In this document: positions 1-38,062 of the stretch, one piece after another | Numbering within the stretch: the stretch's first letter is position 1 | How the letters are laid out: each line of letters begins with the position of its first letter | Origin: a virus | Direction: 5' to 3' (one strand) | Length of the DNA stretch: 38,062 nucleotides | Virus record (IMG/VR): IMGVR_UViG_3300042503_002008 | Location: 1 to 38,062 of that record | Program-made: the position numbers and the translations under genes | Notes under the pieces: generated by a model | Told to the model about the DNA's origin: nothing | Seen by the model: the letters and a program-made list of their open reading frames with translations, nothing else | The model's database searches: none

Positions 1-99
1 CCGCTGCAGCCGATTCCCTGGCCGAATACCAACCCGTGGACAGGCAAGCCGTGGACAAGCGTGCCCTCTAGTGAACTCACCGCTAACCCAAGGAACTAA
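1..99 (+). CDS. 3' end of an upstream gene (uncertain frame)
   Basis: Frame 1 is open from the window edge to TAA at 97-99, two bases before the cupin start, and would encode a Pro/Trp/Thr-rich tail with the repeated element NPWTGKPWT. Frame 3 is also open, to TAG at 69-71, and gives a more ordinary tail ending in DKRAL. Codon use does not clearly separate the two. A gene probably ends here, but neither its frame nor its function can be decided from 99 bases. Confidence 0.3.
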   Translation, partial: PLQPIPWPNTNPWTGKPWTSVPSSELTANPRN

Positions 100-101
100 A
101 C

Positions 102-542
102 ATGCCCGCACCGAACGCCCGTTTCATTCTCAACGTCGAGCAGCGCGTCTACGTGGAGAAGTCCTGGGGCCACGAGGACTGGATCTACAACGGCCGTTAC
201 TGCGGCAAGAAACTGCATGTTAACAAGGGCAAAGAGTGCAGTTTTCATTACCACAAGGTCAAAGACGAGGTGATGTACGTGGAGTCTGGTAAAATCCAGC
301 TGACGTACGGCTGGGACGAGGATCTCTCCCACGCGGCGACGATCACGCTTACGCCCGACATGGCGTTCCACATTCCTCCGGGCATGTGGCACAAGTTTGC
401 GGGCATCGAGCAGTCTGTCATCACCGAGTTCAGCACGCATCACAACGACAAGGACGTCGTGCGCGCTGGACAGCAGAATGGCGCGGAGAACGACGATGAA
501 GAAGACGGCCCGACGGCAGCCTCGGATTCACGGAAGTCCTGA
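102..542 (+). CDS. Cupin-fold protein, sugar-phosphate-isomerase-like
   Basis: A 146-residue single-domain cupin. The first half resembles the C-terminal cupin of type II mannose-6-phosphate isomerase/GDP-mannose pyrophosphorylase: a WGHED stretch near residue 23, then the metal-binding motif with HYH around residues 48-50 and a Glu shortly after, and the second cupin motif PPGMWH near residue 95. In that family the His/Glu cluster binds a divalent metal and the enzyme acts on phosphosugars. The acidic tail (NDDEED) is outside the fold. AAGGA at 90-94 gives a good ribosome site. The downstream nucleotide-sugar and glycosyltransferase genes fit a role in sugar metabolism, but the substrate cannot be read from sequence and other small cupin functions remain possible. 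Confidence 0.75.
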   Translation: MPAPNARFILNVEQRVYVEKSWGHEDWIYNGRYCGKKLHVNKGKECSFHYHKVKDEVMYVESGKIQLTYGWDEDLSHAATITLTPDMAFHIPPGMWHKFAGIEQSVITEFSTHHNDKDVVRAGQQNGAENDDEEDGPTAASDSRKS

Positions 543-2694
543 GCGCGCATTTGGCGCGCAGCTGGCGTTTGCCCTGCACAAGCGCGCCTTCTCCAACGAC
601 GAGAAGAGCTTCACGCCAGCCGGTTCGGCAAAGCCCGCTGTGTCGCCCAGTTCCGCGACCGGCGGGCTTGCGCAGCCTCCAAAGCCTCCGGCGCCCATTA
701 AAGCGCCCACACCCCCCGCGCCGCCCAAGCCGCCCGGGCCGTCGCTCTGGGGCGATATGACGGCCAACGGCAAGCGCGTGGGCCTTGGCGTGCTGGGTTC
801 TGTGTCTGGTCTTGGCGCAACGGGCGGACTGGGCTTGATGAGCGGGGCAAACAAAGCCTGGAACGCCGTTACGCCGAAATCGTTGAATACGTCGCAAGGC
901 TGGACGCAGGGCCTCAATCAGGTTTATGACCAGACGGCCAACTTTGCCGAGAACTCGATCAAAGACGTCGTGGGCGGCCTGACTGGCGACAAGGACTACC
1001 ACACCAGCCGCATGCAGAACTCGCTCGAACAGGGCTGGAACGACCCGAGCGTTGACCCGGTCAGCCGCGCGATTGCGCAGACCTCTGCAGGCGTGGGCCA
1101 GAACGCGTGGACGGGCGCCACGTCGCTGTACGGCGGTAACGCCGCATTGAACGCGTTGGGCCGCTTGCCTGGTGTTGCCGCTGGCGGGCAGCTGCTCTCC
1201 AAGGCGCCTGGTTTCGCTCCTGTGACGCGCGCGACGTCTTACGCCACGGGCATGCCCATGGCGTCAAACTTGAATCAGGCGGGCATGTTAGCAAGCCAGA
1301 TGGGGCAGGCCGCGGTTGGCGCTGGAGCCACGGCGTATGACGGCCTGAATGCGGCACACGGCATCGAGAGTAATTACGCCGGAATGGTGCCGATGTTTGC
1401 GGCACAGCAGGGCCTGTCGAACGTAATTGGCGAAGACGCCGCCAACGTCGTGAACAGCTACGCGGGCGGGCGGTTCATGCAGGGCATGACACCCGGAGAG
1501 ATTGGCGTACAGATAGGTCTGCCTGCCGCGGTTGAAGTTGGCACGCGGCTGTATAGCCAGCCGCAGCCTGAACAGGTTGCAGCGCAATCACAAGGTCAGC
1601 CACAAACGGAACAGGCCGCGCCCAGCCCGTCGATCATGAGCGAGCCCGGACCGACTGGCTTGCCGCACGTTGATGCCGCCACGTACGCAGATCCTCAAGC
1701 GCGGAGTAACTTGTACGCCCGTGCGGTGAGTACGCCCCCGCCGCCAGAGCAAACCGCGGCGGTCCAGACCAGCATGGCAGCCGCAGCGCAGCCAGACGCA
1801 CCGCCAGAAGCCAAGCAGCAAGCGCAGTCGGACTTTCAGTCGTTCATGCAGCAGCAAGCTGACAGCAATCCGCAATTCAAAAGCGGCGCGGCGGATCTTG
1901 TGTCAGGCGACCCGGCGCGGCAGAACTCTCAAGCTGCACAAGCATTTCGGCAGCACCTGCAGACAGTCGGCAACGACGTGCAAGACGCGGAGCTGCAACG
2001 TCTGTACGCCGCTAACCCGAATCCCACGCCGCAGCAAGCGGGCGGGTTTGTCGCACAGGCCCAGGACGCTTGGAACAACCTTGGTCCGCATGGCCAGATG
2101 ATGGTGGGCCTGGGCGCGCCGCTTGCGTTGGCCGGTATGGCGATGTCGATGTTTGGGGACGAAGAAGGCGGCGGCATTCTGCCCATGCTGCTGAGCATTC
2201 TCGGACTTGGCATGGCGGGCCTGGGCGCAGCTGGTAGCGGCGTGATGGGCGACGGCGCGCAGCAGATGGTCGGTGGCGGCATTCGCAACTTCGCCAACAT
2301 GATGGGCGCGAAGATTCCCGAGGGCAACCAAGACTTGTCGGCACTGCTCAAGGGCCCAGATGCCGCGGTGAGCAGTGCCGGTGGCGGCTGGCGCGACGCC
2401 TTAGATATCAAAGGCAAGTTGCAGAAAGCCGAGCAGCTCAAGCAGCTCACCAGCATGCCGAGCTACTTGGCCATACCGTTGCTGCGCAATCTGGATCCCG
2501 AGCACATCAAGACGCCGCAGGACGCTCAAGCCGCCTATGCAAACGCAATGGCTCTGCGTCAACAGCTCGACAATCCCGAAAGTTCACTCGCAAAATCGCT
2601 TGCTACAGCGCAAACCATCGACCAGGGAATTAACAAAGCACAAGACGTTGCAACGGGCTGGTGGAATAAGGCAAAATCAACATTCGGAGGCTGA
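496..2694 (+). CDS. Large Ala/Gln/Pro-rich protein with hydrophobic segments, probable virion protein
   Basis: About 732 residues, no recognised enzymatic domain. The ATG at 496 is chosen because GGAG at 485-488 sits seven bases before it; the frame stays open upstream (ATG at 478 is possible), and the gene overlaps the end of the cupin gene. The N-terminus is basic (MKKTARRQPR) and is followed by a proline-rich linker with repeated PPKPP/PPAPP units. A Gly/Leu-rich hydrophobic stretch lies near residues 94-110. The long centre is rich in Gln and Ala, and around residues 540-590 there is a pair of strongly hydrophobic Gly/Met/Leu segments. This low-complexity layout, shared with proteins at 18207, 24249 and 24946, is typical of internal virion or injected proteins of large phages. 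That role is inference. Confidence 0.55.
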   Translation: MKKTARRQPRIHGSPERAFGAQLAFALHKRAFSNDEKSFTPAGSAKPAVSPSSATGGLAQPPKPPAPIKAPTPPAPPKPPGPSLWGDMTANGKRVGLGVLGSVSGLGATGGLGLMSGANKAWNAVTPKSLNTSQGWTQGLNQVYDQTANFAENSIKDVVGGLTGDKDYHTSRMQNSLEQGWNDPSVDPVSRAIAQTSAGVGQNAWTGATSLYGGNAALNALGRLPGVAAGGQLLSKAPGFAPVTRATSYATGMPMASNLNQAGMLASQMGQAAVGAGATAYDGLNAAHGIESNYAGMVPMFAAQQGLSNVIGEDAANVVNSYAGGRFMQGMTPGEIGVQIGLPAAVEVGTRLYSQPQPEQVAAQSQGQPQTEQAAPSPSIMSEPGPTGLPHVDAATYADPQARSNLYARAVSTPPPPEQTAAVQTSMAAAAQPDAPPEAKQQAQSDFQSFMQQQADSNPQFKSGAADLVSGDPARQNSQAAQAFRQHLQTVGNDVQDAELQRLYAANPNPTPQQAGGFVAQAQDAWNNLGPHGQMMVGLGAPLALAGMAMSMFGDEEGGGILPMLLSILGLGMAGLGAAGSGVMGDGAQQMVGGGIRNFANMMGAKIPEGNQDLSALLKGPDAAVSSAGGGWRDALDIKGKLQKAEQLKQLTSMPSYLAIPLLRNLDPEHIKTPQDAQAAYANAMALRQQLDNPESSLAKSLATAQTIDQGINKAQDVATGWWNKAKSTFGG

Positions 2695-2724
2695 CGCTCG
2701 TTAAGGTCGCGCAAGGAGGTGACG

Positions 2725-3255
2725 ATGTACGAAGTTGCCTATGTCGCGCTGGCTTGGCTGGCGTCGGACCTTGTGACGGGCTTTGTGCACTGGGTGGAAG
2801 ATCGATACGGAAATCCCGCGTGGCCGGTCATTGGCAAGCACGTCATTGCGCCGAACATTCTGCATCACACAGATCAGCGGGCGTTTCTAGTCGGCGGTTT
2901 CTTTGAGCGGAACTGGACGACACTGTTGCCAGCACTGACGATTGCTGCTGGCTTTGCCTGTGTCGGCTGGTACTGGTTCGCTCTGGTGGCGGGGTTCTCG
3001 GCGTTTGCGAACGAAGTGCACGCGTGGAGTCACCAGAAGTGCAGCCGCGGTATCCGTGGTTTGCAGCTGCTGGGGCTGCTGTGTTCTCAGGAAGACCACG
3101 CGCGGCACCATGAACGCCCGTTTGACTGCTATTACTGCGTCATGACGGGCTATCTGAATCCAGTTCTGTCCTTCATTCGGTTTTGGCCCGGCCTGGAGCT
3201 GTTGCTCGGTTATCCGACCGGCATCTGGCCGCGCAAAGAAAGAGAGCACGCATGA
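2725..3255 (+). CDS. CarF/TMEM189 (Kua)-type lipid desaturase
   Basis: A 176-residue polytopic membrane protein whose histidine pattern matches the CarF/TMEM189 (PEDS1) lipid-desaturase family. Visible elements are VHWVED (H22), NILHH (H47, H48), NEVHAWSH (H99, H103) and EDHARHHERPFDCYYC (H125, H128, H129), then a TGYLNP turn. Eight histidines in this layout are the expected di-metal ligands. Characterised members introduce the vinyl-ether double bond of plasmalogens, acting on 1-O-alkyl ethanolamine phospholipids. Hydrophobic segments lie near residues 1-20, 65-95 and 143-163. AGGAGG at 2714-2719 selects ATG 2725 over the in-frame GTG at 2719. The 3' end overlaps the next gene by ATGA. The family call is firm; substrate and function in infection are unknown. 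It could be an auxiliary gene altering host membrane lipids. Confidence 0.85.
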   Translation: MYEVAYVALAWLASDLVTGFVHWVEDRYGNPAWPVIGKHVIAPNILHHTDQRAFLVGGFFERNWTTLLPALTIAAGFACVGWYWFALVAGFSAFANEVHAWSHQKCSRGIRGLQLLGLLCSQEDHARHHERPFDCYYCVMTGYLNPVLSFIRFWPGLELLLGYPTGIWPRKEREHA

Positions 3256-4094
3256 GCACGAACTTTCGCGATATCTACACGCAGTGGACGCAGAAGCAAG
3301 CAATGCTGTCCTTCGTCATGAAGTCCGCGCGTTGCTGGGCGGGTTACGAGCCGGTCCCGGGCAAAGCGCCTTACAGCGAAGACTCGTGCCGCCCCAAGGG
3401 CAGCAAAAAGAAGAAAGCGCCGAGCGAGAAGAAAGCAGGCCAGCCGTATTCGGGCCCGTACAGCAGTACGGCGTTTGACTCGGCGCACGCCGCGCAGCAG
3501 CTGGGCATGCCCGCGTCGGCAGCTCCGCAACAGGTCTACAACCGGATGATGTACAAACATCGAAACGGACAGTTTACGCCGTCGCAGTTTTCGGCGTTTC
3601 ACTCCAAGTACAACGGTTTGCCGCCGCAGTTCACTCCTCCTCAACCCGCGCCGGTCGCTGCTGCGCCGCAGCCAACCTCTGCGCCGTTAACTGCAATGAC
3701 GCAAAAAGCAGGCTCAAACGAATGCTGCGGCCCGGCGAGTGTGCCCGAGCACACGTCGCAGGAACCGACCAAGCAGATCACGCCCAAGCCCGCGGTGATC
3801 AGTCACAGCAAGCAGGTGCTGACCAGCGACCCGGCGCGTTTCGGCGCGTCGATCAAGGAAGCCATTGCGGGCGAAGGCAAGGGCGAGGAAAAGTACGAGC
3901 CGAAAGGCCCGAAGGCGCGCCTTGGCCAGAGCGTGTTCAATCACGTCGAGAAGAAGCACAAAGAAGAGCTGGATGGCGTGAAGCCGTCCCACGAGACGTC
4001 GAAGCACATCAGCGTGTCGCGCGCTGAGCCTGAAGAATCAGAAGACCTGCGAGCCGAGGAGGTGTTTCCGGACACGCGCCCCTACTCAGACTGA
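3252..4094 (+). CDS. Hypothetical hydrophilic, low-complexity protein
   Basis: 280 residues, not recognised. ATG 3252 overlaps the previous stop (ATGA), so the two genes are probably translationally coupled. An N-terminal 50 residues with Trp/Cys (SARCWAGYEPVPG) leads into a lysine cluster (GSKKKKAPSEKK). A short region, AAQQLGMPASAAPQQVYNRM, resembles a small helical module of the J-domain-like or SAP-like kind. A Pro/Gln linker follows, then a charged C-terminus rich in Lys and Glu. There are no membrane segments. It could be a scaffold or virion-associated protein. The start region carries a GATATC (3270) that does not match the longer repeated motif. Confidence 0.6.
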   Translation: MSTNFRDIYTQWTQKQAMLSFVMKSARCWAGYEPVPGKAPYSEDSCRPKGSKKKKAPSEKKAGQPYSGPYSSTAFDSAHAAQQLGMPASAAPQQVYNRMMYKHRNGQFTPSQFSAFHSKYNGLPPQFTPPQPAPVAAAPQPTSAPLTAMTQKAGSNECCGPASVPEHTSQEPTKQITPKPAVISHSKQVLTSDPARFGASIKEAIAGEGKGEEKYEPKGPKARLGQSVFNHVEKKHKEELDGVKPSHETSKHISVSRAEPEESEDLRAEEVFPDTRPYSD

Positions 4095-4102
4095 CAACAT
4101 GG

Positions 4103-4116
4103 ATAGATATCTTTGT
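4103..4116 (+). repeat. Directional GATATC motif, copy 1
   Basis: ATAGATATCTTTGT in the 52-base gap between 4094 and the phoH start at 4147. It is one of three copies outside or at the edge of coding sequence, and its position 31 bases before a start codon is the one most compatible with a promoter or operator role. Confidence 0.6.
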
Positions 4117-4146
4117 GGCTGACCTCCGGAAAGGACTCCGAGTGTT

Positions 4147-4860
4147 ATGCGAAAAACAACGCGTGCGGCAGGAAAGAAATCGTCCGAGAAAGCCGCGCGC
4201 CGCCAAGCGCGCCAGGAAACGAAAGAACAGCTGGTTCGCCAGCCGCTAGAGATCGAATGGCGCACGAAAGCTCAGGCAAAGGCCTGGGAGTTGGTCACGA
4301 ACCACGACCTCACGTTCTTGCTTGGCAGTGCAGGCTCCGGCAAGACGTTTGTCGCCATGGCCTACGCGATCAACGCGGTGCTCACGGGCCAGGCTGAAAA
4401 GATCGTCCTGACCCGGCCGATCGTGGACGCTGGCGAGAAGATGGGCTTTCTGCCCGGCGGTGTGGGCGATAAGGTCCATCCGTACATGCAGCCGCTGTAC
4501 GACGCCATGGACACGCTGCTTGGCAAGTGTTCTCCCAAGCGCGAGATAATCAACAAGGCGGTGATTCTTGCGCCGCTGTGCCACATGCGCGGCCGGACGT
4601 TCAACAACGCCGTCTGCGTGTTCGACGAGGCACAGAACGCCACGTACATGCAGTTCAAGCTGTTTCTGACGCGTCTGGGCGACAACAGCCGGTACATCGT
4701 CACGGGCGACCCCGACCAGAACGATTTGCCGTTCTCGCCCGCGCCGATCCGCGAAGTCGTCCGGAAACTTGAAGGCGGGCCCGGTATCGCCTCGTTCAAG
4801 TTTCTCAACAGCGACGTGGTGCGCCACCCGATCGTGGTGACTGTTTTGGAACGCCTCTGA
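4147..4860 (+). CDS. phoH: PhoH-family ATPase
   Basis: 237 residues. A basic N-terminal tail of about 30 residues precedes a P-loop ATPase domain with Walker A GSAGSGKT (60-67), the PhoH-typical strand ending LTRPIVDAGEKMGFLPG (88-104), Walker B VCVFDEAQN (D160, E161) and the sensor motif VTGDPDQ near 185-191. Length and motif order fit phage PhoH proteins, which are related to superfamily 1 helicase cores and are widespread in aquatic phages. The biochemical role in phage is not settled; RNA binding or helicase activity and phosphate-stress links are discussed for cellular homologues. AAAGGA at 4130-4135 is somewhat distant (11 bases) from ATG 4147. A GATATC-motif copy lies just upstream, and a possible promoter follows the gene. 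Confidence 0.92.
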   Translation: MRKTTRAAGKKSSEKAARRQARQETKEQLVRQPLEIEWRTKAQAKAWELVTNHDLTFLLGSAGSGKTFVAMAYAINAVLTGQAEKIVLTRPIVDAGEKMGFLPGGVGDKVHPYMQPLYDAMDTLLGKCSPKREIINKAVILAPLCHMRGRTFNNAVCVFDEAQNATYMQFKLFLTRLGDNSRYIVTGDPDQNDLPFSPAPIREVVRKLEGGPGIASFKFLNSDVVRHPIVVTVLERL

Positions 4861-4865
4861 GTTCC

Positions 4866-4893
4866 TTGACGGCTATACGCGTAGCGCTAAACT
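4866..4893 (+). promoter_or_regulatory. Possible sigma-70-like promoter
   Basis: TTGACG (4866-4871), 16 bases, then TAAACT (4888-4893), in the 76-base gap after phoH and 44 bases before the GTG start at 4937. The -35 matches five of six consensus bases and the -10 four of six. It would let host polymerase transcribe the following genes. No experimental support. Confidence 0.35.
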
Positions 4894-4936
4894 CTCCTTA
4901 CCGTAGAAATAGGTCTGCGGTCAAAGGACTGAATCT

Positions 4937-5461
4937 GTGAGCCCGCTTGAACTTGTGCAGTTGTTCGAAACAAAACTCAGCCTGATTGAGTTTCATGCCG
5001 CAGTTGCTTCTGCCACGCTCAGAATGGTCACGTCGAAGGCGCAGAAACTGAATTACGCCAAGTCGGACAGCCGCCGGTCGTTTATGACTCGGCTTGAAGA
5101 AGAAACAGCGGGCTGCGTTGCCGAGATGGCGTGGCATAAGCTGCTCAACCTGTTTTTCGTGCCCGCTATCAACACGTTTCACATCACGCCGGATTCGCTC
5201 GACGATATCGAGATTCGCGCTACAACAACGTCGACAAACCGGCTCATTGTTCGCGACGACGATCATCGCGAACGCCGATTTGTGTTCGCAATCACAGATG
5301 GCGAGTCTGTGCGTTTCGTCGGTTGGTGCTACGGCTACGAAGCGATGAAGCCGCAATGGCTGTGCAATCCAAACGACCAGCGCGAGAGTTGGTTTGTTCC
5401 TCAAGATGCGTTGCGGTCAATGGACACGTTGACGCTCGACTTGCTGGAAGAAGCCGTTTAA
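4937..5461 (+). CDS. Hypothetical protein, possible PD-(D/E)XK-type fold
   Basis: 174 residues starting at GTG 4937, with AAAGGA at 4923-4928 as ribosome site. The N-terminal half is helical (ETKLSLIEFHAAVASATLRM, then EEETAGCVAEMAWHKLL). A beta-rich part follows with DDIEIRATTTSTNRLIVRDD, FVFAITDG, VRFVGWCYGYEAMKPQW and a closing SWFVPQDALRSM. The sequence Glu helix, then D-x-E-I-R strand, then basic strand, recalls PD-(D/E)XK nuclease-like proteins found in phages and phage islands, and the WFVP ending is typical of that hypothetical group. The canonical catalytic lysine is not evident. The nuclease reading is only a suggestion. Confidence 0.6.
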   Translation: MSPLELVQLFETKLSLIEFHAAVASATLRMVTSKAQKLNYAKSDSRRSFMTRLEEETAGCVAEMAWHKLLNLFFVPAINTFHITPDSLDDIEIRATTTSTNRLIVRDDDHRERRFVFAITDGESVRFVGWCYGYEAMKPQWLCNPNDQRESWFVPQDALRSMDTLTLDLLEEAV

Positions 5462-5550
5462 CTACGTACATGGCCGTATTACGGGAGAGTCGCACGGAAA
5501 GCGGCCTGCTGTTGCGTGTCCTAACCGCGCGACCGGGTTTGTACCTGCGG

Positions 5551-5568
5551 AGTCAGCGGGGGCTGACT
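5551..5568 (+). other. Perfect 7-bp hairpin
   Basis: AGTCAGC / GGGG loop / GCTGACT, a perfect stem with a four-base loop, first of three adjacent hairpins. No T tract follows, so a simple intrinsic terminator is unlikely. Confidence 0.6.
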
Positions 5569-5569
5569 T

Positions 5570-5594
5570 GCACCTCATCAGACAGCCGAGGTGC
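5570..5594 (+). other. Perfect 7-bp hairpin, 11-base loop
   Basis: GCACCTC (5570-5576) pairs perfectly with GAGGTGC (5588-5594) around an 11-base loop. It begins one base after the preceding hairpin, so the two could stack coaxially in RNA. Confidence 0.55.
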
Positions 5595-5600
5595 CGGGAT

Positions 5601-5628
5601 GCGCGCGGAGATTGATATCTTTGCGCGC
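5601..5628 (+). other. 12-bp hairpin enclosing a GATATC motif
   Basis: Positions 5601-5612 pair with 5617-5628 around loop TGAT: six G-C pairs (GCGCGC/GCGCGC), two G-U pairs, then AGAT/ATCT. The GATATC core spans loop and right arm. The two G-U pairs mean the structure is stronger as RNA of the + strand than as a DNA cruciform. Confidence 0.6.
5611..5624 (+). repeat. Directional GATATC motif, copy 2
   Basis: ATTGATATCTTTGC, noncoding, 140 bases before the ferritin-like gene. With the next four bases it forms an 18-base exact match to copy 6 at 14995-15012. Confidence 0.6.
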
Positions 5629-5763
5629 TTAACGCTGGTTGCTGGGTTTTCCACGGTTGTCTGAGCCTTCCTTCGCCCTTACGCAACACGAGCACAAGCG
5701 GGACACGAGCGGTCCTGCTGCCAGCGCCCAGCCCGCCCGTTTCACTCTAACCAAGGAGTTTTT

Positions 5764-6297
5764 ATGAACCGCATGGACGCCATTCACACGCTGGTCAGCG
5801 ACCTGCAGAACGAGTACAGCCATCTGTTGTTCTACACGCGGCAGGCCAGCATTGTCGGGGGCATGCACGCCGCCGAGTATCGCGAGTTCTTCGAAAAAGC
5901 CGCCGCCAGCGAGCTGCAGCACGTGCTGGCGTTCCAGGACCGTATTCTCGGCCTGGCGCCCGACATCCGGCTGGGTGGCCATCCACTGGCCGTCGAGCTG
6001 CCGCGTTATGATGCACTGCGCGGATTGACGCCGTTCTTTCATCCTCACGAGGCGCTGGACCACGCGATTCAGCTTGAGACCGACGTCGCGCGGAACTACA
6101 CGCACACGATCCGGGCGCTGGACACCCCAAGCTACGCCGCATTTCCCGAAGCGACGTACCTCAAGATCTTCTACGAAGAACAGCTCAAGGATTCGTACGA
6201 GGATTGCGAACGCATGCGTCGTCTGCGCGCTAACTTCGTGGAGCAGCCGTACAATCGCAGCTGGCGCGACTGGACGCTGAAGTCTGCTGACGAATGA
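5764..6297 (+). CDS. Ferritin-like diiron protein (bacterioferritin-like)
   Basis: 177 residues, almost entirely helical. Candidate metal ligands are E17 (NEYSH), E50 and H53 (ELQHV), E105 (LETDV) and E138/E139 (FYEEQLKD). The spacing E17-E50-H53 equals that of the first bacterioferritin ligands (E18, E51, H54); the last His ligand is replaced by acidic residues (D143). Family members are four-helix bundles that bind two irons and store iron or handle oxygen or peroxide. AAGGAG at 5753-5758 gives a strong ribosome site. It stands after a long leader, 13 bases before the cytidylyltransferase gene. A rubrerythrin-like or purely structural four-helix role is possible; cage formation cannot be judged. 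Confidence 0.7.
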   Translation: MNRMDAIHTLVSDLQNEYSHLLFYTRQASIVGGMHAAEYREFFEKAAASELQHVLAFQDRILGLAPDIRLGGHPLAVELPRYDALRGLTPFFHPHEALDHAIQLETDVARNYTHTIRALDTPSYAAFPEATYLKIFYEEQLKDSYEDCERMRRLRANFVEQPYNRSWRDWTLKSADE

Positions 6298-6310
6298 CAA
6301 AGGAGCTTTT

Positions 6311-6757
6311 GTGGCACACGTCTACACCTGCGGCACGTTCGACCTGTTTCATCCCGGCCACATTTCGTTTCTGAAGCGTTGCTCGCGGCTGGCTGGGCCT
6401 GACGGCACGCTTACGGTCGGCTTGAACACCGACCAGTTCGTGTTTTCGTACAAGAAGCGGCGGCCGGTCATGCGGTTCGATGAGCGCTGGGAAATGCTCA
6501 AAGAATGCCAGTATGTCACCAAGGTTATTCGCAACGTGGCCGGTGCAGATCTTCGGCCGTCTATCAACGCGTGCAGCCCGCGCATAGATATCATTGCGGT
6601 CGGCTCAGACTGGGCGTGCAAGGACTACTTCGCCCAAACCGGCCTGAGTGACACGTGGCTCGACGGCAACAACATCTTGCTGGTGTACCTGCCCTATACG
6701 CAGGGCATTTCGACAAGCACGCTGCGTGAACGGATCCTGGCCGACGAAGCGGAGTAA
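6311..6757 (+). CDS. Cytidylyltransferase (nucleotidyltransferase superfamily)
   Basis: 148 residues from GTG 6311, preceded by AAAGGAG. The N-terminus TCGTFDLFHPGH holds the HxGH nucleotide-binding signature of the TagD/glycerol-3-phosphate and ethanolamine-phosphate cytidylyltransferase family, and ISTSTLRERI near the C-terminus is the matching signature. These enzymes make CDP-alcohols or nucleotide-sugars from CTP (or ATP) and a phosphorylated substrate. A Phe/Tyr-rich centre (SDWACKDYFAQTG) matches the substrate loop region. Position among glycosyltransferases suggests it activates a building block for a glycan; HldE-type ADP-heptose synthesis is an alternative given the GT9 genes downstream. 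The substrate is not decided. Copy 3 of the GATATC motif lies inside the gene. Confidence 0.85.
   Translation: MAHVYTCGTFDLFHPGHISFLKRCSRLAGPDGTLTVGLNTDQFVFSYKKRRPVMRFDERWEMLKECQYVTKVIRNVAGADLRPSINACSPRIDIIAVGSDWACKDYFAQTGLSDTWLDGNNILLVYLPYTQGISTSTLRERILADEAE
6584..6597 (+). repeat. Directional GATATC motif, copy 3
   Basis: ATAGATATCATTGC inside the cytidylyltransferase gene, read as I-D-I-I-A. Confidence 0.5.
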
Positions 6758-6762
6758 GTCGC

Positions 6763-7476
6763 GTGAAGAAAATTGCGCTGCACATCACGGGGTTTTTGCG
6801 GAACTACCAGTTCTTCACGCGCAGCGAGTTCTACAAGCGGCTCACCAGTGAGTTTGACTGCGATGCGTTTCTTACCGTGTGGGCGGAAGACGGCTACGGC
6901 AGCAACGCAACGTTCAAGTACACGGACAACTTGCTGTCATCGAGCGACATTTACGCAGAGTTCGGAAAACCGCTCGTGTGGCTCTGTCAGCGGAGGTTTT
7001 CCGCGCACAGGGCGCAGTTCGACTACGCGCCAGCGCAAAAGCTCTTGGCGTTAGAGCCACATGTACTGGAGAAATACCGGTCGAAGTTCTTCTGTGTGAA
7101 GCACATGCCGGTGCATCACTACGATGTGCACTTTCACACCCGGCCGGACGTCCTATGGACGCCGGAGCTGGTCGACGGGTGTCTCAAGGCGCTGGCCGAG
7201 TTTGACGCTGCCGCCGCGCCGCTGTTCACCAGTACCGACCTGTATCACCGCGAGGGCTGCTTTGGCGACACGTTTCAGATTGGCTCTAGCGCGCATATGG
7301 CGTGGCTGAAAGGCTTTCATGACAAGCTGTACGATCCGGCGTACTTGCAGCTAGATATTCCCGCAGTGCCCGAGCGCATTCTGGAGCACTATGCGAACGA
7401 GGCAGGGATTGCGCGCGAGCAGCTCCCCGGCACAATTGAGCTGAACAGGACGCGGTGGGCGCATGACAACGTATGA
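6763..7476 (+). CDS. Putative glycosyltransferase
   Basis: 237 residues from GTG 6763, with GGAG at 6751-6754. It opens with KKIALHITGFLRNYQFF, a strand and turn common in viral and bacterial glycosyltransferases that begin IALHISGQLR. A central strand leads to VHFHTRPDVLW near residues 121-131, equivalent to the RxRPD segment of that group. GSSAHMAWLKGF near residue 180 resembles the acceptor-side motif. The family is not named with certainty. Context supports glycan synthesis: it sits between a cytidylyltransferase and a methyltransferase, overlapping the latter by 14 bases. No signal peptide or membrane span, so probably cytoplasmic. Confidence 0.6.
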   Translation: MKKIALHITGFLRNYQFFTRSEFYKRLTSEFDCDAFLTVWAEDGYGSNATFKYTDNLLSSSDIYAEFGKPLVWLCQRRFSAHRAQFDYAPAQKLLALEPHVLEKYRSKFFCVKHMPVHHYDVHFHTRPDVLWTPELVDGCLKALAEFDAAAAPLFTSTDLYHREGCFGDTFQIGSSAHMAWLKGFHDKLYDPAYLQLDIPAVPERILEHYANEAGIAREQLPGTIELNRTRWAHDNV

Positions 7477-8068
7477 CCTAGCACATTTGACGCAAACAAC
7501 GTCTGATGTCGTCGGGCCGATTCAAGATGACGAGGCGTTGTTATTGTACGCGGTAATCAAATGCACGCACGCAACACATGTGCTTGAGGCAGGCGGGCTT
7601 GACGGCTACTCAGCGCGCAATTTTCTTGCTGCATTGGCGGGGTGTTCTGGCATCGTTTATACGGTTGACCCGATACCCGTGGTAAAACGCGGGCCAAATC
7701 ACGTAACAATTCAAAGCTGTATTTCCCAGGTTGATGTTGCCGCGCTGCCGCATTTAGATCTCGTGTTCTACGACTGTCACGTATTTGACGCGACGCTGGC
7801 GTTTCACGAAAAGGCTGTTTCGGCGGGAATCATAGACAGTCGGACGATAATCGCTATACACGACACCGGCTTACACCCGTGTCGCGCCAATGCAGACAGT
7901 GTCGAAGTTTCTCCTGGCTGCTGGGTGCACCAAGCGGTCGAACGGCGGCTTGTAAACAGTTTGGTTGAGCGCGGTTGGCACGCGGTGTGTATACATGCAG
8001 ACTGCGCGCTGCCGCTGCGGCACGGTTTGACGTTGTTGAAACAATTTTCGCCGTTACAAGTTGATTAG
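7463..8068 (+). CDS. Class I SAM-dependent methyltransferase
   Basis: 201 residues. VGPIQDDEALLLYAVIK leads into the SAM-binding motif I VLEAGGLDGYSARNF (residues 40-54), then VYTVDPIPV (acidic residue of motif II) and DLVFYDCHVFDATLAF with IIAIHDTGLHP, matching the Methyltransf_24 layout in which HDT follows a late strand. This group methylates sugars, small molecules or glycan ends. It overlaps the preceding gene by 14 bases and ends eight bases before the next ATG, so it is translated with the glycan genes. A-rich codon choice is slightly higher than in neighbours (for example aca, caa), perhaps showing separate acquisition. The acceptor is unknown. Confidence 0.8.
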   Translation: MTTYDLAHLTQTTSDVVGPIQDDEALLLYAVIKCTHATHVLEAGGLDGYSARNFLAALAGCSGIVYTVDPIPVVKRGPNHVTIQSCISQVDVAALPHLDLVFYDCHVFDATLAFHEKAVSAGIIDSRTIIAIHDTGLHPCRANADSVEVSPGCWVHQAVERRLVNSLVERGWHAVCIHADCALPLRHGLTLLKQFSPLQVD

Positions 8069-8075
8069 GCGCACT

Positions 8076-10196
8076 ATGGCTACTTCAGCGTCATCGCCCG
8101 ACGTGCACGTTGTTGCGGCACACTACAAAGAAGACACCGCGTGGTTAGACACGCTGAGATACCCGCACACCGTCATTTCTCGCGCCGGTATACCTCAAGA
8201 GACCGCGCCTAATCGCGGGAACGAGGTCGGCGTGTATCTGGAGTGGATCGTCAAGAATTACGACGCACTGCCCGATTACACTGTGTTCATTCACGCGCAT
8301 CAGCGTTCACCGCACTGCGCGGGCGACATGGCGCAGATTATCAATCAGCTCGTGTTTGATCGCGAGTACCGCAACATCAATGTCTACCCGCCGATCGCCG
8401 CCGCCTGCTTTCCCGCGCAGCTGGCAATTCTCAACCCCCACAAACACGTAATTGAAGCGGCGTTTGGTATGTCGCTGCCGCTGGAAGAGTTGCGCTTTAA
8501 TTGCTGCGGGCAGTTTTACGTGAGCCGCGCGGCTATTCAGCGCCATCCGCGGCAGGCATATCAGGCCGCGTATGACTGGCTGATGACTACGCCGCTTCAC
8601 AGCAGAGACTCTGGTCGCTTGTTAGAGTACACGTGGCATCTTCTTTTCACTGGCAACATCACAGACATGATTGAACCGCGCACAATTGCTTTCTATCACG
8701 GGCTGGGCGACTGTTCGAACTTTGCGGCGCTGCTCGCGCCGTGTATCGCCACATATGGTGACAAGGTAACCGTGGCGTGTGACGCGACAAAAGTAGCGTT
8801 GTTTGAGGCGTTTGGTATTCCAACCGTGACACCCGAAAGCCAAGAAGCCGCTGCCGCTTTGCCGCACTCGTGGTGGGAGCCGCCAAAGGACGTACCGCCT
8901 GCGGATAATGTGTTCTTCAACAATAAGAACTACCGCGGGATTGACGCGCAGCCGTTTGCGTTACCCGTGCCGCGCGACGAGTTCTGGCAGCGACACGCGG
9001 CGCAATCGGCAGGGCGCTTTAAACAGTACGCGCCGCTTGTAGAGGACTATCTCCGTGATTTGCCTCGGCCGTTGGTGCTGCTGCATAGTCACGGCAATAC
9101 GTCGGCCAGCGAAAAGAGCATGCCGGGAACACTGTCGCGCGATTTCATTGTCGAGTTTCTGCGCTTGTCTGAGGGGTCTGTGCTTGTCGCCGATTGGGAC
9201 AGTCGCACGCCGTGGGTACATTCCGGTCGCGTGCGCAATCTACGGCACCATTGGCCGGAAGATGGCTTTTTGTTGCCGTCGTTGATGGGGCTGATTCACG
9301 CAGTTGATTTGGTTGTGGGCGTGGACAGCGGGCCCTTTCATCTGGCTGGCGTTGTGAACAAGCCGTCGATTGGCGTCTGGTTCCAGCATCATCCAGTCCA
9401 TTATTCGTTGCCGCGGACGCAGTGCCTGAACATCTCGTTTGCCGATACGACTTCGAACATTCGTGGCGCCCGGGCGTTTAACACGGTTCAGGCCGCTGAG
9501 ACGCCGAATCAGGCACGGTATCTGGCTCAAGCCGCAGTTGCGATGCTAGAGTATGAACCGCCATGCCAGCTCACGCGCGCTGAGGACGTGCAACTGCGCC
9601 TGCTCACGGACAAGTGTTTTGGCGGCTACGTTGAGTATCCGGGCGTGCTCCATGCAGGCAATGTTGTTTATGATCGCAGCATCAGTTTCAATTACATGTT
9701 CGATCATCTTTTTAACGGCGGCCCAGGAAAACTGATTGTCGAGACTGGCTGCATCCGCGCGGACAACGACTGGGCCGGGGCGGGGTACTCGACATTCTTG
9801 TTCGGCTTGTTGGCGGCACGCACTCACGGCCGTGTCATCAGCTTTGACATCACGCCGGAATACGTGAACTACGCCAACGACGTCTGCAGGCCGCTGGGCT
9901 GCGTGACGGTCGAGCAGCGTGATTCGGTCGAAGGGATCGCGGCCATCAAGGAGCCGATTAACCTGCTGTATTTGGACAGCATGGACTGTTATGTCCCTGG
10001 ATATGCCGAGCACGGACTACGAGAAGCGCAGGTCGGCGCTGGCCGGGTTGCGCACAACGGGCTCATCGTGTTTGACGACACGCTCTACGAAGGCTCGACG
10101 TGCCGCGGCAAAGGCGAACTCGGCGTGCCTTGGCTGCTAAAGAACGGCTGGAAGGTTGTGTTCGCCGGACATCAGGTCGTCTTGGCGAGGGCGTGA
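8076..10196 (+). CDS. Three-domain DUF3431 / GT9-like / methyltransferase fusion
   Basis: 706 residues. Residues about 1-200 resemble DUF3431: VHVVAAHYKEDTAWLD, then PNRGNEVGVYLEWIVKNYD, DYTVFIHAHQRSPH and an IEP ending. Residues about 205-480 look like a GT9 (heptosyltransferase-type) domain: YHGLGDCSNFAALL, LVLLHSHGNT, then LMGLIHAVDLVVGVDSGPFHLAG, the nucleotide-sugar-binding signature. Residues about 540-706 form a class I methyltransferase: IVETGCIRADNDWAG, VISFDITPEY, LLYLDSMD, LIVFDDTLYEG. ATG 8076 (AGG at 8066-8068) is preferred to the in-frame TTG at 8061. A single polypeptide carrying a sugar-transfer and a methyl-transfer domain would fit glycan elongation with capping. DUF3431 has no assigned reaction; its fold looks glycosyltransferase-like. 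No frameshift is seen within the fusion. Confidence 0.75.
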   Translation: MATSASSPDVHVVAAHYKEDTAWLDTLRYPHTVISRAGIPQETAPNRGNEVGVYLEWIVKNYDALPDYTVFIHAHQRSPHCAGDMAQIINQLVFDREYRNINVYPPIAAACFPAQLAILNPHKHVIEAAFGMSLPLEELRFNCCGQFYVSRAAIQRHPRQAYQAAYDWLMTTPLHSRDSGRLLEYTWHLLFTGNITDMIEPRTIAFYHGLGDCSNFAALLAPCIATYGDKVTVACDATKVALFEAFGIPTVTPESQEAAAALPHSWWEPPKDVPPADNVFFNNKNYRGIDAQPFALPVPRDEFWQRHAAQSAGRFKQYAPLVEDYLRDLPRPLVLLHSHGNTSASEKSMPGTLSRDFIVEFLRLSEGSVLVADWDSRTPWVHSGRVRNLRHHWPEDGFLLPSLMGLIHAVDLVVGVDSGPFHLAGVVNKPSIGVWFQHHPVHYSLPRTQCLNISFADTTSNIRGARAFNTVQAAETPNQARYLAQAAVAMLEYEPPCQLTRAEDVQLRLLTDKCFGGYVEYPGVLHAGNVVYDRSISFNYMFDHLFNGGPGKLIVETGCIRADNDWAGAGYSTFLFGLLAARTHGRVISFDITPEYVNYANDVCRPLGCVTVEQRDSVEGIAAIKEPINLLYLDSMDCYVPGYAEHGLREAQVGAGRVAHNGLIVFDDTLYEGSTCRGKGELGVPWLLKNGWKVVFAGHQVVLARA

Positions 10197-10197
10197 T

Positions 10198-11184
10198 ATG
10201 ACGGACGCCCCGCGCAAGGTCATTTTCCGTAACTTCCAAAGCCCAGGCGATCTCGTGATGCTGCTGTACGGCATCAAGAGTCTTCACGAGTCGCATCCCG
10301 GTAAATTCATTACTGACGTGCATTGCGGCGTCAAAGATATCTTTCTCGGCAATCCGCTGATCACTGATTTAGATCCGCTGGCAACCGACGTGTCGCTCAT
10401 CGAAGCCGACTATCCGCTGATCCATCGCAGCAATGATTACCCGGTGCGGTTTGTCGAGGCGTTCGGCGCCGCAATGGCCGAGAAACTGGGCGTCACGATC
10501 ACGCCAACGCGATTTCAGAGCGCGATTCACATTCTGCCCGAGGAGTACGGCTGGTTCTCCGCTGTGCGCGAGATTCTGGGCAAAGACGTGCCGTACTGGG
10601 TGCTAAACGCCGGGCACAAGTACGACTACACGGCTAAAGCATGGTCTTTCGAGCGGTACCAAGAACTCGTGGATCGCTGCTCGAACGTGTGGTTTGTGCA
10701 GGTCGGGTCGGGCGAGCACGCGCACCCAAAGCTAGAAGGCAAAAACCTGATCAACATGGTGGGCAAAACAGACGCCCGCCAGCTGATCCGCATGGTGCAT
10801 AATGCGTTCGGCGTGATCTCGGGCGTGAGTTTTCCGATGCACCTGGCGTACGCCGTGCCGCCGCATCCACGATTCAAGCGCTCCAGCCGCGCGAACATTA
10901 CACTTGCAGGCGGCCGTGAACCAGCGCATTGGGAGCATGGACCAAACCACCAATTTTTGCACACTTGCGGTATGCTGCCGTGCTGCCAAACTGGTGGGTG
11001 TTGGCGTAGTCGTGTGGTGCCGCTGCAAGACAACGACGACAAAGACGCCGCGCTGTGCTCGCGTCCGGTCGTTATGGCAAACGGCCAGTGGATTGGCGAG
11101 TGCATGGCGCTCATCACGGTCGATGACGTGGCAAAGCTGGTTGAACGGTACATGAGCTATCTGGATTACGAACCCAAGTTCTGA
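10198..11184 (+). CDS. GT9-family glycosyltransferase (heptosyltransferase-like)
   Basis: 328 residues from ATG 10198, one base after the previous stop. It opens IFRNFQSPGDLVMLLYGIKSL, the GT9 N-terminal acceptor-side motif, with a second Rossmann half at YWVLNAGHKYDYTAK. The nucleotide-sugar signature region NMVGKTDARQLIRMVHNAFGVISGVSFPMHLAYAV aligns with the heptosyltransferase motif, but the usual D-S-G before PMH is G-V-S-F here. A Cys-rich stretch (HTCGMLPCCQTGGC near residue 263-276, plus LCSRPV and GECM) may bind metal; it also occurs in a subgroup of proteobacterial and phage GT9 proteins. The enzyme would add a heptose or related sugar from a nucleotide-sugar. It contains GATATC-motif copy 4. 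Confidence 0.78.
   Translation: MTDAPRKVIFRNFQSPGDLVMLLYGIKSLHESHPGKFITDVHCGVKDIFLGNPLITDLDPLATDVSLIEADYPLIHRSNDYPVRFVEAFGAAMAEKLGVTITPTRFQSAIHILPEEYGWFSAVREILGKDVPYWVLNAGHKYDYTAKAWSFERYQELVDRCSNVWFVQVGSGEHAHPKLEGKNLINMVGKTDARQLIRMVHNAFGVISGVSFPMHLAYAVPPHPRFKRSSRANITLAGGREPAHWEHGPNHQFLHTCGMLPCCQTGGCWRSRVVPLQDNDDKDAALCSRPVVMANGQWIGECMALITVDDVAKLVERYMSYLDYEPKF
10333..10346 (+). repeat. Directional GATATC motif, copy 4 (least typical)
   Basis: AAAGATATCTTTCT in the GT9 gene (K-D-I-F). The only copy with TC instead of TG after the core; the 12 central bases AAAGATATCTTT form a perfect palindrome. Confidence 0.45.
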
Positions 11185-11194
11185 AGGAGCAGAG

Positions 11195-11701
11195 ATGGCA
11201 AACTCAGTCGATATTCGTTGGATGGAAGCCGCGTTGATTGCGGCGGCGAACTTCTCCGGCGATCCTCGGACACAAAACGGCGCGGTAATCGTGACGCACA
11301 GTGACGGCGGTTTCTCTGATCGTCACGTACTCGGCACGAACCATTTTCCAAAAAACATCGCCGTGACGCCCGAGCGGCTAGACTCGGCTGTAAAGCTCAA
11401 ATACATGCAGCACGCAGAAAGATCAGCAATCTATAGCGCAGCCGCGCTTGGAATGCCCACGCTTAAAGCCACGATGTATTGTCCGTGGTTTGCGTGCCTT
11501 GAATGCAGCAAAGCCATTATCGGTGCAGGTATCGCGCGTGTTGTCGGCTTGCGCAAGCCGCGGCTGCTTACGCCAGACCGATGGAGCGCTACAATTGCGG
11601 AAGCTGATGCGCTGTTGCACGAGGCCGGTGTTATCACTGACTTTCTGGAAGACGAAATTGGCGTCGAGATTCTGTTCAACGGCGAAAAGGTAGTGATGTG
11701 A
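11195..11701 (+). CDS. Deoxycytidylate-deaminase-like enzyme
   Basis: 168 residues, zinc-dependent cytidine/deoxycytidylate deaminase fold. Zinc and catalytic residues are HAE at 73-75 (QHAERSAIY) and C101-x2-C104 in CPWFACLEC, replacing the more usual PCxxC. The N-terminal helix and DPRTQNGAVIV strand match dCMP deaminases, in which dCMP is converted to dUMP to feed thymidylate synthesis. Without neighbouring nucleotide genes other than the HAD protein, a role in making an unusual base or nucleotide-sugar is equally possible. AAGGAG lies six bases before ATG 11195. It overlaps the following GTG start by GTGA. Confidence 0.82.
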   Translation: MANSVDIRWMEAALIAAANFSGDPRTQNGAVIVTHSDGGFSDRHVLGTNHFPKNIAVTPERLDSAVKLKYMQHAERSAIYSAAALGMPTLKATMYCPWFACLECSKAIIGAGIARVVGLRKPRLLTPDRWSATIAEADALLHEAGVITDFLEDEIGVEILFNGEKVVM

Positions 11702-12114
11702 CTCCACACCGTAAGACCGTCATCGCGCTGGACTTCGACCGCACGTTCACGAGCGACATTCCGTTTTGGCGGACGTTTGTGCTGCATGCGATGGAGCGCG
11801 GGCATGCGGTGTACTGTGTAACTGCTCGGCATGATAACGAGACAAACCGTAAACAGATCGAAGAGCTGTTCGGCCCGGTCGTGTTTCCGCAGCTGGGCGG
11901 CGTAATTTACACCCAGCACCAGTCCAAGCGGGCAATTGCGCAGGGTTTGGGCGTACGGGTCGACATCTGGATTGACGATATGCCCGAGGGTGTAGGCAAG
12001 CAATCCAAGCGCGACTTTCAAAAACACGAGTTACAGCACAAGGTTTACGAAGAGCTGCCTGTCTTCCAGCCCGACGTCGTGTGCCCTACGGAAGTCTGGA
12101 AACCGGCACAATAG
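11698..12114 (+). CDS. HAD-superfamily phosphatase
   Basis: 138 residues from GTG 11698, overlapping the deaminase stop. HAD motif I is ALDFDRTFT (D12 nucleophile, D14 acid), motif II VTAR near residue 42, motif IV WIDDMPE near residue 98; the cap is minimal. Such small phage HAD proteins hydrolyse phosphate esters, often nucleotides or sugar phosphates. Coupling to the deaminase hints that the two act on the same nucleotide pool, although 5'-nucleotidase activity is not demonstrable from sequence. The stop TAG (12112-12114) lies inside GATATC-motif copy 5, and a hairpin with a short T run follows. Confidence 0.8.
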   Translation: MTPHRKTVIALDFDRTFTSDIPFWRTFVLHAMERGHAVYCVTARHDNETNRKQIEELFGPVVFPQLGGVIYTQHQSKRAIAQGLGVRVDIWIDDMPEGVGKQSKRDFQKHELQHKVYEELPVFQPDVVCPTEVWKPAQ

Positions 12115-12124
12115 ATATCAATGT
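12111..12124 (+). repeat. Directional GATATC motif, copy 5
   Basis: ATAGATATCAATGT, overlapping the HAD gene stop and abutting the terminator-like hairpin, 39 bases before the UDP-galactopyranose mutase start. Mostly noncoding. Confidence 0.55.
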
Positions 12125-12148
12125 GCCGCGCTCCGCGGGCACAGTTTT
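12123..12148 (+). terminator. Terminator-like hairpin
   Basis: GTGCCGCG (12123-12130) pairs with CGCGGGCAC (12134-12142) with one bulged base, then AGTTTT. A short GC-rich stem plus four T is a weak intrinsic terminator signal between the HAD and mutase genes. Confidence 0.45.
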
Positions 12149-12162
12149 CATGGAGCTACGTC

Positions 12163-13257
12163 ATGGACGACGTTCTCATTGTGGGCAGCGGTATGTTCGG
12201 CGCCGTCTTTGCCCGGCAGTGCCTCGACGCTGGCAAATCTGTGCGCGTGCTGGAGCGCCGCGATCACGTTGCCGGAAACTGCTACACCAAGAACGTAGAC
12301 GGCATCGAGCAGCACGTCTACGGGCCGCACATCTTCCATACAAACAGTCCGAAGATCTGGGACTACGTTCGGCAGTTTGGCAGCTTCAACAACTTCGTGA
12401 ACAGGCCCAAGGTCAACTACCACAGCAAGCTGTATTCGTTTCCGATCAACCTGTTCACGCTCTACCAGTTGTGGAACGTCTCGACGCCGGAAGAAGCGCG
12501 CGCGGCCCTAGACAAAGTCCGCGTGCCTATCGCTGAGCCCCGGAACCTGGAAGAGTGGGCGCTGTCTCAGGTCGGCGAAGAGCTGTATCAGACGTTCATC
12601 TACGGCTACACCAAGAAGCAGTGGATGCGCGAGCCCCGCGAGCTGCCCGCGTCGATTATCAAGCGGCTGCCCATCCGGCTGAACTTCGACGACAACTACT
12701 TCACGGACCGGTACCAGGGTATTCCAGAAGCGGGCTACACCGCGCTGCTTGGTAATATGCTCGTCGGCGCGCGTATTGAGTTGGGCGTGGACTACCTTTT
12801 GGCGCGCGACTACTGGGACGCGCAGGCTAAAACCGTCGTGTTCACCGGCTGCCTCGACCAGTTCTACGGCTACCGGTACGGCCAGCTCGACTATCGAACG
12901 CTGCGGTTTGAGACATTGCGTGAAAACATCTCGGATTATCAAGGCAACGCGGTGATCAACTACACCGGCAGGGAGCCCTACACCCGCGTCGTTGAGCACA
13001 AGCACTTTGCGGGCGCGCAGACGCCGCACACGCTCGTCACGTGGGAGTACCCCGACGCCTGGCAGCCCAACAGCGTGCCGTACTACCCCATCAACGACGA
13101 CAAGAACAGCGCGCTTTACGCCCAGTACGCCGCCCTCGCCCGCCAAGAAACAAAATACCTCTTTGGTGGGAGACTGGCCGAGTTTAGATACTATGACATG
13201 CACCAGGTGATCGGCAGCGCGCTGACGTCGGCGGCGCAGTTTCTTGGAGTGAAATGA
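12163..13257 (+). CDS. glf: UDP-galactopyranose mutase
   Basis: 364 residues, normal length for the family. The FAD-binding Rossmann start is VGSGMFGAVFARQC with ERRDHVAGNCYTKNVDGIEQ after it. YGPHIFHTN contains the conserved substrate-side His. YTKKQW near residue 149 and the C-terminal RLAEFRYYDMHQVIG, which contacts flavin, are both family hallmarks. The enzyme interconverts UDP-galactopyranose and UDP-galactofuranose using reduced FAD in the cytoplasm, so the cassette can supply galactofuranose. GGAG at 12150-12153 selects ATG 12163. The end overlaps the next gene (TGATG). This is the most securely identified sugar enzyme here and shows that the phage changes or makes a galactofuranose-containing glycan. 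Confidence 0.95.
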   Translation: MDDVLIVGSGMFGAVFARQCLDAGKSVRVLERRDHVAGNCYTKNVDGIEQHVYGPHIFHTNSPKIWDYVRQFGSFNNFVNRPKVNYHSKLYSFPINLFTLYQLWNVSTPEEARAALDKVRVPIAEPRNLEEWALSQVGEELYQTFIYGYTKKQWMREPRELPASIIKRLPIRLNFDDNYFTDRYQGIPEAGYTALLGNMLVGARIELGVDYLLARDYWDAQAKTVVFTGCLDQFYGYRYGQLDYRTLRFETLRENISDYQGNAVINYTGREPYTRVVEHKHFAGAQTPHTLVTWEYPDAWQPNSVPYYPINDDKNSALYAQYAALARQETKYLFGGRLAEFRYYDMHQVIGSALTSAAQFLGVK

Positions 13258-14720
13258 TGGTCTCGTATGATTCGAGCAAGCTGTACGTTTGCGTGACGTA
13301 CACGCCGGAGTTTCAATCGCTTCTCGATAATCTCTGCACGTCGCTGACGCACCCCAACATCGAGATGCACGTCAACCGGGCTGTCTTGCAGACGCGCTAT
13401 GACGGCTTTCGCAGTCGCGGATGGTTTGAATGCCTGAAGCTCAAGCTGCAGTTCTTCTACGCCTTCTTTTCGAAGCTTCCGGACGGCGCTGTTGTCTGCT
13501 CAATCGACGCTGACATCCAGTTTTTTCAGCCGGAGCGGCTGTATGAGCTGAAGCAGCAACTCGACCGCTCGACGCTTGAATGTTACGGGCAGGCCGAATA
13601 CCAGACGCGTTGGATCGACAGGCCGAACACGGGTGTTGCCAACGGCGGGTTTTTCATGCTCAAGAAAACAGCGCGCGTGCTGGAATGGCTGCAGGCTGTT
13701 TTGGCGCAGAACTTCAATCGGCGCTTTCTGGGCGATCAGGAATATCTGAACCACTTTATGCGGCAGAAGCGCGTGCAGTATCAGCTGCTTCCGCCCCAGG
13801 CGTTTTTGCACGGCGGCCCAATCGTGGCAAACGATCTTGGCTTTATCGCGCCAAAACAGCTCGTGATGCACCACGCCACGTACTGTAAGACGGTCGAAGA
13901 GAAGCAGGCGCAGATGACGACGCTGCGGACAATGTGCGGGCTGGCGCCCGTGGACTGGCGCCGCGTGAAGAACACAAACCCGAACGTCGTTGCTTATGTC
14001 GACGGGCGGAACGACAACTCGTATACGCCCGACAAACAGTATGCGCTGGTGTTGTCGCGGTGCACCGAGGACGTGTCATGGGCGGCACAATGGAAAGACA
14101 CGCTCGACGTGTTCGTGTACAGCAAGTGCGGCGCGGCTGAACCCGCGTTCAAAGCGACGTGGCTGACGCTGCCCAACGTCGGCCGCGAATCGCACACATA
14201 CCTGGCGCACATCATCGACCACTACGACAACCTGCACGAGGTCACGATCTTTCTGCAGGGGCGGATCGACGACGCGCAGGCGTATCCGGCTAACCAGCTC
14301 ATGAAGTACATCGAGCCCGCCAAGAAAAACGGGTTCAGCGCGTCACACCTGATGCTGGTCAAGCCGTCGCACTGGGACAACATCAATTTCCTGGCAATCC
14401 CGAAGTACGCGCCGAAAGTGCGGTCCGGCGCCTTACGCATCAATAAAACGGGCTTGCTGGCTTTTGCGCACCGGCATTTCGGCAAGCTGCCGGTGTTAGC
14501 TGTGAGCACCTACACCGGGTGTTTTGCTGTTAGCCGCGAAGCCATCCAGAAGTACCCGAAGTCGTTCTACGTGCAGCTCCGGGATATCCTGGGCGACCAC
14601 AACGACCCTGAAGAGGGCCATTTTATGGAGCGGCTTTGGGCGCACATGTTTAGCGGCACCGCGTACGTGCCGGAACTGCTGGGTATTCCTGAAAACAAGC
14701 GCGATAAGTTTGTGTACTAG
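13257..14720 (+). CDS. GT-A glycosyltransferase fused to a DUF3431 domain
   Basis: 487 residues. Residues about 1-215 form a GT-A nucleotide-diphospho-sugar transferase: YVCVTYTPEFQSLL start, long first loop, and a DxD motif in CSIDADIQFF near residues 82-91, with NGGFFMLKK and GDQEYLNHF typical of GT77-like enzymes. Residues about 255-487 resemble DUF3431: YALVLSRCTEDVSWAAQW, LPNVGRESHTYLAHIIDHYD, VTIFLQGRIDD, and GCFAVSREAIQKYP. It shares this domain with the three-domain fusion at 8076, where DUF3431 is N-terminal, so the domain has been joined to two different transferases in one locus. ATG 13257 (GGAG at 13246-13249) is favoured over ATG 13254. Confidence 0.75.
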   Translation: MVSYDSSKLYVCVTYTPEFQSLLDNLCTSLTHPNIEMHVNRAVLQTRYDGFRSRGWFECLKLKLQFFYAFFSKLPDGAVVCSIDADIQFFQPERLYELKQQLDRSTLECYGQAEYQTRWIDRPNTGVANGGFFMLKKTARVLEWLQAVLAQNFNRRFLGDQEYLNHFMRQKRVQYQLLPPQAFLHGGPIVANDLGFIAPKQLVMHHATYCKTVEEKQAQMTTLRTMCGLAPVDWRRVKNTNPNVVAYVDGRNDNSYTPDKQYALVLSRCTEDVSWAAQWKDTLDVFVYSKCGAAEPAFKATWLTLPNVGRESHTYLAHIIDHYDNLHEVTIFLQGRIDDAQAYPANQLMKYIEPAKKNGFSASHLMLVKPSHWDNINFLAIPKYAPKVRSGALRINKTGLLAFAHRHFGKLPVLAVSTYTGCFAVSREAIQKYPKSFYVQLRDILGDHNDPEEGHFMERLWAHMFSGTAYVPELLGIPENKRDKFVY

Positions 14721-14721
14721 C

Positions 14722-15351
14722 ATGGCAATCGACTTTCAACGCGTTCCGGCGTTCTGCATCAACCTCGACACGCGGCCTGATCGCTGGGCGCAGATGGAGG
14801 CTGAATTCCAAAAAGTGCGCTGGCCGCTTTCACGCTGGCCCGCTGTGCGGCACGACAGCGCACCAGCTCCGAACGTTGTCAAAGAGCACGCAGGCGCGCT
14901 TGATAGTCACCGGCAGCTGTGGCAAAAATGCTTGGACGACAAACTCGACGTGCTGGCGGTGTTTGAAGACGACATCGTGTTGCCATCGAACTTCATTGAT
15001 ATCTTTGCGCGCGCGTCTGCGGAGCTACCCGCAAACTGGGCAATGTGGCACTTGCATTCTTCGCGCGCCAAGACTGCGCCCGCGGGTCAATATCTCGTGC
15101 GCATTCTTTCGTCGATGTGGGGCGCGCACGGCTATCTGATTCGGCCTGCGGCGTGTGCCGCGCTGTTGGCTATCCCTGGTTACGAGCCTGCGGATTATCG
15201 AATGACGAAAACGTATCTAAGCGCCGGTGGCCAGCCGTTGGGCACGGCGACGAGGTCGGCGCTGTGTTTTCAGCGCGGCGACGACAGCGATATCCCAGCT
15301 ACCGCGCAGTTACGCTTTTGGCGAGAGCAGCGGCAAAAATACTGCCGTTAA
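14722..15351 (+). CDS. GT25-family glycosyltransferase
   Basis: 209 residues starting one base after the previous stop. CINLDTRPDRWAQME at the N-terminus and VLAVFEDDIVLPSNF in the middle (DD of the GT25 signature) identify the lipooligosaccharide galactosyltransferase / LpsA-type family. SSMWGAHGYLIRPAACAAL matches the family's third conserved block. These enzymes transfer a hexose from a UDP-sugar to lipooligosaccharide or to hydroxylysine-type acceptors. It closes the glycan cassette; a 346-base gene-free region follows. Contains GATATC-motif copy 6 (F-I-D-I-F-A-R). Confidence 0.85.
   Translation: MAIDFQRVPAFCINLDTRPDRWAQMEAEFQKVRWPLSRWPAVRHDSAPAPNVVKEHAGALDSHRQLWQKCLDDKLDVLAVFEDDIVLPSNFIDIFARASAELPANWAMWHLHSSRAKTAPAGQYLVRILSSMWGAHGYLIRPAACAALLAIPGYEPADYRMTKTYLSAGGQPLGTATRSALCFQRGDDSDIPATAQLRFWREQRQKYCR
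14995..15008 (+). repeat. Directional GATATC motif, copy 6
   Basis: ATTGATATCTTTGC inside the GT25 gene. It extends to an 18-base identity with noncoding copy 2 (5611-5628), although no upstream complement exists here to form the same hairpin. Confidence 0.55.
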
Positions 15352-15408
15352 AGCCGGTTGGGCGATTCGCGCTCTTTGGCAACTCGCTTTGCGCCCATAC
15401 ATGAAAAC

Positions 15409-15423
15409 GTGATAAAGTATCAC
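15409..15423. promoter_or_regulatory. Palindromic operator-like site
   Basis: GTGATA-AAG-TATCAC, a perfect 15-base two-fold symmetric site in gene-free DNA. Size and symmetry suit a dimeric helix-turn-helix repressor. It overlaps a weak -10-like TAAAGT. Confidence 0.4.
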
Positions 15424-15604
15424 ATGCGTGGCAGTGTCACGCAAAAGCCGCAAGTTGGTCGTGGTGGCCGATCGGTTAGGTGCTATTTCAGTAGCATGGA
15501 TGCTGCTGGGGTAGCGGGTTCCGTGGTCAGAGCACGCCGTGAACACGGTTGGAGGCGCGGTGAATGCCACACGGGGCAGCAATGCCTTTGTAAGTCACCG
15601 TGAA

Positions 15605-15622
15605 GCTGCAGCTTGCTGCAGC
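15605..15622 (+). other. Perfect 7-bp hairpin
   Basis: GCTGCAG / CTTG loop / CTGCAGC, located 75-93 bases before the holin-like gene. No T run follows. Confidence 0.5.
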
Positions 15623-15697
15623 CGGACCTGCGGGTAGGGGATCCCAGGAGCTTGCGGTTATGCCAGTTGCCGGACTTAAATGGCGGGGGCCAGCAGC

Positions 15698-16036
15698 ATG
15701 TTTGCAGAACCGACTCATCCTCTTTGGGTGTTTCTCAGCGCTTTTGGCGTTTCTGCGTTCGCTGGGCTCGCCACCTATTTGCGCTTTTCGCGTAAAATGA
15801 CTCGGCTCGGTCTTTTGAGCGCGTTGTTAAATGCTGGTTGCCTTGGTCTGGCCATCAGCCTTATCTGGTACCAGCACTATCGAAAGTCGGAGAACGTCTA
15901 TGGTCTAATTGGTATCTGCGTCCTGGCCGGAATGGGCGGGTCGACGGTTACCGATATTCTGTGGTCTGTCCTCAGCGGCGCGGGCATCAAGGTCACGATT
16001 AGCCACGAGCAAGACAGGAACCCCAACGATGACTGA
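15698..16036 (+). CDS. Holin-like membrane protein
   Basis: 112 residues from ATG 15698 (GGGGG at 15685-15689); an in-frame ATG at 15680 would add six residues. Three hydrophobic segments are visible: residues about 8-27 (WVFLSAFGVSAFAGLATYL), 38-57 (LLSALLNAGCLGLAISLIWY) and 70-92 (LIGICVLAGMGGSTVTDILW), with a charged C-terminus ending in NDD. A glycine-rich third helix with GGSTVTDIL and short basic loops resemble phage holins of the three-helix type. Holins form lesions in the inner membrane at lysis. The next small membrane gene overlaps its end. The assignment rests on topology and location, and another membrane function is possible. Confidence 0.6.
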   Translation: MFAEPTHPLWVFLSAFGVSAFAGLATYLRFSRKMTRLGLLSALLNAGCLGLAISLIWYQHYRKSENVYGLIGICVLAGMGGSTVTDILWSVLSGAGIKVTISHEQDRNPNDD

Positions 16037-16169
16037 TCGTAAAGCTCGGGACATGTTTAGCGCTGTGGCGCTTGTCTTTGTGGTTCTTTGCTCGCTGGCG
16101 TTGTTGTCGTCAGCCGCTGCGGTCGCGCAACAGGGCCCGCAGCCTGTTGCGGAGGTGGGAACACGATGA
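16029..16169 (+). CDS. Small exported or membrane peptide
   Basis: 46 residues from ATG 16029, overlapping the end of the holin-like gene and the start of the PAS gene (ATGA). A basic start (MTDRKARDM) is followed by one hydrophobic stretch, SAVALVFVVLCSLALLSSAAA, and a short polar tail AQQGPQPVAEVGTR. The AAAVAQQ segment resembles a signal-peptidase site. Its size and place suggest a lysis accessory such as a spanin component or holin regulator, but nothing specific identifies it. Confidence 0.5.
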   Translation: MTDRKARDMFSAVALVFVVLCSLALLSSAAAVAQQGPQPVAEVGTR

Positions 16170-16708
16170 GCGCGTTATTTAATCCATGCAGTGAGCAATC
16201 TCGGCCCTTTCGGCTAGCCGCGGTTGGCTGGGCAATCGCTGGTGCCACGTTGTGCGCTTGCGTGCTTTGGTACCACGCATCAGCGCTGGCGTCACACCAA
16301 AGCGAGCTGCACAAGATCATCAACTACGCACCCGACGCCGTGATTGTGTGCAATGAACGCGGCCAGGTTCTTTACGCCAATGACGCGGTACGGACGATTA
16401 CGGGTTTCACTGAAGAAGATCTCGTTCGCGGCGGAGTTGAGCAGGTTATTCCGCTTCCTTTGCGCGCTTTGCACAGAAACGCGCTTCGCGGCGCAGTCGT
16501 CAAGAGCGATCGCGGCATTGAAGGCGTGAATTACCGGCGGGTCTACCCAGTGATGCGCAAAGACGGCAAAATGGTCGTCTGCCTAATCAGCGTCGGCAGC
16601 GTTCGGCATTACGACGGTCCCCAGTTTTTTGCGTTTATCGTGCCCGTTGGCGAAGAAGACGCGCCGGTCAAACTGGATCCAGCAACTACAGCGAACAACG
16701 CGCCGTAA
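16166..16708 (+). CDS. Membrane-anchored PAS-domain protein
   Basis: 180 residues. One transmembrane segment at residues about 16-38 (AAVGWAIAGATLCACVLWY) is followed by a helix and a PAS domain, residues about 52-160. The PAS core is visible as IINYAPDAVIVCNERGQVLY, ANDAVRTITGFTEEDLVRGG, PLPLRALHRNALRG, the charged strand YRRVYPVMRKDGKMV and a last strand FFAFIV. PAS domains bind ligands or cofactors (haem, flavin, small metabolites) or mediate dimerisation; no kinase, cyclase or DNA-binding output is present, so any signal would pass by protein contact. It overlaps the preceding small gene and sits in a putative lysis region, raising the possibility that it senses membrane or redox state. 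The ligand cannot be predicted. Confidence 0.75.
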   Translation: MSALFNPCSEQSRPFRLAAVGWAIAGATLCACVLWYHASALASHQSELHKIINYAPDAVIVCNERGQVLYANDAVRTITGFTEEDLVRGGVEQVIPLPLRALHRNALRGAVVKSDRGIEGVNYRRVYPVMRKDGKMVVCLISVGSVRHYDGPQFFAFIVPVGEEDAPVKLDPATTANNAP

Positions 16709-16720
16709 GAGACTCGCTAT

Positions 16721-17944
16721 ATGGATGGCCTCTCCATTCTTGATCCGACAAACTGGCGCGTAGGCGGGCTGAAAGAGCACCCTGCGTACATTGTCGGCAA
16801 CGCGGCCGCCTGGCTTACAAAGGCTGGCGCTGTCGGAACAAATCACTATCTCACCGGGCGGCTCTATGTTGCGAAGAGCGGCTGGTTGCTGCTTTCGGTG
16901 CCCAATGCGCTTGTGCGCGGTGTGTTCGACGCCATGACTGCCACCGGCGCCGAGTTGCCCACGATGAGCGCCTTCAACGGCGAATCCGCGGACAAAGAGC
17001 TGCTCAACGCGCACATCTCGGTAATGACGGCCGAAGAGGTCGAACAGATCGGCGCAGACAAGATCAACGAACGCGGGCACAACTTTCATTACGCGCTGGG
17101 CCAGATCCGCGAGTTTTCGCCCAGGACTGAGACGCTGAGCCGCGTGTGGGCAATTCAGGTGGCGAGCCCTGAGTTGGCCGCCCTGCGCAAGAGCTACGGT
17201 CTGTCGGCGCTGCCCAACGGCGACCACCCGTTTCACATTACCGTGGCTGTCAGGCGCAAGAATGTGCTGGGGCAAAACGAAGTTGCCAAAGTAAATGGCA
17301 GCCGGGGCGCGCTCAAGGCGGCAGCCGATCACACGGTGACTTACGACTGCGGGTGCTCGGGGCCGTGTTCATGCCCTGATACCTGTATTTGCAAGCAAAG
17401 CGGCCGGTGTGGTTCGCGCAATAAAGCCGCGGCCAAAGAAGACGTACTTCACGGCGGCGCGGCGGATCACAAGCCCGATAGTGAATTCAATCCGGAGGCT
17501 CTCTCAGAGGGCAAAACGCATGAGCGCGAACACACGGACAACGATCAAATCGCCAAGGAAATTGCCGCGGATCACCTGTCCGAAGACCCCGCCTACTACA
17601 AAAAAGTCCGACAAATAGAGAAGGGAAGCAGCGTCTATTTCAACCAGGCGCGGCAGATGTTCAATCCGTTCACGGTGTCTGGCCCGCAGATTCCGTATGA
17701 CCACAATCGGCCGGTGTTCGAAAACATTCAAAACCAGCTGGCAGAGGTAAAACGCCGCGGAGATTTCATGCTCCAGGCCGATCGCAACCATCAGATCTGG
17801 CGCGCGCAACTGGATCCGAATTACCGCTATCAACTTGCTCTTCAAGCGTTTCGAGGTGAACTGCCCCAGCCCGGTCTCACGGACCAGCTGTTTGAACGAT
17901 ATGGCGACGGAATGCTCGCCTCGTTACAGCCGAGGAGGCCGTGA
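16721..17944 (+). CDS. 2H-phosphoesterase-like protein with Cys-rich linker
   Basis: 407 residues. The first 185 residues contain two H-x-[ST] motifs 74 residues apart, NAHISVM (H98, S100) and PFHITVAV (H172, T174), the signature of 2H phosphoesterases, which open or process 2',3'-cyclic phosphates and related bonds in RNA and nucleotides. A compact Cys-rich stretch follows at residues 210-230 with seven cysteines (C-x-C-x3-C-x-C-x3-C-x-C-x5-C), a likely metal-binding module. The remaining 170 residues are charged and helical (EIAADHLSEDPAYYKKV) without a known domain. RNA repair, cyclic-oligonucleotide cleavage or ADP-ribose-type chemistry would all fit the fold. No strong ribosome site precedes ATG 16721. 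Confidence 0.6.
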   Translation: MDGLSILDPTNWRVGGLKEHPAYIVGNAAAWLTKAGAVGTNHYLTGRLYVAKSGWLLLSVPNALVRGVFDAMTATGAELPTMSAFNGESADKELLNAHISVMTAEEVEQIGADKINERGHNFHYALGQIREFSPRTETLSRVWAIQVASPELAALRKSYGLSALPNGDHPFHITVAVRRKNVLGQNEVAKVNGSRGALKAAADHTVTYDCGCSGPCSCPDTCICKQSGRCGSRNKAAAKEDVLHGGAADHKPDSEFNPEALSEGKTHEREHTDNDQIAKEIAADHLSEDPAYYKKVRQIEKGSSVYFNQARQMFNPFTVSGPQIPYDHNRPVFENIQNQLAEVKRRGDFMLQADRNHQIWRAQLDPNYRYQLALQAFRGELPQPGLTDQLFERYGDGMLASLQPRRP

Positions 17945-17945
17945 A

Positions 17946-18203
17946 ATGCCGCTTTTTCCGTGGCGACCAAAAAAGCCGGACGAGCTAGTTACACCTGTTA
18001 CGCCGCCGCCGGATGACCTGAATCCCGCGCGCGCAGCCTGGCTCAAAGCCCTAATGCTCCTTCGTTCGATCGACAAGCAAAAGCTTGGCGTGGCGTTGTT
18101 CACAGCGCCCGTCATAGCTTTTTTTGCCGTCAGCGGTGTGTTTTTGTGGCTTTGGGTAGCTCTGCGCGGGCTGTATCGGTTCATCCTCTCTATCTTCAAG
18201 TGA
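17946..18203 (+). CDS. Small membrane protein
   Basis: 85 residues, preceded by GAGGAGG at 17932-17938. A proline-rich cytoplasmic-type N-terminus (PWRPKKPDELVTPVTPPPDD) leads to one or two hydrophobic segments near residues 48-82 (VALFTAPVIAFFAVSGVFLW, then a basic aromatic tail). No family recognised. It could be a virion membrane component or lysis helper. One base separates it from the 2H-like gene, with three to the following gene. Confidence 0.6.
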   Translation: MPLFPWRPKKPDELVTPVTPPPDDLNPARAAWLKALMLLRSIDKQKLGVALFTAPVIAFFAVSGVFLWLWVALRGLYRFILSIFK

Positions 18204-18206
18204 AGC

Positions 18207-19232
18207 ATGACGGCGGCCAAAGATATCAATGCGTGGCAGAGTGTTCCTGCGCGGGTAAGTCAACGGCTTCCTGCGGCGGCCGTGGTGCGGGCGCAGCACG
18301 AGAAGGCCGCGGTAGCTGCACACGTGTTGGCGACCAGCTGCGCGACGTGGATGCCCGAGGAGAACATCCTCACGATTTGGACGCGCGAGCCGATCACTGA
18401 AAAGCAGGCGCGGGACTATCGAAAGCACCTCAACACGCGCGGTTTTGCTCATCGCGTGTTCGACGAGGGCGCGCCTGATTGGAGCGTTGAAATCCTGATC
18501 AAACGAGGTAATCAGGCGCTTATCCCGGGCCTCGACAAGGTCTGGCAGTATGGAAACGCGGCGCTCGGCGGTCCGAACCCGATGAGCAACGGCATCGTCT
18601 CAGGCCTGCTTCTTGGCGGCCTTGGGTACGGTGGCGGCGCGCTAGCTGAGCATCTGTTTCCCGAGCGTTATCTCCAGCGCGGCAAACTGCGGAAAAGCCT
18701 GGGGGCAGCGGGAGCGCTGGCTGGTTTGGGTCTTGGTGCCATGAACGCCAATGCGAACGCCCGCGCGATGGACACGACGTTCCTCAAAGGCCTTTTTACC
18801 GACAACCGGACCGTGCCGCCGTTTGTGCAAGAAAAGGCGGGTTTCGACTTTGGTCCGGACCCGTTGGCCAGTCGCGACACCGGCTTGTACGCGCCTTCTG
18901 TGCCGGTGCCGCAGTTCAACCAGGCCGCCTGGATGGACGTGCAAAAAGGCATGATGAATCCGCGCGGTATGCACTCGTCTCCCCAGATGGCAGCAGCGGC
19001 AACGGGGCTGATGAGCGGAATCAGTACGGGTGTCCGGTCGCCGATTATTCGGCCTGTTGACGTAATCAGCGGCATTGCGTCCGCTGGCGTGGGCCTTGCA
19101 ACGGCGACGATGGCTGGCAAAGCTCTATCTGCGTTGGCCGGGCTAACGCCTGAAGCGCAAAACAAGCTGCAAGACATGGGTTTGTGGGCGGGCATGTTGC
19201 ACGCCGTTGTGCCGCCGATGTTTGGACGCTGA
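18207..19232 (+). CDS. Hypothetical Gly/Ala-rich protein, probable virion protein
   Basis: 341 residues. The first 110 residues form a mixed charged domain (QARDYRKHLNTRGFAHRVFD). Around residues 130-185 lies a strongly glycine-rich hydrophobic region, GIVSGLLLGGLGYGGGALAE, a basic linker (RYLQRGKLRKSLG) and GAAGALAGLGLGAMNANAN. A second hydrophobic stretch (ISGIASAGVGLATATMAGKA) is close to the C-terminus. Alternating soluble and Gly-rich hydrophobic blocks recur in proteins at 496 and 24946 and resemble membrane-inserting ejection proteins of phages. Function is not established. Copy 7 of the GATATC motif begins 12 bases after the start codon. Confidence 0.5.
   Translation: MTAAKDINAWQSVPARVSQRLPAAAVVRAQHEKAAVAAHVLATSCATWMPEENILTIWTREPITEKQARDYRKHLNTRGFAHRVFDEGAPDWSVEILIKRGNQALIPGLDKVWQYGNAALGGPNPMSNGIVSGLLLGGLGYGGGALAEHLFPERYLQRGKLRKSLGAAGALAGLGLGAMNANANARAMDTTFLKGLFTDNRTVPPFVQEKAGFDFGPDPLASRDTGLYAPSVPVPQFNQAAWMDVQKGMMNPRGMHSSPQMAAAATGLMSGISTGVRSPIIRPVDVISGIASAGVGLATATMAGKALSALAGLTPEAQNKLQDMGLWAGMLHAVVPPMFGR
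18219..18232 (+). repeat. Directional GATATC motif, copy 7
   Basis: AAAGATATCAATGC at codons 5-9 of the gene at 18207 (K-D-I-N-A). Confidence 0.55.
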
Positions 19233-19300
19233 CTTACTTGCGCGTTCGATACAGTGGTGACACAATAGGTAAATACACACCTCGAAACTAGGAGTTTTTT

Positions 19301-19672
19301 ATGGCCATGACAAAGGTCGACGCAATTCGCGCAGAAATGCGGCTGCTCAATGCCGAAGCTGACGCTGTTCCCGGCGTGTCGCTCACGAACTGGAGCAGCC
19401 CTGAGTTTTGGACCATGGTCGTTTCTGCGGTCACAAACCTCGTAACTGTGGCTGTCGTGCTGGGCTGGCTTAGCTCGACTGACGCCGAGACCGTCACTAA
19501 GGCGCTGTCGGCACTGATCGGCGCCGGACAGGTCATCATCGTCAACGGCCTGATTGTGTGGCGGTTTATCTCCGCGCGCGTTCAGGTGAAGCAGGCTATG
19601 ATCACAGCCCGCTACAACTACATGGCGGCGGTGACGACTGAGCAGATGCGGCTTAATATGAGAGCCCGGTGA
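19301..19672 (+). CDS. Two-helix membrane protein, possible holin or antiholin
   Basis: 123 residues; AGGAG at 19290-19294 is six bases from ATG 19301. A charged N-terminal helix (AIRAEMRLLNAEADAV) precedes two hydrophobic segments at about residues 37-58 (TMVVSAVTNLVTVAVVLGWL) and 67-88 (ALSALIGAGQVIIVNGLIVW), followed by a basic helix (FISARVQVKQ). The arrangement PEFW then hydrophobic helix, short STDAETV loop and a second Gly-containing helix is common in small phage membrane proteins annotated as holins. A 68-base gap upstream could hold a promoter. Together with the gene at 15698 the region may have two pore-forming partners. Confidence 0.55.
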   Translation: MAMTKVDAIRAEMRLLNAEADAVPGVSLTNWSSPEFWTMVVSAVTNLVTVAVVLGWLSSTDAETVTKALSALIGAGQVIIVNGLIVWRFISARVQVKQAMITARYNYMAAVTTEQMRLNMRAR

Positions 19673-20076
19673 TGACAGACAATGATCTCCAGGAGCGGAT
19701 TCGAGTTTCTCCCGCGCTGCAGGCTCTGCAAAACCAACTCCAGTCGGAGATTAGTTTTCGCGCTCCAGCCGGATTTGACTTCAATCCGCTCTTGGTGATC
19801 TCTGTCATCTCAATCATCGTTCAAATTGTCATTCATTGTCGTGAGAGCCGTGACGAGCAAAGTGTGCGCGCGGCTATGCGAGACCTGCGCGCACTGCCTT
19901 TGCGGCAGCAATTTCGGCTTCGGCGTGCGTTGACCGGCTTATGGCGCGAGAACTATCCGCGCACGACAACACACCAAGAAAACCCACTGATCGACGCGGT
20001 ATACCAGCTCAGCGATAGCGCGGATGACGCCGCGATCGACGAGTTGCTGTGGCTGGCGGCGCAACACAAATCATGA
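19672..20076 (+). CDS. Hypothetical single-span membrane protein
   Basis: 134 residues; ATG 19672 overlaps the previous stop (TGATG). Residues 1-37 are soluble, one transmembrane span follows at about 38-55 (FNPLLVISVISIIVQIVIHC), and the C-terminal half is basic and helical, with LRALPLRQQFRLRRAL. The basic region just after the span suggests it faces the cytoplasm. Coupled to the preceding two-helix protein, so the pair may work together, but no family is recognised. Confidence 0.55.
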   Translation: MTDNDLQERIRVSPALQALQNQLQSEISFRAPAGFDFNPLLVISVISIIVQIVIHCRESRDEQSVRAAMRDLRALPLRQQFRLRRALTGLWRENYPRTTTHQENPLIDAVYQLSDSADDAAIDELLWLAAQHKS

Positions 20077-20104
20077 CCGCATTCTTCGCAAGGACGCGAA
20101 CTAT

Positions 20105-20920
20105 ATGGCAAGGATGCCATCAAAACACCAGCATGTACTGCCTACAGGAGAGATCCTAAAAAAGCTGTACGGCTTTGGGTATTTCGGCACGAAGACTTGG
20201 CAACAGGTCAAAGGGCTCAAAGGCGCAGACCTTGATCACGCCGTGCGCGAATATCAGCGTTTTCACGGTTTAGACCCCAACGGCTCTGTCGGGCCTGAAA
20301 CAGCAAGCGTGCTTTCTCGGCGGCGGTGCGGGTTGCCCGATTTCAATTTTTCGGCGGGCGACGCGGTCTGCAAGTGGCCGCATAAAGAGATCACGTACTT
20401 GCCAAAGATCGTGCTGCCGGGCGTGTCTGCCGAGCAGGTTGTACAGGCTTACGACATTGCTTTTAGCCAGTGGGCAGCGGTGTGCAATTTGGAGCCGAAA
20501 CGCGTCACTGCCGCAAACAAGGCAAACATTCTGGCGCGGTCTGGGAAGGGCAAGAAGAACGGCCTAGACGATCGAGGCGGCACGTTAGCGTGGAGTGAAC
20601 TGCCGTGCGACGTCACAGAAAACGTTCAGCTTGATCAGATGTTTGACGAGGCCGAGGATTGGAGCTTCAATATGGCCGTGGCCGTGATGTGTCACGAACT
20701 CGGTCACGCATTAGGGCTGCCGCATCTCGCCAAGGGCAACCTGATGGCGCCGTACTACGATCCAAACATCACAGAACCGCAGGCAGGCGACATCCGCGAA
20801 ATTCAAGATCTGTATGGCAAACGCGCGCAGCCATATGACGCGATCAAGGACGCGTCGGTGCATCTTGGCGGGACGATCACCATCAATGGCATGCCATACG
20901 TCCTCGTACCAAAAACTTGA
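20105..20920 (+). CDS. Matrixin metalloprotease with peptidoglycan-binding propeptide
   Basis: 271 residues. Residues 10-72 form a PG_binding_1-type helical domain (AVREYQRFHGLDPNGSVGPE). Immediately after is RRRCGLPDF (C75), the same layout as the cysteine switch PRCGVPD of matrix metalloprotease propeptides, in which the Cys blocks the catalytic zinc. The catalytic domain follows, with the matrixin zinc site HELGHALGLPH (H197, E198, H201, H207) and Met-turn NLMAPYY (M214). Only the extension after about residue 240 (HLGGTITINGMPYVLV) is outside the family plan. No signal peptide is seen, so holin-dependent release or virion packaging would be required to reach the envelope. It may attack surface-layer or envelope proteins, or mature virion proteins. 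AAGGA at 20090-20094 precedes ATG 20105 by ten bases. Confidence 0.88.
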   Translation: MARMPSKHQHVLPTGEILKKLYGFGYFGTKTWQQVKGLKGADLDHAVREYQRFHGLDPNGSVGPETASVLSRRRCGLPDFNFSAGDAVCKWPHKEITYLPKIVLPGVSAEQVVQAYDIAFSQWAAVCNLEPKRVTAANKANILARSGKGKKNGLDDRGGTLAWSELPCDVTENVQLDQMFDEAEDWSFNMAVAVMCHELGHALGLPHLAKGNLMAPYYDPNITEPQAGDIREIQDLYGKRAQPYDAIKDASVHLGGTITINGMPYVLVPKT

Positions 20921-20968
20921 GATCTGATAACATACGCTGACACACGCGTTCGTGCGCAAGGAGGCGCC

Positions 20969-21247
20969 ATGACTGGTTTCCAAAAGCTCGCTCTTCTTCT
21001 CTTTGCCGCAGTTGTTCTTTTTTCGTACGGCAAAGATATCTATGCCTGGCTCAAGCTGAAGCTTGCCAGTGTGCAGCTGCCCGCGGTCCCGGGTCGTCCG
21101 GCCGTCGCAAACGACGTGGTTGGCGATCTTGTTACCGTTGCTGGTATGCGCGACCGCCTGGCCGCCGAGGGCTGTCGAGAAGGCGCTGACGCGTGTTCTG
21201 CGCTGCTCAAAGTCTTGATCGATCACAAGCATCCGCACGTAGGGTGA
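20969..21247 (+). CDS. Small N-terminally anchored protein
   Basis: 92 residues with AAGGAGG five bases before ATG 20969. Hydrophobic residues 5-19 (QKLALLLFAAVVLFSYG) form a signal anchor. The rest is soluble with two cysteines (GCREGADACSALL) that could form a disulfide if exported. No known domain. It follows the matrixin gene and contains GATATC-motif copy 8 near its start (K-D-I-Y-A-W). Confidence 0.6.
   Translation: MTGFQKLALLLFAAVVLFSYGKDIYAWLKLKLASVQLPAVPGRPAVANDVVGDLVTVAGMRDRLAAEGCREGADACSALLKVLIDHKHPHVG
21032..21045 (+). repeat. Directional GATATC motif, copy 8
   Basis: AAAGATATCTATGC, codons 22-26 of the gene at 20969 (K-D-I-Y-A). Confidence 0.5.
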
Positions 21248-21252
21248 AAACC

Positions 21253-21735
21253 ATGAAACCAGCTGTTTGGCTTGCCGGGCTTATCCTGCTCGCTGCCTTT
21301 GTGTTTCCGAACGGCGTAGCGTTGCCGCGCCCTCCGCAGCCGGTCCCGGCGCCGGTAATTCCTGAGCCTGTAAAGCCGACTGTTCCGCCGGATGCCGATA
21401 TTGTGCGCATCTTGGCGACAGCAGCTCCGGCTGAAAAGGCGCGGATTGCTGGTGTGTACACCGGCTTGAAGCGCGTTGTGCAGAACGACACTGAAAAGCT
21501 GCTCACGACGACAGAGCAGACTGCGTTGGCGCAGGCGCGCACGCTCCAGCTCGCGACTGGCGACATGCCGATCAAGGGCAAATACGTCGATCTCGACAAG
21601 GCGATCGAGGCGGTGTTTGCGCGCAAGCTCGGCAAAGAACTTGACAGAGACGACAAAGAAGTCGCCGCTGTTGACGACAAGATCCGCGCAAAGATTGTCG
21701 AAGCGTGCGATGTGGTTATCGCTTCCGTTCAGTAA
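21253..21735 (+). CDS. Exported or anchored hypothetical protein
   Basis: 160 residues from ATG 21253. A hydrophobic start (KPAVWLAGLILLAAFVFP) is a likely signal or anchor sequence. A proline-rich linker with PPQPVPAPVIPEPVKP follows, then a helical, charged domain of about 110 residues (LLTTTEQTALAQARTLQLAT; KAIEAVFARKLGKELDRDDK). The Pro linker plus coiled domain suggests a periplasm-spanning component, possibly lysis-related. No family recognised. Ribosome site is weak. Confidence 0.6.
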   Translation: MKPAVWLAGLILLAAFVFPNGVALPRPPQPVPAPVIPEPVKPTVPPDADIVRILATAAPAEKARIAGVYTGLKRVVQNDTEKLLTTTEQTALAQARTLQLATGDMPIKGKYVDLDKAIEAVFARKLGKELDRDDKEVAAVDDKIRAKIVEACDVVIASVQ

Positions 21736-21750
21736 TAGGTAGGCAAAACA

Positions 21751-22215
21751 ATGTCCGCTGCGCTGGTAGTAATTCTGCTGATCGCGCTCATTCTGTTCAT
21801 TGCGCTCGCTGCTTACCTTGAAACACACCTTCCAAAAACTGTCGCTGTGCCAGTTGGTTTGAGTGCCACTTTGACGAGGAGTTCGAATATGGCTGACGTG
21901 TTGACGTATCAGGTTTCGGTTGGTCCCGCTGTGGACCACGACGTTGTCTCGCGCGAGCTTTCGTGCGTGATCGACGCCGGTGAGCCGGTTGTTTCTTCGT
22001 TCCCGGGCAGCACGACTGACCTGGGTCTTGTGTCGGCGCCGCAGGGCGCGAGCGTGATCTTGGCCCTCGTCGACATCGACGATGCCGGAAACCGTTCGGA
22101 CGCTGCGACGCTTGAGTTCGTAGCCGCCGATACGCTTCCGCCCGCCGCGCCGGGTTCGTTCGGCGTGACGCTTGTGGGTGAAGCACCCGCCCCGGAAGTG
22201 AACCCCGAGGCTTGA
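21751..22215 (+). CDS. Membrane-anchored Ig/fibronectin-like protein with possible internal start
   Basis: 154 residues from ATG 21751 (TAGGTAGG upstream). Residues 4-22 are a transmembrane segment (LVVILLIALILFIALAAYL). The rest looks like one beta-sandwich: MADVLTYQVSVGPAVDHD, REL, VDIDDAGNRSDAATLEFVA, then a PP-rich hinge, as in Ig or fibronectin III-like phage domains. A second in-frame start, ATG 21889 (residue 47), has GAGGAG seven bases before it and would make a 108-residue unanchored form starting exactly at the beta domain. A terminator-like hairpin lies just after the stop. Function unknown. Confidence 0.6.
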   Translation: MSAALVVILLIALILFIALAAYLETHLPKTVAVPVGLSATLTRSSNMADVLTYQVSVGPAVDHDVVSRELSCVIDAGEPVVSSFPGSTTDLGLVSAPQGASVILALVDIDDAGNRSDAATLEFVAADTLPPAAPGSFGVTLVGEAPAPEVNPEA

Positions 22216-22232
22216 TCGAGTTTGCGAACACG

Positions 22233-22266
22233 GGAGCGCGCGCGGTAATAGTGCCGCGCGCGCTCC
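22233..22266 (+). terminator. Strong GC hairpin, probable transcription terminator
   Basis: GGAGCGCGCGCGG (22233-22245) pairs perfectly over 13 bp with 22254-22266 around an eight-base loop. There is no proper T tract (TCTAGCG follows), so termination may be factor-assisted, or the structure may protect or block an RNA end. It lies between two genes, 18 bases after the stop at 22215. Confidence 0.6.
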
Positions 22267-22286
22267 TCTAGCGCGCCGAGGTTACC

Positions 22287-23309
22287 ATGTCTCCTGAAAT
22301 GCTTTTTCATTCTCCGCTCGACATCCGAAAAGCCTACGAAACAGGCTTTGTCGGAGCGATATGCGATCCAGCGCGCACTGAAGAGCTGAAAGCAGAGATC
22401 GCGCGACTCGGTGGCGTACCTGACGGCGCGCTGGCGTGCTCGCGGTTTGGGCTTGAAGAAACAGGAAAAGACAAACTCACGCTCCTGTTCATGGAGATCT
22501 TCAAGCTCTACCCGGATTGTTTGCCCGGCGGCGCGCAGGGTCGCGGCGATTGCGTGAGCTGGTCGACCCGTAATGCGTGTCTTGGCTCAATGTGCGCCGA
22601 GATCAACAGCGGCGTGCCCGACGAAGAGAGCGGCCGCCTTGAAGGCGCGCCACAGCTGAGTCCCGAGGCAATCGCTAACGGCGTGTTGAGCACGGAAGCG
22701 TTTTACAATTGGCGTTCGCATTCGGGTGACGGCTGGTATTGTTCGGACGCCGCCCGCGTGGCGATGACAAAGTCTGGGCTCTGGCTTCGCAAGAACTACG
22801 CCGAACTCAATCTCGACCTCACGACGTATTCGGCGAAAAACGCCGGGCGGTACGGCGGATCGCCGCCTCCAGCGTCATGGCTGGAAATTGGGCGCGACCA
22901 TCTGGTGCGCACGTCAGCGGTCCTCAAGAGCTACGAAGAACTTCGCGACATGCTCGCGAATGGTTACGGCATTAGCTCGTGCGGTAGCGAGGGATTCTCC
23001 GACCAGCGCGATGCAAATGGCGTCAGCCGCAGGTCTGGCTCGTGGGCGCACGCGATGGCGTACCTGGCCTGTGATGATCGTCCGGAAATCATCAAGCTGT
23101 ACAAAGAACCGCTGGTGTTAGTTCAGAACAGCTGGGGGAATTGGAACGAGGGGCCGCGCAGGATTTACGGCACCAACTTTAACATCCCAATTGGTTCGTT
23201 CTGGTCCCGCTGGAGCGATCTCAGGAACCGCGATATGATCGCGTTCTCCAGCGTTATGGGCTGGCCGCGACAGAAGCTGAAGAGCCACGGCGCACTTGGT
23301 AACATTTGA
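22287..23309 (+). CDS. Papain-like cysteine peptidase (C1 type)
   Basis: 340 residues. Catalytic elements of the papain fold are present in order: GRGDCVSWSTRNA (C89 nucleophile, preceded by a glycine-rich loop), GSWAHAMAYL (H255) and VLVQNSWGNWNEGP (N281), where QNSWG is the classical C1 signature. No signal peptide or propeptide inhibitor domain is evident; the first 75 residues could serve that purpose. Such enzymes cleave proteins. With the matrixin gene nearby, the region encodes two unrelated proteases, consistent with attack on envelope proteins or virion maturation. An oxyanion Gln upstream of the Cys, as in cellular papains, is plausible at Q84 (GGAQGRGDC). The gene is first after the GC hairpin at 22233. 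Confidence 0.8.
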   Translation: MSPEMLFHSPLDIRKAYETGFVGAICDPARTEELKAEIARLGGVPDGALACSRFGLEETGKDKLTLLFMEIFKLYPDCLPGGAQGRGDCVSWSTRNACLGSMCAEINSGVPDEESGRLEGAPQLSPEAIANGVLSTEAFYNWRSHSGDGWYCSDAARVAMTKSGLWLRKNYAELNLDLTTYSAKNAGRYGGSPPPASWLEIGRDHLVRTSAVLKSYEELRDMLANGYGISSCGSEGFSDQRDANGVSRRSGSWAHAMAYLACDDRPEIIKLYKEPLVLVQNSWGNWNEGPRRIYGTNFNIPIGSFWSRWSDLRNRDMIAFSSVMGWPRQKLKSHGALGNI

Positions 23310-23320
23310 GGAACGCAAAC

Positions 23321-23761
23321 ATGTACGAGTGGCTGTTTTTTCTGCTGACCCCCGCTGCGCCGGTGATGTCCAATGCCACACCGCCGGAAGATTACGTCGG
23401 AGTGGTGGCTGCTGAGGTTGCTTACAGTACTCTGCTCCATTCGCGCGTGGAACCCAACAAACCCACGCGACCCATCGACCCGAACTGCAAAACCTGCGGC
23501 GGAAAAGGCAGAGTGCCTTCCGGCGACGGACAGGGCTGGTCCAACTGCCCGACGTGCCAGCCCATAGCAGCAGAAGCGCCGGTTACGCCAAAGCCGCCGT
23601 TTAAGAAGTCGCCGGTCCAGTCAATTCCGCCGCAATCCAGCTGCCCGGGCGGTGTTTGTCCGCCGTCAGCGCCGCCGCTTCAGCAGAACTCGGCTGTCCC
23701 GGGTTTTGTTCCCGCTGTTGTGCCATTCGGCCTGCGGCGCCTTTTTCGTCGGAGGGGATGA
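23321..23761 (+). CDS. Hypothetical protein with Cys-pair zinc-knuckle
   Basis: 146 residues from ATG 23321 (GAGGAAC upstream). A short hydrophobic start (YEWLFFLLTPAAPVM) may be a signal sequence. CKTCGGKGRVPSGDGQ and CPTC form a CxxCGGxG...CxxC unit like half a DnaJ zinc finger, near residues 54-74. The C-terminal part is rich in Pro and Ser, with CPGGVCPP, and ends in a basic RRLFRRRG tail. The stop overlaps the next gene. Zinc binding is likely; role unknown. Confidence 0.6.
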   Translation: MYEWLFFLLTPAAPVMSNATPPEDYVGVVAAEVAYSTLLHSRVEPNKPTRPIDPNCKTCGGKGRVPSGDGQGWSNCPTCQPIAAEAPVTPKPPFKKSPVQSIPPQSSCPGGVCPPSAPPLQQNSAVPGFVPAVVPFGLRRLFRRRG

Positions 23762-24249
23762 TGCCTGTCAGTGACGTTCGCGGCAAGTGCTACACGTTCC
23801 GCGATCTCAAGTTCTACGCCCGTAACGGGTTTGTCTGCCTTCACGACGAAGAGGACGGCACGTTTCTTGTGCTGACTCGGCGAGAGTTTCTGGAACGCGC
23901 GCAAGCGCTGTCTGCCGAGGCAAAACGCCTCCGGCAGCAGGCGGCCGATAATCCCGGCCGTGCTTGGATCGTCTCGGACCGTTTGGAGTTACAGCGCGCA
24001 ATTGAGAACATGGTGGCATGTTGCGTGGAGGCAAAAGAGCAGGGCGACCGGGATGATCCCGAGGTGGCAGCCTGGTTTATGAGGCACCGCCCGCACACCC
24101 GAAGCCGTGTTTCGATGGCCAATTCTGCAAACTTCAAGATGGACACCCCGGGCGAGCTTCCAGTTGGGAAAGACACAGGCCGACACGTTACGCCTGACTT
24201 TTCGCTTGGAGCAAAGCCCAAAAAGCTGCTGTTGCCAGGAGACTTCTGA
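23761..24249 (+). CDS. Hypothetical protein
   Basis: 162 residues; ATG 23761 overlaps the previous stop (TGATG) with GGAGG at 23751-23755, better placed than for the alternative ATG 23758. An N-terminal beta module (GKCYTFRDLKFYARNGFVCL, FLVLTRREFLERA) is followed by a long helix (ALSAEAKRLRQQAAD) and a C-terminal tail of low structure. It overlaps the next gene by the same TGATG arrangement. A phage-specific tail or head accessory is a reasonable guess from its company, nothing more. Confidence 0.55.
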   Translation: MPVSDVRGKCYTFRDLKFYARNGFVCLHDEEDGTFLVLTRREFLERAQALSAEAKRLRQQAADNPGRAWIVSDRLELQRAIENMVACCVEAKEQGDRDDPEVAAWFMRHRPHTRSRVSMANSANFKMDTPGELPVGKDTGRHVTPDFSLGAKPKKLLLPGDF

Positions 24250-24575
24250 TGTCTGACGCCGCCAAAGACGCATTCAAGATCGGCTTTCTCACCCGCTGTG
24301 CCGAAGAGGGCTTGACCGGCGAAGCGCTTGGCGCGCGGTTGGAAGCGCTGGAGAAGCAGGGCAACGCTTTTAGCGCGGCCGCCATGCTGGCTGCTGGCGT
24401 TCCCATTGGATTGGGGCTTCTTGGCGGCGGGGCGCTAGGTTACGGCGCTGCGCGGATGGCTGAGCCGAAACTTTCAGACGACGAAATCAAAGCGCAGGAA
24501 CTTGCGCATACGTATCGCGTGTATGCCGACCGGCTCAAGGCCAGGCGGAAAACGACGCAGTATCGTCCGGCATAA
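24249..24575 (+). CDS. Small virion-type membrane-active protein
   Basis: 108 residues overlapping the previous stop. The start AFKIGFLTRCAEEGLTGEAL is a short helical module of the form FxxGFLxRCAEEGL, which I associate with proteins of large phages. Residues about 38-65 form a Gly-rich hydrophobic segment (AAAMLAAGVPIGLGLLGGGA), then a charged helix (DDEIKAQELAHTYRVYADRL). The combination resembles ejected or internal virion proteins. Function unknown. Confidence 0.55.
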   Translation: MSDAAKDAFKIGFLTRCAEEGLTGEALGARLEALEKQGNAFSAAAMLAAGVPIGLGLLGGGALGYGAARMAEPKLSDDEIKAQELAHTYRVYADRLKARRKTTQYRPA

Positions 24576-24586
24576 AGGGGGGTTTT

Positions 24587-24940
24587 GTGAGTCTGCGCAA
24601 ATACTTCGACGAGATCGGTGGCGGGCAGCACGGCGACGTGCGCCTGAACTGGCCGGGCACGATGGAAGGGTTTCCAGTTATTGCCCCGCCCGGCGCGCCA
24701 GTCGATCTCAAGAAGGAAGAACTTGAAGACCTTGATCTGCGGTTTGACTTCAAATCGCAAATGTACGAACTCTGGGATCCGGCACAAAAGACCGAGTTTG
24801 ACGACATAAATGATAAGATAGTCAACGGTTGGTACCGGCTGCTCAAACGCAACGACATTTGGGACGACGAGCGCAAACATTACCGTGTCTGGCTGGAGTG
24901 GTTCCAGATCTACGGAATGATTCCGACAGCGAAGAAGTGA
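24587..24940 (+). CDS. Hypothetical small acidic, Trp-rich protein
   Basis: 117 residues from GTG 24587 (GGGGG before). No membrane span. It is rich in Trp/Tyr and acidic residues in KKEELEDLDLRFDFKSQMYE and ends with a helical DERKHYRVWLEWFQIYGMIP. Family not recognised. Five bases separate it from the following gene. Confidence 0.5.
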   Translation: MSLRKYFDEIGGGQHGDVRLNWPGTMEGFPVIAPPGAPVDLKKEELEDLDLRFDFKSQMYELWDPAQKTEFDDINDKIVNGWYRLLKRNDIWDDERKHYRVWLEWFQIYGMIPTAKK

Positions 24941-24945
24941 ACACC

Positions 24946-25932
24946 ATGCCACAGCCCATCTACCCTGGCGTATACACTCCGCAAACTTCAACGTCGTCAT
25001 CGGCGCAAACCGACTGGAACTGGCGTGATATCAACCCGTTCATGGCGTCAAACAACCCGGATACGCAGGCCTACATGGGATTGCACGCTGCGGCTGACAA
25101 GGCGCGCGCCGGGGCCAACACGCCAGACGCCTGGGCGCAGCAGCACGGGCAAGACATGCTCAAAATGCTTGCGGGCGGCCTTGGTCTTGGCGCTGGCGGC
25201 CTGGCGCTGTATCACCTGTCGCGCGGATTGCGGTCTTCCGGAAAGAAAGAACGTAAGTATCAAAACATGGCAACAGGTACGCCGATGATCGCAGACGACA
25301 AAACGGCGTCGTTTGATATCAATGCGCTGACTGATTCAGTTACCAAGGGCGTCGGCTCAATTCCGCAGTTTTTGGCGCACGGCCTTCCCGGCGCAGCGGG
25401 AGACGCTATCGGAAATGCCGGTAGCGGTGCCCCCAGTGATCCCGAAGCCATTCGCGGCGGAATTGCGTCAGCGCTTAAACTTGGCCTGGGCGCTACCGGT
25501 TTAATCGGCGGCGGCGCTGCGATCAACGCAATCATGAAGCAGAAGCAAAAAGCCGACGCGCGCGACGAGGTTGAAGACGCACGGCGGTATTACCACGCTG
25601 TCTTGACGGGCGCTGATAAACGAGCCAGCGCGCTTGATCGCGCTTTTGAGCGCCACTGCGGCAAGCAGGCTAGCACAGACCCGCTCAGTGGATTGTTTAG
25701 TATCGCCACAGATACCGTGCCGCGCCACCTTACAACCGCATCTGTTCTTGCGAGCCTGGCAGCCGCGGGTATCGGCGGCGCATACATGTACGATCGGACG
25801 CTGGAGCGAACACAGGGCGAGAATCTCGCCAAGGCGCAGGCGTCTCGCGCGCGCATGAGCGGGCTGCCGAAAGTGTGGATTGATCCCGAACAGCTGGCGC
25901 AAGTGAAGCAGCTCGCAGCCCAACGCAAATGA
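24946..25932 (+). CDS. Hypothetical Gly/Ala-rich protein, probable virion protein
   Basis: 328 residues from ATG 24946. Several Gly-rich hydrophobic segments alternate with charged helices: MLAGGLGLGAGGLALYHLSR near residue 70-89, ALKLGLGATGLIGGGAAINA near 175-194, a Lys/Arg-rich helix (KQKQKADARDEVEDARRYYH) and ASLAAAGIGGAYMYDRTLER near 270-289. This is the same design as the products of 18207 and 496 and may belong to an ejection or inner-capsid set. No motif supports a specific role. It precedes the RNA polymerase gene by nine bases and contains copy 9 of the GATATC motif. Confidence 0.5.
   Translation: MPQPIYPGVYTPQTSTSSSAQTDWNWRDINPFMASNNPDTQAYMGLHAAADKARAGANTPDAWAQQHGQDMLKMLAGGLGLGAGGLALYHLSRGLRSSGKKERKYQNMATGTPMIADDKTASFDINALTDSVTKGVGSIPQFLAHGLPGAAGDAIGNAGSGAPSDPEAIRGGIASALKLGLGATGLIGGGAAINAIMKQKQKADARDEVEDARRYYHAVLTGADKRASALDRAFERHCGKQASTDPLSGLFSIATDTVPRHLTTASVLASLAAAGIGGAYMYDRTLERTQGENLAKAQASRARMSGLPKVWIDPEQLAQVKQLAAQRK
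25312..25325 (+). repeat. Directional GATATC motif, copy 9
   Basis: TTTGATATCAATGC in the gene at 24946 (F-D-I-N-A). Confidence 0.5.
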
Positions 25933-25941
25933 GAACTCGAA

Positions 25942-28900
25942 ATGCCAGATTCGATTCTTCCTGCGCCCGCTCAGCCTCAACAGCGCGCGTTTGGCGATAT
26001 CGGCGCCATTCGCACCAACATCTTCGATCGAGCGCTACAAAGCGCCTCGACGCTTGAGCCTGTTAAGAACGACCTGCACACGCTGCAGCTCTCTGGTGTG
26101 CAATACAGCGGACCAGAGACGTTCACTAAGGCAGATCAGAAAAGAGCTATTCTGACTGGCAGGTCGTTGCAGCGTAGGCTGACCGGCACGTGGAACCTGG
26201 TCGATAATGTAACCGGGCAGACCATTTCTCGGCGGCAGACGACACTGGCGCATGTGCCGTACCTTACGGACTCTGGTACGTTCGTAAACAAGGGCGTTGA
26301 ATACACCCTGGCGCACCAGATGCGGCTGAAACCAGGCGTGTACACGCGCGAGAAAGATAACGGCGAGCTGGAAGCGCACGTTAACGTGTTGCCCGGTAAG
26401 GGCCGCATGCACCGGTACTTCCTGGATCCGAAAACCGGCGTGTTTAAGGTGCAGCTCGGGCAGGCAAACATTCCGCTCATGCCGTTGCTCAAATCTCTCG
26501 GCGCCAGCGACCAAGATATTCGCGCGGCATGGGGAAACGAGATCACAGCAGTCAACATGGAGAAGGGTGATGCGGGCACGCTGGAAAAGCTGTATCAGCG
26601 GCTTGTGTCGCGGCAAGTCCCTGATCTTGACGCCACGGGCAAGCAGAAAGCCCTTGCCGATGAGTTTGCCCGCATGGAGCTTGATGAGAACGTCACGCGC
26701 CGAACGCTTGGCGCTCCACACAAGAACCTAACGCCAGAAGCCATTCTTACCATCACGAAGAAGCTGATCGCGCTCAACCGCAAAGAAGTCGATCCAGACG
26801 ACCGCGACAGCATGCCGTATCAGCACATCGTTGGTCCAGAAGACCTGATTGCCGAGCGCTTCACAAAAGATCGCCAGACACTGCGCGGTTTGCTTTGGAA
26901 AGCCACGGCACGCAAAAATCTTGATCATGTTCCAACGGGTGTGTTTAACAAAGCCATCTCGTCGGCACTGATTGGCTCGGGATTGGGTTCAAGCCTGGAA
27001 GAAATCAATCCGGCTGAGATTCTCGATCATCAGGCGCGCGTGACCCGCATGGGCGAAGGCGGTATCGGCTCGCTTGACGCCGTGCCCGCGGACGCCCGCA
27101 GCGTACAGCCGAGCCATCTTGGTTTCGTCGACTTCTTGCGCACTCCCGAGAGCGGCAAGGTGGGCGTCGACATGCGTTTTGCCAGCGGGGCCAAGAAAGG
27201 TTCGGACGGCAAACTGTATACGCCGGTCGTCGATACCCACACCGGCCAGACAACATACAAGACGCCCGAAGAACTGGCTGACATGCCGCTGGCGTTCCCG
27301 GGAGAAGAGCACAGTGATCTCCCGCAAGTTGCCGCGCTCGTTGGCGGCAAACTCAAATACGTGCCGCGCGAGCAGGCTCGATATGCCCTGCCGCACATGG
27401 ACAACACGTTTTCAAGTCTCGCCAATCTTGTGCCGATGAAGAGCATGATGAAGGGGCACCGCGTAATCATGTGTGCGCGCATGTTTACGCAAGCGTTGCC
27501 GCTTGTGAACGCGGAAGCGCCGCTTGTTCAAAACGCTCTAGCTGATGACTCAAGCAAGTCGCATGACGACGTAGTGGGCACAACACTTGGTGCAGTCAAA
27601 GCGCCCGACCACGCGATGGTCGAGTCGGTCACGCCAGACGGCATCGTGTTGCGCGACCGTAACGGCAAGCGCCAAACGATCGACTTGTACAACAACCACC
27701 CGTTCAACCGGAAGACGTTCTGGCATCAGACGCCGACCGTCAATCCTGGCGACGTTGTGAAGCCCGGGCAGCTGCTGGCACACTCGAACTTCACTGATCA
27801 GCAGGGCACCGCCGCGCTTGGTATGAACATGCGCACTGCGTACTTGCCGTTTCAAGGCAAGAACTATGAAGACGCCGTGGTAATCAGCGAGTCGGCCGCC
27901 AAGCGCTTGACCAGTCAACACATGTACCAGCACGAAGCTGAGTGGGATGACACGTCAAAGATCGGCAAGAAAGCGTTTATCTCGTTGTTCCCGGCCGAGT
28001 ACGACAAGAAGCTACTCGACAACTTTGATGACCAAGGCGCCATCAAGCGGGGTACCGTTGTCAACCACGGCGACCCGCTCATCCTTCAGGCAAAAGAACG
28101 CGAGACGACATACGGCAAAGTGCACCGCGGCCGCGCCGGAAGTTTCTCTAACGACACGGTCACATGGGATCACCATTCGCCCGGTGTTGTCACAGACGTT
28201 GAGCACACCGACAAGGGCGTCAGCGTTGTCGTGAAAAGCATGGCAGAGATGCAGGTCGGCGATAAGATGACCGGTCGTTTTGGCGACAAGGGCGTCGTGG
28301 CGGACATCATTCCCGATCACCGCATGCCGCACGACAAAGACGGCAACCCGTTTGAAATTCTGGTCAGTCCGCTGGGATTGATCAGTCGCGTGAACCCTGC
28401 GCAAGCGATTGAAACTGCGCTTGGCAAAGTCGCTGCAAAGACTGGGCAGGGTTACAAACTCAAAGACTTCGACTCTTCAAACGATCTCGTAGACTTTGCC
28501 CAGAAAGAGCTTGGGAAGCACGGCCTCTCTGATACTGAGGACGTCGTTGACCCGGAAACCGGTCGTAAGATTAAGGGCGTGTTGACCGGTAGCCGGTACT
28601 TCATGAAGCTGCACCACACGGCCGAGGCAAAGGGCCAGGGCCGCGCGATGGGCAGCTATACCGCGGAAGGTACTCCGGCCAAGGGCGGCAGTGAAGGCGC
28701 TAAGCGCGTTGGCATGCTCGATCTTGGCGCGCTGCTCAGTCACGGCGCCGGAAAAGTGATCCGCGACGCCAAAATGGTGAGAGGGCAGGCAAACCCCGAG
28801 TACTGGTCGCAATTCATGGCTGGTTACTCGGCTCCGTTGCCGAAGATCCCGCATGTGTACGAAAAGTTCGTGTCGCAGCTGCAGGCGTCGGGTATTAACC

Positions 28901-30315
28901 CTGTCCGTACCGGCACAAAGACGCAGCTGATGGCGTTGACAGACAAAGACGTCGACTCGCTCGCTGGCGACCGTGAGATCAAAAACTCCGAAACGGTGGA
29001 TTGGAAAGGCCGACTGAAGCCCATATCTGGCGGCCTGTTTGACGAGTCGTTGACCGGCGGACATAGCGGCAATCGCTGGTCAAAGATATCTTTGCACGAG
29101 CCTATGCCCAACCCTGTGATGGAAGAACCCATCCGGCGCGTTCTGGGGCTTACTGAAAAGCAGTTCCGCGGCATTCTGGCCGGGCAAGTGCCGTTGCTTG
29201 ATAAGACCGGCCCAGAGGCGATCAAGCACGCGTTGTCCCGCATCGACCTGCCGAAGGCGATTAATCAGGCGCGAGAAGATATCAAGTCCGGGCGCAAGAC
29301 GCTCCGCGACGCTGCTGTGCGCAAGCTGGGGTACCTTAAGAGCGCGGAGACCACGGGCGTGCATCCAAGCGATTGGATGCTCACGAAAATGCCTGTGCTC
29401 CCGCCGTTGTTCCGGCCAGTTTCGACCATGGGCGCAAAGAAGCTCCCCCTCGTGGCCGACGCGAACTACCTCTACAAAGAACTGCTTGACGCGAACAGCG
29501 CGCTCAAAGAGACCGCCGGGGCTTTCAGCGATTACGGCGACGAGCGGCTGAACCTGTACGACTCCATGAAAGCCGTTTCTGGCTTGGGTGACCCGATGCA
29601 GCCCAAGAACCAAGAACGCCGCGTGCAGGGCTTTTTGTCGCACATCTTTGGCTCGTCGCCCAAGTTCGGCACCGTGCAGCGCAAGTTGCTTTCGACAACG
29701 ACGGACTTGGTGGGCCGCGCGGTCATTACACCCAATCCAGACCTGGATATGGACGAGGTAGCGCTCCCCGAAGACAAAGCCTGGGAAGTGTACAAGCCGT
29801 TTGTTGTCCGCGGGCTGGTCCGCCGTGGTTTACCGCGGATGCAAGCTCTCCAGGCTGTTGAAGACCGCAATAAATCGGCTTACGCTGAGCTGAATACGCA
29901 AATGTCGTCACGGCCGATCGTGATTAACCGTGCGCCGGTTCTACACCGATACGGTATGATGGCGTTTTATCCGAAGTTGACGAAGAATCACGTGATGGAG
30001 GTTAATCCGGTCATTACCAAGGGTTTCGGCGCGGACTTTGACGGCGACGCGATGCAGTATCACGTTCCGTCGACAGAGGACGCCGCGCAAGAAGCTGTCG
30101 AAAAGATGCTGCCCAGCAAGAATCTTTTCTCGGTATCGACGTTCAAGGCGCACTACACGCCGAACAAGGATTACCAAACCGGCGTGTATCTGGCGACCAG
30201 TCGGATTGATAAGAAGTCACCGCCAAAGGTGTATCAATCACGTCAAGATGCGATCAAGGCTTACCATCGCGGGGAAATCGACGTGGATACCCCTGTGCAC
30301 ATCATTGAGAGCTAA
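25942..30315 (+). CDS. DNA-dependent RNA polymerase, beta fused to N-terminal half of beta'
   Basis: 1457 residues. Beta-like blocks come first: NMRTAYLPFQGKNYEDAVVI (about 630), VGDKMTGRFGDKGVV (about 772), SPLGLISRVNPAQ (about 810) and GGSEGAKRVGMLDLGALL (about 915). The chain continues into beta': ETVDWKGRLKPISGGLFD (about 1015), DWMLTKMPVLPPLFRP (about 1143), RPIVINRAPVLHRYGMMAF (about 1325), and the catalytic loop GADFDGDAMQYHVP with D1365, D1367 and D1369, the Mg-binding aspartates. The stop comes soon after (HIIES), near E. coli beta' residue 560. Beta is shorter than the cellular form, and the N-terminal zinc-finger cysteines of beta' are missing. It must pair with the C-terminal beta' protein at 31279. 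No alpha, omega or sigma gene is visible. A virion or late polymerase is plausible. Confidence 0.95.
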   Translation: MPDSILPAPAQPQQRAFGDIGAIRTNIFDRALQSASTLEPVKNDLHTLQLSGVQYSGPETFTKADQKRAILTGRSLQRRLTGTWNLVDNVTGQTISRRQTTLAHVPYLTDSGTFVNKGVEYTLAHQMRLKPGVYTREKDNGELEAHVNVLPGKGRMHRYFLDPKTGVFKVQLGQANIPLMPLLKSLGASDQDIRAAWGNEITAVNMEKGDAGTLEKLYQRLVSRQVPDLDATGKQKALADEFARMELDENVTRRTLGAPHKNLTPEAILTITKKLIALNRKEVDPDDRDSMPYQHIVGPEDLIAERFTKDRQTLRGLLWKATARKNLDHVPTGVFNKAISSALIGSGLGSSLEEINPAEILDHQARVTRMGEGGIGSLDAVPADARSVQPSHLGFVDFLRTPESGKVGVDMRFASGAKKGSDGKLYTPVVDTHTGQTTYKTPEELADMPLAFPGEEHSDLPQVAALVGGKLKYVPREQARYALPHMDNTFSSLANLVPMKSMMKGHRVIMCARMFTQALPLVNAEAPLVQNALADDSSKSHDDVVGTTLGAVKAPDHAMVESVTPDGIVLRDRNGKRQTIDLYNNHPFNRKTFWHQTPTVNPGDVVKPGQLLAHSNFTDQQGTAALGMNMRTAYLPFQGKNYEDAVVISESAAKRLTSQHMYQHEAEWDDTSKIGKKAFISLFPAEYDKKLLDNFDDQGAIKRGTVVNHGDPLILQAKERETTYGKVHRGRAGSFSNDTVTWDHHSPGVVTDVEHTDKGVSVVVKSMAEMQVGDKMTGRFGDKGVVADIIPDHRMPHDKDGNPFEILVSPLGLISRVNPAQAIETALGKVAAKTGQGYKLKDFDSSNDLVDFAQKELGKHGLSDTEDVVDPETGRKIKGVLTGSRYFMKLHHTAEAKGQGRAMGSYTAEGTPAKGGSEGAKRVGMLDLGALLSHGAGKVIRDAKMVRGQANPEYWSQFMAGYSAPLPKIPHVYEKFVSQLQASGINPVRTGTKTQLMALTDKDVDSLAGDREIKNSETVDWKGRLKPISGGLFDESLTGGHSGNRWSKISLHEPMPNPVMEEPIRRVLGLTEKQFRGILAGQVPLLDKTGPEAIKHALSRIDLPKAINQAREDIKSGRKTLRDAAVRKLGYLKSAETTGVHPSDWMLTKMPVLPPLFRPVSTMGAKKLPLVADANYLYKELLDANSALKETAGAFSDYGDERLNLYDSMKAVSGLGDPMQPKNQERRVQGFLSHIFGSSPKFGTVQRKLLSTTTDLVGRAVITPNPDLDMDEVALPEDKAWEVYKPFVVRGLVRRGLPRMQALQAVEDRNKSAYAELNTQMSSRPIVINRAPVLHRYGMMAFYPKLTKNHVMEVNPVITKGFGADFDGDAMQYHVPSTEDAAQEAVEKMLPSKNLFSVSTFKAHYTPNKDYQTGVYLATSRIDKKSPPKVYQSRQDAIKAYHRGEIDVDTPVHIIES
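29082..29095 (+). repeat. Directional GATATC motif, copy 10
   Basis: AAAGATATCTTTGC in the polymerase gene, read in the second coding frame as S-K-I-S-L, not D-I. Confidence 0.6.
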
Positions 30316-30326
30316 CGGAGGTTTGC

Positions 30327-31034
30327 ATGTATACGGTCAATCCTGAGCTGCTGAAGATGATGAGCCGCCAGCTTGAGAAGTCGGCTGTTGTGCCGTCTGA
30401 CGCGGCCATGATGGCTGGTGGTCCGCCCCCGGGCGGCGCGCCGCCGATGGATCCGGCGGCCATGGGCGCAGCGCAGCCGGTTGACCCGGCGCAGGCCGCC
30501 ATGGGTGCCGCCCCGCCTCCGGGCGCTGACCCGACCGGTGCCGCAACAATGGCCGCCCCGCCTGCCGCTGTTCCGGCACCAATGCCGCCCGCTACACCTA
30601 CGGCTGGCGGCGCTCCGGGCGCACCGAAGATCAAGCCTGAGCAGATGATGCAAATGTTGGATTTCCGGCTCTACAACATGCAACAGCAGCTCACAGCAAT
30701 CATGAACGCGATGGGCGTGCAAGTCGACCCGGCTACGCTTGTTCTTCCGCCCGGGACCACCGGCGCGCCGCCTGCAGAGTCGGCCCTTCCTGGTGGCCCG
30801 ATGGCACCGCCGCCCCAAGATCCGAGCGCACCAAACGCGCCGCAGCCCCCAGGCGGCCCGATGCCCCCCGGCGCACCCATGGACCCGTCGCAGGCGCCGA
30901 TGGACCCGAACGCGGCTAAGCAAGCGAGCTGGTGGGAAAAAGCCGTCAAGGCTGGCGAAGAGTACAACCACGACCAGCCGACCGAGACGCAAAGTCTCGC
31001 TGAAGCCGTCAAGATCATGCTTAGGAACCTGTAA
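30327..31034 (+). CDS. Pro/Ala/Met-rich protein between the polymerase halves
   Basis: 235 residues; GGAGG lies eight bases before ATG 30327. A 25-residue helix (PELLKMMSRQLEKSAV) starts the protein. Two long Pro/Ala/Gly/Met repeats (PPPGGAPPMDPAAMGAAQPV; PMPPGAPMDPSQAPMDPN) flank a central helix EQMMQMLDFRLYNMQQQLTA and a C-terminal helix ASWWEKAVKAGEEYN. The helical blocks joined by disordered linkers suggest a tether. Its place between the two parts of beta' suggests a polymerase- or virion-associated partner, but no homology is evident. Confidence 0.55.
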   Translation: MYTVNPELLKMMSRQLEKSAVVPSDAAMMAGGPPPGGAPPMDPAAMGAAQPVDPAQAAMGAAPPPGADPTGAATMAAPPAAVPAPMPPATPTAGGAPGAPKIKPEQMMQMLDFRLYNMQQQLTAIMNAMGVQVDPATLVLPPGTTGAPPAESALPGGPMAPPPQDPSAPNAPQPPGGPMPPGAPMDPSQAPMDPNAAKQASWWEKAVKAGEEYNHDQPTETQSLAEAVKIMLRNL

Positions 31035-31036
31035 TC

Positions 31037-31276
31037 GTGCGCGTAAAGTTGCAGCACAACCTGCAACCCCACGAACAAAAGGCCCACAGCATCGTCATTG
31101 AAGACGACGCTGGCAATCCGATTTTTGTGGCGTTGCAGCTTGATGAGTCGATTGTTTACGCAGATGCGCGGGAGCCGGACTTCCACGCTATGTTGCGCGC
31201 GGCTGGAGTCGATAAGACTGTCGCTGTAACAGAAGTGCGGCCGAAGCCAATGCAGAACTTGCTCTGGACGCCGTGA
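31037..31276 (+). CDS. Small hypothetical protein
   Basis: 79 residues from GTG 31037, two bases after the previous stop. A beta-rich start, HSIVIEDDAGNPIFVALQLD, is followed by a helix (DFHAMLRAAGV) and a basic end. Family not recognised. It overlaps the GTG candidate start of the beta' C-terminal gene (GTGA), so it is probably translated with it. Confidence 0.5.
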   Translation: MRVKLQHNLQPHEQKAHSIVIEDDAGNPIFVALQLDESIVYADAREPDFHAMLRAAGVDKTVAVTEVRPKPMQNLLWTP

Positions 31277-31278
31277 CC

Positions 31279-33153
31279 ATGCTTAAAACGACGCTGGGCC
31301 AAATCCTGGTAAATGAAGCGCTTCCGGAGGACATGCGGGACTACAACCGCGTCCTCACGAAGAAGGATATGGGTAAGCTCGCAACAGAGCTGGCTGAAAA
31401 GCATCCAGAAAAGTACCGCGAGGCTATGAAACGGCTGCACGACGTCGGGCGTGCTGCGGCGTATTCAACCAACGGCCTGTCGTTCGGTTTAAAAGATATC
31501 AAACCAACACTGGCGGTCCGCGACGCACAAGTACGCGTTCAGCGGCAGTTGCGCGCAATTCTTTCTAATCCGCAGCTGGACGACAAAACGCGTTCGATGG
31601 AAATTCTCAAGCTTGCGTCCAGTACGCAACGCGAGCTGGTCGAGAAGGTCTACGAGGAAGCGCGCGGAATGGACAATCCGCTCGCGCATCAGGTGCTAGG
31701 CTCGGGTCACGGTAATAAGTTCTCGTTGAACTCGATCATTGGCGCCGACATGCAGTATGTCGACCACAAGAACGAGCCGATTCCCATTCCGGTATTGCGC
31801 GGCTACAGCCAGGGGTTGCGACCCGTGGAGTACTTTGCAGGTGCGTTCGGCACGCGTAAGGGCGTGATGGATCTCAAGACCGCCACAGCTGACGCGGGCT
31901 TCTTCGGCAAGCAGCTTGTGCAGATGACGCATCGGTTACTCGTAACCGGTCAAGACGAAGACGACCCGGAGAGGCAGGCCACGGCACATGACCGCGGCTA
32001 CCCGACCGACGTTGACGACACCGACAATGAGGGGTCGTTCCTTGCGCGCCCTGTCGGCCCGTACAAGCGCGATACCTTGCTGACGCCCAAGATTCTCCGT
32101 GACATCAAAGAGATGGGCGTGCAAGACATTCTTGTGCGAAGCCCAATTGTTGGCGGCCCGGAAGACGGCGGCGTGTACGCCAAAGACGTCGGTTATCGGG
32201 AGAAGCGCCGACTGCCGCCGATTGGCGACTACGTCGGTATTGCAGCGGCCCAAGCGCTTTCTGAGCCGGTGACACAGGCCCAGATTAGCTCCAAACACAG
32301 CGGCGGCGTGGGCGGCGCGGGCTCGATCTCCGGCTTCAAGGCGATCAATTCGCTCGTGCAGGTGCCGAAGACTTATCCGGGCGCCGCCTCACACGCGCAA
32401 CTGGACGGACGCGTGCAGGAAATTCGGGAAGCGCCGCAGGGCGGCTATTACGTACAGATCGGCGGGCAGGATCACTATGTTCCCGTCGACCGCAAACTGC
32501 AAATCAACAGAGGCGACGAGATCGAGGCCGGTGATGTGCTTTCAGACGGCATCCCCAACCCAGCAGAAGTCGTAAAGCACAAGGGTATTGGCGAAGGCCG
32601 CCGGTATTTCGTGCAGGCCATGCGGCAAGTGATGCAAAACTCCGGTATTGCGCCGCAGCGCCGTAATCTTGAACTGTTGTCGCGTGGGCTGGTCAACCAT
32701 GTTCGCATGACAGACGAGCACGCGTCGTACAGCCCCGAAGACGTCGTGCCCTACTCGGTGCTTGAACGAAACTGGCAGCCGCGCGCGGGAAGTGTGACCG
32801 GGGCGCCCAAAAGCCTGACAGGTCATTACCTGGAACGGCCCGTGCTGCACTATTCAATCGGCACAAAAGTGGGCAAGAACGTCGCAAGCACGCTGGATCG
32901 TTACGGAATCAAGCAAGTTGAAGCGCATCGGCAGCCTCCCCCATTTCAGCCCGAGATGATCCGCGGTATGTCGAACATCTCGAATGATCAGGACTGGATG
33001 ACCCGCATGTTGGGTTCTTACCAACAAAAAGGCCTGCTTAGCAGCGTACACCGCGGGGTTACAAGCGACACGGCTGGTAGCAGCTTTGTGCCGTCACTTG
33101 CGCGTGGAGAAACGTTTGGCGTATCCGGTACAACGAGCGGATGGCGCCCATAA
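31279..33153 (+). CDS. RNA polymerase beta' C-terminal half
   Basis: 625 residues if ATG 31279 is used; GTG 31273 (overlapping the previous stop) adds two. TTLGQILVNEALPEDMRDYN aligns with the beta' region after E. coli residue 570. Bridge-helix blocks are RGYSQGLRPVEYF and GAFGTRKGVMDLKTATADAG (about 175-212). The second zinc-binding region keeps the flanks VRSPIVGGPEDGGVYAKD but has lost its cysteines. The trigger-loop start is GIAAAQALSEPVTQAQISSK (about 320), replacing GxIAAQSIGEPGTQLT. The C-terminus (LLSSVHRGVTSDTAGSSF) resembles the cellular beta' end. Together with the product of 25942 it completes a functional two-chain core, with alpha absent. Confidence 0.93.
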   Translation: MLKTTLGQILVNEALPEDMRDYNRVLTKKDMGKLATELAEKHPEKYREAMKRLHDVGRAAAYSTNGLSFGLKDIKPTLAVRDAQVRVQRQLRAILSNPQLDDKTRSMEILKLASSTQRELVEKVYEEARGMDNPLAHQVLGSGHGNKFSLNSIIGADMQYVDHKNEPIPIPVLRGYSQGLRPVEYFAGAFGTRKGVMDLKTATADAGFFGKQLVQMTHRLLVTGQDEDDPERQATAHDRGYPTDVDDTDNEGSFLARPVGPYKRDTLLTPKILRDIKEMGVQDILVRSPIVGGPEDGGVYAKDVGYREKRRLPPIGDYVGIAAAQALSEPVTQAQISSKHSGGVGGAGSISGFKAINSLVQVPKTYPGAASHAQLDGRVQEIREAPQGGYYVQIGGQDHYVPVDRKLQINRGDEIEAGDVLSDGIPNPAEVVKHKGIGEGRRYFVQAMRQVMQNSGIAPQRRNLELLSRGLVNHVRMTDEHASYSPEDVVPYSVLERNWQPRAGSVTGAPKSLTGHYLERPVLHYSIGTKVGKNVASTLDRYGIKQVEAHRQPPPFQPEMIRGMSNISNDQDWMTRMLGSYQQKGLLSSVHRGVTSDTAGSSFVPSLARGETFGVSGTTSGWRP

Positions 33154-33198
33154 TTGTATTCCTGTAGGATGTAGAAGCTCAGACACGGTAAATTATGG

Positions 33199-33231
33199 TT
33201 TTCCGTGAACTGCTGCCGAGTTCACGGAAAA
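33199..33231. promoter_or_regulatory. Perfect 12-bp inverted repeat before a virion-type gene
   Basis: TTTTCCGTGAAC (33199-33210), nine bases, GTTCACGGAAAA (33220-33231). A further TGAAC half-site follows at about 33235. It lies in the 124-base gap after the polymerase gene and 46 bases before GTG 33278. It could be an operator, a bidirectional terminator or an mRNA leader hairpin. Confidence 0.5.
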
Positions 33232-33277
33232 GCGTGAACCACGTGAATTGTCGAGACGCCGCACGGAGGTGGCCGCT

Positions 33278-35662
33278 GTGTATAACCGCAAAAAGAATGA
33301 GCCGTCCTGGACGCACTGGCGCGATGTAGTTCGGTCGCACAACCGGACACAGACGAAAGTTGCCGACTTCGGCGGCAAGGGCGACAGTACATCATTCGAG
33401 CAGGCGTTCTCGAATCTGGCGCACGCGTATCTCCGCGAGTCGGCGCCAAAGCTTCTCGATCACGAGATCGGGTTCCAGCTGCTTGACCGTGACCGCGAAA
33501 ACACCAAGGCTGTTGGCGTTTTTGCCTTCAAAGTCGGGTCGAGCTGGTTGTACGCGCCGGTCTTCTTCCTGAACGGCGACCTCAAGGGTCACGAACTCCT
33601 GTACATCAAGAATCAGGACATGTTCGTGCCGCTCAAGGAAAACTGGATCAATTACCTGATCAACCGGAAGCCGAACATTCTCGGCTCCAGCGTTGACAGG
33701 AACACTGCGTCGCTCGGCCAACGGCAGCCTGATTTCACGCAGCTTTCGCGCTCTCCAGCCAAGTTTGGTTCAGCCAAGCCGACGCTGAAAGAGATGATGG
33801 CCGCTGTGATGGGGCCGTTTGCCAAGTGTGCCACGCTGAACACGGCCGAAACCTTGGCAGCGATGGGCAAGCAGCTGAATCTGGCCACGTTCCTCAAAGC
33901 AGCTCGGCTGACCACGATTGACATGCTCGTGAAGACGATGAAAGACGCTCCGGCGCTTGCCGAAGCGTTTAACGAGTTTCACGACCTCGACGTGATCAAG
34001 GAAGCGGTTGCGCTGGCCAAAGAACGCGAAAGCCGTCCAAAGATCGCCAGTGTGCTGTCTGAAGCGCCGAAAGAATCTCCGGCGCTGGTCGGGCTCAAGA
34101 TCGTCACGTACTCGACTACGGTGCAGATGAAGCTGCCGCCGGAAACAACCGAAGAAGACCAGGAAAAGCTGCTTCGTGACGGCGTCCTGATTCTTGACCA
34201 GCGGGACCGAGACAACGTTTCGATTCCTTACAACATCCAGGTCGAGAAGAAGCTTTTCAACCCGACGTGCAGCGGGCTGTATGACGTGCTCGTCAAGCCG
34301 GGCAGCATCGAGCGCTGCTACATCGCCATGTATCCCATGGGTGGTGCCAAGCGGGCCGACTTTTGCACCGTGGTGCGAACAGAGGGCAAGCACAACTGGA
34401 TCAACATCGACCCAGCTCAGGTGTTTGTGCTTTCGCAAATCGAAGGCGACGAATACGATTCGTGGTTTAACGGCCTGCCGGACGCTACTTCGGCGCCGAC
34501 TGGCCGGACCCGATCAATGGTGCTCAGCAAGTCGGGTGACTCTACATGCCCGTTCCGCGTGCTTAAAGAGCTGGGCGAGGACGAATTCGGCACCACGTCG
34601 TACGAAATCGACTTGGAGTGCCACGCGAAGTATCCGCGGCACCAGCACATGCCGATGTCGGCGTACTTGGACCCGCTGCGCTACGACCCGTGGCGCGACG
34701 GAACACGGTTGCATCTGAAGGCCAAGAAGGGGTCGAGCCTGCGGTCCAGCATGGGCGACATCTTTGTGCCGGAAAGCTTCAAGCTCCTCAAGTGCGAACC
34801 CGGTGAAGACGACGCCCCCGCTGGCGAGTCTGATACCGGCGCTGTCTGCGGCTGTGGTGAAAGCGAGAATCCGCCGATTCGGCCGGGCAACCTCATCGAC
34901 GCCCAACTTGAGATTATGGGCAAGACCGCCGCGCTGGAGGTGTACCACAACGGCACGCAGGTCGTGATCAACAAGGAAGCCGCTAGGTCGCCAGTTATGG
35001 CACTGGTCACGCTTGTCGAGCATCACGGGCTGCGCGAAGCTGACGCCCGCGAGATTCTCAAAACCGCGGCGGACAAACGGAAGTACAGCGGGCGCATCAA
35101 GTATGCCGCTCCATACGGCAGCCCGATGATGATCCAGGGTGCGCCGAATGCTCCGACTGATCCTGGTCCGGTATATGGCGGCGAGACGATCATGGGCGCC
35201 GATGTACCCACGCAAATGGGAATCGACATCGGCATGCCTGTCTCTGACATGGCGGCTAGTAAGACTGACCGGCAGGTTTACAACCCCAACACGCGGCTCG
35301 ACAAGAAAGATATCAATGCCGTTCTGCAAGCCGCGCAAAGCGGCCAGCAAGACGTCTTTGATACGGCGATGATTGGCTCAATGCTGCGCGCCGTGCGTGA
35401 TGACTCGCTTGTCGACCGGTACATGGGCGAGTTGACCAGCGGTCTCGACAAACTTGGCCGCGTGCTGTTCATGTTTTACTGGCACGGCGATCGGTTCGCT
35501 GATCGCTATGGCAAAGCCGACATGCCGGAACTGGAAGACTCGCTCCGCAACGCCTTCGAGATGCTCGGCGACGTCATTCTCTTCTTGAAGCAGAAGACGA
35601 TTGATCCATACCCCGAAGAAGCTGGCACCGACGTCGATCTCGGCAACGTCGCAAACTCGTGA
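33278..35662 (+). CDS. Large virion-type hypothetical protein
   Basis: 794 residues from GTG 33278, with GGAGG at 33265-33269; the frame is open further upstream but without a start with a ribosome site. No transmembrane segment. The first 150 residues include GFQLLDRDRENTKAVGVFAF, LYIKNQDMFVPL and ENWINYLINRKPNILG. Later regions mix beta-rich domains (LDPLRYDPWRDGTRLH) with a CxC pair (VCGCGESENPP) and a helical C-terminus (LEDSLRNAFEMLGDVILFLK). Size and position suggest a head or tail structural protein. No relationship to known portal or capsid proteins could be shown. Contains GATATC-motif copy 11. Confidence 0.6.
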   Translation: MYNRKKNEPSWTHWRDVVRSHNRTQTKVADFGGKGDSTSFEQAFSNLAHAYLRESAPKLLDHEIGFQLLDRDRENTKAVGVFAFKVGSSWLYAPVFFLNGDLKGHELLYIKNQDMFVPLKENWINYLINRKPNILGSSVDRNTASLGQRQPDFTQLSRSPAKFGSAKPTLKEMMAAVMGPFAKCATLNTAETLAAMGKQLNLATFLKAARLTTIDMLVKTMKDAPALAEAFNEFHDLDVIKEAVALAKERESRPKIASVLSEAPKESPALVGLKIVTYSTTVQMKLPPETTEEDQEKLLRDGVLILDQRDRDNVSIPYNIQVEKKLFNPTCSGLYDVLVKPGSIERCYIAMYPMGGAKRADFCTVVRTEGKHNWINIDPAQVFVLSQIEGDEYDSWFNGLPDATSAPTGRTRSMVLSKSGDSTCPFRVLKELGEDEFGTTSYEIDLECHAKYPRHQHMPMSAYLDPLRYDPWRDGTRLHLKAKKGSSLRSSMGDIFVPESFKLLKCEPGEDDAPAGESDTGAVCGCGESENPPIRPGNLIDAQLEIMGKTAALEVYHNGTQVVINKEAARSPVMALVTLVEHHGLREADAREILKTAADKRKYSGRIKYAAPYGSPMMIQGAPNAPTDPGPVYGGETIMGADVPTQMGIDIGMPVSDMAASKTDRQVYNPNTRLDKKDINAVLQAAQSGQQDVFDTAMIGSMLRAVRDDSLVDRYMGELTSGLDKLGRVLFMFYWHGDRFADRYGKADMPELEDSLRNAFEMLGDVILFLKQKTIDPYPEEAGTDVDLGNVANS
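35306..35319 (+). repeat. Directional GATATC motif, copy 11
   Basis: AAAGATATCAATGC in the gene at 33278 (K-D-I-N-A). Confidence 0.5.
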
Positions 35663-35671
35663 GGATAAACC

Positions 35672-36067
35672 ATGGCTAGTGCTCCTTGGACGGGCGAGAC
35701 TGTTTTTACTGCTACGAGCGGCGCAGCTACTACGGTCGCGCTGAAAGTGCCGCATCGTGGGCGCATTAAGGGTTTCAGCCTTTCGCAGACAAGCGGCGCT
35801 AATGCTGGTGCCGCTGCCGCGCTGTACACGAGCAACCAAGAGACAGCGCCGAATTCCGAGCTGCCTGCAGAAGCGTTTCACATTCTGGACATCACGCTCC
35901 CTACTGCGGCAAAAGTCGATAACCACTCGACAGACATTTCTTACGTTAACCGAGACGGTACGCCGACAAACCCGCAACGTTACTTGTATTTGAAGATCAC
36001 ACCAGCGGGTTCTGGTGCCAAGAACTTCGTCTTTTCGATCACAGTCGAAACGCCGTCGCTCATCTAA
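35672..36067 (+). CDS. Small beta-rich virion-type protein
   Basis: 131 residues; GAGGATAA precedes ATG 35672. Rich in Ser, Thr, Ala and Gly with alternating strands (WTGETVFTATSGAATTVALK; RYLYLKITPAGSGAKNFVFS) and no Cys. The layout fits a head decoration or fibre-like component. It overlaps the next gene by one base (TAATG). Family not recognised. Confidence 0.55.
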   Translation: MASAPWTGETVFTATSGAATTVALKVPHRGRIKGFSLSQTSGANAGAAAALYTSNQETAPNSELPAEAFHILDITLPTAAKVDNHSTDISYVNRDGTPTNPQRYLYLKITPAGSGAKNFVFSITVETPSLI

Positions 36068-36996
36068 TGCTCCAAGCACTTCGAGACAACCCGCTTCGCG
36101 CGCCAAACTGGCGATGGTTGCGCGCCGTTCAAATTGACGGCGGCGGCCCTCGGGCCAGCCGCGCCGTCGACGGTCCAGATGGTTTTGCGTGGATCCGCCG
36201 CGCCAGCCGCCTGAAGCGCCGCTATGAACTTGCCGGAAATCGCCCGGACCAGCTGTATCGGCTCGTGCAGTACGACCGCGACATGTTCTGGGCGCACTCG
36301 ATGTGGCTAGACGAGCGCGCGCCGACGCGTTGGGCGATCGAAGCCCGCATTCTTGCCGGAGAGACAGACGAAGAGATTGCGACAAAGCTGGGAACGTCTC
36401 CGTCGGTTATTGCGGCCTATGAAGCCGTGTTTTTCGACGTGCGCAGCCTGCTGACGAATCGGGACTACGTTACAACCGTGATCATGTCCGACGCCGTTGT
36501 TCGCGGATTGAGCGAGCGGCAGTACGACTTGCTCTGGAAGCTTTTTGGGTATCACGGCGGCGCGCATGTGCTTGATGCCGTGATCTCTAAAGTAACGCCG
36601 ATGGACAAGCCAGGGCAGTCCAAGGACGTCGGATTGTTCTTCCAGGAATTCGCAGTCAACGCTGTAAAGCACCGCGCAGCTTTGGCGACGATTACCATGC
36701 CGCTCAATGCGCACACCCAATTGGCGCTGATCGACTCGTTCGTGAAATACGTCGAGATCGAGAAAAGCAGCGAAACAGCCGAGAAAGCGCACGGCACCAT
36801 CATCGACAACATTGGCGCTATGATGGCCGCCCTGCCGTTTCGAATTGGTACAAAGCTGGATTCCATCGATGCAAAAATGCTACCCTTTGATGACGGCGCC
36901 GCGGAATTGAACAACGCCGAACTCATGGCTGTGGCCGCTGGTGATACACTAAGTAACCAGCAGGCCATCGCAGACTTGCGTTTTCCGGGAGAATAG
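36067..36996 (+). CDS. Helix-turn-helix-containing hypothetical protein
   Basis: 309 residues. After an N-terminal basic domain with Trp (APNWRWLRAVQ), residues about 95-120 read EARILAGETDEEIATKLGTS and PSVIAAYEAVFFDV, a helix-turn-helix of the response-regulator/sigma-region-4 style. The remainder is helical, with LLWKLFGYHGG and a long C-terminal coil. DNA binding is likely; the role could be transcription control, terminase small subunit or a chromosome-binding virion protein. It overlaps the previous stop (TAATG). Confidence 0.6.
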   Translation: MLQALRDNPLRAPNWRWLRAVQIDGGGPRASRAVDGPDGFAWIRRASRLKRRYELAGNRPDQLYRLVQYDRDMFWAHSMWLDERAPTRWAIEARILAGETDEEIATKLGTSPSVIAAYEAVFFDVRSLLTNRDYVTTVIMSDAVVRGLSERQYDLLWKLFGYHGGAHVLDAVISKVTPMDKPGQSKDVGLFFQEFAVNAVKHRAALATITMPLNAHTQLALIDSFVKYVEIEKSSETAEKAHGTIIDNIGAMMAALPFRIGTKLDSIDAKMLPFDDGAAELNNAELMAVAAGDTLSNQQAIADLRFPGE

Positions 36997-36998
36997 CA

Positions 36999-38062
36999 AT
37001 GCGGCCACTGACAAAAGAAGCCGAAGCGAAGCTGATCGCGGCCATTGAAAAGGCTGCTGGGTACGTGAACAGCGGCCTGGCACCCAACGATGCGATCATC
37101 AAGAGCGCGGGCGAGGCTAACATTCCCGCCGGACACATCAACCTCATGGTGCACGCCTACAACACGGGCCGCACCACCAAACAGCGTGAGCAAAGCGACG
37201 ACACGCTGGAAAAGGCCGCCGACTTCCCCCTGGCTGACGCGCAGACCGTGATGGACGCGCTGTACCCCAAGGCTGTGAAGACCGCCGCTGAAATCTCTCG
37301 TTCATCTGTTGTTTCGGTTGAATACGCTGTTTCGCCACGTGACCTGCTGGTTCGCCGTAATAGCGACCAGGTTAAGGCCGCGGCTGCAAAGATATCTTTG
37401 CCCGAGAAGACGTGGACCCCTCCGCCGCGTGACGAAGAAGCGGCTGCCCGTAAAGCAGCCTCGGATCGCCGCGCAGCAGAGTTGGCCCAGGAAGAACTTC
37501 GTCGTCAGGCTACGGCAGCCTACGCTAAGGCCGCCGCCGCAATGGACGAGCTTCACGATTATTTCCGTCATCCGGGCAACATGAGCTTCCAGGACGCCGT
37601 GCGCCATACGCGCTTTCGACTCGGCGAAGAAGGCGTGGCTGTGCTCCAAAAGCTTGCTGCTGTCTACCCGCGGCTCGAAAAGCAGGCGGCCACCCAAGAA
37701 GTGTGGGTTGGCGGCGGCGCTCCGGTCAGCCTGGTCAGCGACGTGTTGGACGCCGTGTATGCCTACAACGAGGCCAAGGCTGCTGTGCCGGTAAAGGCCG
37801 CGAATCATAAGAAAGAAGCACCAGTTTTTCTTACCGATTCGATTCTGTACAACCCGGCCGACGAGCCCCTGACTCTCAAGTCTGCTGCTCCGCAGCCGCC
37901 AACGCCGGGCGCGCCGAGCGCGGCTAAACCAGCGCCAAGCGGCAACAGCGGTGGTCGCGGCTTTGGCGGGTTTTTAGCGCCAGCGTTGTCAGCCGCAGAG
38001 CGCATGGTTAGCGGCGGCCCTCCAGCGGAAACAAAGACCAAAGCCATGGCGTCATTGACCGA
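36999..38062 (+). CDS. Hypothetical protein, truncated by window end
   Basis: Open for about 354 codons from ATG 36999 to the window edge, with GGAG just upstream. The N-terminus KEAEAKLIAAIEKAAGYVNS is helical, then Ala/Lys/Glu-rich coiled segments (EEAAARKAASDRRAAELAQE), and a Pro/Ala/Ser-rich end (PQPPTPGAPSAAKPAPSGNS). Probably a virion scaffold or internal protein. It includes GATATC-motif copy 12 in the second coding frame. Confidence 0.6.
   Translation, partial: MRPLTKEAEAKLIAAIEKAAGYVNSGLAPNDAIIKSAGEANIPAGHINLMVHAYNTGRTTKQREQSDDTLEKAADFPLADAQTVMDALYPKAVKTAAEISRSSVVSVEYAVSPRDLLVRRNSDQVKAAAAKISLPEKTWTPPPRDEEAAARKAASDRRAAELAQEELRRQATAAYAKAAAAMDELHDYFRHPGNMSFQDAVRHTRFRLGEEGVAVLQKLAAVYPRLEKQAATQEVWVGGGAPVSLVSDVLDAVYAYNEAKAAVPVKAANHKKEAPVFLTDSILYNPADEPLTLKSAAPQPPTPGAPSAAKPAPSGNSGGRGFGGFLAPALSAAERMVSGGPPAETKTKAMASLT
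37388..37401 (+). repeat. Directional GATATC motif, copy 12
   Basis: AAAGATATCTTTGC in the gene at 36999, read as A-K-I-S-L-P, identical at DNA level to copy 10. Confidence 0.6.

Follow-up and report, generated by a model that had tools for sequence, protein, structure and literature searches.

The closest described relatives of the protein considered here are the plasmalogen-forming desaturases PEDS1 (TMEM189) and CarF, and the plant desaturase FAD4. In mouse PEDS1, eight histidines are essential: H96, H121, H122, H187, H191, H215, H218 and H219 (Werner et al. 2022, PMC8960569). Mutation of D100 leads to a total loss of activity, while mutation of F118 leaves 5.9% and the H131A substitution leaves 7.4% (PMC8960569). 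F118 is among the residues that are totally conserved between PEDS1 and FAD4 (PMC8960569). The ninth histidine (mouse H131, CarF H113) is specific to PEDS1 and is absent from FAD4 (PMC7149458, PMC8960569). Homologues from plants and Alphaproteobacteria that lack the ninth histidine do not complement CarF in M. xanthus (reviewed in PMC9131029).

The gene described here is found in a 38,062-base virus record, the whole of which is referred to as the window. Its assignment as a phage-encoded PF10520 lipid desaturase is well supported, and its product very probably alters membrane lipids. To our knowledge, few phage genes rewrite membrane lipids. A literature search combining phage with plasmalogen or PEDS1 returned nothing about a phage-encoded enzyme.

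Gene and family assignment

The reading frame begins with the ATG at 2725 and ends with a TGA at 3255. Given its ribosome binding site, the overlap of its stop codon with the next start (Table 1) and a dN/dS of approximately 0.13 in comparison to a 96% identical relative, L002 (16 synonymous and 7 non-synonymous changes), this is a real, maintained gene under purifying selection. The gene that follows had no family match in Pfam or PHROGs, and a relative of it was found in L002 only.

Table 1. Features of the desaturase locus, with window coordinates
Feature	Position	Strand	Basis or remark
Ribosome binding site AAGGAGG	2713..2719	+	5 nt before the desaturase ATG; read from sequence
Phage Lipid_desat (PF10520) membrane di-iron desaturase, 176 aa	2725..3255	+	Pfam 137.9 bits, E 4.6e-40; model pLDDT 95
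H22 ... D26 (mouse PEDS1 H96 ... D100)	2788..2802	+	Mapped by spacing and by alignment to the published residues
N44 (mouse F118, not kept) and H47-H48 (mouse H121, H122)	2854..2868	+	Published positions
G57, place of the ninth histidine (mouse H131, not kept)	2893..2895	+	Nine residues after H48; published positions
H99xxxH103 (mouse H187, H191)	3019..3033	+	Published positions
H125xxH128-H129 (mouse H215, H218, H219)	3097..3111	+	Published positions
Next gene	3252..4094	+	ATG overlaps the desaturase stop (ATGA)

A sequence-only reading of this DNA had proposed a phage-encoded lipid desaturase of the CarF/TMEM189 type, to be checked by a profile search. At the level of the CarF/TMEM189/FAD4 family the proposal is borne out, as the Pfam score for PF10520 is far above the gathering cut-off of 26.4 bits and the match extends over the full domain (profile positions 2–174 of 175). 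Nor is the protein closer to an unrelated hydroxylase family by profile. The FA_hydroxylase profile (PF04116) gave 21.1 bits, which is under its cut-off of 31 and 117 bits below PF10520. Sequence searches of the PDB and of plasmids each identified no relative of the desaturase.

The sole NCBIfam match, to the CarF equivalog NF045946, reached 101.8 bits where the cut-off demands 500; that threshold was set for the full-length model of 269 positions and therefore disadvantages a short protein. The CarF profile aligned only from position 61 onward, thus the N-terminal segment is missing from the window protein. The same model was matched by all 59 rows of a diverse alignment, with seven members that were scanned singly scoring 62–97 bits. 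The match therefore marks the superfamily and not PEDS1 function. As a practical consequence, automatic annotation could label the window protein a plasmalogen enzyme at one fifth of the curated cut-off score. A PHROGs search returned no match, and the virus-dominated branch of PF10520 to which the protein belongs is no named group in PHROGs.

Active-site residues

Residues were mapped from the published mouse PEDS1 positions and their spacing, and not from a direct alignment with PEDS1, CarF or FAD4. Mapped in this manner, all eight essential histidines noted by the sequence-only reading are present and the essential aspartate accompanies them. The spacings H96-D100, H96-H121, H187-H191 and H215-H218-H219 of the mouse enzyme are matched by H22-D26, H22-H47, H99-H103 and H125-H128-H129. 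None of the family-essential histidines is missing; exactly eight histidines, H22, H47, H48, H99, H103, H125, H128 and H129, are invariant in 59 aligned relatives. In a larger, redundant set of 135 rows (81 viral and 54 cellular), the eight histidines and D26, four residues after H22, are invariant throughout.

Two further positions differ from PEDS1. The place of F118 is occupied by asparagine in 80 of 81 viral and 51 of 54 cellular rows, and the place of H131 is without histidine in 80 of 81 viral rows, both counted in the redundant set. A PF10520-like protein from another viral contig (L142) also has no ninth histidine. Among the 81 viral rows, phenylalanine at F118 and histidine at H131 occur together only in L005 (8001–8456), from the 595-kb phage LR756511. 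This Lipid_desat protein bears the PEDS1-like signature that is missing from the window protein. As a weak test of absence, the strict CarF-type motif HHxDPTAxxxH was searched against viral contigs and occurred in two unrelated frames only; two strict patterns with the phenylalanine and the ninth histidine, an equally limited test, had no matches in viral contigs.

Membrane layout and predicted structure

The AlphaFold model, calculated from 57 aligned sequences, had a mean pLDDT of 95.2 and a pTM of 0.89. Hydropathy identified hydrophobic stretches at residues 3–24 and 63–96, and the model places helices at 2–28, 59–79 and 83–92. Together, these predictions suggest about three membrane helices versus the four shown for CarF. 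The CarF-like membrane layout that had been proposed is thus retained in part: membrane helices are predicted, but the predictions point to about three rather than four, and the N-terminal part of the profile is absent.

The best solved match in the PDB was Scs7p, a membrane di-iron fatty acid hydroxylase, and it is a moderate one since the Foldseek E-value of 0.14 is above 0.001 and the VIA-align Z-score of 6.4–6.5 is under 8 (rmsd 4.2–4.4 over 145–148 residues; next unrelated chain, Z 2.9). Among viral proteins, the best structural match was the Harvfovirus lipid desaturase A0A3G5A308 (E = 3e-6, TMq 0.66, 22% identity). Such a fold is consistent with a membrane di-iron enzyme; it does not distinguish a desaturase from a hydroxylase.

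Distribution and phylogeny

Relatives were found in two of 50,697 deposited phage records, Erythrobacter phage vB_EliS-L02, where the copy is annotated 'hypothetical protein', and LR756511. A search of IMG/VR found 118 viral loci, of which 80 were kept. GTDB contigs yielded 55 loci, assigned to Hyphomonadaceae, Sphingomonadales, Verrucomicrobiota, Planctomycetota and several less frequent groups. When 96 genomes were drawn from Verrucomicrobiota, the phylum of the Brevifollis seed, the seed genome was the only positive. Some planctomycete MAG contigs appear to be the very DNA of IMG/VR contigs, as with L087 and L077, which match in length and coordinates, so these MAG contigs may be binned phages.

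In a 64-row tree, the clade that contains the window protein consists of 28 viral rows and a single MAG contig (support 95/96) and stands apart from the rare bacterial homologues. The Erythrobacter phage copy clusters with Sphingomonadales (96/83). The AU test does not reject a single origin for all the viral copies (p 0.21–0.22), so independent acquisition by the Erythrobacter phage and by the huge phage is no more than a suggestion. The desaturase is a recurrent viral accessory gene that is widespread among unrelated phages. As a small, single-gene, clade-forming desaturase present in more than 100 viral contigs and without a PHROGs family, it is easy to express and test.

Genomic neighbourhood

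The window encodes a fused RNA polymerase, PhoH, a dCMP deaminase and a set of envelope-sugar genes. As judged by tblastn of the window genes against the other loci, the neighbours of the desaturase are shared with L002; elsewhere, recurrence is limited to PhoH, which L003 and the Erythrobacter phage also have, and to a few isolated genes. In other viral carriers, the genes near the desaturase include those for terminase, portal or integrase. Since the neighbours differ between loci, the gene seems to travel by itself. No lipid operon was common to the neighbourhoods of the bacterial homologues. At five alphaproteobacterial and verrucomicrobial loci (L097, L099, L134, L137 and L138), the desaturase is followed, some 2.5 kb downstream, by the gene for a protein of around 143 aa that we take to be SufE-like.

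Several other window genes may be described. A phage multisubunit RNA polymerase is encoded by two ORFs: one of 1457 aa at 25942–30315 joins beta to an N-terminal portion of beta', and a second at 31273–33153 encodes a later part of beta'. The nearest sequences are from Salmonella phage Arash and Vibrio phages D181, D148 and D69 (approximately 32% identity over 97–98%). These closest relatives are in phages of 180–187 kb, in which the desaturase search gave no match. The envelope-sugar cluster (6311–15351) contains a cytidylyltransferase, a heptosyltransferase-like GT9, a UDP-galactopyranose mutase, a GT25 and two DUF3431 domains. Near the desaturase lies a ferritin-like domain protein (5764–6297; PF00210, 26.9 bits). 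A cupin protein (102–542) matches a PHROG labelled cysteine dioxygenase, and a matrixin-type metallopeptidase with a peptidoglycan-binding domain (20024–20920) is a possible lysis or virion enzyme.

Candidate reactions

With asparagine in place of F118 and glycine in place of H131, the residues favor acyl-chain desaturation of a host membrane lipid, best read as a phospholipid, in a FAD4-like or undescribed reaction, over the vinyl-ether reaction of PEDS1 and CarF, and this is the reading we consider probable. On this reading the product is a small di-iron oxygenase of the PF10520 family, integral to the membrane, whose histidines would bind two irons on the cytoplasmic side. Using O2 and electrons supplied by a host donor, the enzyme would desaturate a hydrocarbon chain in a membrane lipid of the infected host; the scan of window proteins revealed no recognisable electron donor. 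The changed membrane may in turn serve assembly, the exclusion of other phages or lysis.

Plasmalogen synthesis, the activity put forward by the sequence-only reading, was set aside as the default on the basis of N44, G57 and the equivalog score. A true PEDS1/CarF function, that is, delta-1' desaturation of an alkyl ether phospholipid to a plasmalogen, can draw on membership of the same Pfam family with the eight histidines and aspartate kept, and on the CarF equivalog being the only NCBIfam match. The absence of the ninth histidine is also not an absolute bar, since mouse H131A keeps 7% activity. Against this function are the score of 102 bits for a 500-bit cut-off, the two altered residues and the failure of homologues without the ninth histidine to replace CarF in M. 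xanthus (PMC9131029). Plasmalogen activity therefore does not follow from the family match; from its residues, the window protein is unlikely to make plasmalogens, and we regard the PEDS1/CarF function as improbable. With vinyl-ether activity unsupported, the accompanying hint at a host that makes ether lipids is left without support as well. Hydroxylation or another lipid oxidation (of a fatty acid, lipid A or a hopanoid) by the same di-iron core appears somewhat less improbable, though still unlikely. It would fit the weak FA_hydroxylase match, the Scs7p hydroxylase as the best solved fold and the presence of envelope-sugar genes further along the window; however, that profile match is below its curated cut-off and far under PF10520, and desaturation is the activity of both PF10520 groups that have been characterised.

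A bacterial gene in transit that plays no part in infection would account for the different neighbours among the viral loci and for carriage by so few of the deposited phages. Set against this are the number of IMG/VR loci, a viral clade of its own, the low dN/dS with an operon-like overlap, and retention with purifying selection across the viral clade, which together make such a passenger very improbable. Beyond the acyl-chain desaturation favored here, a more tentative proposal is that phages possess a third PF10520 desaturase class of their own, with a long history of diversification, asparagine for F118 and no ninth histidine. In infected cells such enzymes might make an unsaturated membrane lipid that is as yet undescribed, and their genes might have been exchanged between unrelated phages, temperate as well as large.

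Comparison with known systems

Cyanophage lipid desaturases belong to the classical fatty acid desaturase family and not to PF10520. Like the window gene they are phage-encoded, and they are described as auxiliary metabolic genes (work cited in PMC11480375 and others). The Harvfovirus protein A0A3G5A308 likewise has a virus-encoded lipid desaturase domain and a similar predicted fold, but it comes from a giant virus of eukaryotes.

Within PF10520, PEDS1/TMEM189 and CarF share with the window protein the domain, the eight essential histidines and aspartate, and their spacings. They differ in that the window protein has no ninth histidine, has asparagine for F118 and has no N-terminal segment before the domain. 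FAD4, the plant delta-3-trans phosphatidylglycerol desaturase, resembles the window protein in its PF10520 domain, its eight histidines and the lack of the ninth (PMC7149458, PMC8960569); in contrast, a comparison by published positions places phenylalanine at F118 in FAD4 and asparagine in the window protein. The alphaproteobacterial and verrucomicrobial PF10520 proteins (e.g. L119 from Hyphomonas, L126 from Novosphingobium and L110 from Brevifollis) agree with the window protein at both positions, with asparagine for F118 and no ninth histidine, at roughly 31–43% identity. Unlike the window protein, they are mostly longer (about 175–230 aa), are encoded in cellular genomes and fall in separate clades.

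Follow-up and report, generated by a model that had tools for sequence, protein, structure and literature searches.

We classify the product of a 271-aa viral gene as a matrixin and, more precisely, as a leaderless, phage-borne cysteine-switch zymogen. The gene was confirmed as an open reading frame on the plus strand at 20105..20920 (ATG 20105, stop 20920; ORF, Pfam and phmmer evidence) of the window, by which we mean the whole stretch of 38,062 nucleotides analysed, from the virus record IMGVR_UViG_3300042503_002008. Its propeptide domain (MMP-propeptide / PG_binding_1 fold) covers residues 19-70 (20159..20314, plus strand; Pfam PG_binding_1, E 6.9e-9, above the cut-off) and is followed by the switch peptide RRRCGLPD (residues 72-79; 20318..20341, plus strand), which extends to RRRCGLPDF at residues 72-80 and contains the switch cysteine C75 (codon 20327-20329). 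The M10 catalytic domain spans residues 90-238 (20372..20818, plus strand; Pfam Peptidase_M10, PF00413, E 2.5e-19, 70.2 bits against a cut-off of 24) and includes the zinc motif HELGHALGLPH (residues 197-207; 20693..20725, plus strand) and the Met-turn LMAP (residues 213-216; 20741..20752, plus strand). A C-terminal tail ending in PYVLVPKT (20870..20917, plus strand) is kept in the close clade and has low model confidence. The succession of propeptide domain, R-C-G-L-P-D and catalytic domain is the layout of cysteine-switch zymogens of the MMP type.

In animal MMPs the RCGxPD switch is textbook knowledge. The initial annotation had proposed a matrixin with this type of switch in a virus, with the propeptide domain, RRRCGLPDF, HELGHALGLPH and Met-turn in the order of the animal enzymes; both proposals agree with the Pfam assignments, with the fold matches described below and with the best PDB sequence match, human proMMP-1 (phmmer, E 2.2e-17, query 37-247). 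The proMMP-1 alignment extends across the propeptide, the switch (RRCGLPDF versus PRCGVPDV) and the catalytic domain including the zinc motif. Because this match is accompanied by the constancy of RCGLPD and C75 across the viral relatives, we do not attribute the resemblance to chance. The likeness to vertebrate proMMP-1, -2, -3, -9 and -10 (MEROPS M10A) comprises the propeptide, R-C-G-x-P-D, HExxHxxGxxH, the Met-turn and the fold of the whole zymogen. In contrast to these enzymes, the phage matrixin has no leader, carries extra cysteines and leaves no room for a hemopexin domain in its 271 aa; the residue before R-C-G is Arg instead of the Pro of animal MMPs. Two further traits of an animal-type MMP (M10A) are not found in the window protein, namely a secretory signal peptide, as judged by crude hydropathy, and the structural-zinc ligands, the positions that we take to be the structural-zinc histidines of MMPs falling on W163 and M179 in the proMMP-1 alignment.

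An AlphaFold2 model was built on a 56-row alignment (pLDDT 82.3, pTM 0.77), with pLDDT below 50 at residues 80-85. The propeptide domain has model helices at residues 14-23, 41-53 and 64-70, the last of which lies five residues before C75, so that the switch cysteine directly follows a propeptide helix, as had been suggested from the sequence. In a comparison by Foldseek and VIA-align, zymogens ranked at the top, a likeness to be read with the caveat that AlphaFold may have been trained on proMMPs. The first 14 VIA rows are chains of MMP-2, -9, -1, -3 and -10 with the propeptide in their residue range (not all of them titled 'pro'), with Z of 22.6-24.3, 205-221 aligned residues and rmsd of 2.1-3.2 Å; they superpose on the model from residue 9-16 to residue 237-243. 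Karilysin, propeptide included, follows in row 15, and Z ranged from 19.9 to 24.3 among the matches listed (50 entries, MMPs and karilysin). Because the superposition covers both domains, propeptide and catalytic domain are placed together as in the latent animal enzymes. Sequence, conservation and the superposed model together suggest that C75 would cap the catalytic zinc held by H197, H201 and H207.

Two IMG/VR scans yielded 80 viral loci (here given L numbers), those of the second scan being the best 80 of 82 relatives. By shared neighbours, 68 of the 80 form one lineage, with listed identities to the window protein of 60-78% except for the truncated L047 at 89%. RCGLPD was found in all 68; one search pattern of the first scan lay on the switch itself, and those of the later scans did not. 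The 56-row alignment consists of the window protein and 55 of the 80 loci, five rows being distant, and leaves out near-duplicates, L047 (truncated) and the weakly matching L077-L083. All 56 rows share C75, P78, C127 and the residues of the zinc motif (H197, E198, H201 and H207), and M214 of the Met-turn is present in 54, with Leu in the other two.

Two further IMG/VR scans used deeper alignments and patterns placed in the catalytic domain alone, and returned the best 80 of 93 and of 108 relatives. From three scans (best 80 of 82, 93 and 108) we assembled a set of 20 proteins, composed of the window protein and those of 19 divergent contigs. Pairwise identity in this set is 26-66% with a median of 34%, the close pairs being L217/L219 (66%) and L075/L222 (57%), and the M10 profile is above its cut-off in 19 of the 20 proteins (L223 is below). 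The alignment places a switch cysteine in 20/20. Pro stands at position +3 from it in 18 proteins (Ser in L240, His in L296) and Asp or Glu at +4 in 19 (Gly in L240), the switch motif of L240 being degenerate, CGISG. The MMP-type zymogen layout of the initial annotation is kept across viral proteins that are only 26-66% identical, whereas its reading of the N-terminal domain as peptidoglycan-binding fares less well, as discussed below. The switch cysteine is also the sole cysteine present in all 20 proteins; C127 occurs in 17, C89 in 12 and C168 in 11. Since it is constant and has no constant partner, it is not kept for a disulfide, and zinc ligation is the simplest reason for its retention; in these alignments it behaves like a zinc ligand.

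Matrixin-like viral proteins without the switch, of other builds, exist as well (L077-L083 and L227). L077-L083 are weak matches that lack the RCGxPD layout, three of them tape measure-like and the rest of another build; these loci and the tape measure-like L227 were excluded from the set of 20. The proteins read as tape measure-like from their sequences (L077, 2314-2598; L078, 10001-10285; L083, 10001-10213; L227, 5928-8960) contain a matrixin-like HExxHxxGxxH segment in their C-terminal part.

Three divergent lineages have very little sequence ahead of the switch cysteine: 38 residues in L074, 10 in L298 and 11 in L240, with no propeptide domain recognised. Only 0, 92 and 3 bases, respectively, separate the matrixin from the end of the upstream gene, which leaves no room for such a domain. 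That the cysteine persists where no propeptide domain can be recognised shows what selection retains of the latch. The phage matrixins offer biochemistry small, leaderless and naturally minimal cysteine-switch enzymes, L298 having just ten residues before its cysteine.

A crude hydropathy scan, with starts chosen by the analyst, revealed no hydrophobic leader in any protein of the set of 20; within the first 46 residues, the hydropathy of 12-residue stretches averaged 1.59 at most. A second trait concerns the extra cysteines C89 (codon 20369..20371, plus strand) and C168 (codon 20606..20608, plus strand), which we propose as disulfide partners from their joint presence: both occur in 11 of the 20 proteins, neither in eight and one alone in a single case (L289), a coupling with a Fisher p of 7e-5 when kinship is ignored. 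A poorly resolved tree requires 5 and 6 state changes for C89 and C168, respectively, and holds one usable pair for an independent-pairs test, by which the coupling is not demonstrable. The coupled cysteines likely form a disulfide, which suggests that the working enzyme acts outside the reducing cytosol.

From these features we infer that the window matrixin is latent, which the sequence and the model make likely. The propeptide domain would lay R-R-R-C75-G-L-P-D across the active site, where C75 would cap the zinc. Because no export leader is visible, the protein would be synthesized in the host cytosol, where the protease would have to be kept off by the latch. It would then leave the cytoplasm, most likely through a phage membrane-lesion protein during lysis. 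Outside, the zinc could be freed by proteolysis of the propeptide or by thiol oxidation at C75, and a C89-C168 disulfide may stabilise the enzyme, which would cut envelope or surface proteins and thereby help release. That the matrixin is both a leaderless zymogen latched in the cytosol and, once released, an agent of lysis has in our estimate a little less than an even chance. The earlier suggestion of a timing device for lysis or entry is plausible. The retention of the switch in diverse viral contigs suggests that phages use latent proteases, perhaps to open host cells. If the matrixin does act in lysis, a zymogen protease would join the means by which phages are known to open cells.

The gene neighbourhood provides suggestive evidence for such a role. 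Relatives of a small holin-like protein with two TM segments, the proposed exit partner (19301..19672, plus strand; Phage_holin_10, E 0.0024, 18.3 bits, below the cut-off of 27), are present in 68/68 close loci. The immediate upstream neighbour, a 135-aa protein with one hydrophobic stretch (19669..20076, plus strand; hydropathy), has relatives in 63/68, and the downstream neighbour, a 92-aa protein with an N-terminal hydrophobic segment (20969..21247, plus strand; hydropathy), in 66/68, some of these counts being limited by contig ends. The same gene block encodes a papain-like cysteine protease (22287..23309, plus strand; motifs and fold; relatives in 64/68), with the motifs GDC..H..NSWG, Asn being replaced by Gln in 2/11 rows. 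It had no match in Pfam or, by sequence profile, in PDB, and was matched by fold alone: a search with its model (pLDDT 69) gave xylellain first, followed by cathepsins and papains. This protease may or may not act with the matrixin. A 2H phosphoesterase domain joined to DUF5661 is encoded at 16721-17944 of the window and in 67/68 close loci.

In the divergent lineages, a small TM gene overlaps the matrixin start or sits within 4 bases of it in L218, L221, L247, L074 and L076. An immediate upstream small TM gene was counted for 7/19 matrixins versus 57/343 other genes there (Fisher p 0.034), a modest enrichment, such a gene being missing in 12/19. PHROG holin matches were weak for three proteins (E 0.0019-0.048); none was obtained for the TM protein of L221, and Pfam gave no match for those of L218, L221 and L247. 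Eleven related records are 194-205 kb long, one of them ending in a repeat of its start. In each, the single place matched by PG_binding_1 is the matrixin gene (nine over and two under the cut-off). A profile search of these 11 records, confined to a few lysin families, detected no SLT, Amidase_2, Phage_lysozyme, M15_4 or CHAP. M23, also covered, gave matches that occurred in all 11 records below the cut-off, and 20 of the 21 M23 rows fall in ORFs of 631-671 or 1459-1487 aa, which are RNA polymerase subunit sizes (assigned by size).

Downstream of the matrixin, eight divergent contigs encode proteins of 430-754 aa that blastp links into a single family (22-67% identity, E of 2e-6 or better): L289 (6837-8129), L296 (7170-8681), L298 (7015-8556), L247 (2441-4195), L075 (1150-2652), L222 (7869-9410), L221 (9735-11369) and L048 (3446-5710). 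The neighbour in L305 was not linked to this family by blastp, and the family has no Pfam match.

The main rival to a role in lysis is a virion-borne entry protease, packaged as a zymogen and unlatched at infection, which would cut surface proteins or the S-layer to let the tail or DNA pass. The absence of a leader in the 20 proteins suits it, and in L074 the matrixin gene is flanked by those of a tape measure and of a collagen-like tail fibre, a position that is also compatible with a virion role. The matrixin-like segments within the tape measure-like proteins of L077, L078, L083 and L227 point the same way, as does Salmonella phage Arash, where the annotation assigns structural proteins to several genes close to the RNA polymerase. 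The window gene, however, stands amid small membrane-protein genes with no recognised tail gene adjoining, and several divergent lineages have replication genes or proteins with leader-like starts as neighbours, as read from their sequences. On this evidence we consider a function in entry somewhat unlikely.

Another possibility is an intracellular processing enzyme that matures phage or host proteins in the cytosol, with a switch that opens at a set time. The lack of a leader and the papain-like protease encoded nearby would be in keeping with it; the coupled C89 and C168, on the other hand, point to an oxidising compartment, and we regard cytosolic processing as improbable.

We give a similarly low probability to the idea that the N-terminal domain anchors the enzyme to the wall by binding peptidoglycan, which would draw this domain away from the active site. 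Its basis is the Pfam label PG_binding_1, which the initial annotation had adopted as a 'PG-binding domain', together with weak PHROG endolysin matches over the N-terminal domain (E 0.0013-0.0014). However, the label is a family name, and the model superposes on MMP pro-forms with the propeptide included. The PG_binding_1 profile exceeds its cut-off in seven of the 20 viral proteins, falls short of it in five and is not listed for eight, whereas the cysteine is found in all. The label was therefore rejected as a sign of wall binding. Activation triggered by peptidoglycan, also put forward earlier, is likewise unsupported, since three lineages retain the cysteine without a recognisable domain. 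Pfam assigns the catalytic domain of the window matrixin to M10, a protease family, and finds no peptidoglycan-hydrolase domain in the protein.

The weakest alternative, a switch cysteine left over from a secreted cellular ancestor and without latching function, could appeal to L240, where the cysteine persists in a broken motif. Its presence in 20/20 proteins as little as 26% identical, among which other cysteines come and go, led us to reject a simple relic and makes any such reading highly improbable.

Matrixins related to the window protein were also sought outside IMG/VR. In INPHARED, no phage matched by protein at E 1e-3 or by DNA over window positions 13001-38000, and a scan of cellular genome contigs yielded two loci, both weak. 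Of 72,556 plasmid records, three had a matrixin match. Two of these, from Paenibacillus plasmids (NZ_CP068596 and NZ_CP145893), resemble the window protein in that PG_binding_1 (48.6 and 37.5 bits) is followed by RCGxPD and then by M10, and differ in their length of 572 and 598 aa, a repetitive C-terminal part and an identity of 27-30%. Since these proteins have the same architecture, the switch is not confined to phages. The third, from Pseudorhizobium, combines M10 with DUF4214 and has neither the propeptide domain nor the cysteine switch.

The cellular matrixins sampled in Planctomycetota and Pseudomonadota did not show the switch. A matrixin match was obtained in 69/392 sampled Planctomycetota genomes; among the matches listed, none begins before query residue 90 and so none reaches the switch, and a regular-expression search of 30 inspected loci found no RCGxPD at the right place. 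In Pseudomonadota, 4/398 genomes had a match at E 1e-5, and among those listed none begins before query residue 113 or reaches the switch. Three planctomycete loci (L100, L102 and L103) encode short M10-motif proteins with an N-terminal part and an upstream cysteine without RCGxPD. This cysteine is at the spacing of the switch in L102 (-125) and L103 (-122) and further off in L100 (-145), and is possibly a decayed or divergent switch.

Latent matrixins and related zymogens have been described from several systems. According to PMC6949598, MMPs of other animals, plants and fungi probably use the cysteine switch in the same way as those of vertebrates. Karilysin, the bacterial MMP of Tannerella forsythia, resembles the window protein as a latent bacterial matrixin (fold match with Z of 21.2) and differs from it in its short propeptide of 14 residues and in an aspartate switch in place of a cysteine (PMC6949598), a contrast that gives the cysteine switch of phage matrixins part of its interest. 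Mirolysin and myroilysin are bacterial metzincin zymogens latched by a cysteine (PMC6949598). They belong to the pappalysin and astacin families, have short pro-segments and are not matrixins.

A functional precedent is the Listeria pair Mtz/Tim, of phage origin, in which the metzincin Mtz increases phage lysis and whose genes in prophages are frequently downstream of holin-lysin genes (PMC8235301). In contrast to the window matrixin, Mtz has a Sec signal peptide and its partner is a separate TIMP-like lipoprotein; the term 'cysteine switch' is absent from the main text (PMC8235301). Proteins likened by fold only were listed in BFVD and include insect-virus MMPs (nudivirus, iridovirus, granulovirus, ascovirus and others), two uncultured Caudovirales proteins, the 'Zn-dependent protease' of Lactobacillus phage 3-521 and an uncharacterised protein of Synechococcus phage P60; the phage entries carry no described function beyond their names in that listing. 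We found no description of a leaderless phage cysteine-switch matrixin in the open-access literature, outside which most subscription journals lie. A broader generalization, that leaderless cysteine-latched matrixins are widespread phage 'protein lysins' replacing the endolysin in hosts with protein-rich walls and activated by escape from the cytosol, strikes us as doubtful.

The remainder of the window and the divergent contigs offer several minor observations. RNA polymerase is encoded at 25942-30315 and 31273-33153 of the window, where a 1457-aa ORF fuses beta with the N-terminal part of beta' and a second gene supplies the remaining beta'. The nearest sequenced relatives of this polymerase are those of Salmonella phage Arash and three Vibrio phages, at about 32-33% identity. 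A glycosyltransferase-like cluster with UDP-galactopyranose mutase occupies 8061-15351, as if the phage remodels surface sugars, and a gene with a lipid desaturase domain (PF10520, E 4.8e-40) is located at 2719-3255. Cytochrome-like proteins with sub-threshold Cytochrome_CBB3 matches are encoded near the matrixin in L074 (12213-12698, with CxxCH seen) and in L048 (5707-6924) and are one hint about the host. Others, towards planctomycete-type hosts, are the L074 tape measure, distant relatives of which (at most 31%) occur in 32/392 Planctomycetota genomes, a count made with no control phylum, and the approximately 500-aa neighbour of L298, which matches 3/392 of these genomes.

Follow-up and report, generated by a model that had tools for sequence, protein, structure and literature searches.

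Multi-subunit RNA polymerases (RNAPs) of phages are mostly known either as the shattered enzymes of the phiKZ type, in which no sigma is recognisable, or as small single-chain forms. The phiKZ/AR9-type RNAPs lack alpha and omega and exist in a virion form, and their beta-prime is split in the same linker region as that of cyanobacteria (PMC7598289). In addition, their beta is divided into two or three chains, each genome encodes two sets of RNAP, and a sigma homologue is not recognisable (PMC7598289, PMC7824862). YonO, crAss-like gp66 and P23-45 gp64/gp96 carry the whole enzyme, both catalytic barrels included, on one chain and are far more divergent (PMC10770324, PMC7824862). A role has been described for two conserved lysines (PMC7824862). 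Deep-branching beta and beta-prime of bacterial type were reported in the tailed-phage contigs of the mReC phages (Weinheimer and Aylward 2020, PMC7481178). In the description of Salmonella phage Arash, gp206 is called 'beta' and gp216 'beta-prime', and the portion of that paper used here mentions no fusion (PMC10585845).

The window analysed in this study, a 38-kb fragment, covers positions 1 to 38,062 of IMG/VR record IMGVR_UViG_3300042503_002008. It encodes an RNAP on two chains, whose features and neighbouring genes are as follows:

24829..25932, + strand: 367-aa gene that directly precedes chain 1; 35/59 two-chain taxa of the tree set have upstream homologues
25942..30315, + strand: chain 1, a fusion of beta with the beta-prime N-terminal part, 1457 aa, ATG start; one chain in relatives too
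28255..28293, + strand: beta catalytic-barrel motif VGDKMTGRFGDKG, chain 1 residues 772-784; K775 and K783 conserved
28900..28929, + strand: beta to beta-prime junction, chain 1 residues 987-996; approximately 10 residues, no extra domain
30028..30048, + strand: Mg-binding loop GADFDGD, chain 1 residues 1363-1369
30327..31034, + strand: intervening gene 1, proline-rich 235-aa protein, no assigned function; no Pfam or PHROG match at E 0.1
31037..31276, + strand: intervening gene 2, 79-aa protein, no assigned function; weak Pfam and PHROG matches only
31273..33153, + strand: chain 2, C-terminal part of beta-prime, 626 aa, GTG start; matches Pfam Rpb1_5
31822..31929, + strand: bridge helix, chain 2 residues 184-219, by E. 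coli alignment; a single long helix in the predicted model
32254..32316, + strand: trigger loop ALSEPVTQAQISSKHSGGVGG, chain 2 residues 328-348 with His342, by E. coli alignment
33248..35662, + strand: 804-aa gene just downstream, homologue of Arash gp218; conserved neighbourhood
36067..36996, + strand: 309-aa gene of the conserved neighbourhood, homologous to Arash gp219

Chain 1 matched Pfam families Rpb2_2 (just at the cut-off), Rpb2_3, Rpb2_6, Rpb1_1 (below the cut-off) and Rpb1_2 in this order, which, together with its motifs, agrees with an earlier note on this DNA, according to which the 1457-residue chain runs from beta into beta-prime through DFDGD. The beta part ends in a beta-type C-terminus, SGIN (residues 983-986), and homology to beta-prime begins at approximately residue 997. 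Based on domain and motif anatomy, both catalytic (double-psi) barrels sit on chain 1, and thus the entire catalytic centre, comprising the Mg-binding loop and the lysines, is contained in one polypeptide. K775 and K783, presumably the two conserved lysines of the account cited above, are invariant in the six chains compared (those of the window, L022, Arash, D69, L047 and L043), and the DxDGD core is kept in strongly diverged relatives. Alignment to E. coli revealed that the N-terminal zinc-binding domain of beta-prime is lost; beta and beta-prime of the lineage are still clearly bacterial-like.

In the alignment to E. coli beta-prime, residue 1455 of chain 1 corresponds to position 551, its last residue to 566 and Met3 of chain 2 to 569, and since positions 552-564 are without counterpart the cut can be placed within approximately 551-569, close to the 560-570 originally proposed. 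On the RpoC model TIGR02386, chain 1 stops at position 534 and chain 2 begins at 547, while on PRK09603, a model of naturally fused beta and beta-prime, the cut lies between 1941 and 1945. Judging by these alignments, the cut is in the inter-domain linker that follows the beta-prime catalytic barrel, and, being natural, it points to a site at which beta-prime can be interrupted. Chain 1 stops at position 551 of the 619 of TIGR02387, so that cyanobacterial RpoC1 extends approximately 68 model positions further, and profile coordinates would put the cut roughly 30 residues beyond the end of the beta-prime-N chains of jumbo phages.

That the bridge helix and trigger loop reside on a second chain two genes later, as had been claimed, was borne out by the E. 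coli alignment. For chain 2 the likelier start is the ATG at 31279, since the residue it encodes is the start in most relatives. The trigger-loop His is present in 72/72 tree rows having that part, three bacterial rows included, whereas the second zinc site is lost in the window and L022; unlike the window, the Arash-group phages keep zinc-binding Cys residues in beta-prime-C. Quality was moderate for the structure models, which were made one chain at a time, with mean pLDDT values of 70.6 and 78.8. Foldseek searches of the PDB with a chain 1 fragment (residues 760-1457) and with chain 2 returned, among the matches listed, cellular beta-prime at TM-scores (by query) of approximately 0.36-0.50, the viral-library matches of the chain 1 fragment being weaker by E-value than those in the PDB.

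The two-chain layout is the usual one of a large, mostly uncultured phage lineage. In 114/114 distinct two-chain loci among the matches listed, the window included, the fused chain comes first and a separate beta-prime-C over 600 nucleotides further along the same strand, 'distinct' meaning different within the first 380 columns of the beta-prime-N profile; a further 22 distinct fused chains whose fetched locus held no beta-prime-C were excluded from this count. All parts were on one chain, mostly of approximately 2,000 aa, in 20 further distinct relatives among the matches listed, four of these loci being cut by the contig or locus end. L254, a more distant single-chain ORF, stands outside this number. 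As the relatives taken were the best 80 of at least 284, of 133, of 84 and of 122 matches, less similar layouts may be missed. Among cultured phages the layout occurs in Salmonella phage Arash and in three Vibrio phages whose records mark them as cultured, D69, D148 and D181, the chains of D148 being seen only as tblastn matches. The fusion with a separate beta-prime-C is therefore confirmed, but the arrangement is not unusual as the earlier note supposed: it is common in metagenomes and occurs in these four phages, although the literature search found no published description of this RNAP architecture. A sequencing error joining genes at the beta to beta-prime junction is excluded, as 26 of the 27 loci retrieved by chain 2 (L002-L028) have the fused chain and the remaining one, L012, begins at a contig end.

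Beta is whole and fused in the window and most relatives, and is elsewhere broken by inteins, an intron or other breaks. A group I intron breaks up the fused chain of D181, and probable split inteins those of other relatives; splicing would in these cases restore the fused chain. RNAP ORFs broken in other ways were seen in L209/L269, L140/L153 and L261/L262/L317. With query P0001 and inspection of positions, one RNAP locus per record was found in 27/27 records, a search which a very divergent second set would escape. The P0001 search found no relative in cellular genome contigs; a second search (A2) yielded four relatives among 256 pattern matches, of which L252 (a Methylococcales MAG) and L253 (an Aquifex MAG) were closest to the phage profile, matches that are too weak to serve as a host pointer.

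The genes between the chains had been regarded as two foreign insertions. Instead, most of the window's branch has profile homologues of them in the same place, as do 30/59 (gene 1) and 32/59 (gene 2) two-chain taxa of the tree set, and this conservation rules out a recent insertion for that branch. None were detected by profile search in Arash, D69 and their branch. Arash (gp206 and gp216), D69, D148 and D181 share the fused chain and separate beta-prime-C with the window, and Arash and D69 also share the same downstream genes and have the sigma-like ortholog found in long records of relatives; however, the Arash chains are only approximately 34% and 24% identical to those of the window and other genes lie between them. 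The gp218 and gp219 homologues matched Arash at E 1.4e-16 and 2.5e-4, respectively, and at 2e-75 and 2e-10 with an iterated profile; gp218 was itself detected in Arash particles (PMC10585845).

In phylogenetic analysis the window grouped with Arash in a single clade separate from cellular sequences, with SH support of 1.0 for both the phage clade and the split clade in FastTree and UFBoot values of 100 and 100 in IQ-TREE (28 of 42 taxa), the outgroup being three sequences, including two whose records are labelled as phage but which are taken for bacterial DNA. Monophyly of the single-chain relatives other than L332 was moderately supported (SH 0.874, UFBoot 79), while single-chain L332 sat on a long branch within the two-chain clade, reflecting either re-fusion or a long-branch effect.

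The lineage resembles the mReC phages in having deep-branching, bacterial-type beta and beta-prime, a comparison made by the published criteria and with three cultured phages standing in for the contig list. The mReC filter requires NADxDGD (PMC7481178), whereas the window has GADFDGD; NADFDGD occurs in 18/59 two-chain and 7/16 single-chain taxa, and NADYDGD also among relatives. The mReC capsid family PF07068 (PMC7481178) was found in 0/22 long relatives and 0/5 further records of this lineage, and in 3/3 cultured phages with intact beta-prime, two of them over the cut-off. In a beta-prime tree that included the three stand-ins, the phage groups were joined at a node with a support of 0.21 and long branches, and the lineage paired with Carin-5 (SH 1.00).

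Other systems share single elements of this plan. The lineage is partly like the phiKZ/AR9 type, with beta-prime opened in the same linker region, but beta is unsplit in the window and most relatives. Cyanobacterial and plastid RpoC1-RpoC2 are also divided after the catalytic barrel, but there beta is separate and the cut lies further on, as given above. The single-chain phage enzymes have both barrels on one polypeptide, as in chain 1, and the fused RpoBC proteins matched by PRK09603 and PRK14844 are natural beta-beta-prime fusions, but contain the whole of beta-prime. These two models presumably represent Helicobacter and Wolbachia. The contrast drawn previously, with giant-phage enzymes in more pieces and fully fused bacterial ones, was thus correct.

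A sigma-70-like protein, matched in Arash by gp10, was found by protein search in 27/27 long records of relatives. Two of these proteins were scanned for sigma-70 regions 3 and 4: in one, PF04539 scored 40.3 bits (cut-off 25.3) and PF04545 24.3 (cut-off 24.1), while the other gave 27.2 and, with region 4 below the cut-off, 19.4; Pfam shows no region 2 in either. Searches with the Pfam models gave PF04542 in 0/12, later 9/27, and PF04545 in 12/22 records, mostly weak. Alpha (PF01000) was detected in 0/22 and omega (PF01192) in 0/27 records of relatives, with positive controls in 13/14 and 14/14 genomes, respectively.

The particle proteome of Arash provides evidence regarding the role of the enzyme. 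Gp206, the ortholog of chain 1, had 3516 spectra, the highest of 116 proteins, gp216, the ortholog of chain 2, ranked fifth with 1210, and gp10, the sigma ortholog, had 467 (PMC10585845). From these published counts we computed 2.3, 2.0 and 2.0 spectra per residue, respectively, which is consistent with similar amounts of the three proteins. With both chains present in purified particles, the virus may enter the cell with a transcription machine of its own and, by analogy, this may extend to the phage of the window.

Based on these findings, we propose, with a probability of approximately 0.6, that this RNAP belongs to a broad group of large, tailed phages and is virion-packaged, sigma-dependent and used for early transcription. 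Chain 2, carrying the bridge helix and trigger loop, would have to dock on chain 1 to give a working enzyme. In place of the alpha dimer, the most likely assembly platform is the covalent link, with approximately 10 residues between the beta and beta-prime-N parts, and promoters are most likely recognised by the lineage-wide sigma-70-like protein. Virions most likely carry the enzyme, which would start phage transcription after injection; alpha-free assembly, activity, injection and early transcription are what we infer from the combined data. For a fuller version, our confidence is evenly balanced: the lineage would package a complete sigma-RNAP holoenzyme (beta-beta-prime-N, beta-prime-C and sigma, with neither alpha nor omega) derived from the single-chain enzyme of sister phages. 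Its beta-prime would later have been severed within a flexible linker; the link between beta and beta-prime-N would have been kept and, at sites of breakage by mobile elements, re-established through RNA splicing or trans-splicing of split inteins.

It is conceivable, though unlikely, that the RNAP is a non-virion enzyme for middle or late genes whose presence in Arash particles reflects carry-over, a possibility which the authors themselves allow for abundant proteins and which accords with the DNA ligase, ribonucleotide reductase and other, including many replication, enzymes in the particle list (PMC10585845). Such carry-over would have to account for gp206 having the highest count, albeit with fewer spectra per residue than the capsid protein (2.3 versus 4.3), for gp216 and gp10 matching gp206 per residue (computed from PMC10585845), and for the absence of a second RNAP from the 27 records with query P0001. 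Assembly of the phage chains on host alpha (and omega) into a hybrid enzyme is less probable again; the failure to detect phage alpha or omega and the bacterial-like character of beta and beta-prime favour it, while phiKZ/AR9-type enzymes work without either subunit (PMC7598289, PMC13282480), and the Arash proteome table, covering phage proteins only, is silent on host alpha (PMC10585845). Loss of the zinc-binding domain and, in the window and L022, of the second zinc site could be taken to mean that the chains no longer polymerise RNA and have a structural or host-interfering role; we consider this very improbable given that the DxDGD core, the beta lysines (in six chains) and the trigger-loop His are kept despite strong divergence. 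An assembly or frameshift artefact at the junction or the cut can be regarded as refuted, the layout recurring in all the distinct two-chain loci listed, in the genomes recorded for Arash and D69, and in the intron-interrupted gene of D181.

The lineage thus keeps a bacterial-like enzyme and its own sigma-like protein under a different chain plan, of which both single-chain and two-chain versions exist. The combination of a bacterial-like enzyme with a cultured Salmonella phage makes it testable whether a covalent beta-beta-prime link can replace the alpha dimer, and likewise how a whole holoenzyme would be packaged and delivered.

The two open reading frames lie where the earlier note had placed them, and its observation of a beta chain fused to the N-terminal part of beta-prime, accompanied by a separate beta-prime C-terminal part, is right and is conserved in relatives:

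25942-30315: chain 1 (1457 aa), beta match at about residues 83-986 and beta-prime match at about 997-1456
31273-33153: chain 2 (626 aa), beta-prime match starting just past the cut and ending near residue 485-498 of 626

The Mg-binding loop (GADFDGD, residues 1363-1369) and the conserved lysine pair of beta (K775 and K783) are located on chain 1, which therefore holds the complete two-barrel active centre. Alignment to E. coli places the bridge helix and the trigger loop, including its His, on chain 2, and thus the elements that move substrate and DNA. Extended beta-prime-C proteins of approximately 1,060-1,390 aa occur at the related loci L022 (10001-13627), L218, L219, L221, L226 and L229; in L022 the added part is at the C-terminus, with a high content of Pro, Gly and Gln.

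IMG/VR was scanned using the fused chain (P0001), a second query (P0002), two alignments, a split-intein chain and single-chain proteins; loci were sorted by profiles of beta, beta-prime-N and beta-prime-C, and distinct sequences were counted. The fused chain with a separate beta-prime-C was found at a minimum of 114 distinct loci, window included, and among the matches listed both chains are on the same strand and more than 600 nt apart in 114 of 114 distinct two-chain loci. All three parts reside on one chain at no fewer than 20 distinct loci (among the matches listed, 12 of 16 complete chains measure 2,014-2,115 aa and the other four are longer), while at least 22 present the fused chain alone on the fetched stretch. 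Record lengths extend to approximately 235 kb, many being 190-230 kb. GenBank phages with the two-chain layout are Salmonella phage Arash (chains 4.7 kb apart) and Vibrio phages D69 (0.64 kb), D148 and D181.

Sister phages with the whole of beta-beta-prime as a single chain measuring about 2,014-2,115 aa are represented by L325, L329, L338, L340, L342, L348, L350, L377 and L383. A distant, 2,586-aa single-chain beta-beta-prime-like polymerase is encoded at 2553-10313 of L254, a contig in a Clostridia MAG and possibly a phage contig in that bin. Some records filed as phages, such as OR844998, OR846602 and CAKLQH020000005, have bacterial-type rpoB and rpoC as two distinct genes and resemble host sequence.

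In a tree of 78 taxa, with few cellular and no archaeal sequences and an outgroup of only E. coli, L248 and L250 (the latter two filed as phages and taken for bacterial DNA), the phage lineage forms one clade separate from the three outgroup sequences. L332 groups with the two-chain taxa in a clade (SH 1.0, UFBoot 100), whose sister is the other 15 single-chain taxa (SH 0.874; UFBoot 79 in a 28-taxon tree). Since beta-prime is intact in the outgroup, the most parsimonious order is fusion first and a cut in beta-prime later. Inspection of the tree would suggest a single fusion at the base of the phage lineage and then a single cut at the root of the two-chain clade, with a possible re-fusion in L332. 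In a beta-prime tree that takes three cultured phages as stand-ins for mReC, the lineage pairs with Carin-5 (SH 1.00), and the phage groups are united by long branches at a node supported at 0.21.

The beta part of chain 1 ends in SGIN (residues 983-986), the equivalent of the normal beta C-terminus (...SLGINIELEDE in E. coli), and beta-prime homology starts at about 997, with no extra domain between the two parts. An AlphaFold2 model of residues 760-1457 (mean pLDDT 70.6, pTM 0.46) predicts a helix, a strand pair and a second helix across the junction. The chains of the window, L022, Arash and D69 lack the beta-prime N-terminal zinc-binding domain (the stretch examined contains no Cys), which is retained in the intact-beta-prime phages RHph_Y65 and Va2; Arash and D69 still have the second zinc site, which the window and L022 have lost.

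By alignment, chain 1 residue 1455 corresponds to E. coli beta-prime 551, its last residue to 566 and Met3 of chain 2 to 569, leaving E. coli 552-564 without a partner; the gap between chains runs from 534 to 547 in TIGR02386 (RpoC model) and from 1941 to 1945 in PRK09603 (fused model). Cyanobacterial RpoC1 is 68 model positions longer than chain 1, which stops at 551 of 619. PhiKZ-type beta-prime-N families end 12-26 profile positions past chain 1 residues 1400-1409 and, as read from profile coordinates, would stop roughly 30 residues before the window cut. The three cuts share one linker region, each at a residue of its own, and so look independent or drifted. The available part of PMC7598289 describes the phiKZ-type and cyanobacterial cuts as coinciding, after the catalytic barrel.

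The window and near relatives share the order chain 1, intervening genes 1 and 2, chain 2, and genes of 804, 131 and 309 aa; in Arash and D69, too, counterparts of the 804-aa and 309-aa genes lie downstream of chain 2. Of the 59 two-chain tree taxa, 30 have a profile homologue of gene 1 between the chains and 32 have one of gene 2; profile searches detected none in Arash, D69 or taxa of their branch, and none of these neighbour genes at the 16 single-chain loci. Elsewhere, the window encodes a PhoH-like ATPase and a sugar-modifying cluster (8061-15351) with glycosyltransferase family 9, DUF3431 and nucleotide-sugar transferase matches:

4147-4860: PhoH-like ATPase
12121-13257: UDP-galactopyranose mutase, in the cluster
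14524-15351: glucosyltransferase (weak PHROG match), in the cluster

Alpha (PF01000) was detected in 0 of 22 records (control: 13 of 14 cellular genomes) and omega (PF01192) in 0 of 27 (control: 14 of 14). All 27 records, two single-chain ones among them, encode a roughly 267-aa protein carrying sigma regions 3 and 4. Its Arash match lies in gp10, which bears a sigma-factor annotation; in near relatives of the window, a Pfam search for sigma region 2 by itself does not pick the protein up. A second Arash sigma factor, gp196 (OQ632216, 120656-121693), matches sigma region 2 strongly.

Among the 116 proteins identified in Arash particles, according to the accessible portion of PMC10585845, the chain 1 orthologue gp206 yielded 3516 spectra (128 peptides, 100% coverage), the chain 2 orthologue gp216 1210, gp10 467, capsid protein gp226 1333, portal gp204 877 and gp218, homologue of the window's 804-aa gene, 1149; unlike gp10, gp196 is absent from the particle table. 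Computed from these counts and the protein lengths, spectra per residue are 2.3 (gp206), 2.0 (gp216), 2.0 (gp10), 4.3 (gp226) and 1.5 (gp204). Because spectral counting is a crude measure and carry-over is raised by the authors, packaging of the polymerase in Arash particles is likely rather than proven, and the evidence for a virion holoenzyme in this cultured relative is good but circumstantial.

The layout is not described in the portions available of PMC7598289, PMC7824862, PMC10770324, PMC12153180, PMC12619734, PMC13282480, PMC9123017, PMC7481178 and PMC10585845; in the main text of PMC7481178, as far as available, "fused" and "fusion" each occur once, both concerning crAssphage, and "split" never. 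The chain architecture is new, while the kind of enzyme is known.

Active-site motifs of both chains harbour intein-like insertions in relatives:

after RTPE/HTPE: L018, L006, L210, L142, L257, L389
after GDKL: L319, L410, L376, L341
trigger-loop region: L023, L231, L319, L146
directly after DYDGD: L359, L360, L365

Among those scanned, only L145 and L231 gave a Pfam intein or LAGLIDADG endonuclease match over cut-off. Vibrio phage D181 (L239) carries two group I introns, at 6431-6711 and 2634-2841; the former interrupts the fused gene, and an ORF for a homing endonuclease lies at 6725-7342. The fused chain is divided over two ORFs, with the break at P0001 residue ~920, in four contigs (L215, L226/L256, L235/L257 and L258):

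L215: 642-3758 and 4159-5907
L256: 2941-6087 and 8001-9761
L257 and L258: 2807-7969 and 8001-9755

In three of these the first ORF closes with an intein-like N-part that begins with Cys, and the second opens with a C-part that ends in Asn, followed by Ser; L258 has the same layout as the others, and in L226/L256 the halves are separated by a complete 637-aa gene (L226 1494-3407). NCBIfam intein_Nterm and intein_Cterm match the three scanned ORF pairs at low scores, the sole match over cut-off being the L256 C-part (17.0 versus 15.6 bits). The break is, judging from sequence, probably a split intein. If its parts splice, the beta-beta-prime-N chain would be made whole again, and this would be in line with selection to retain the link.
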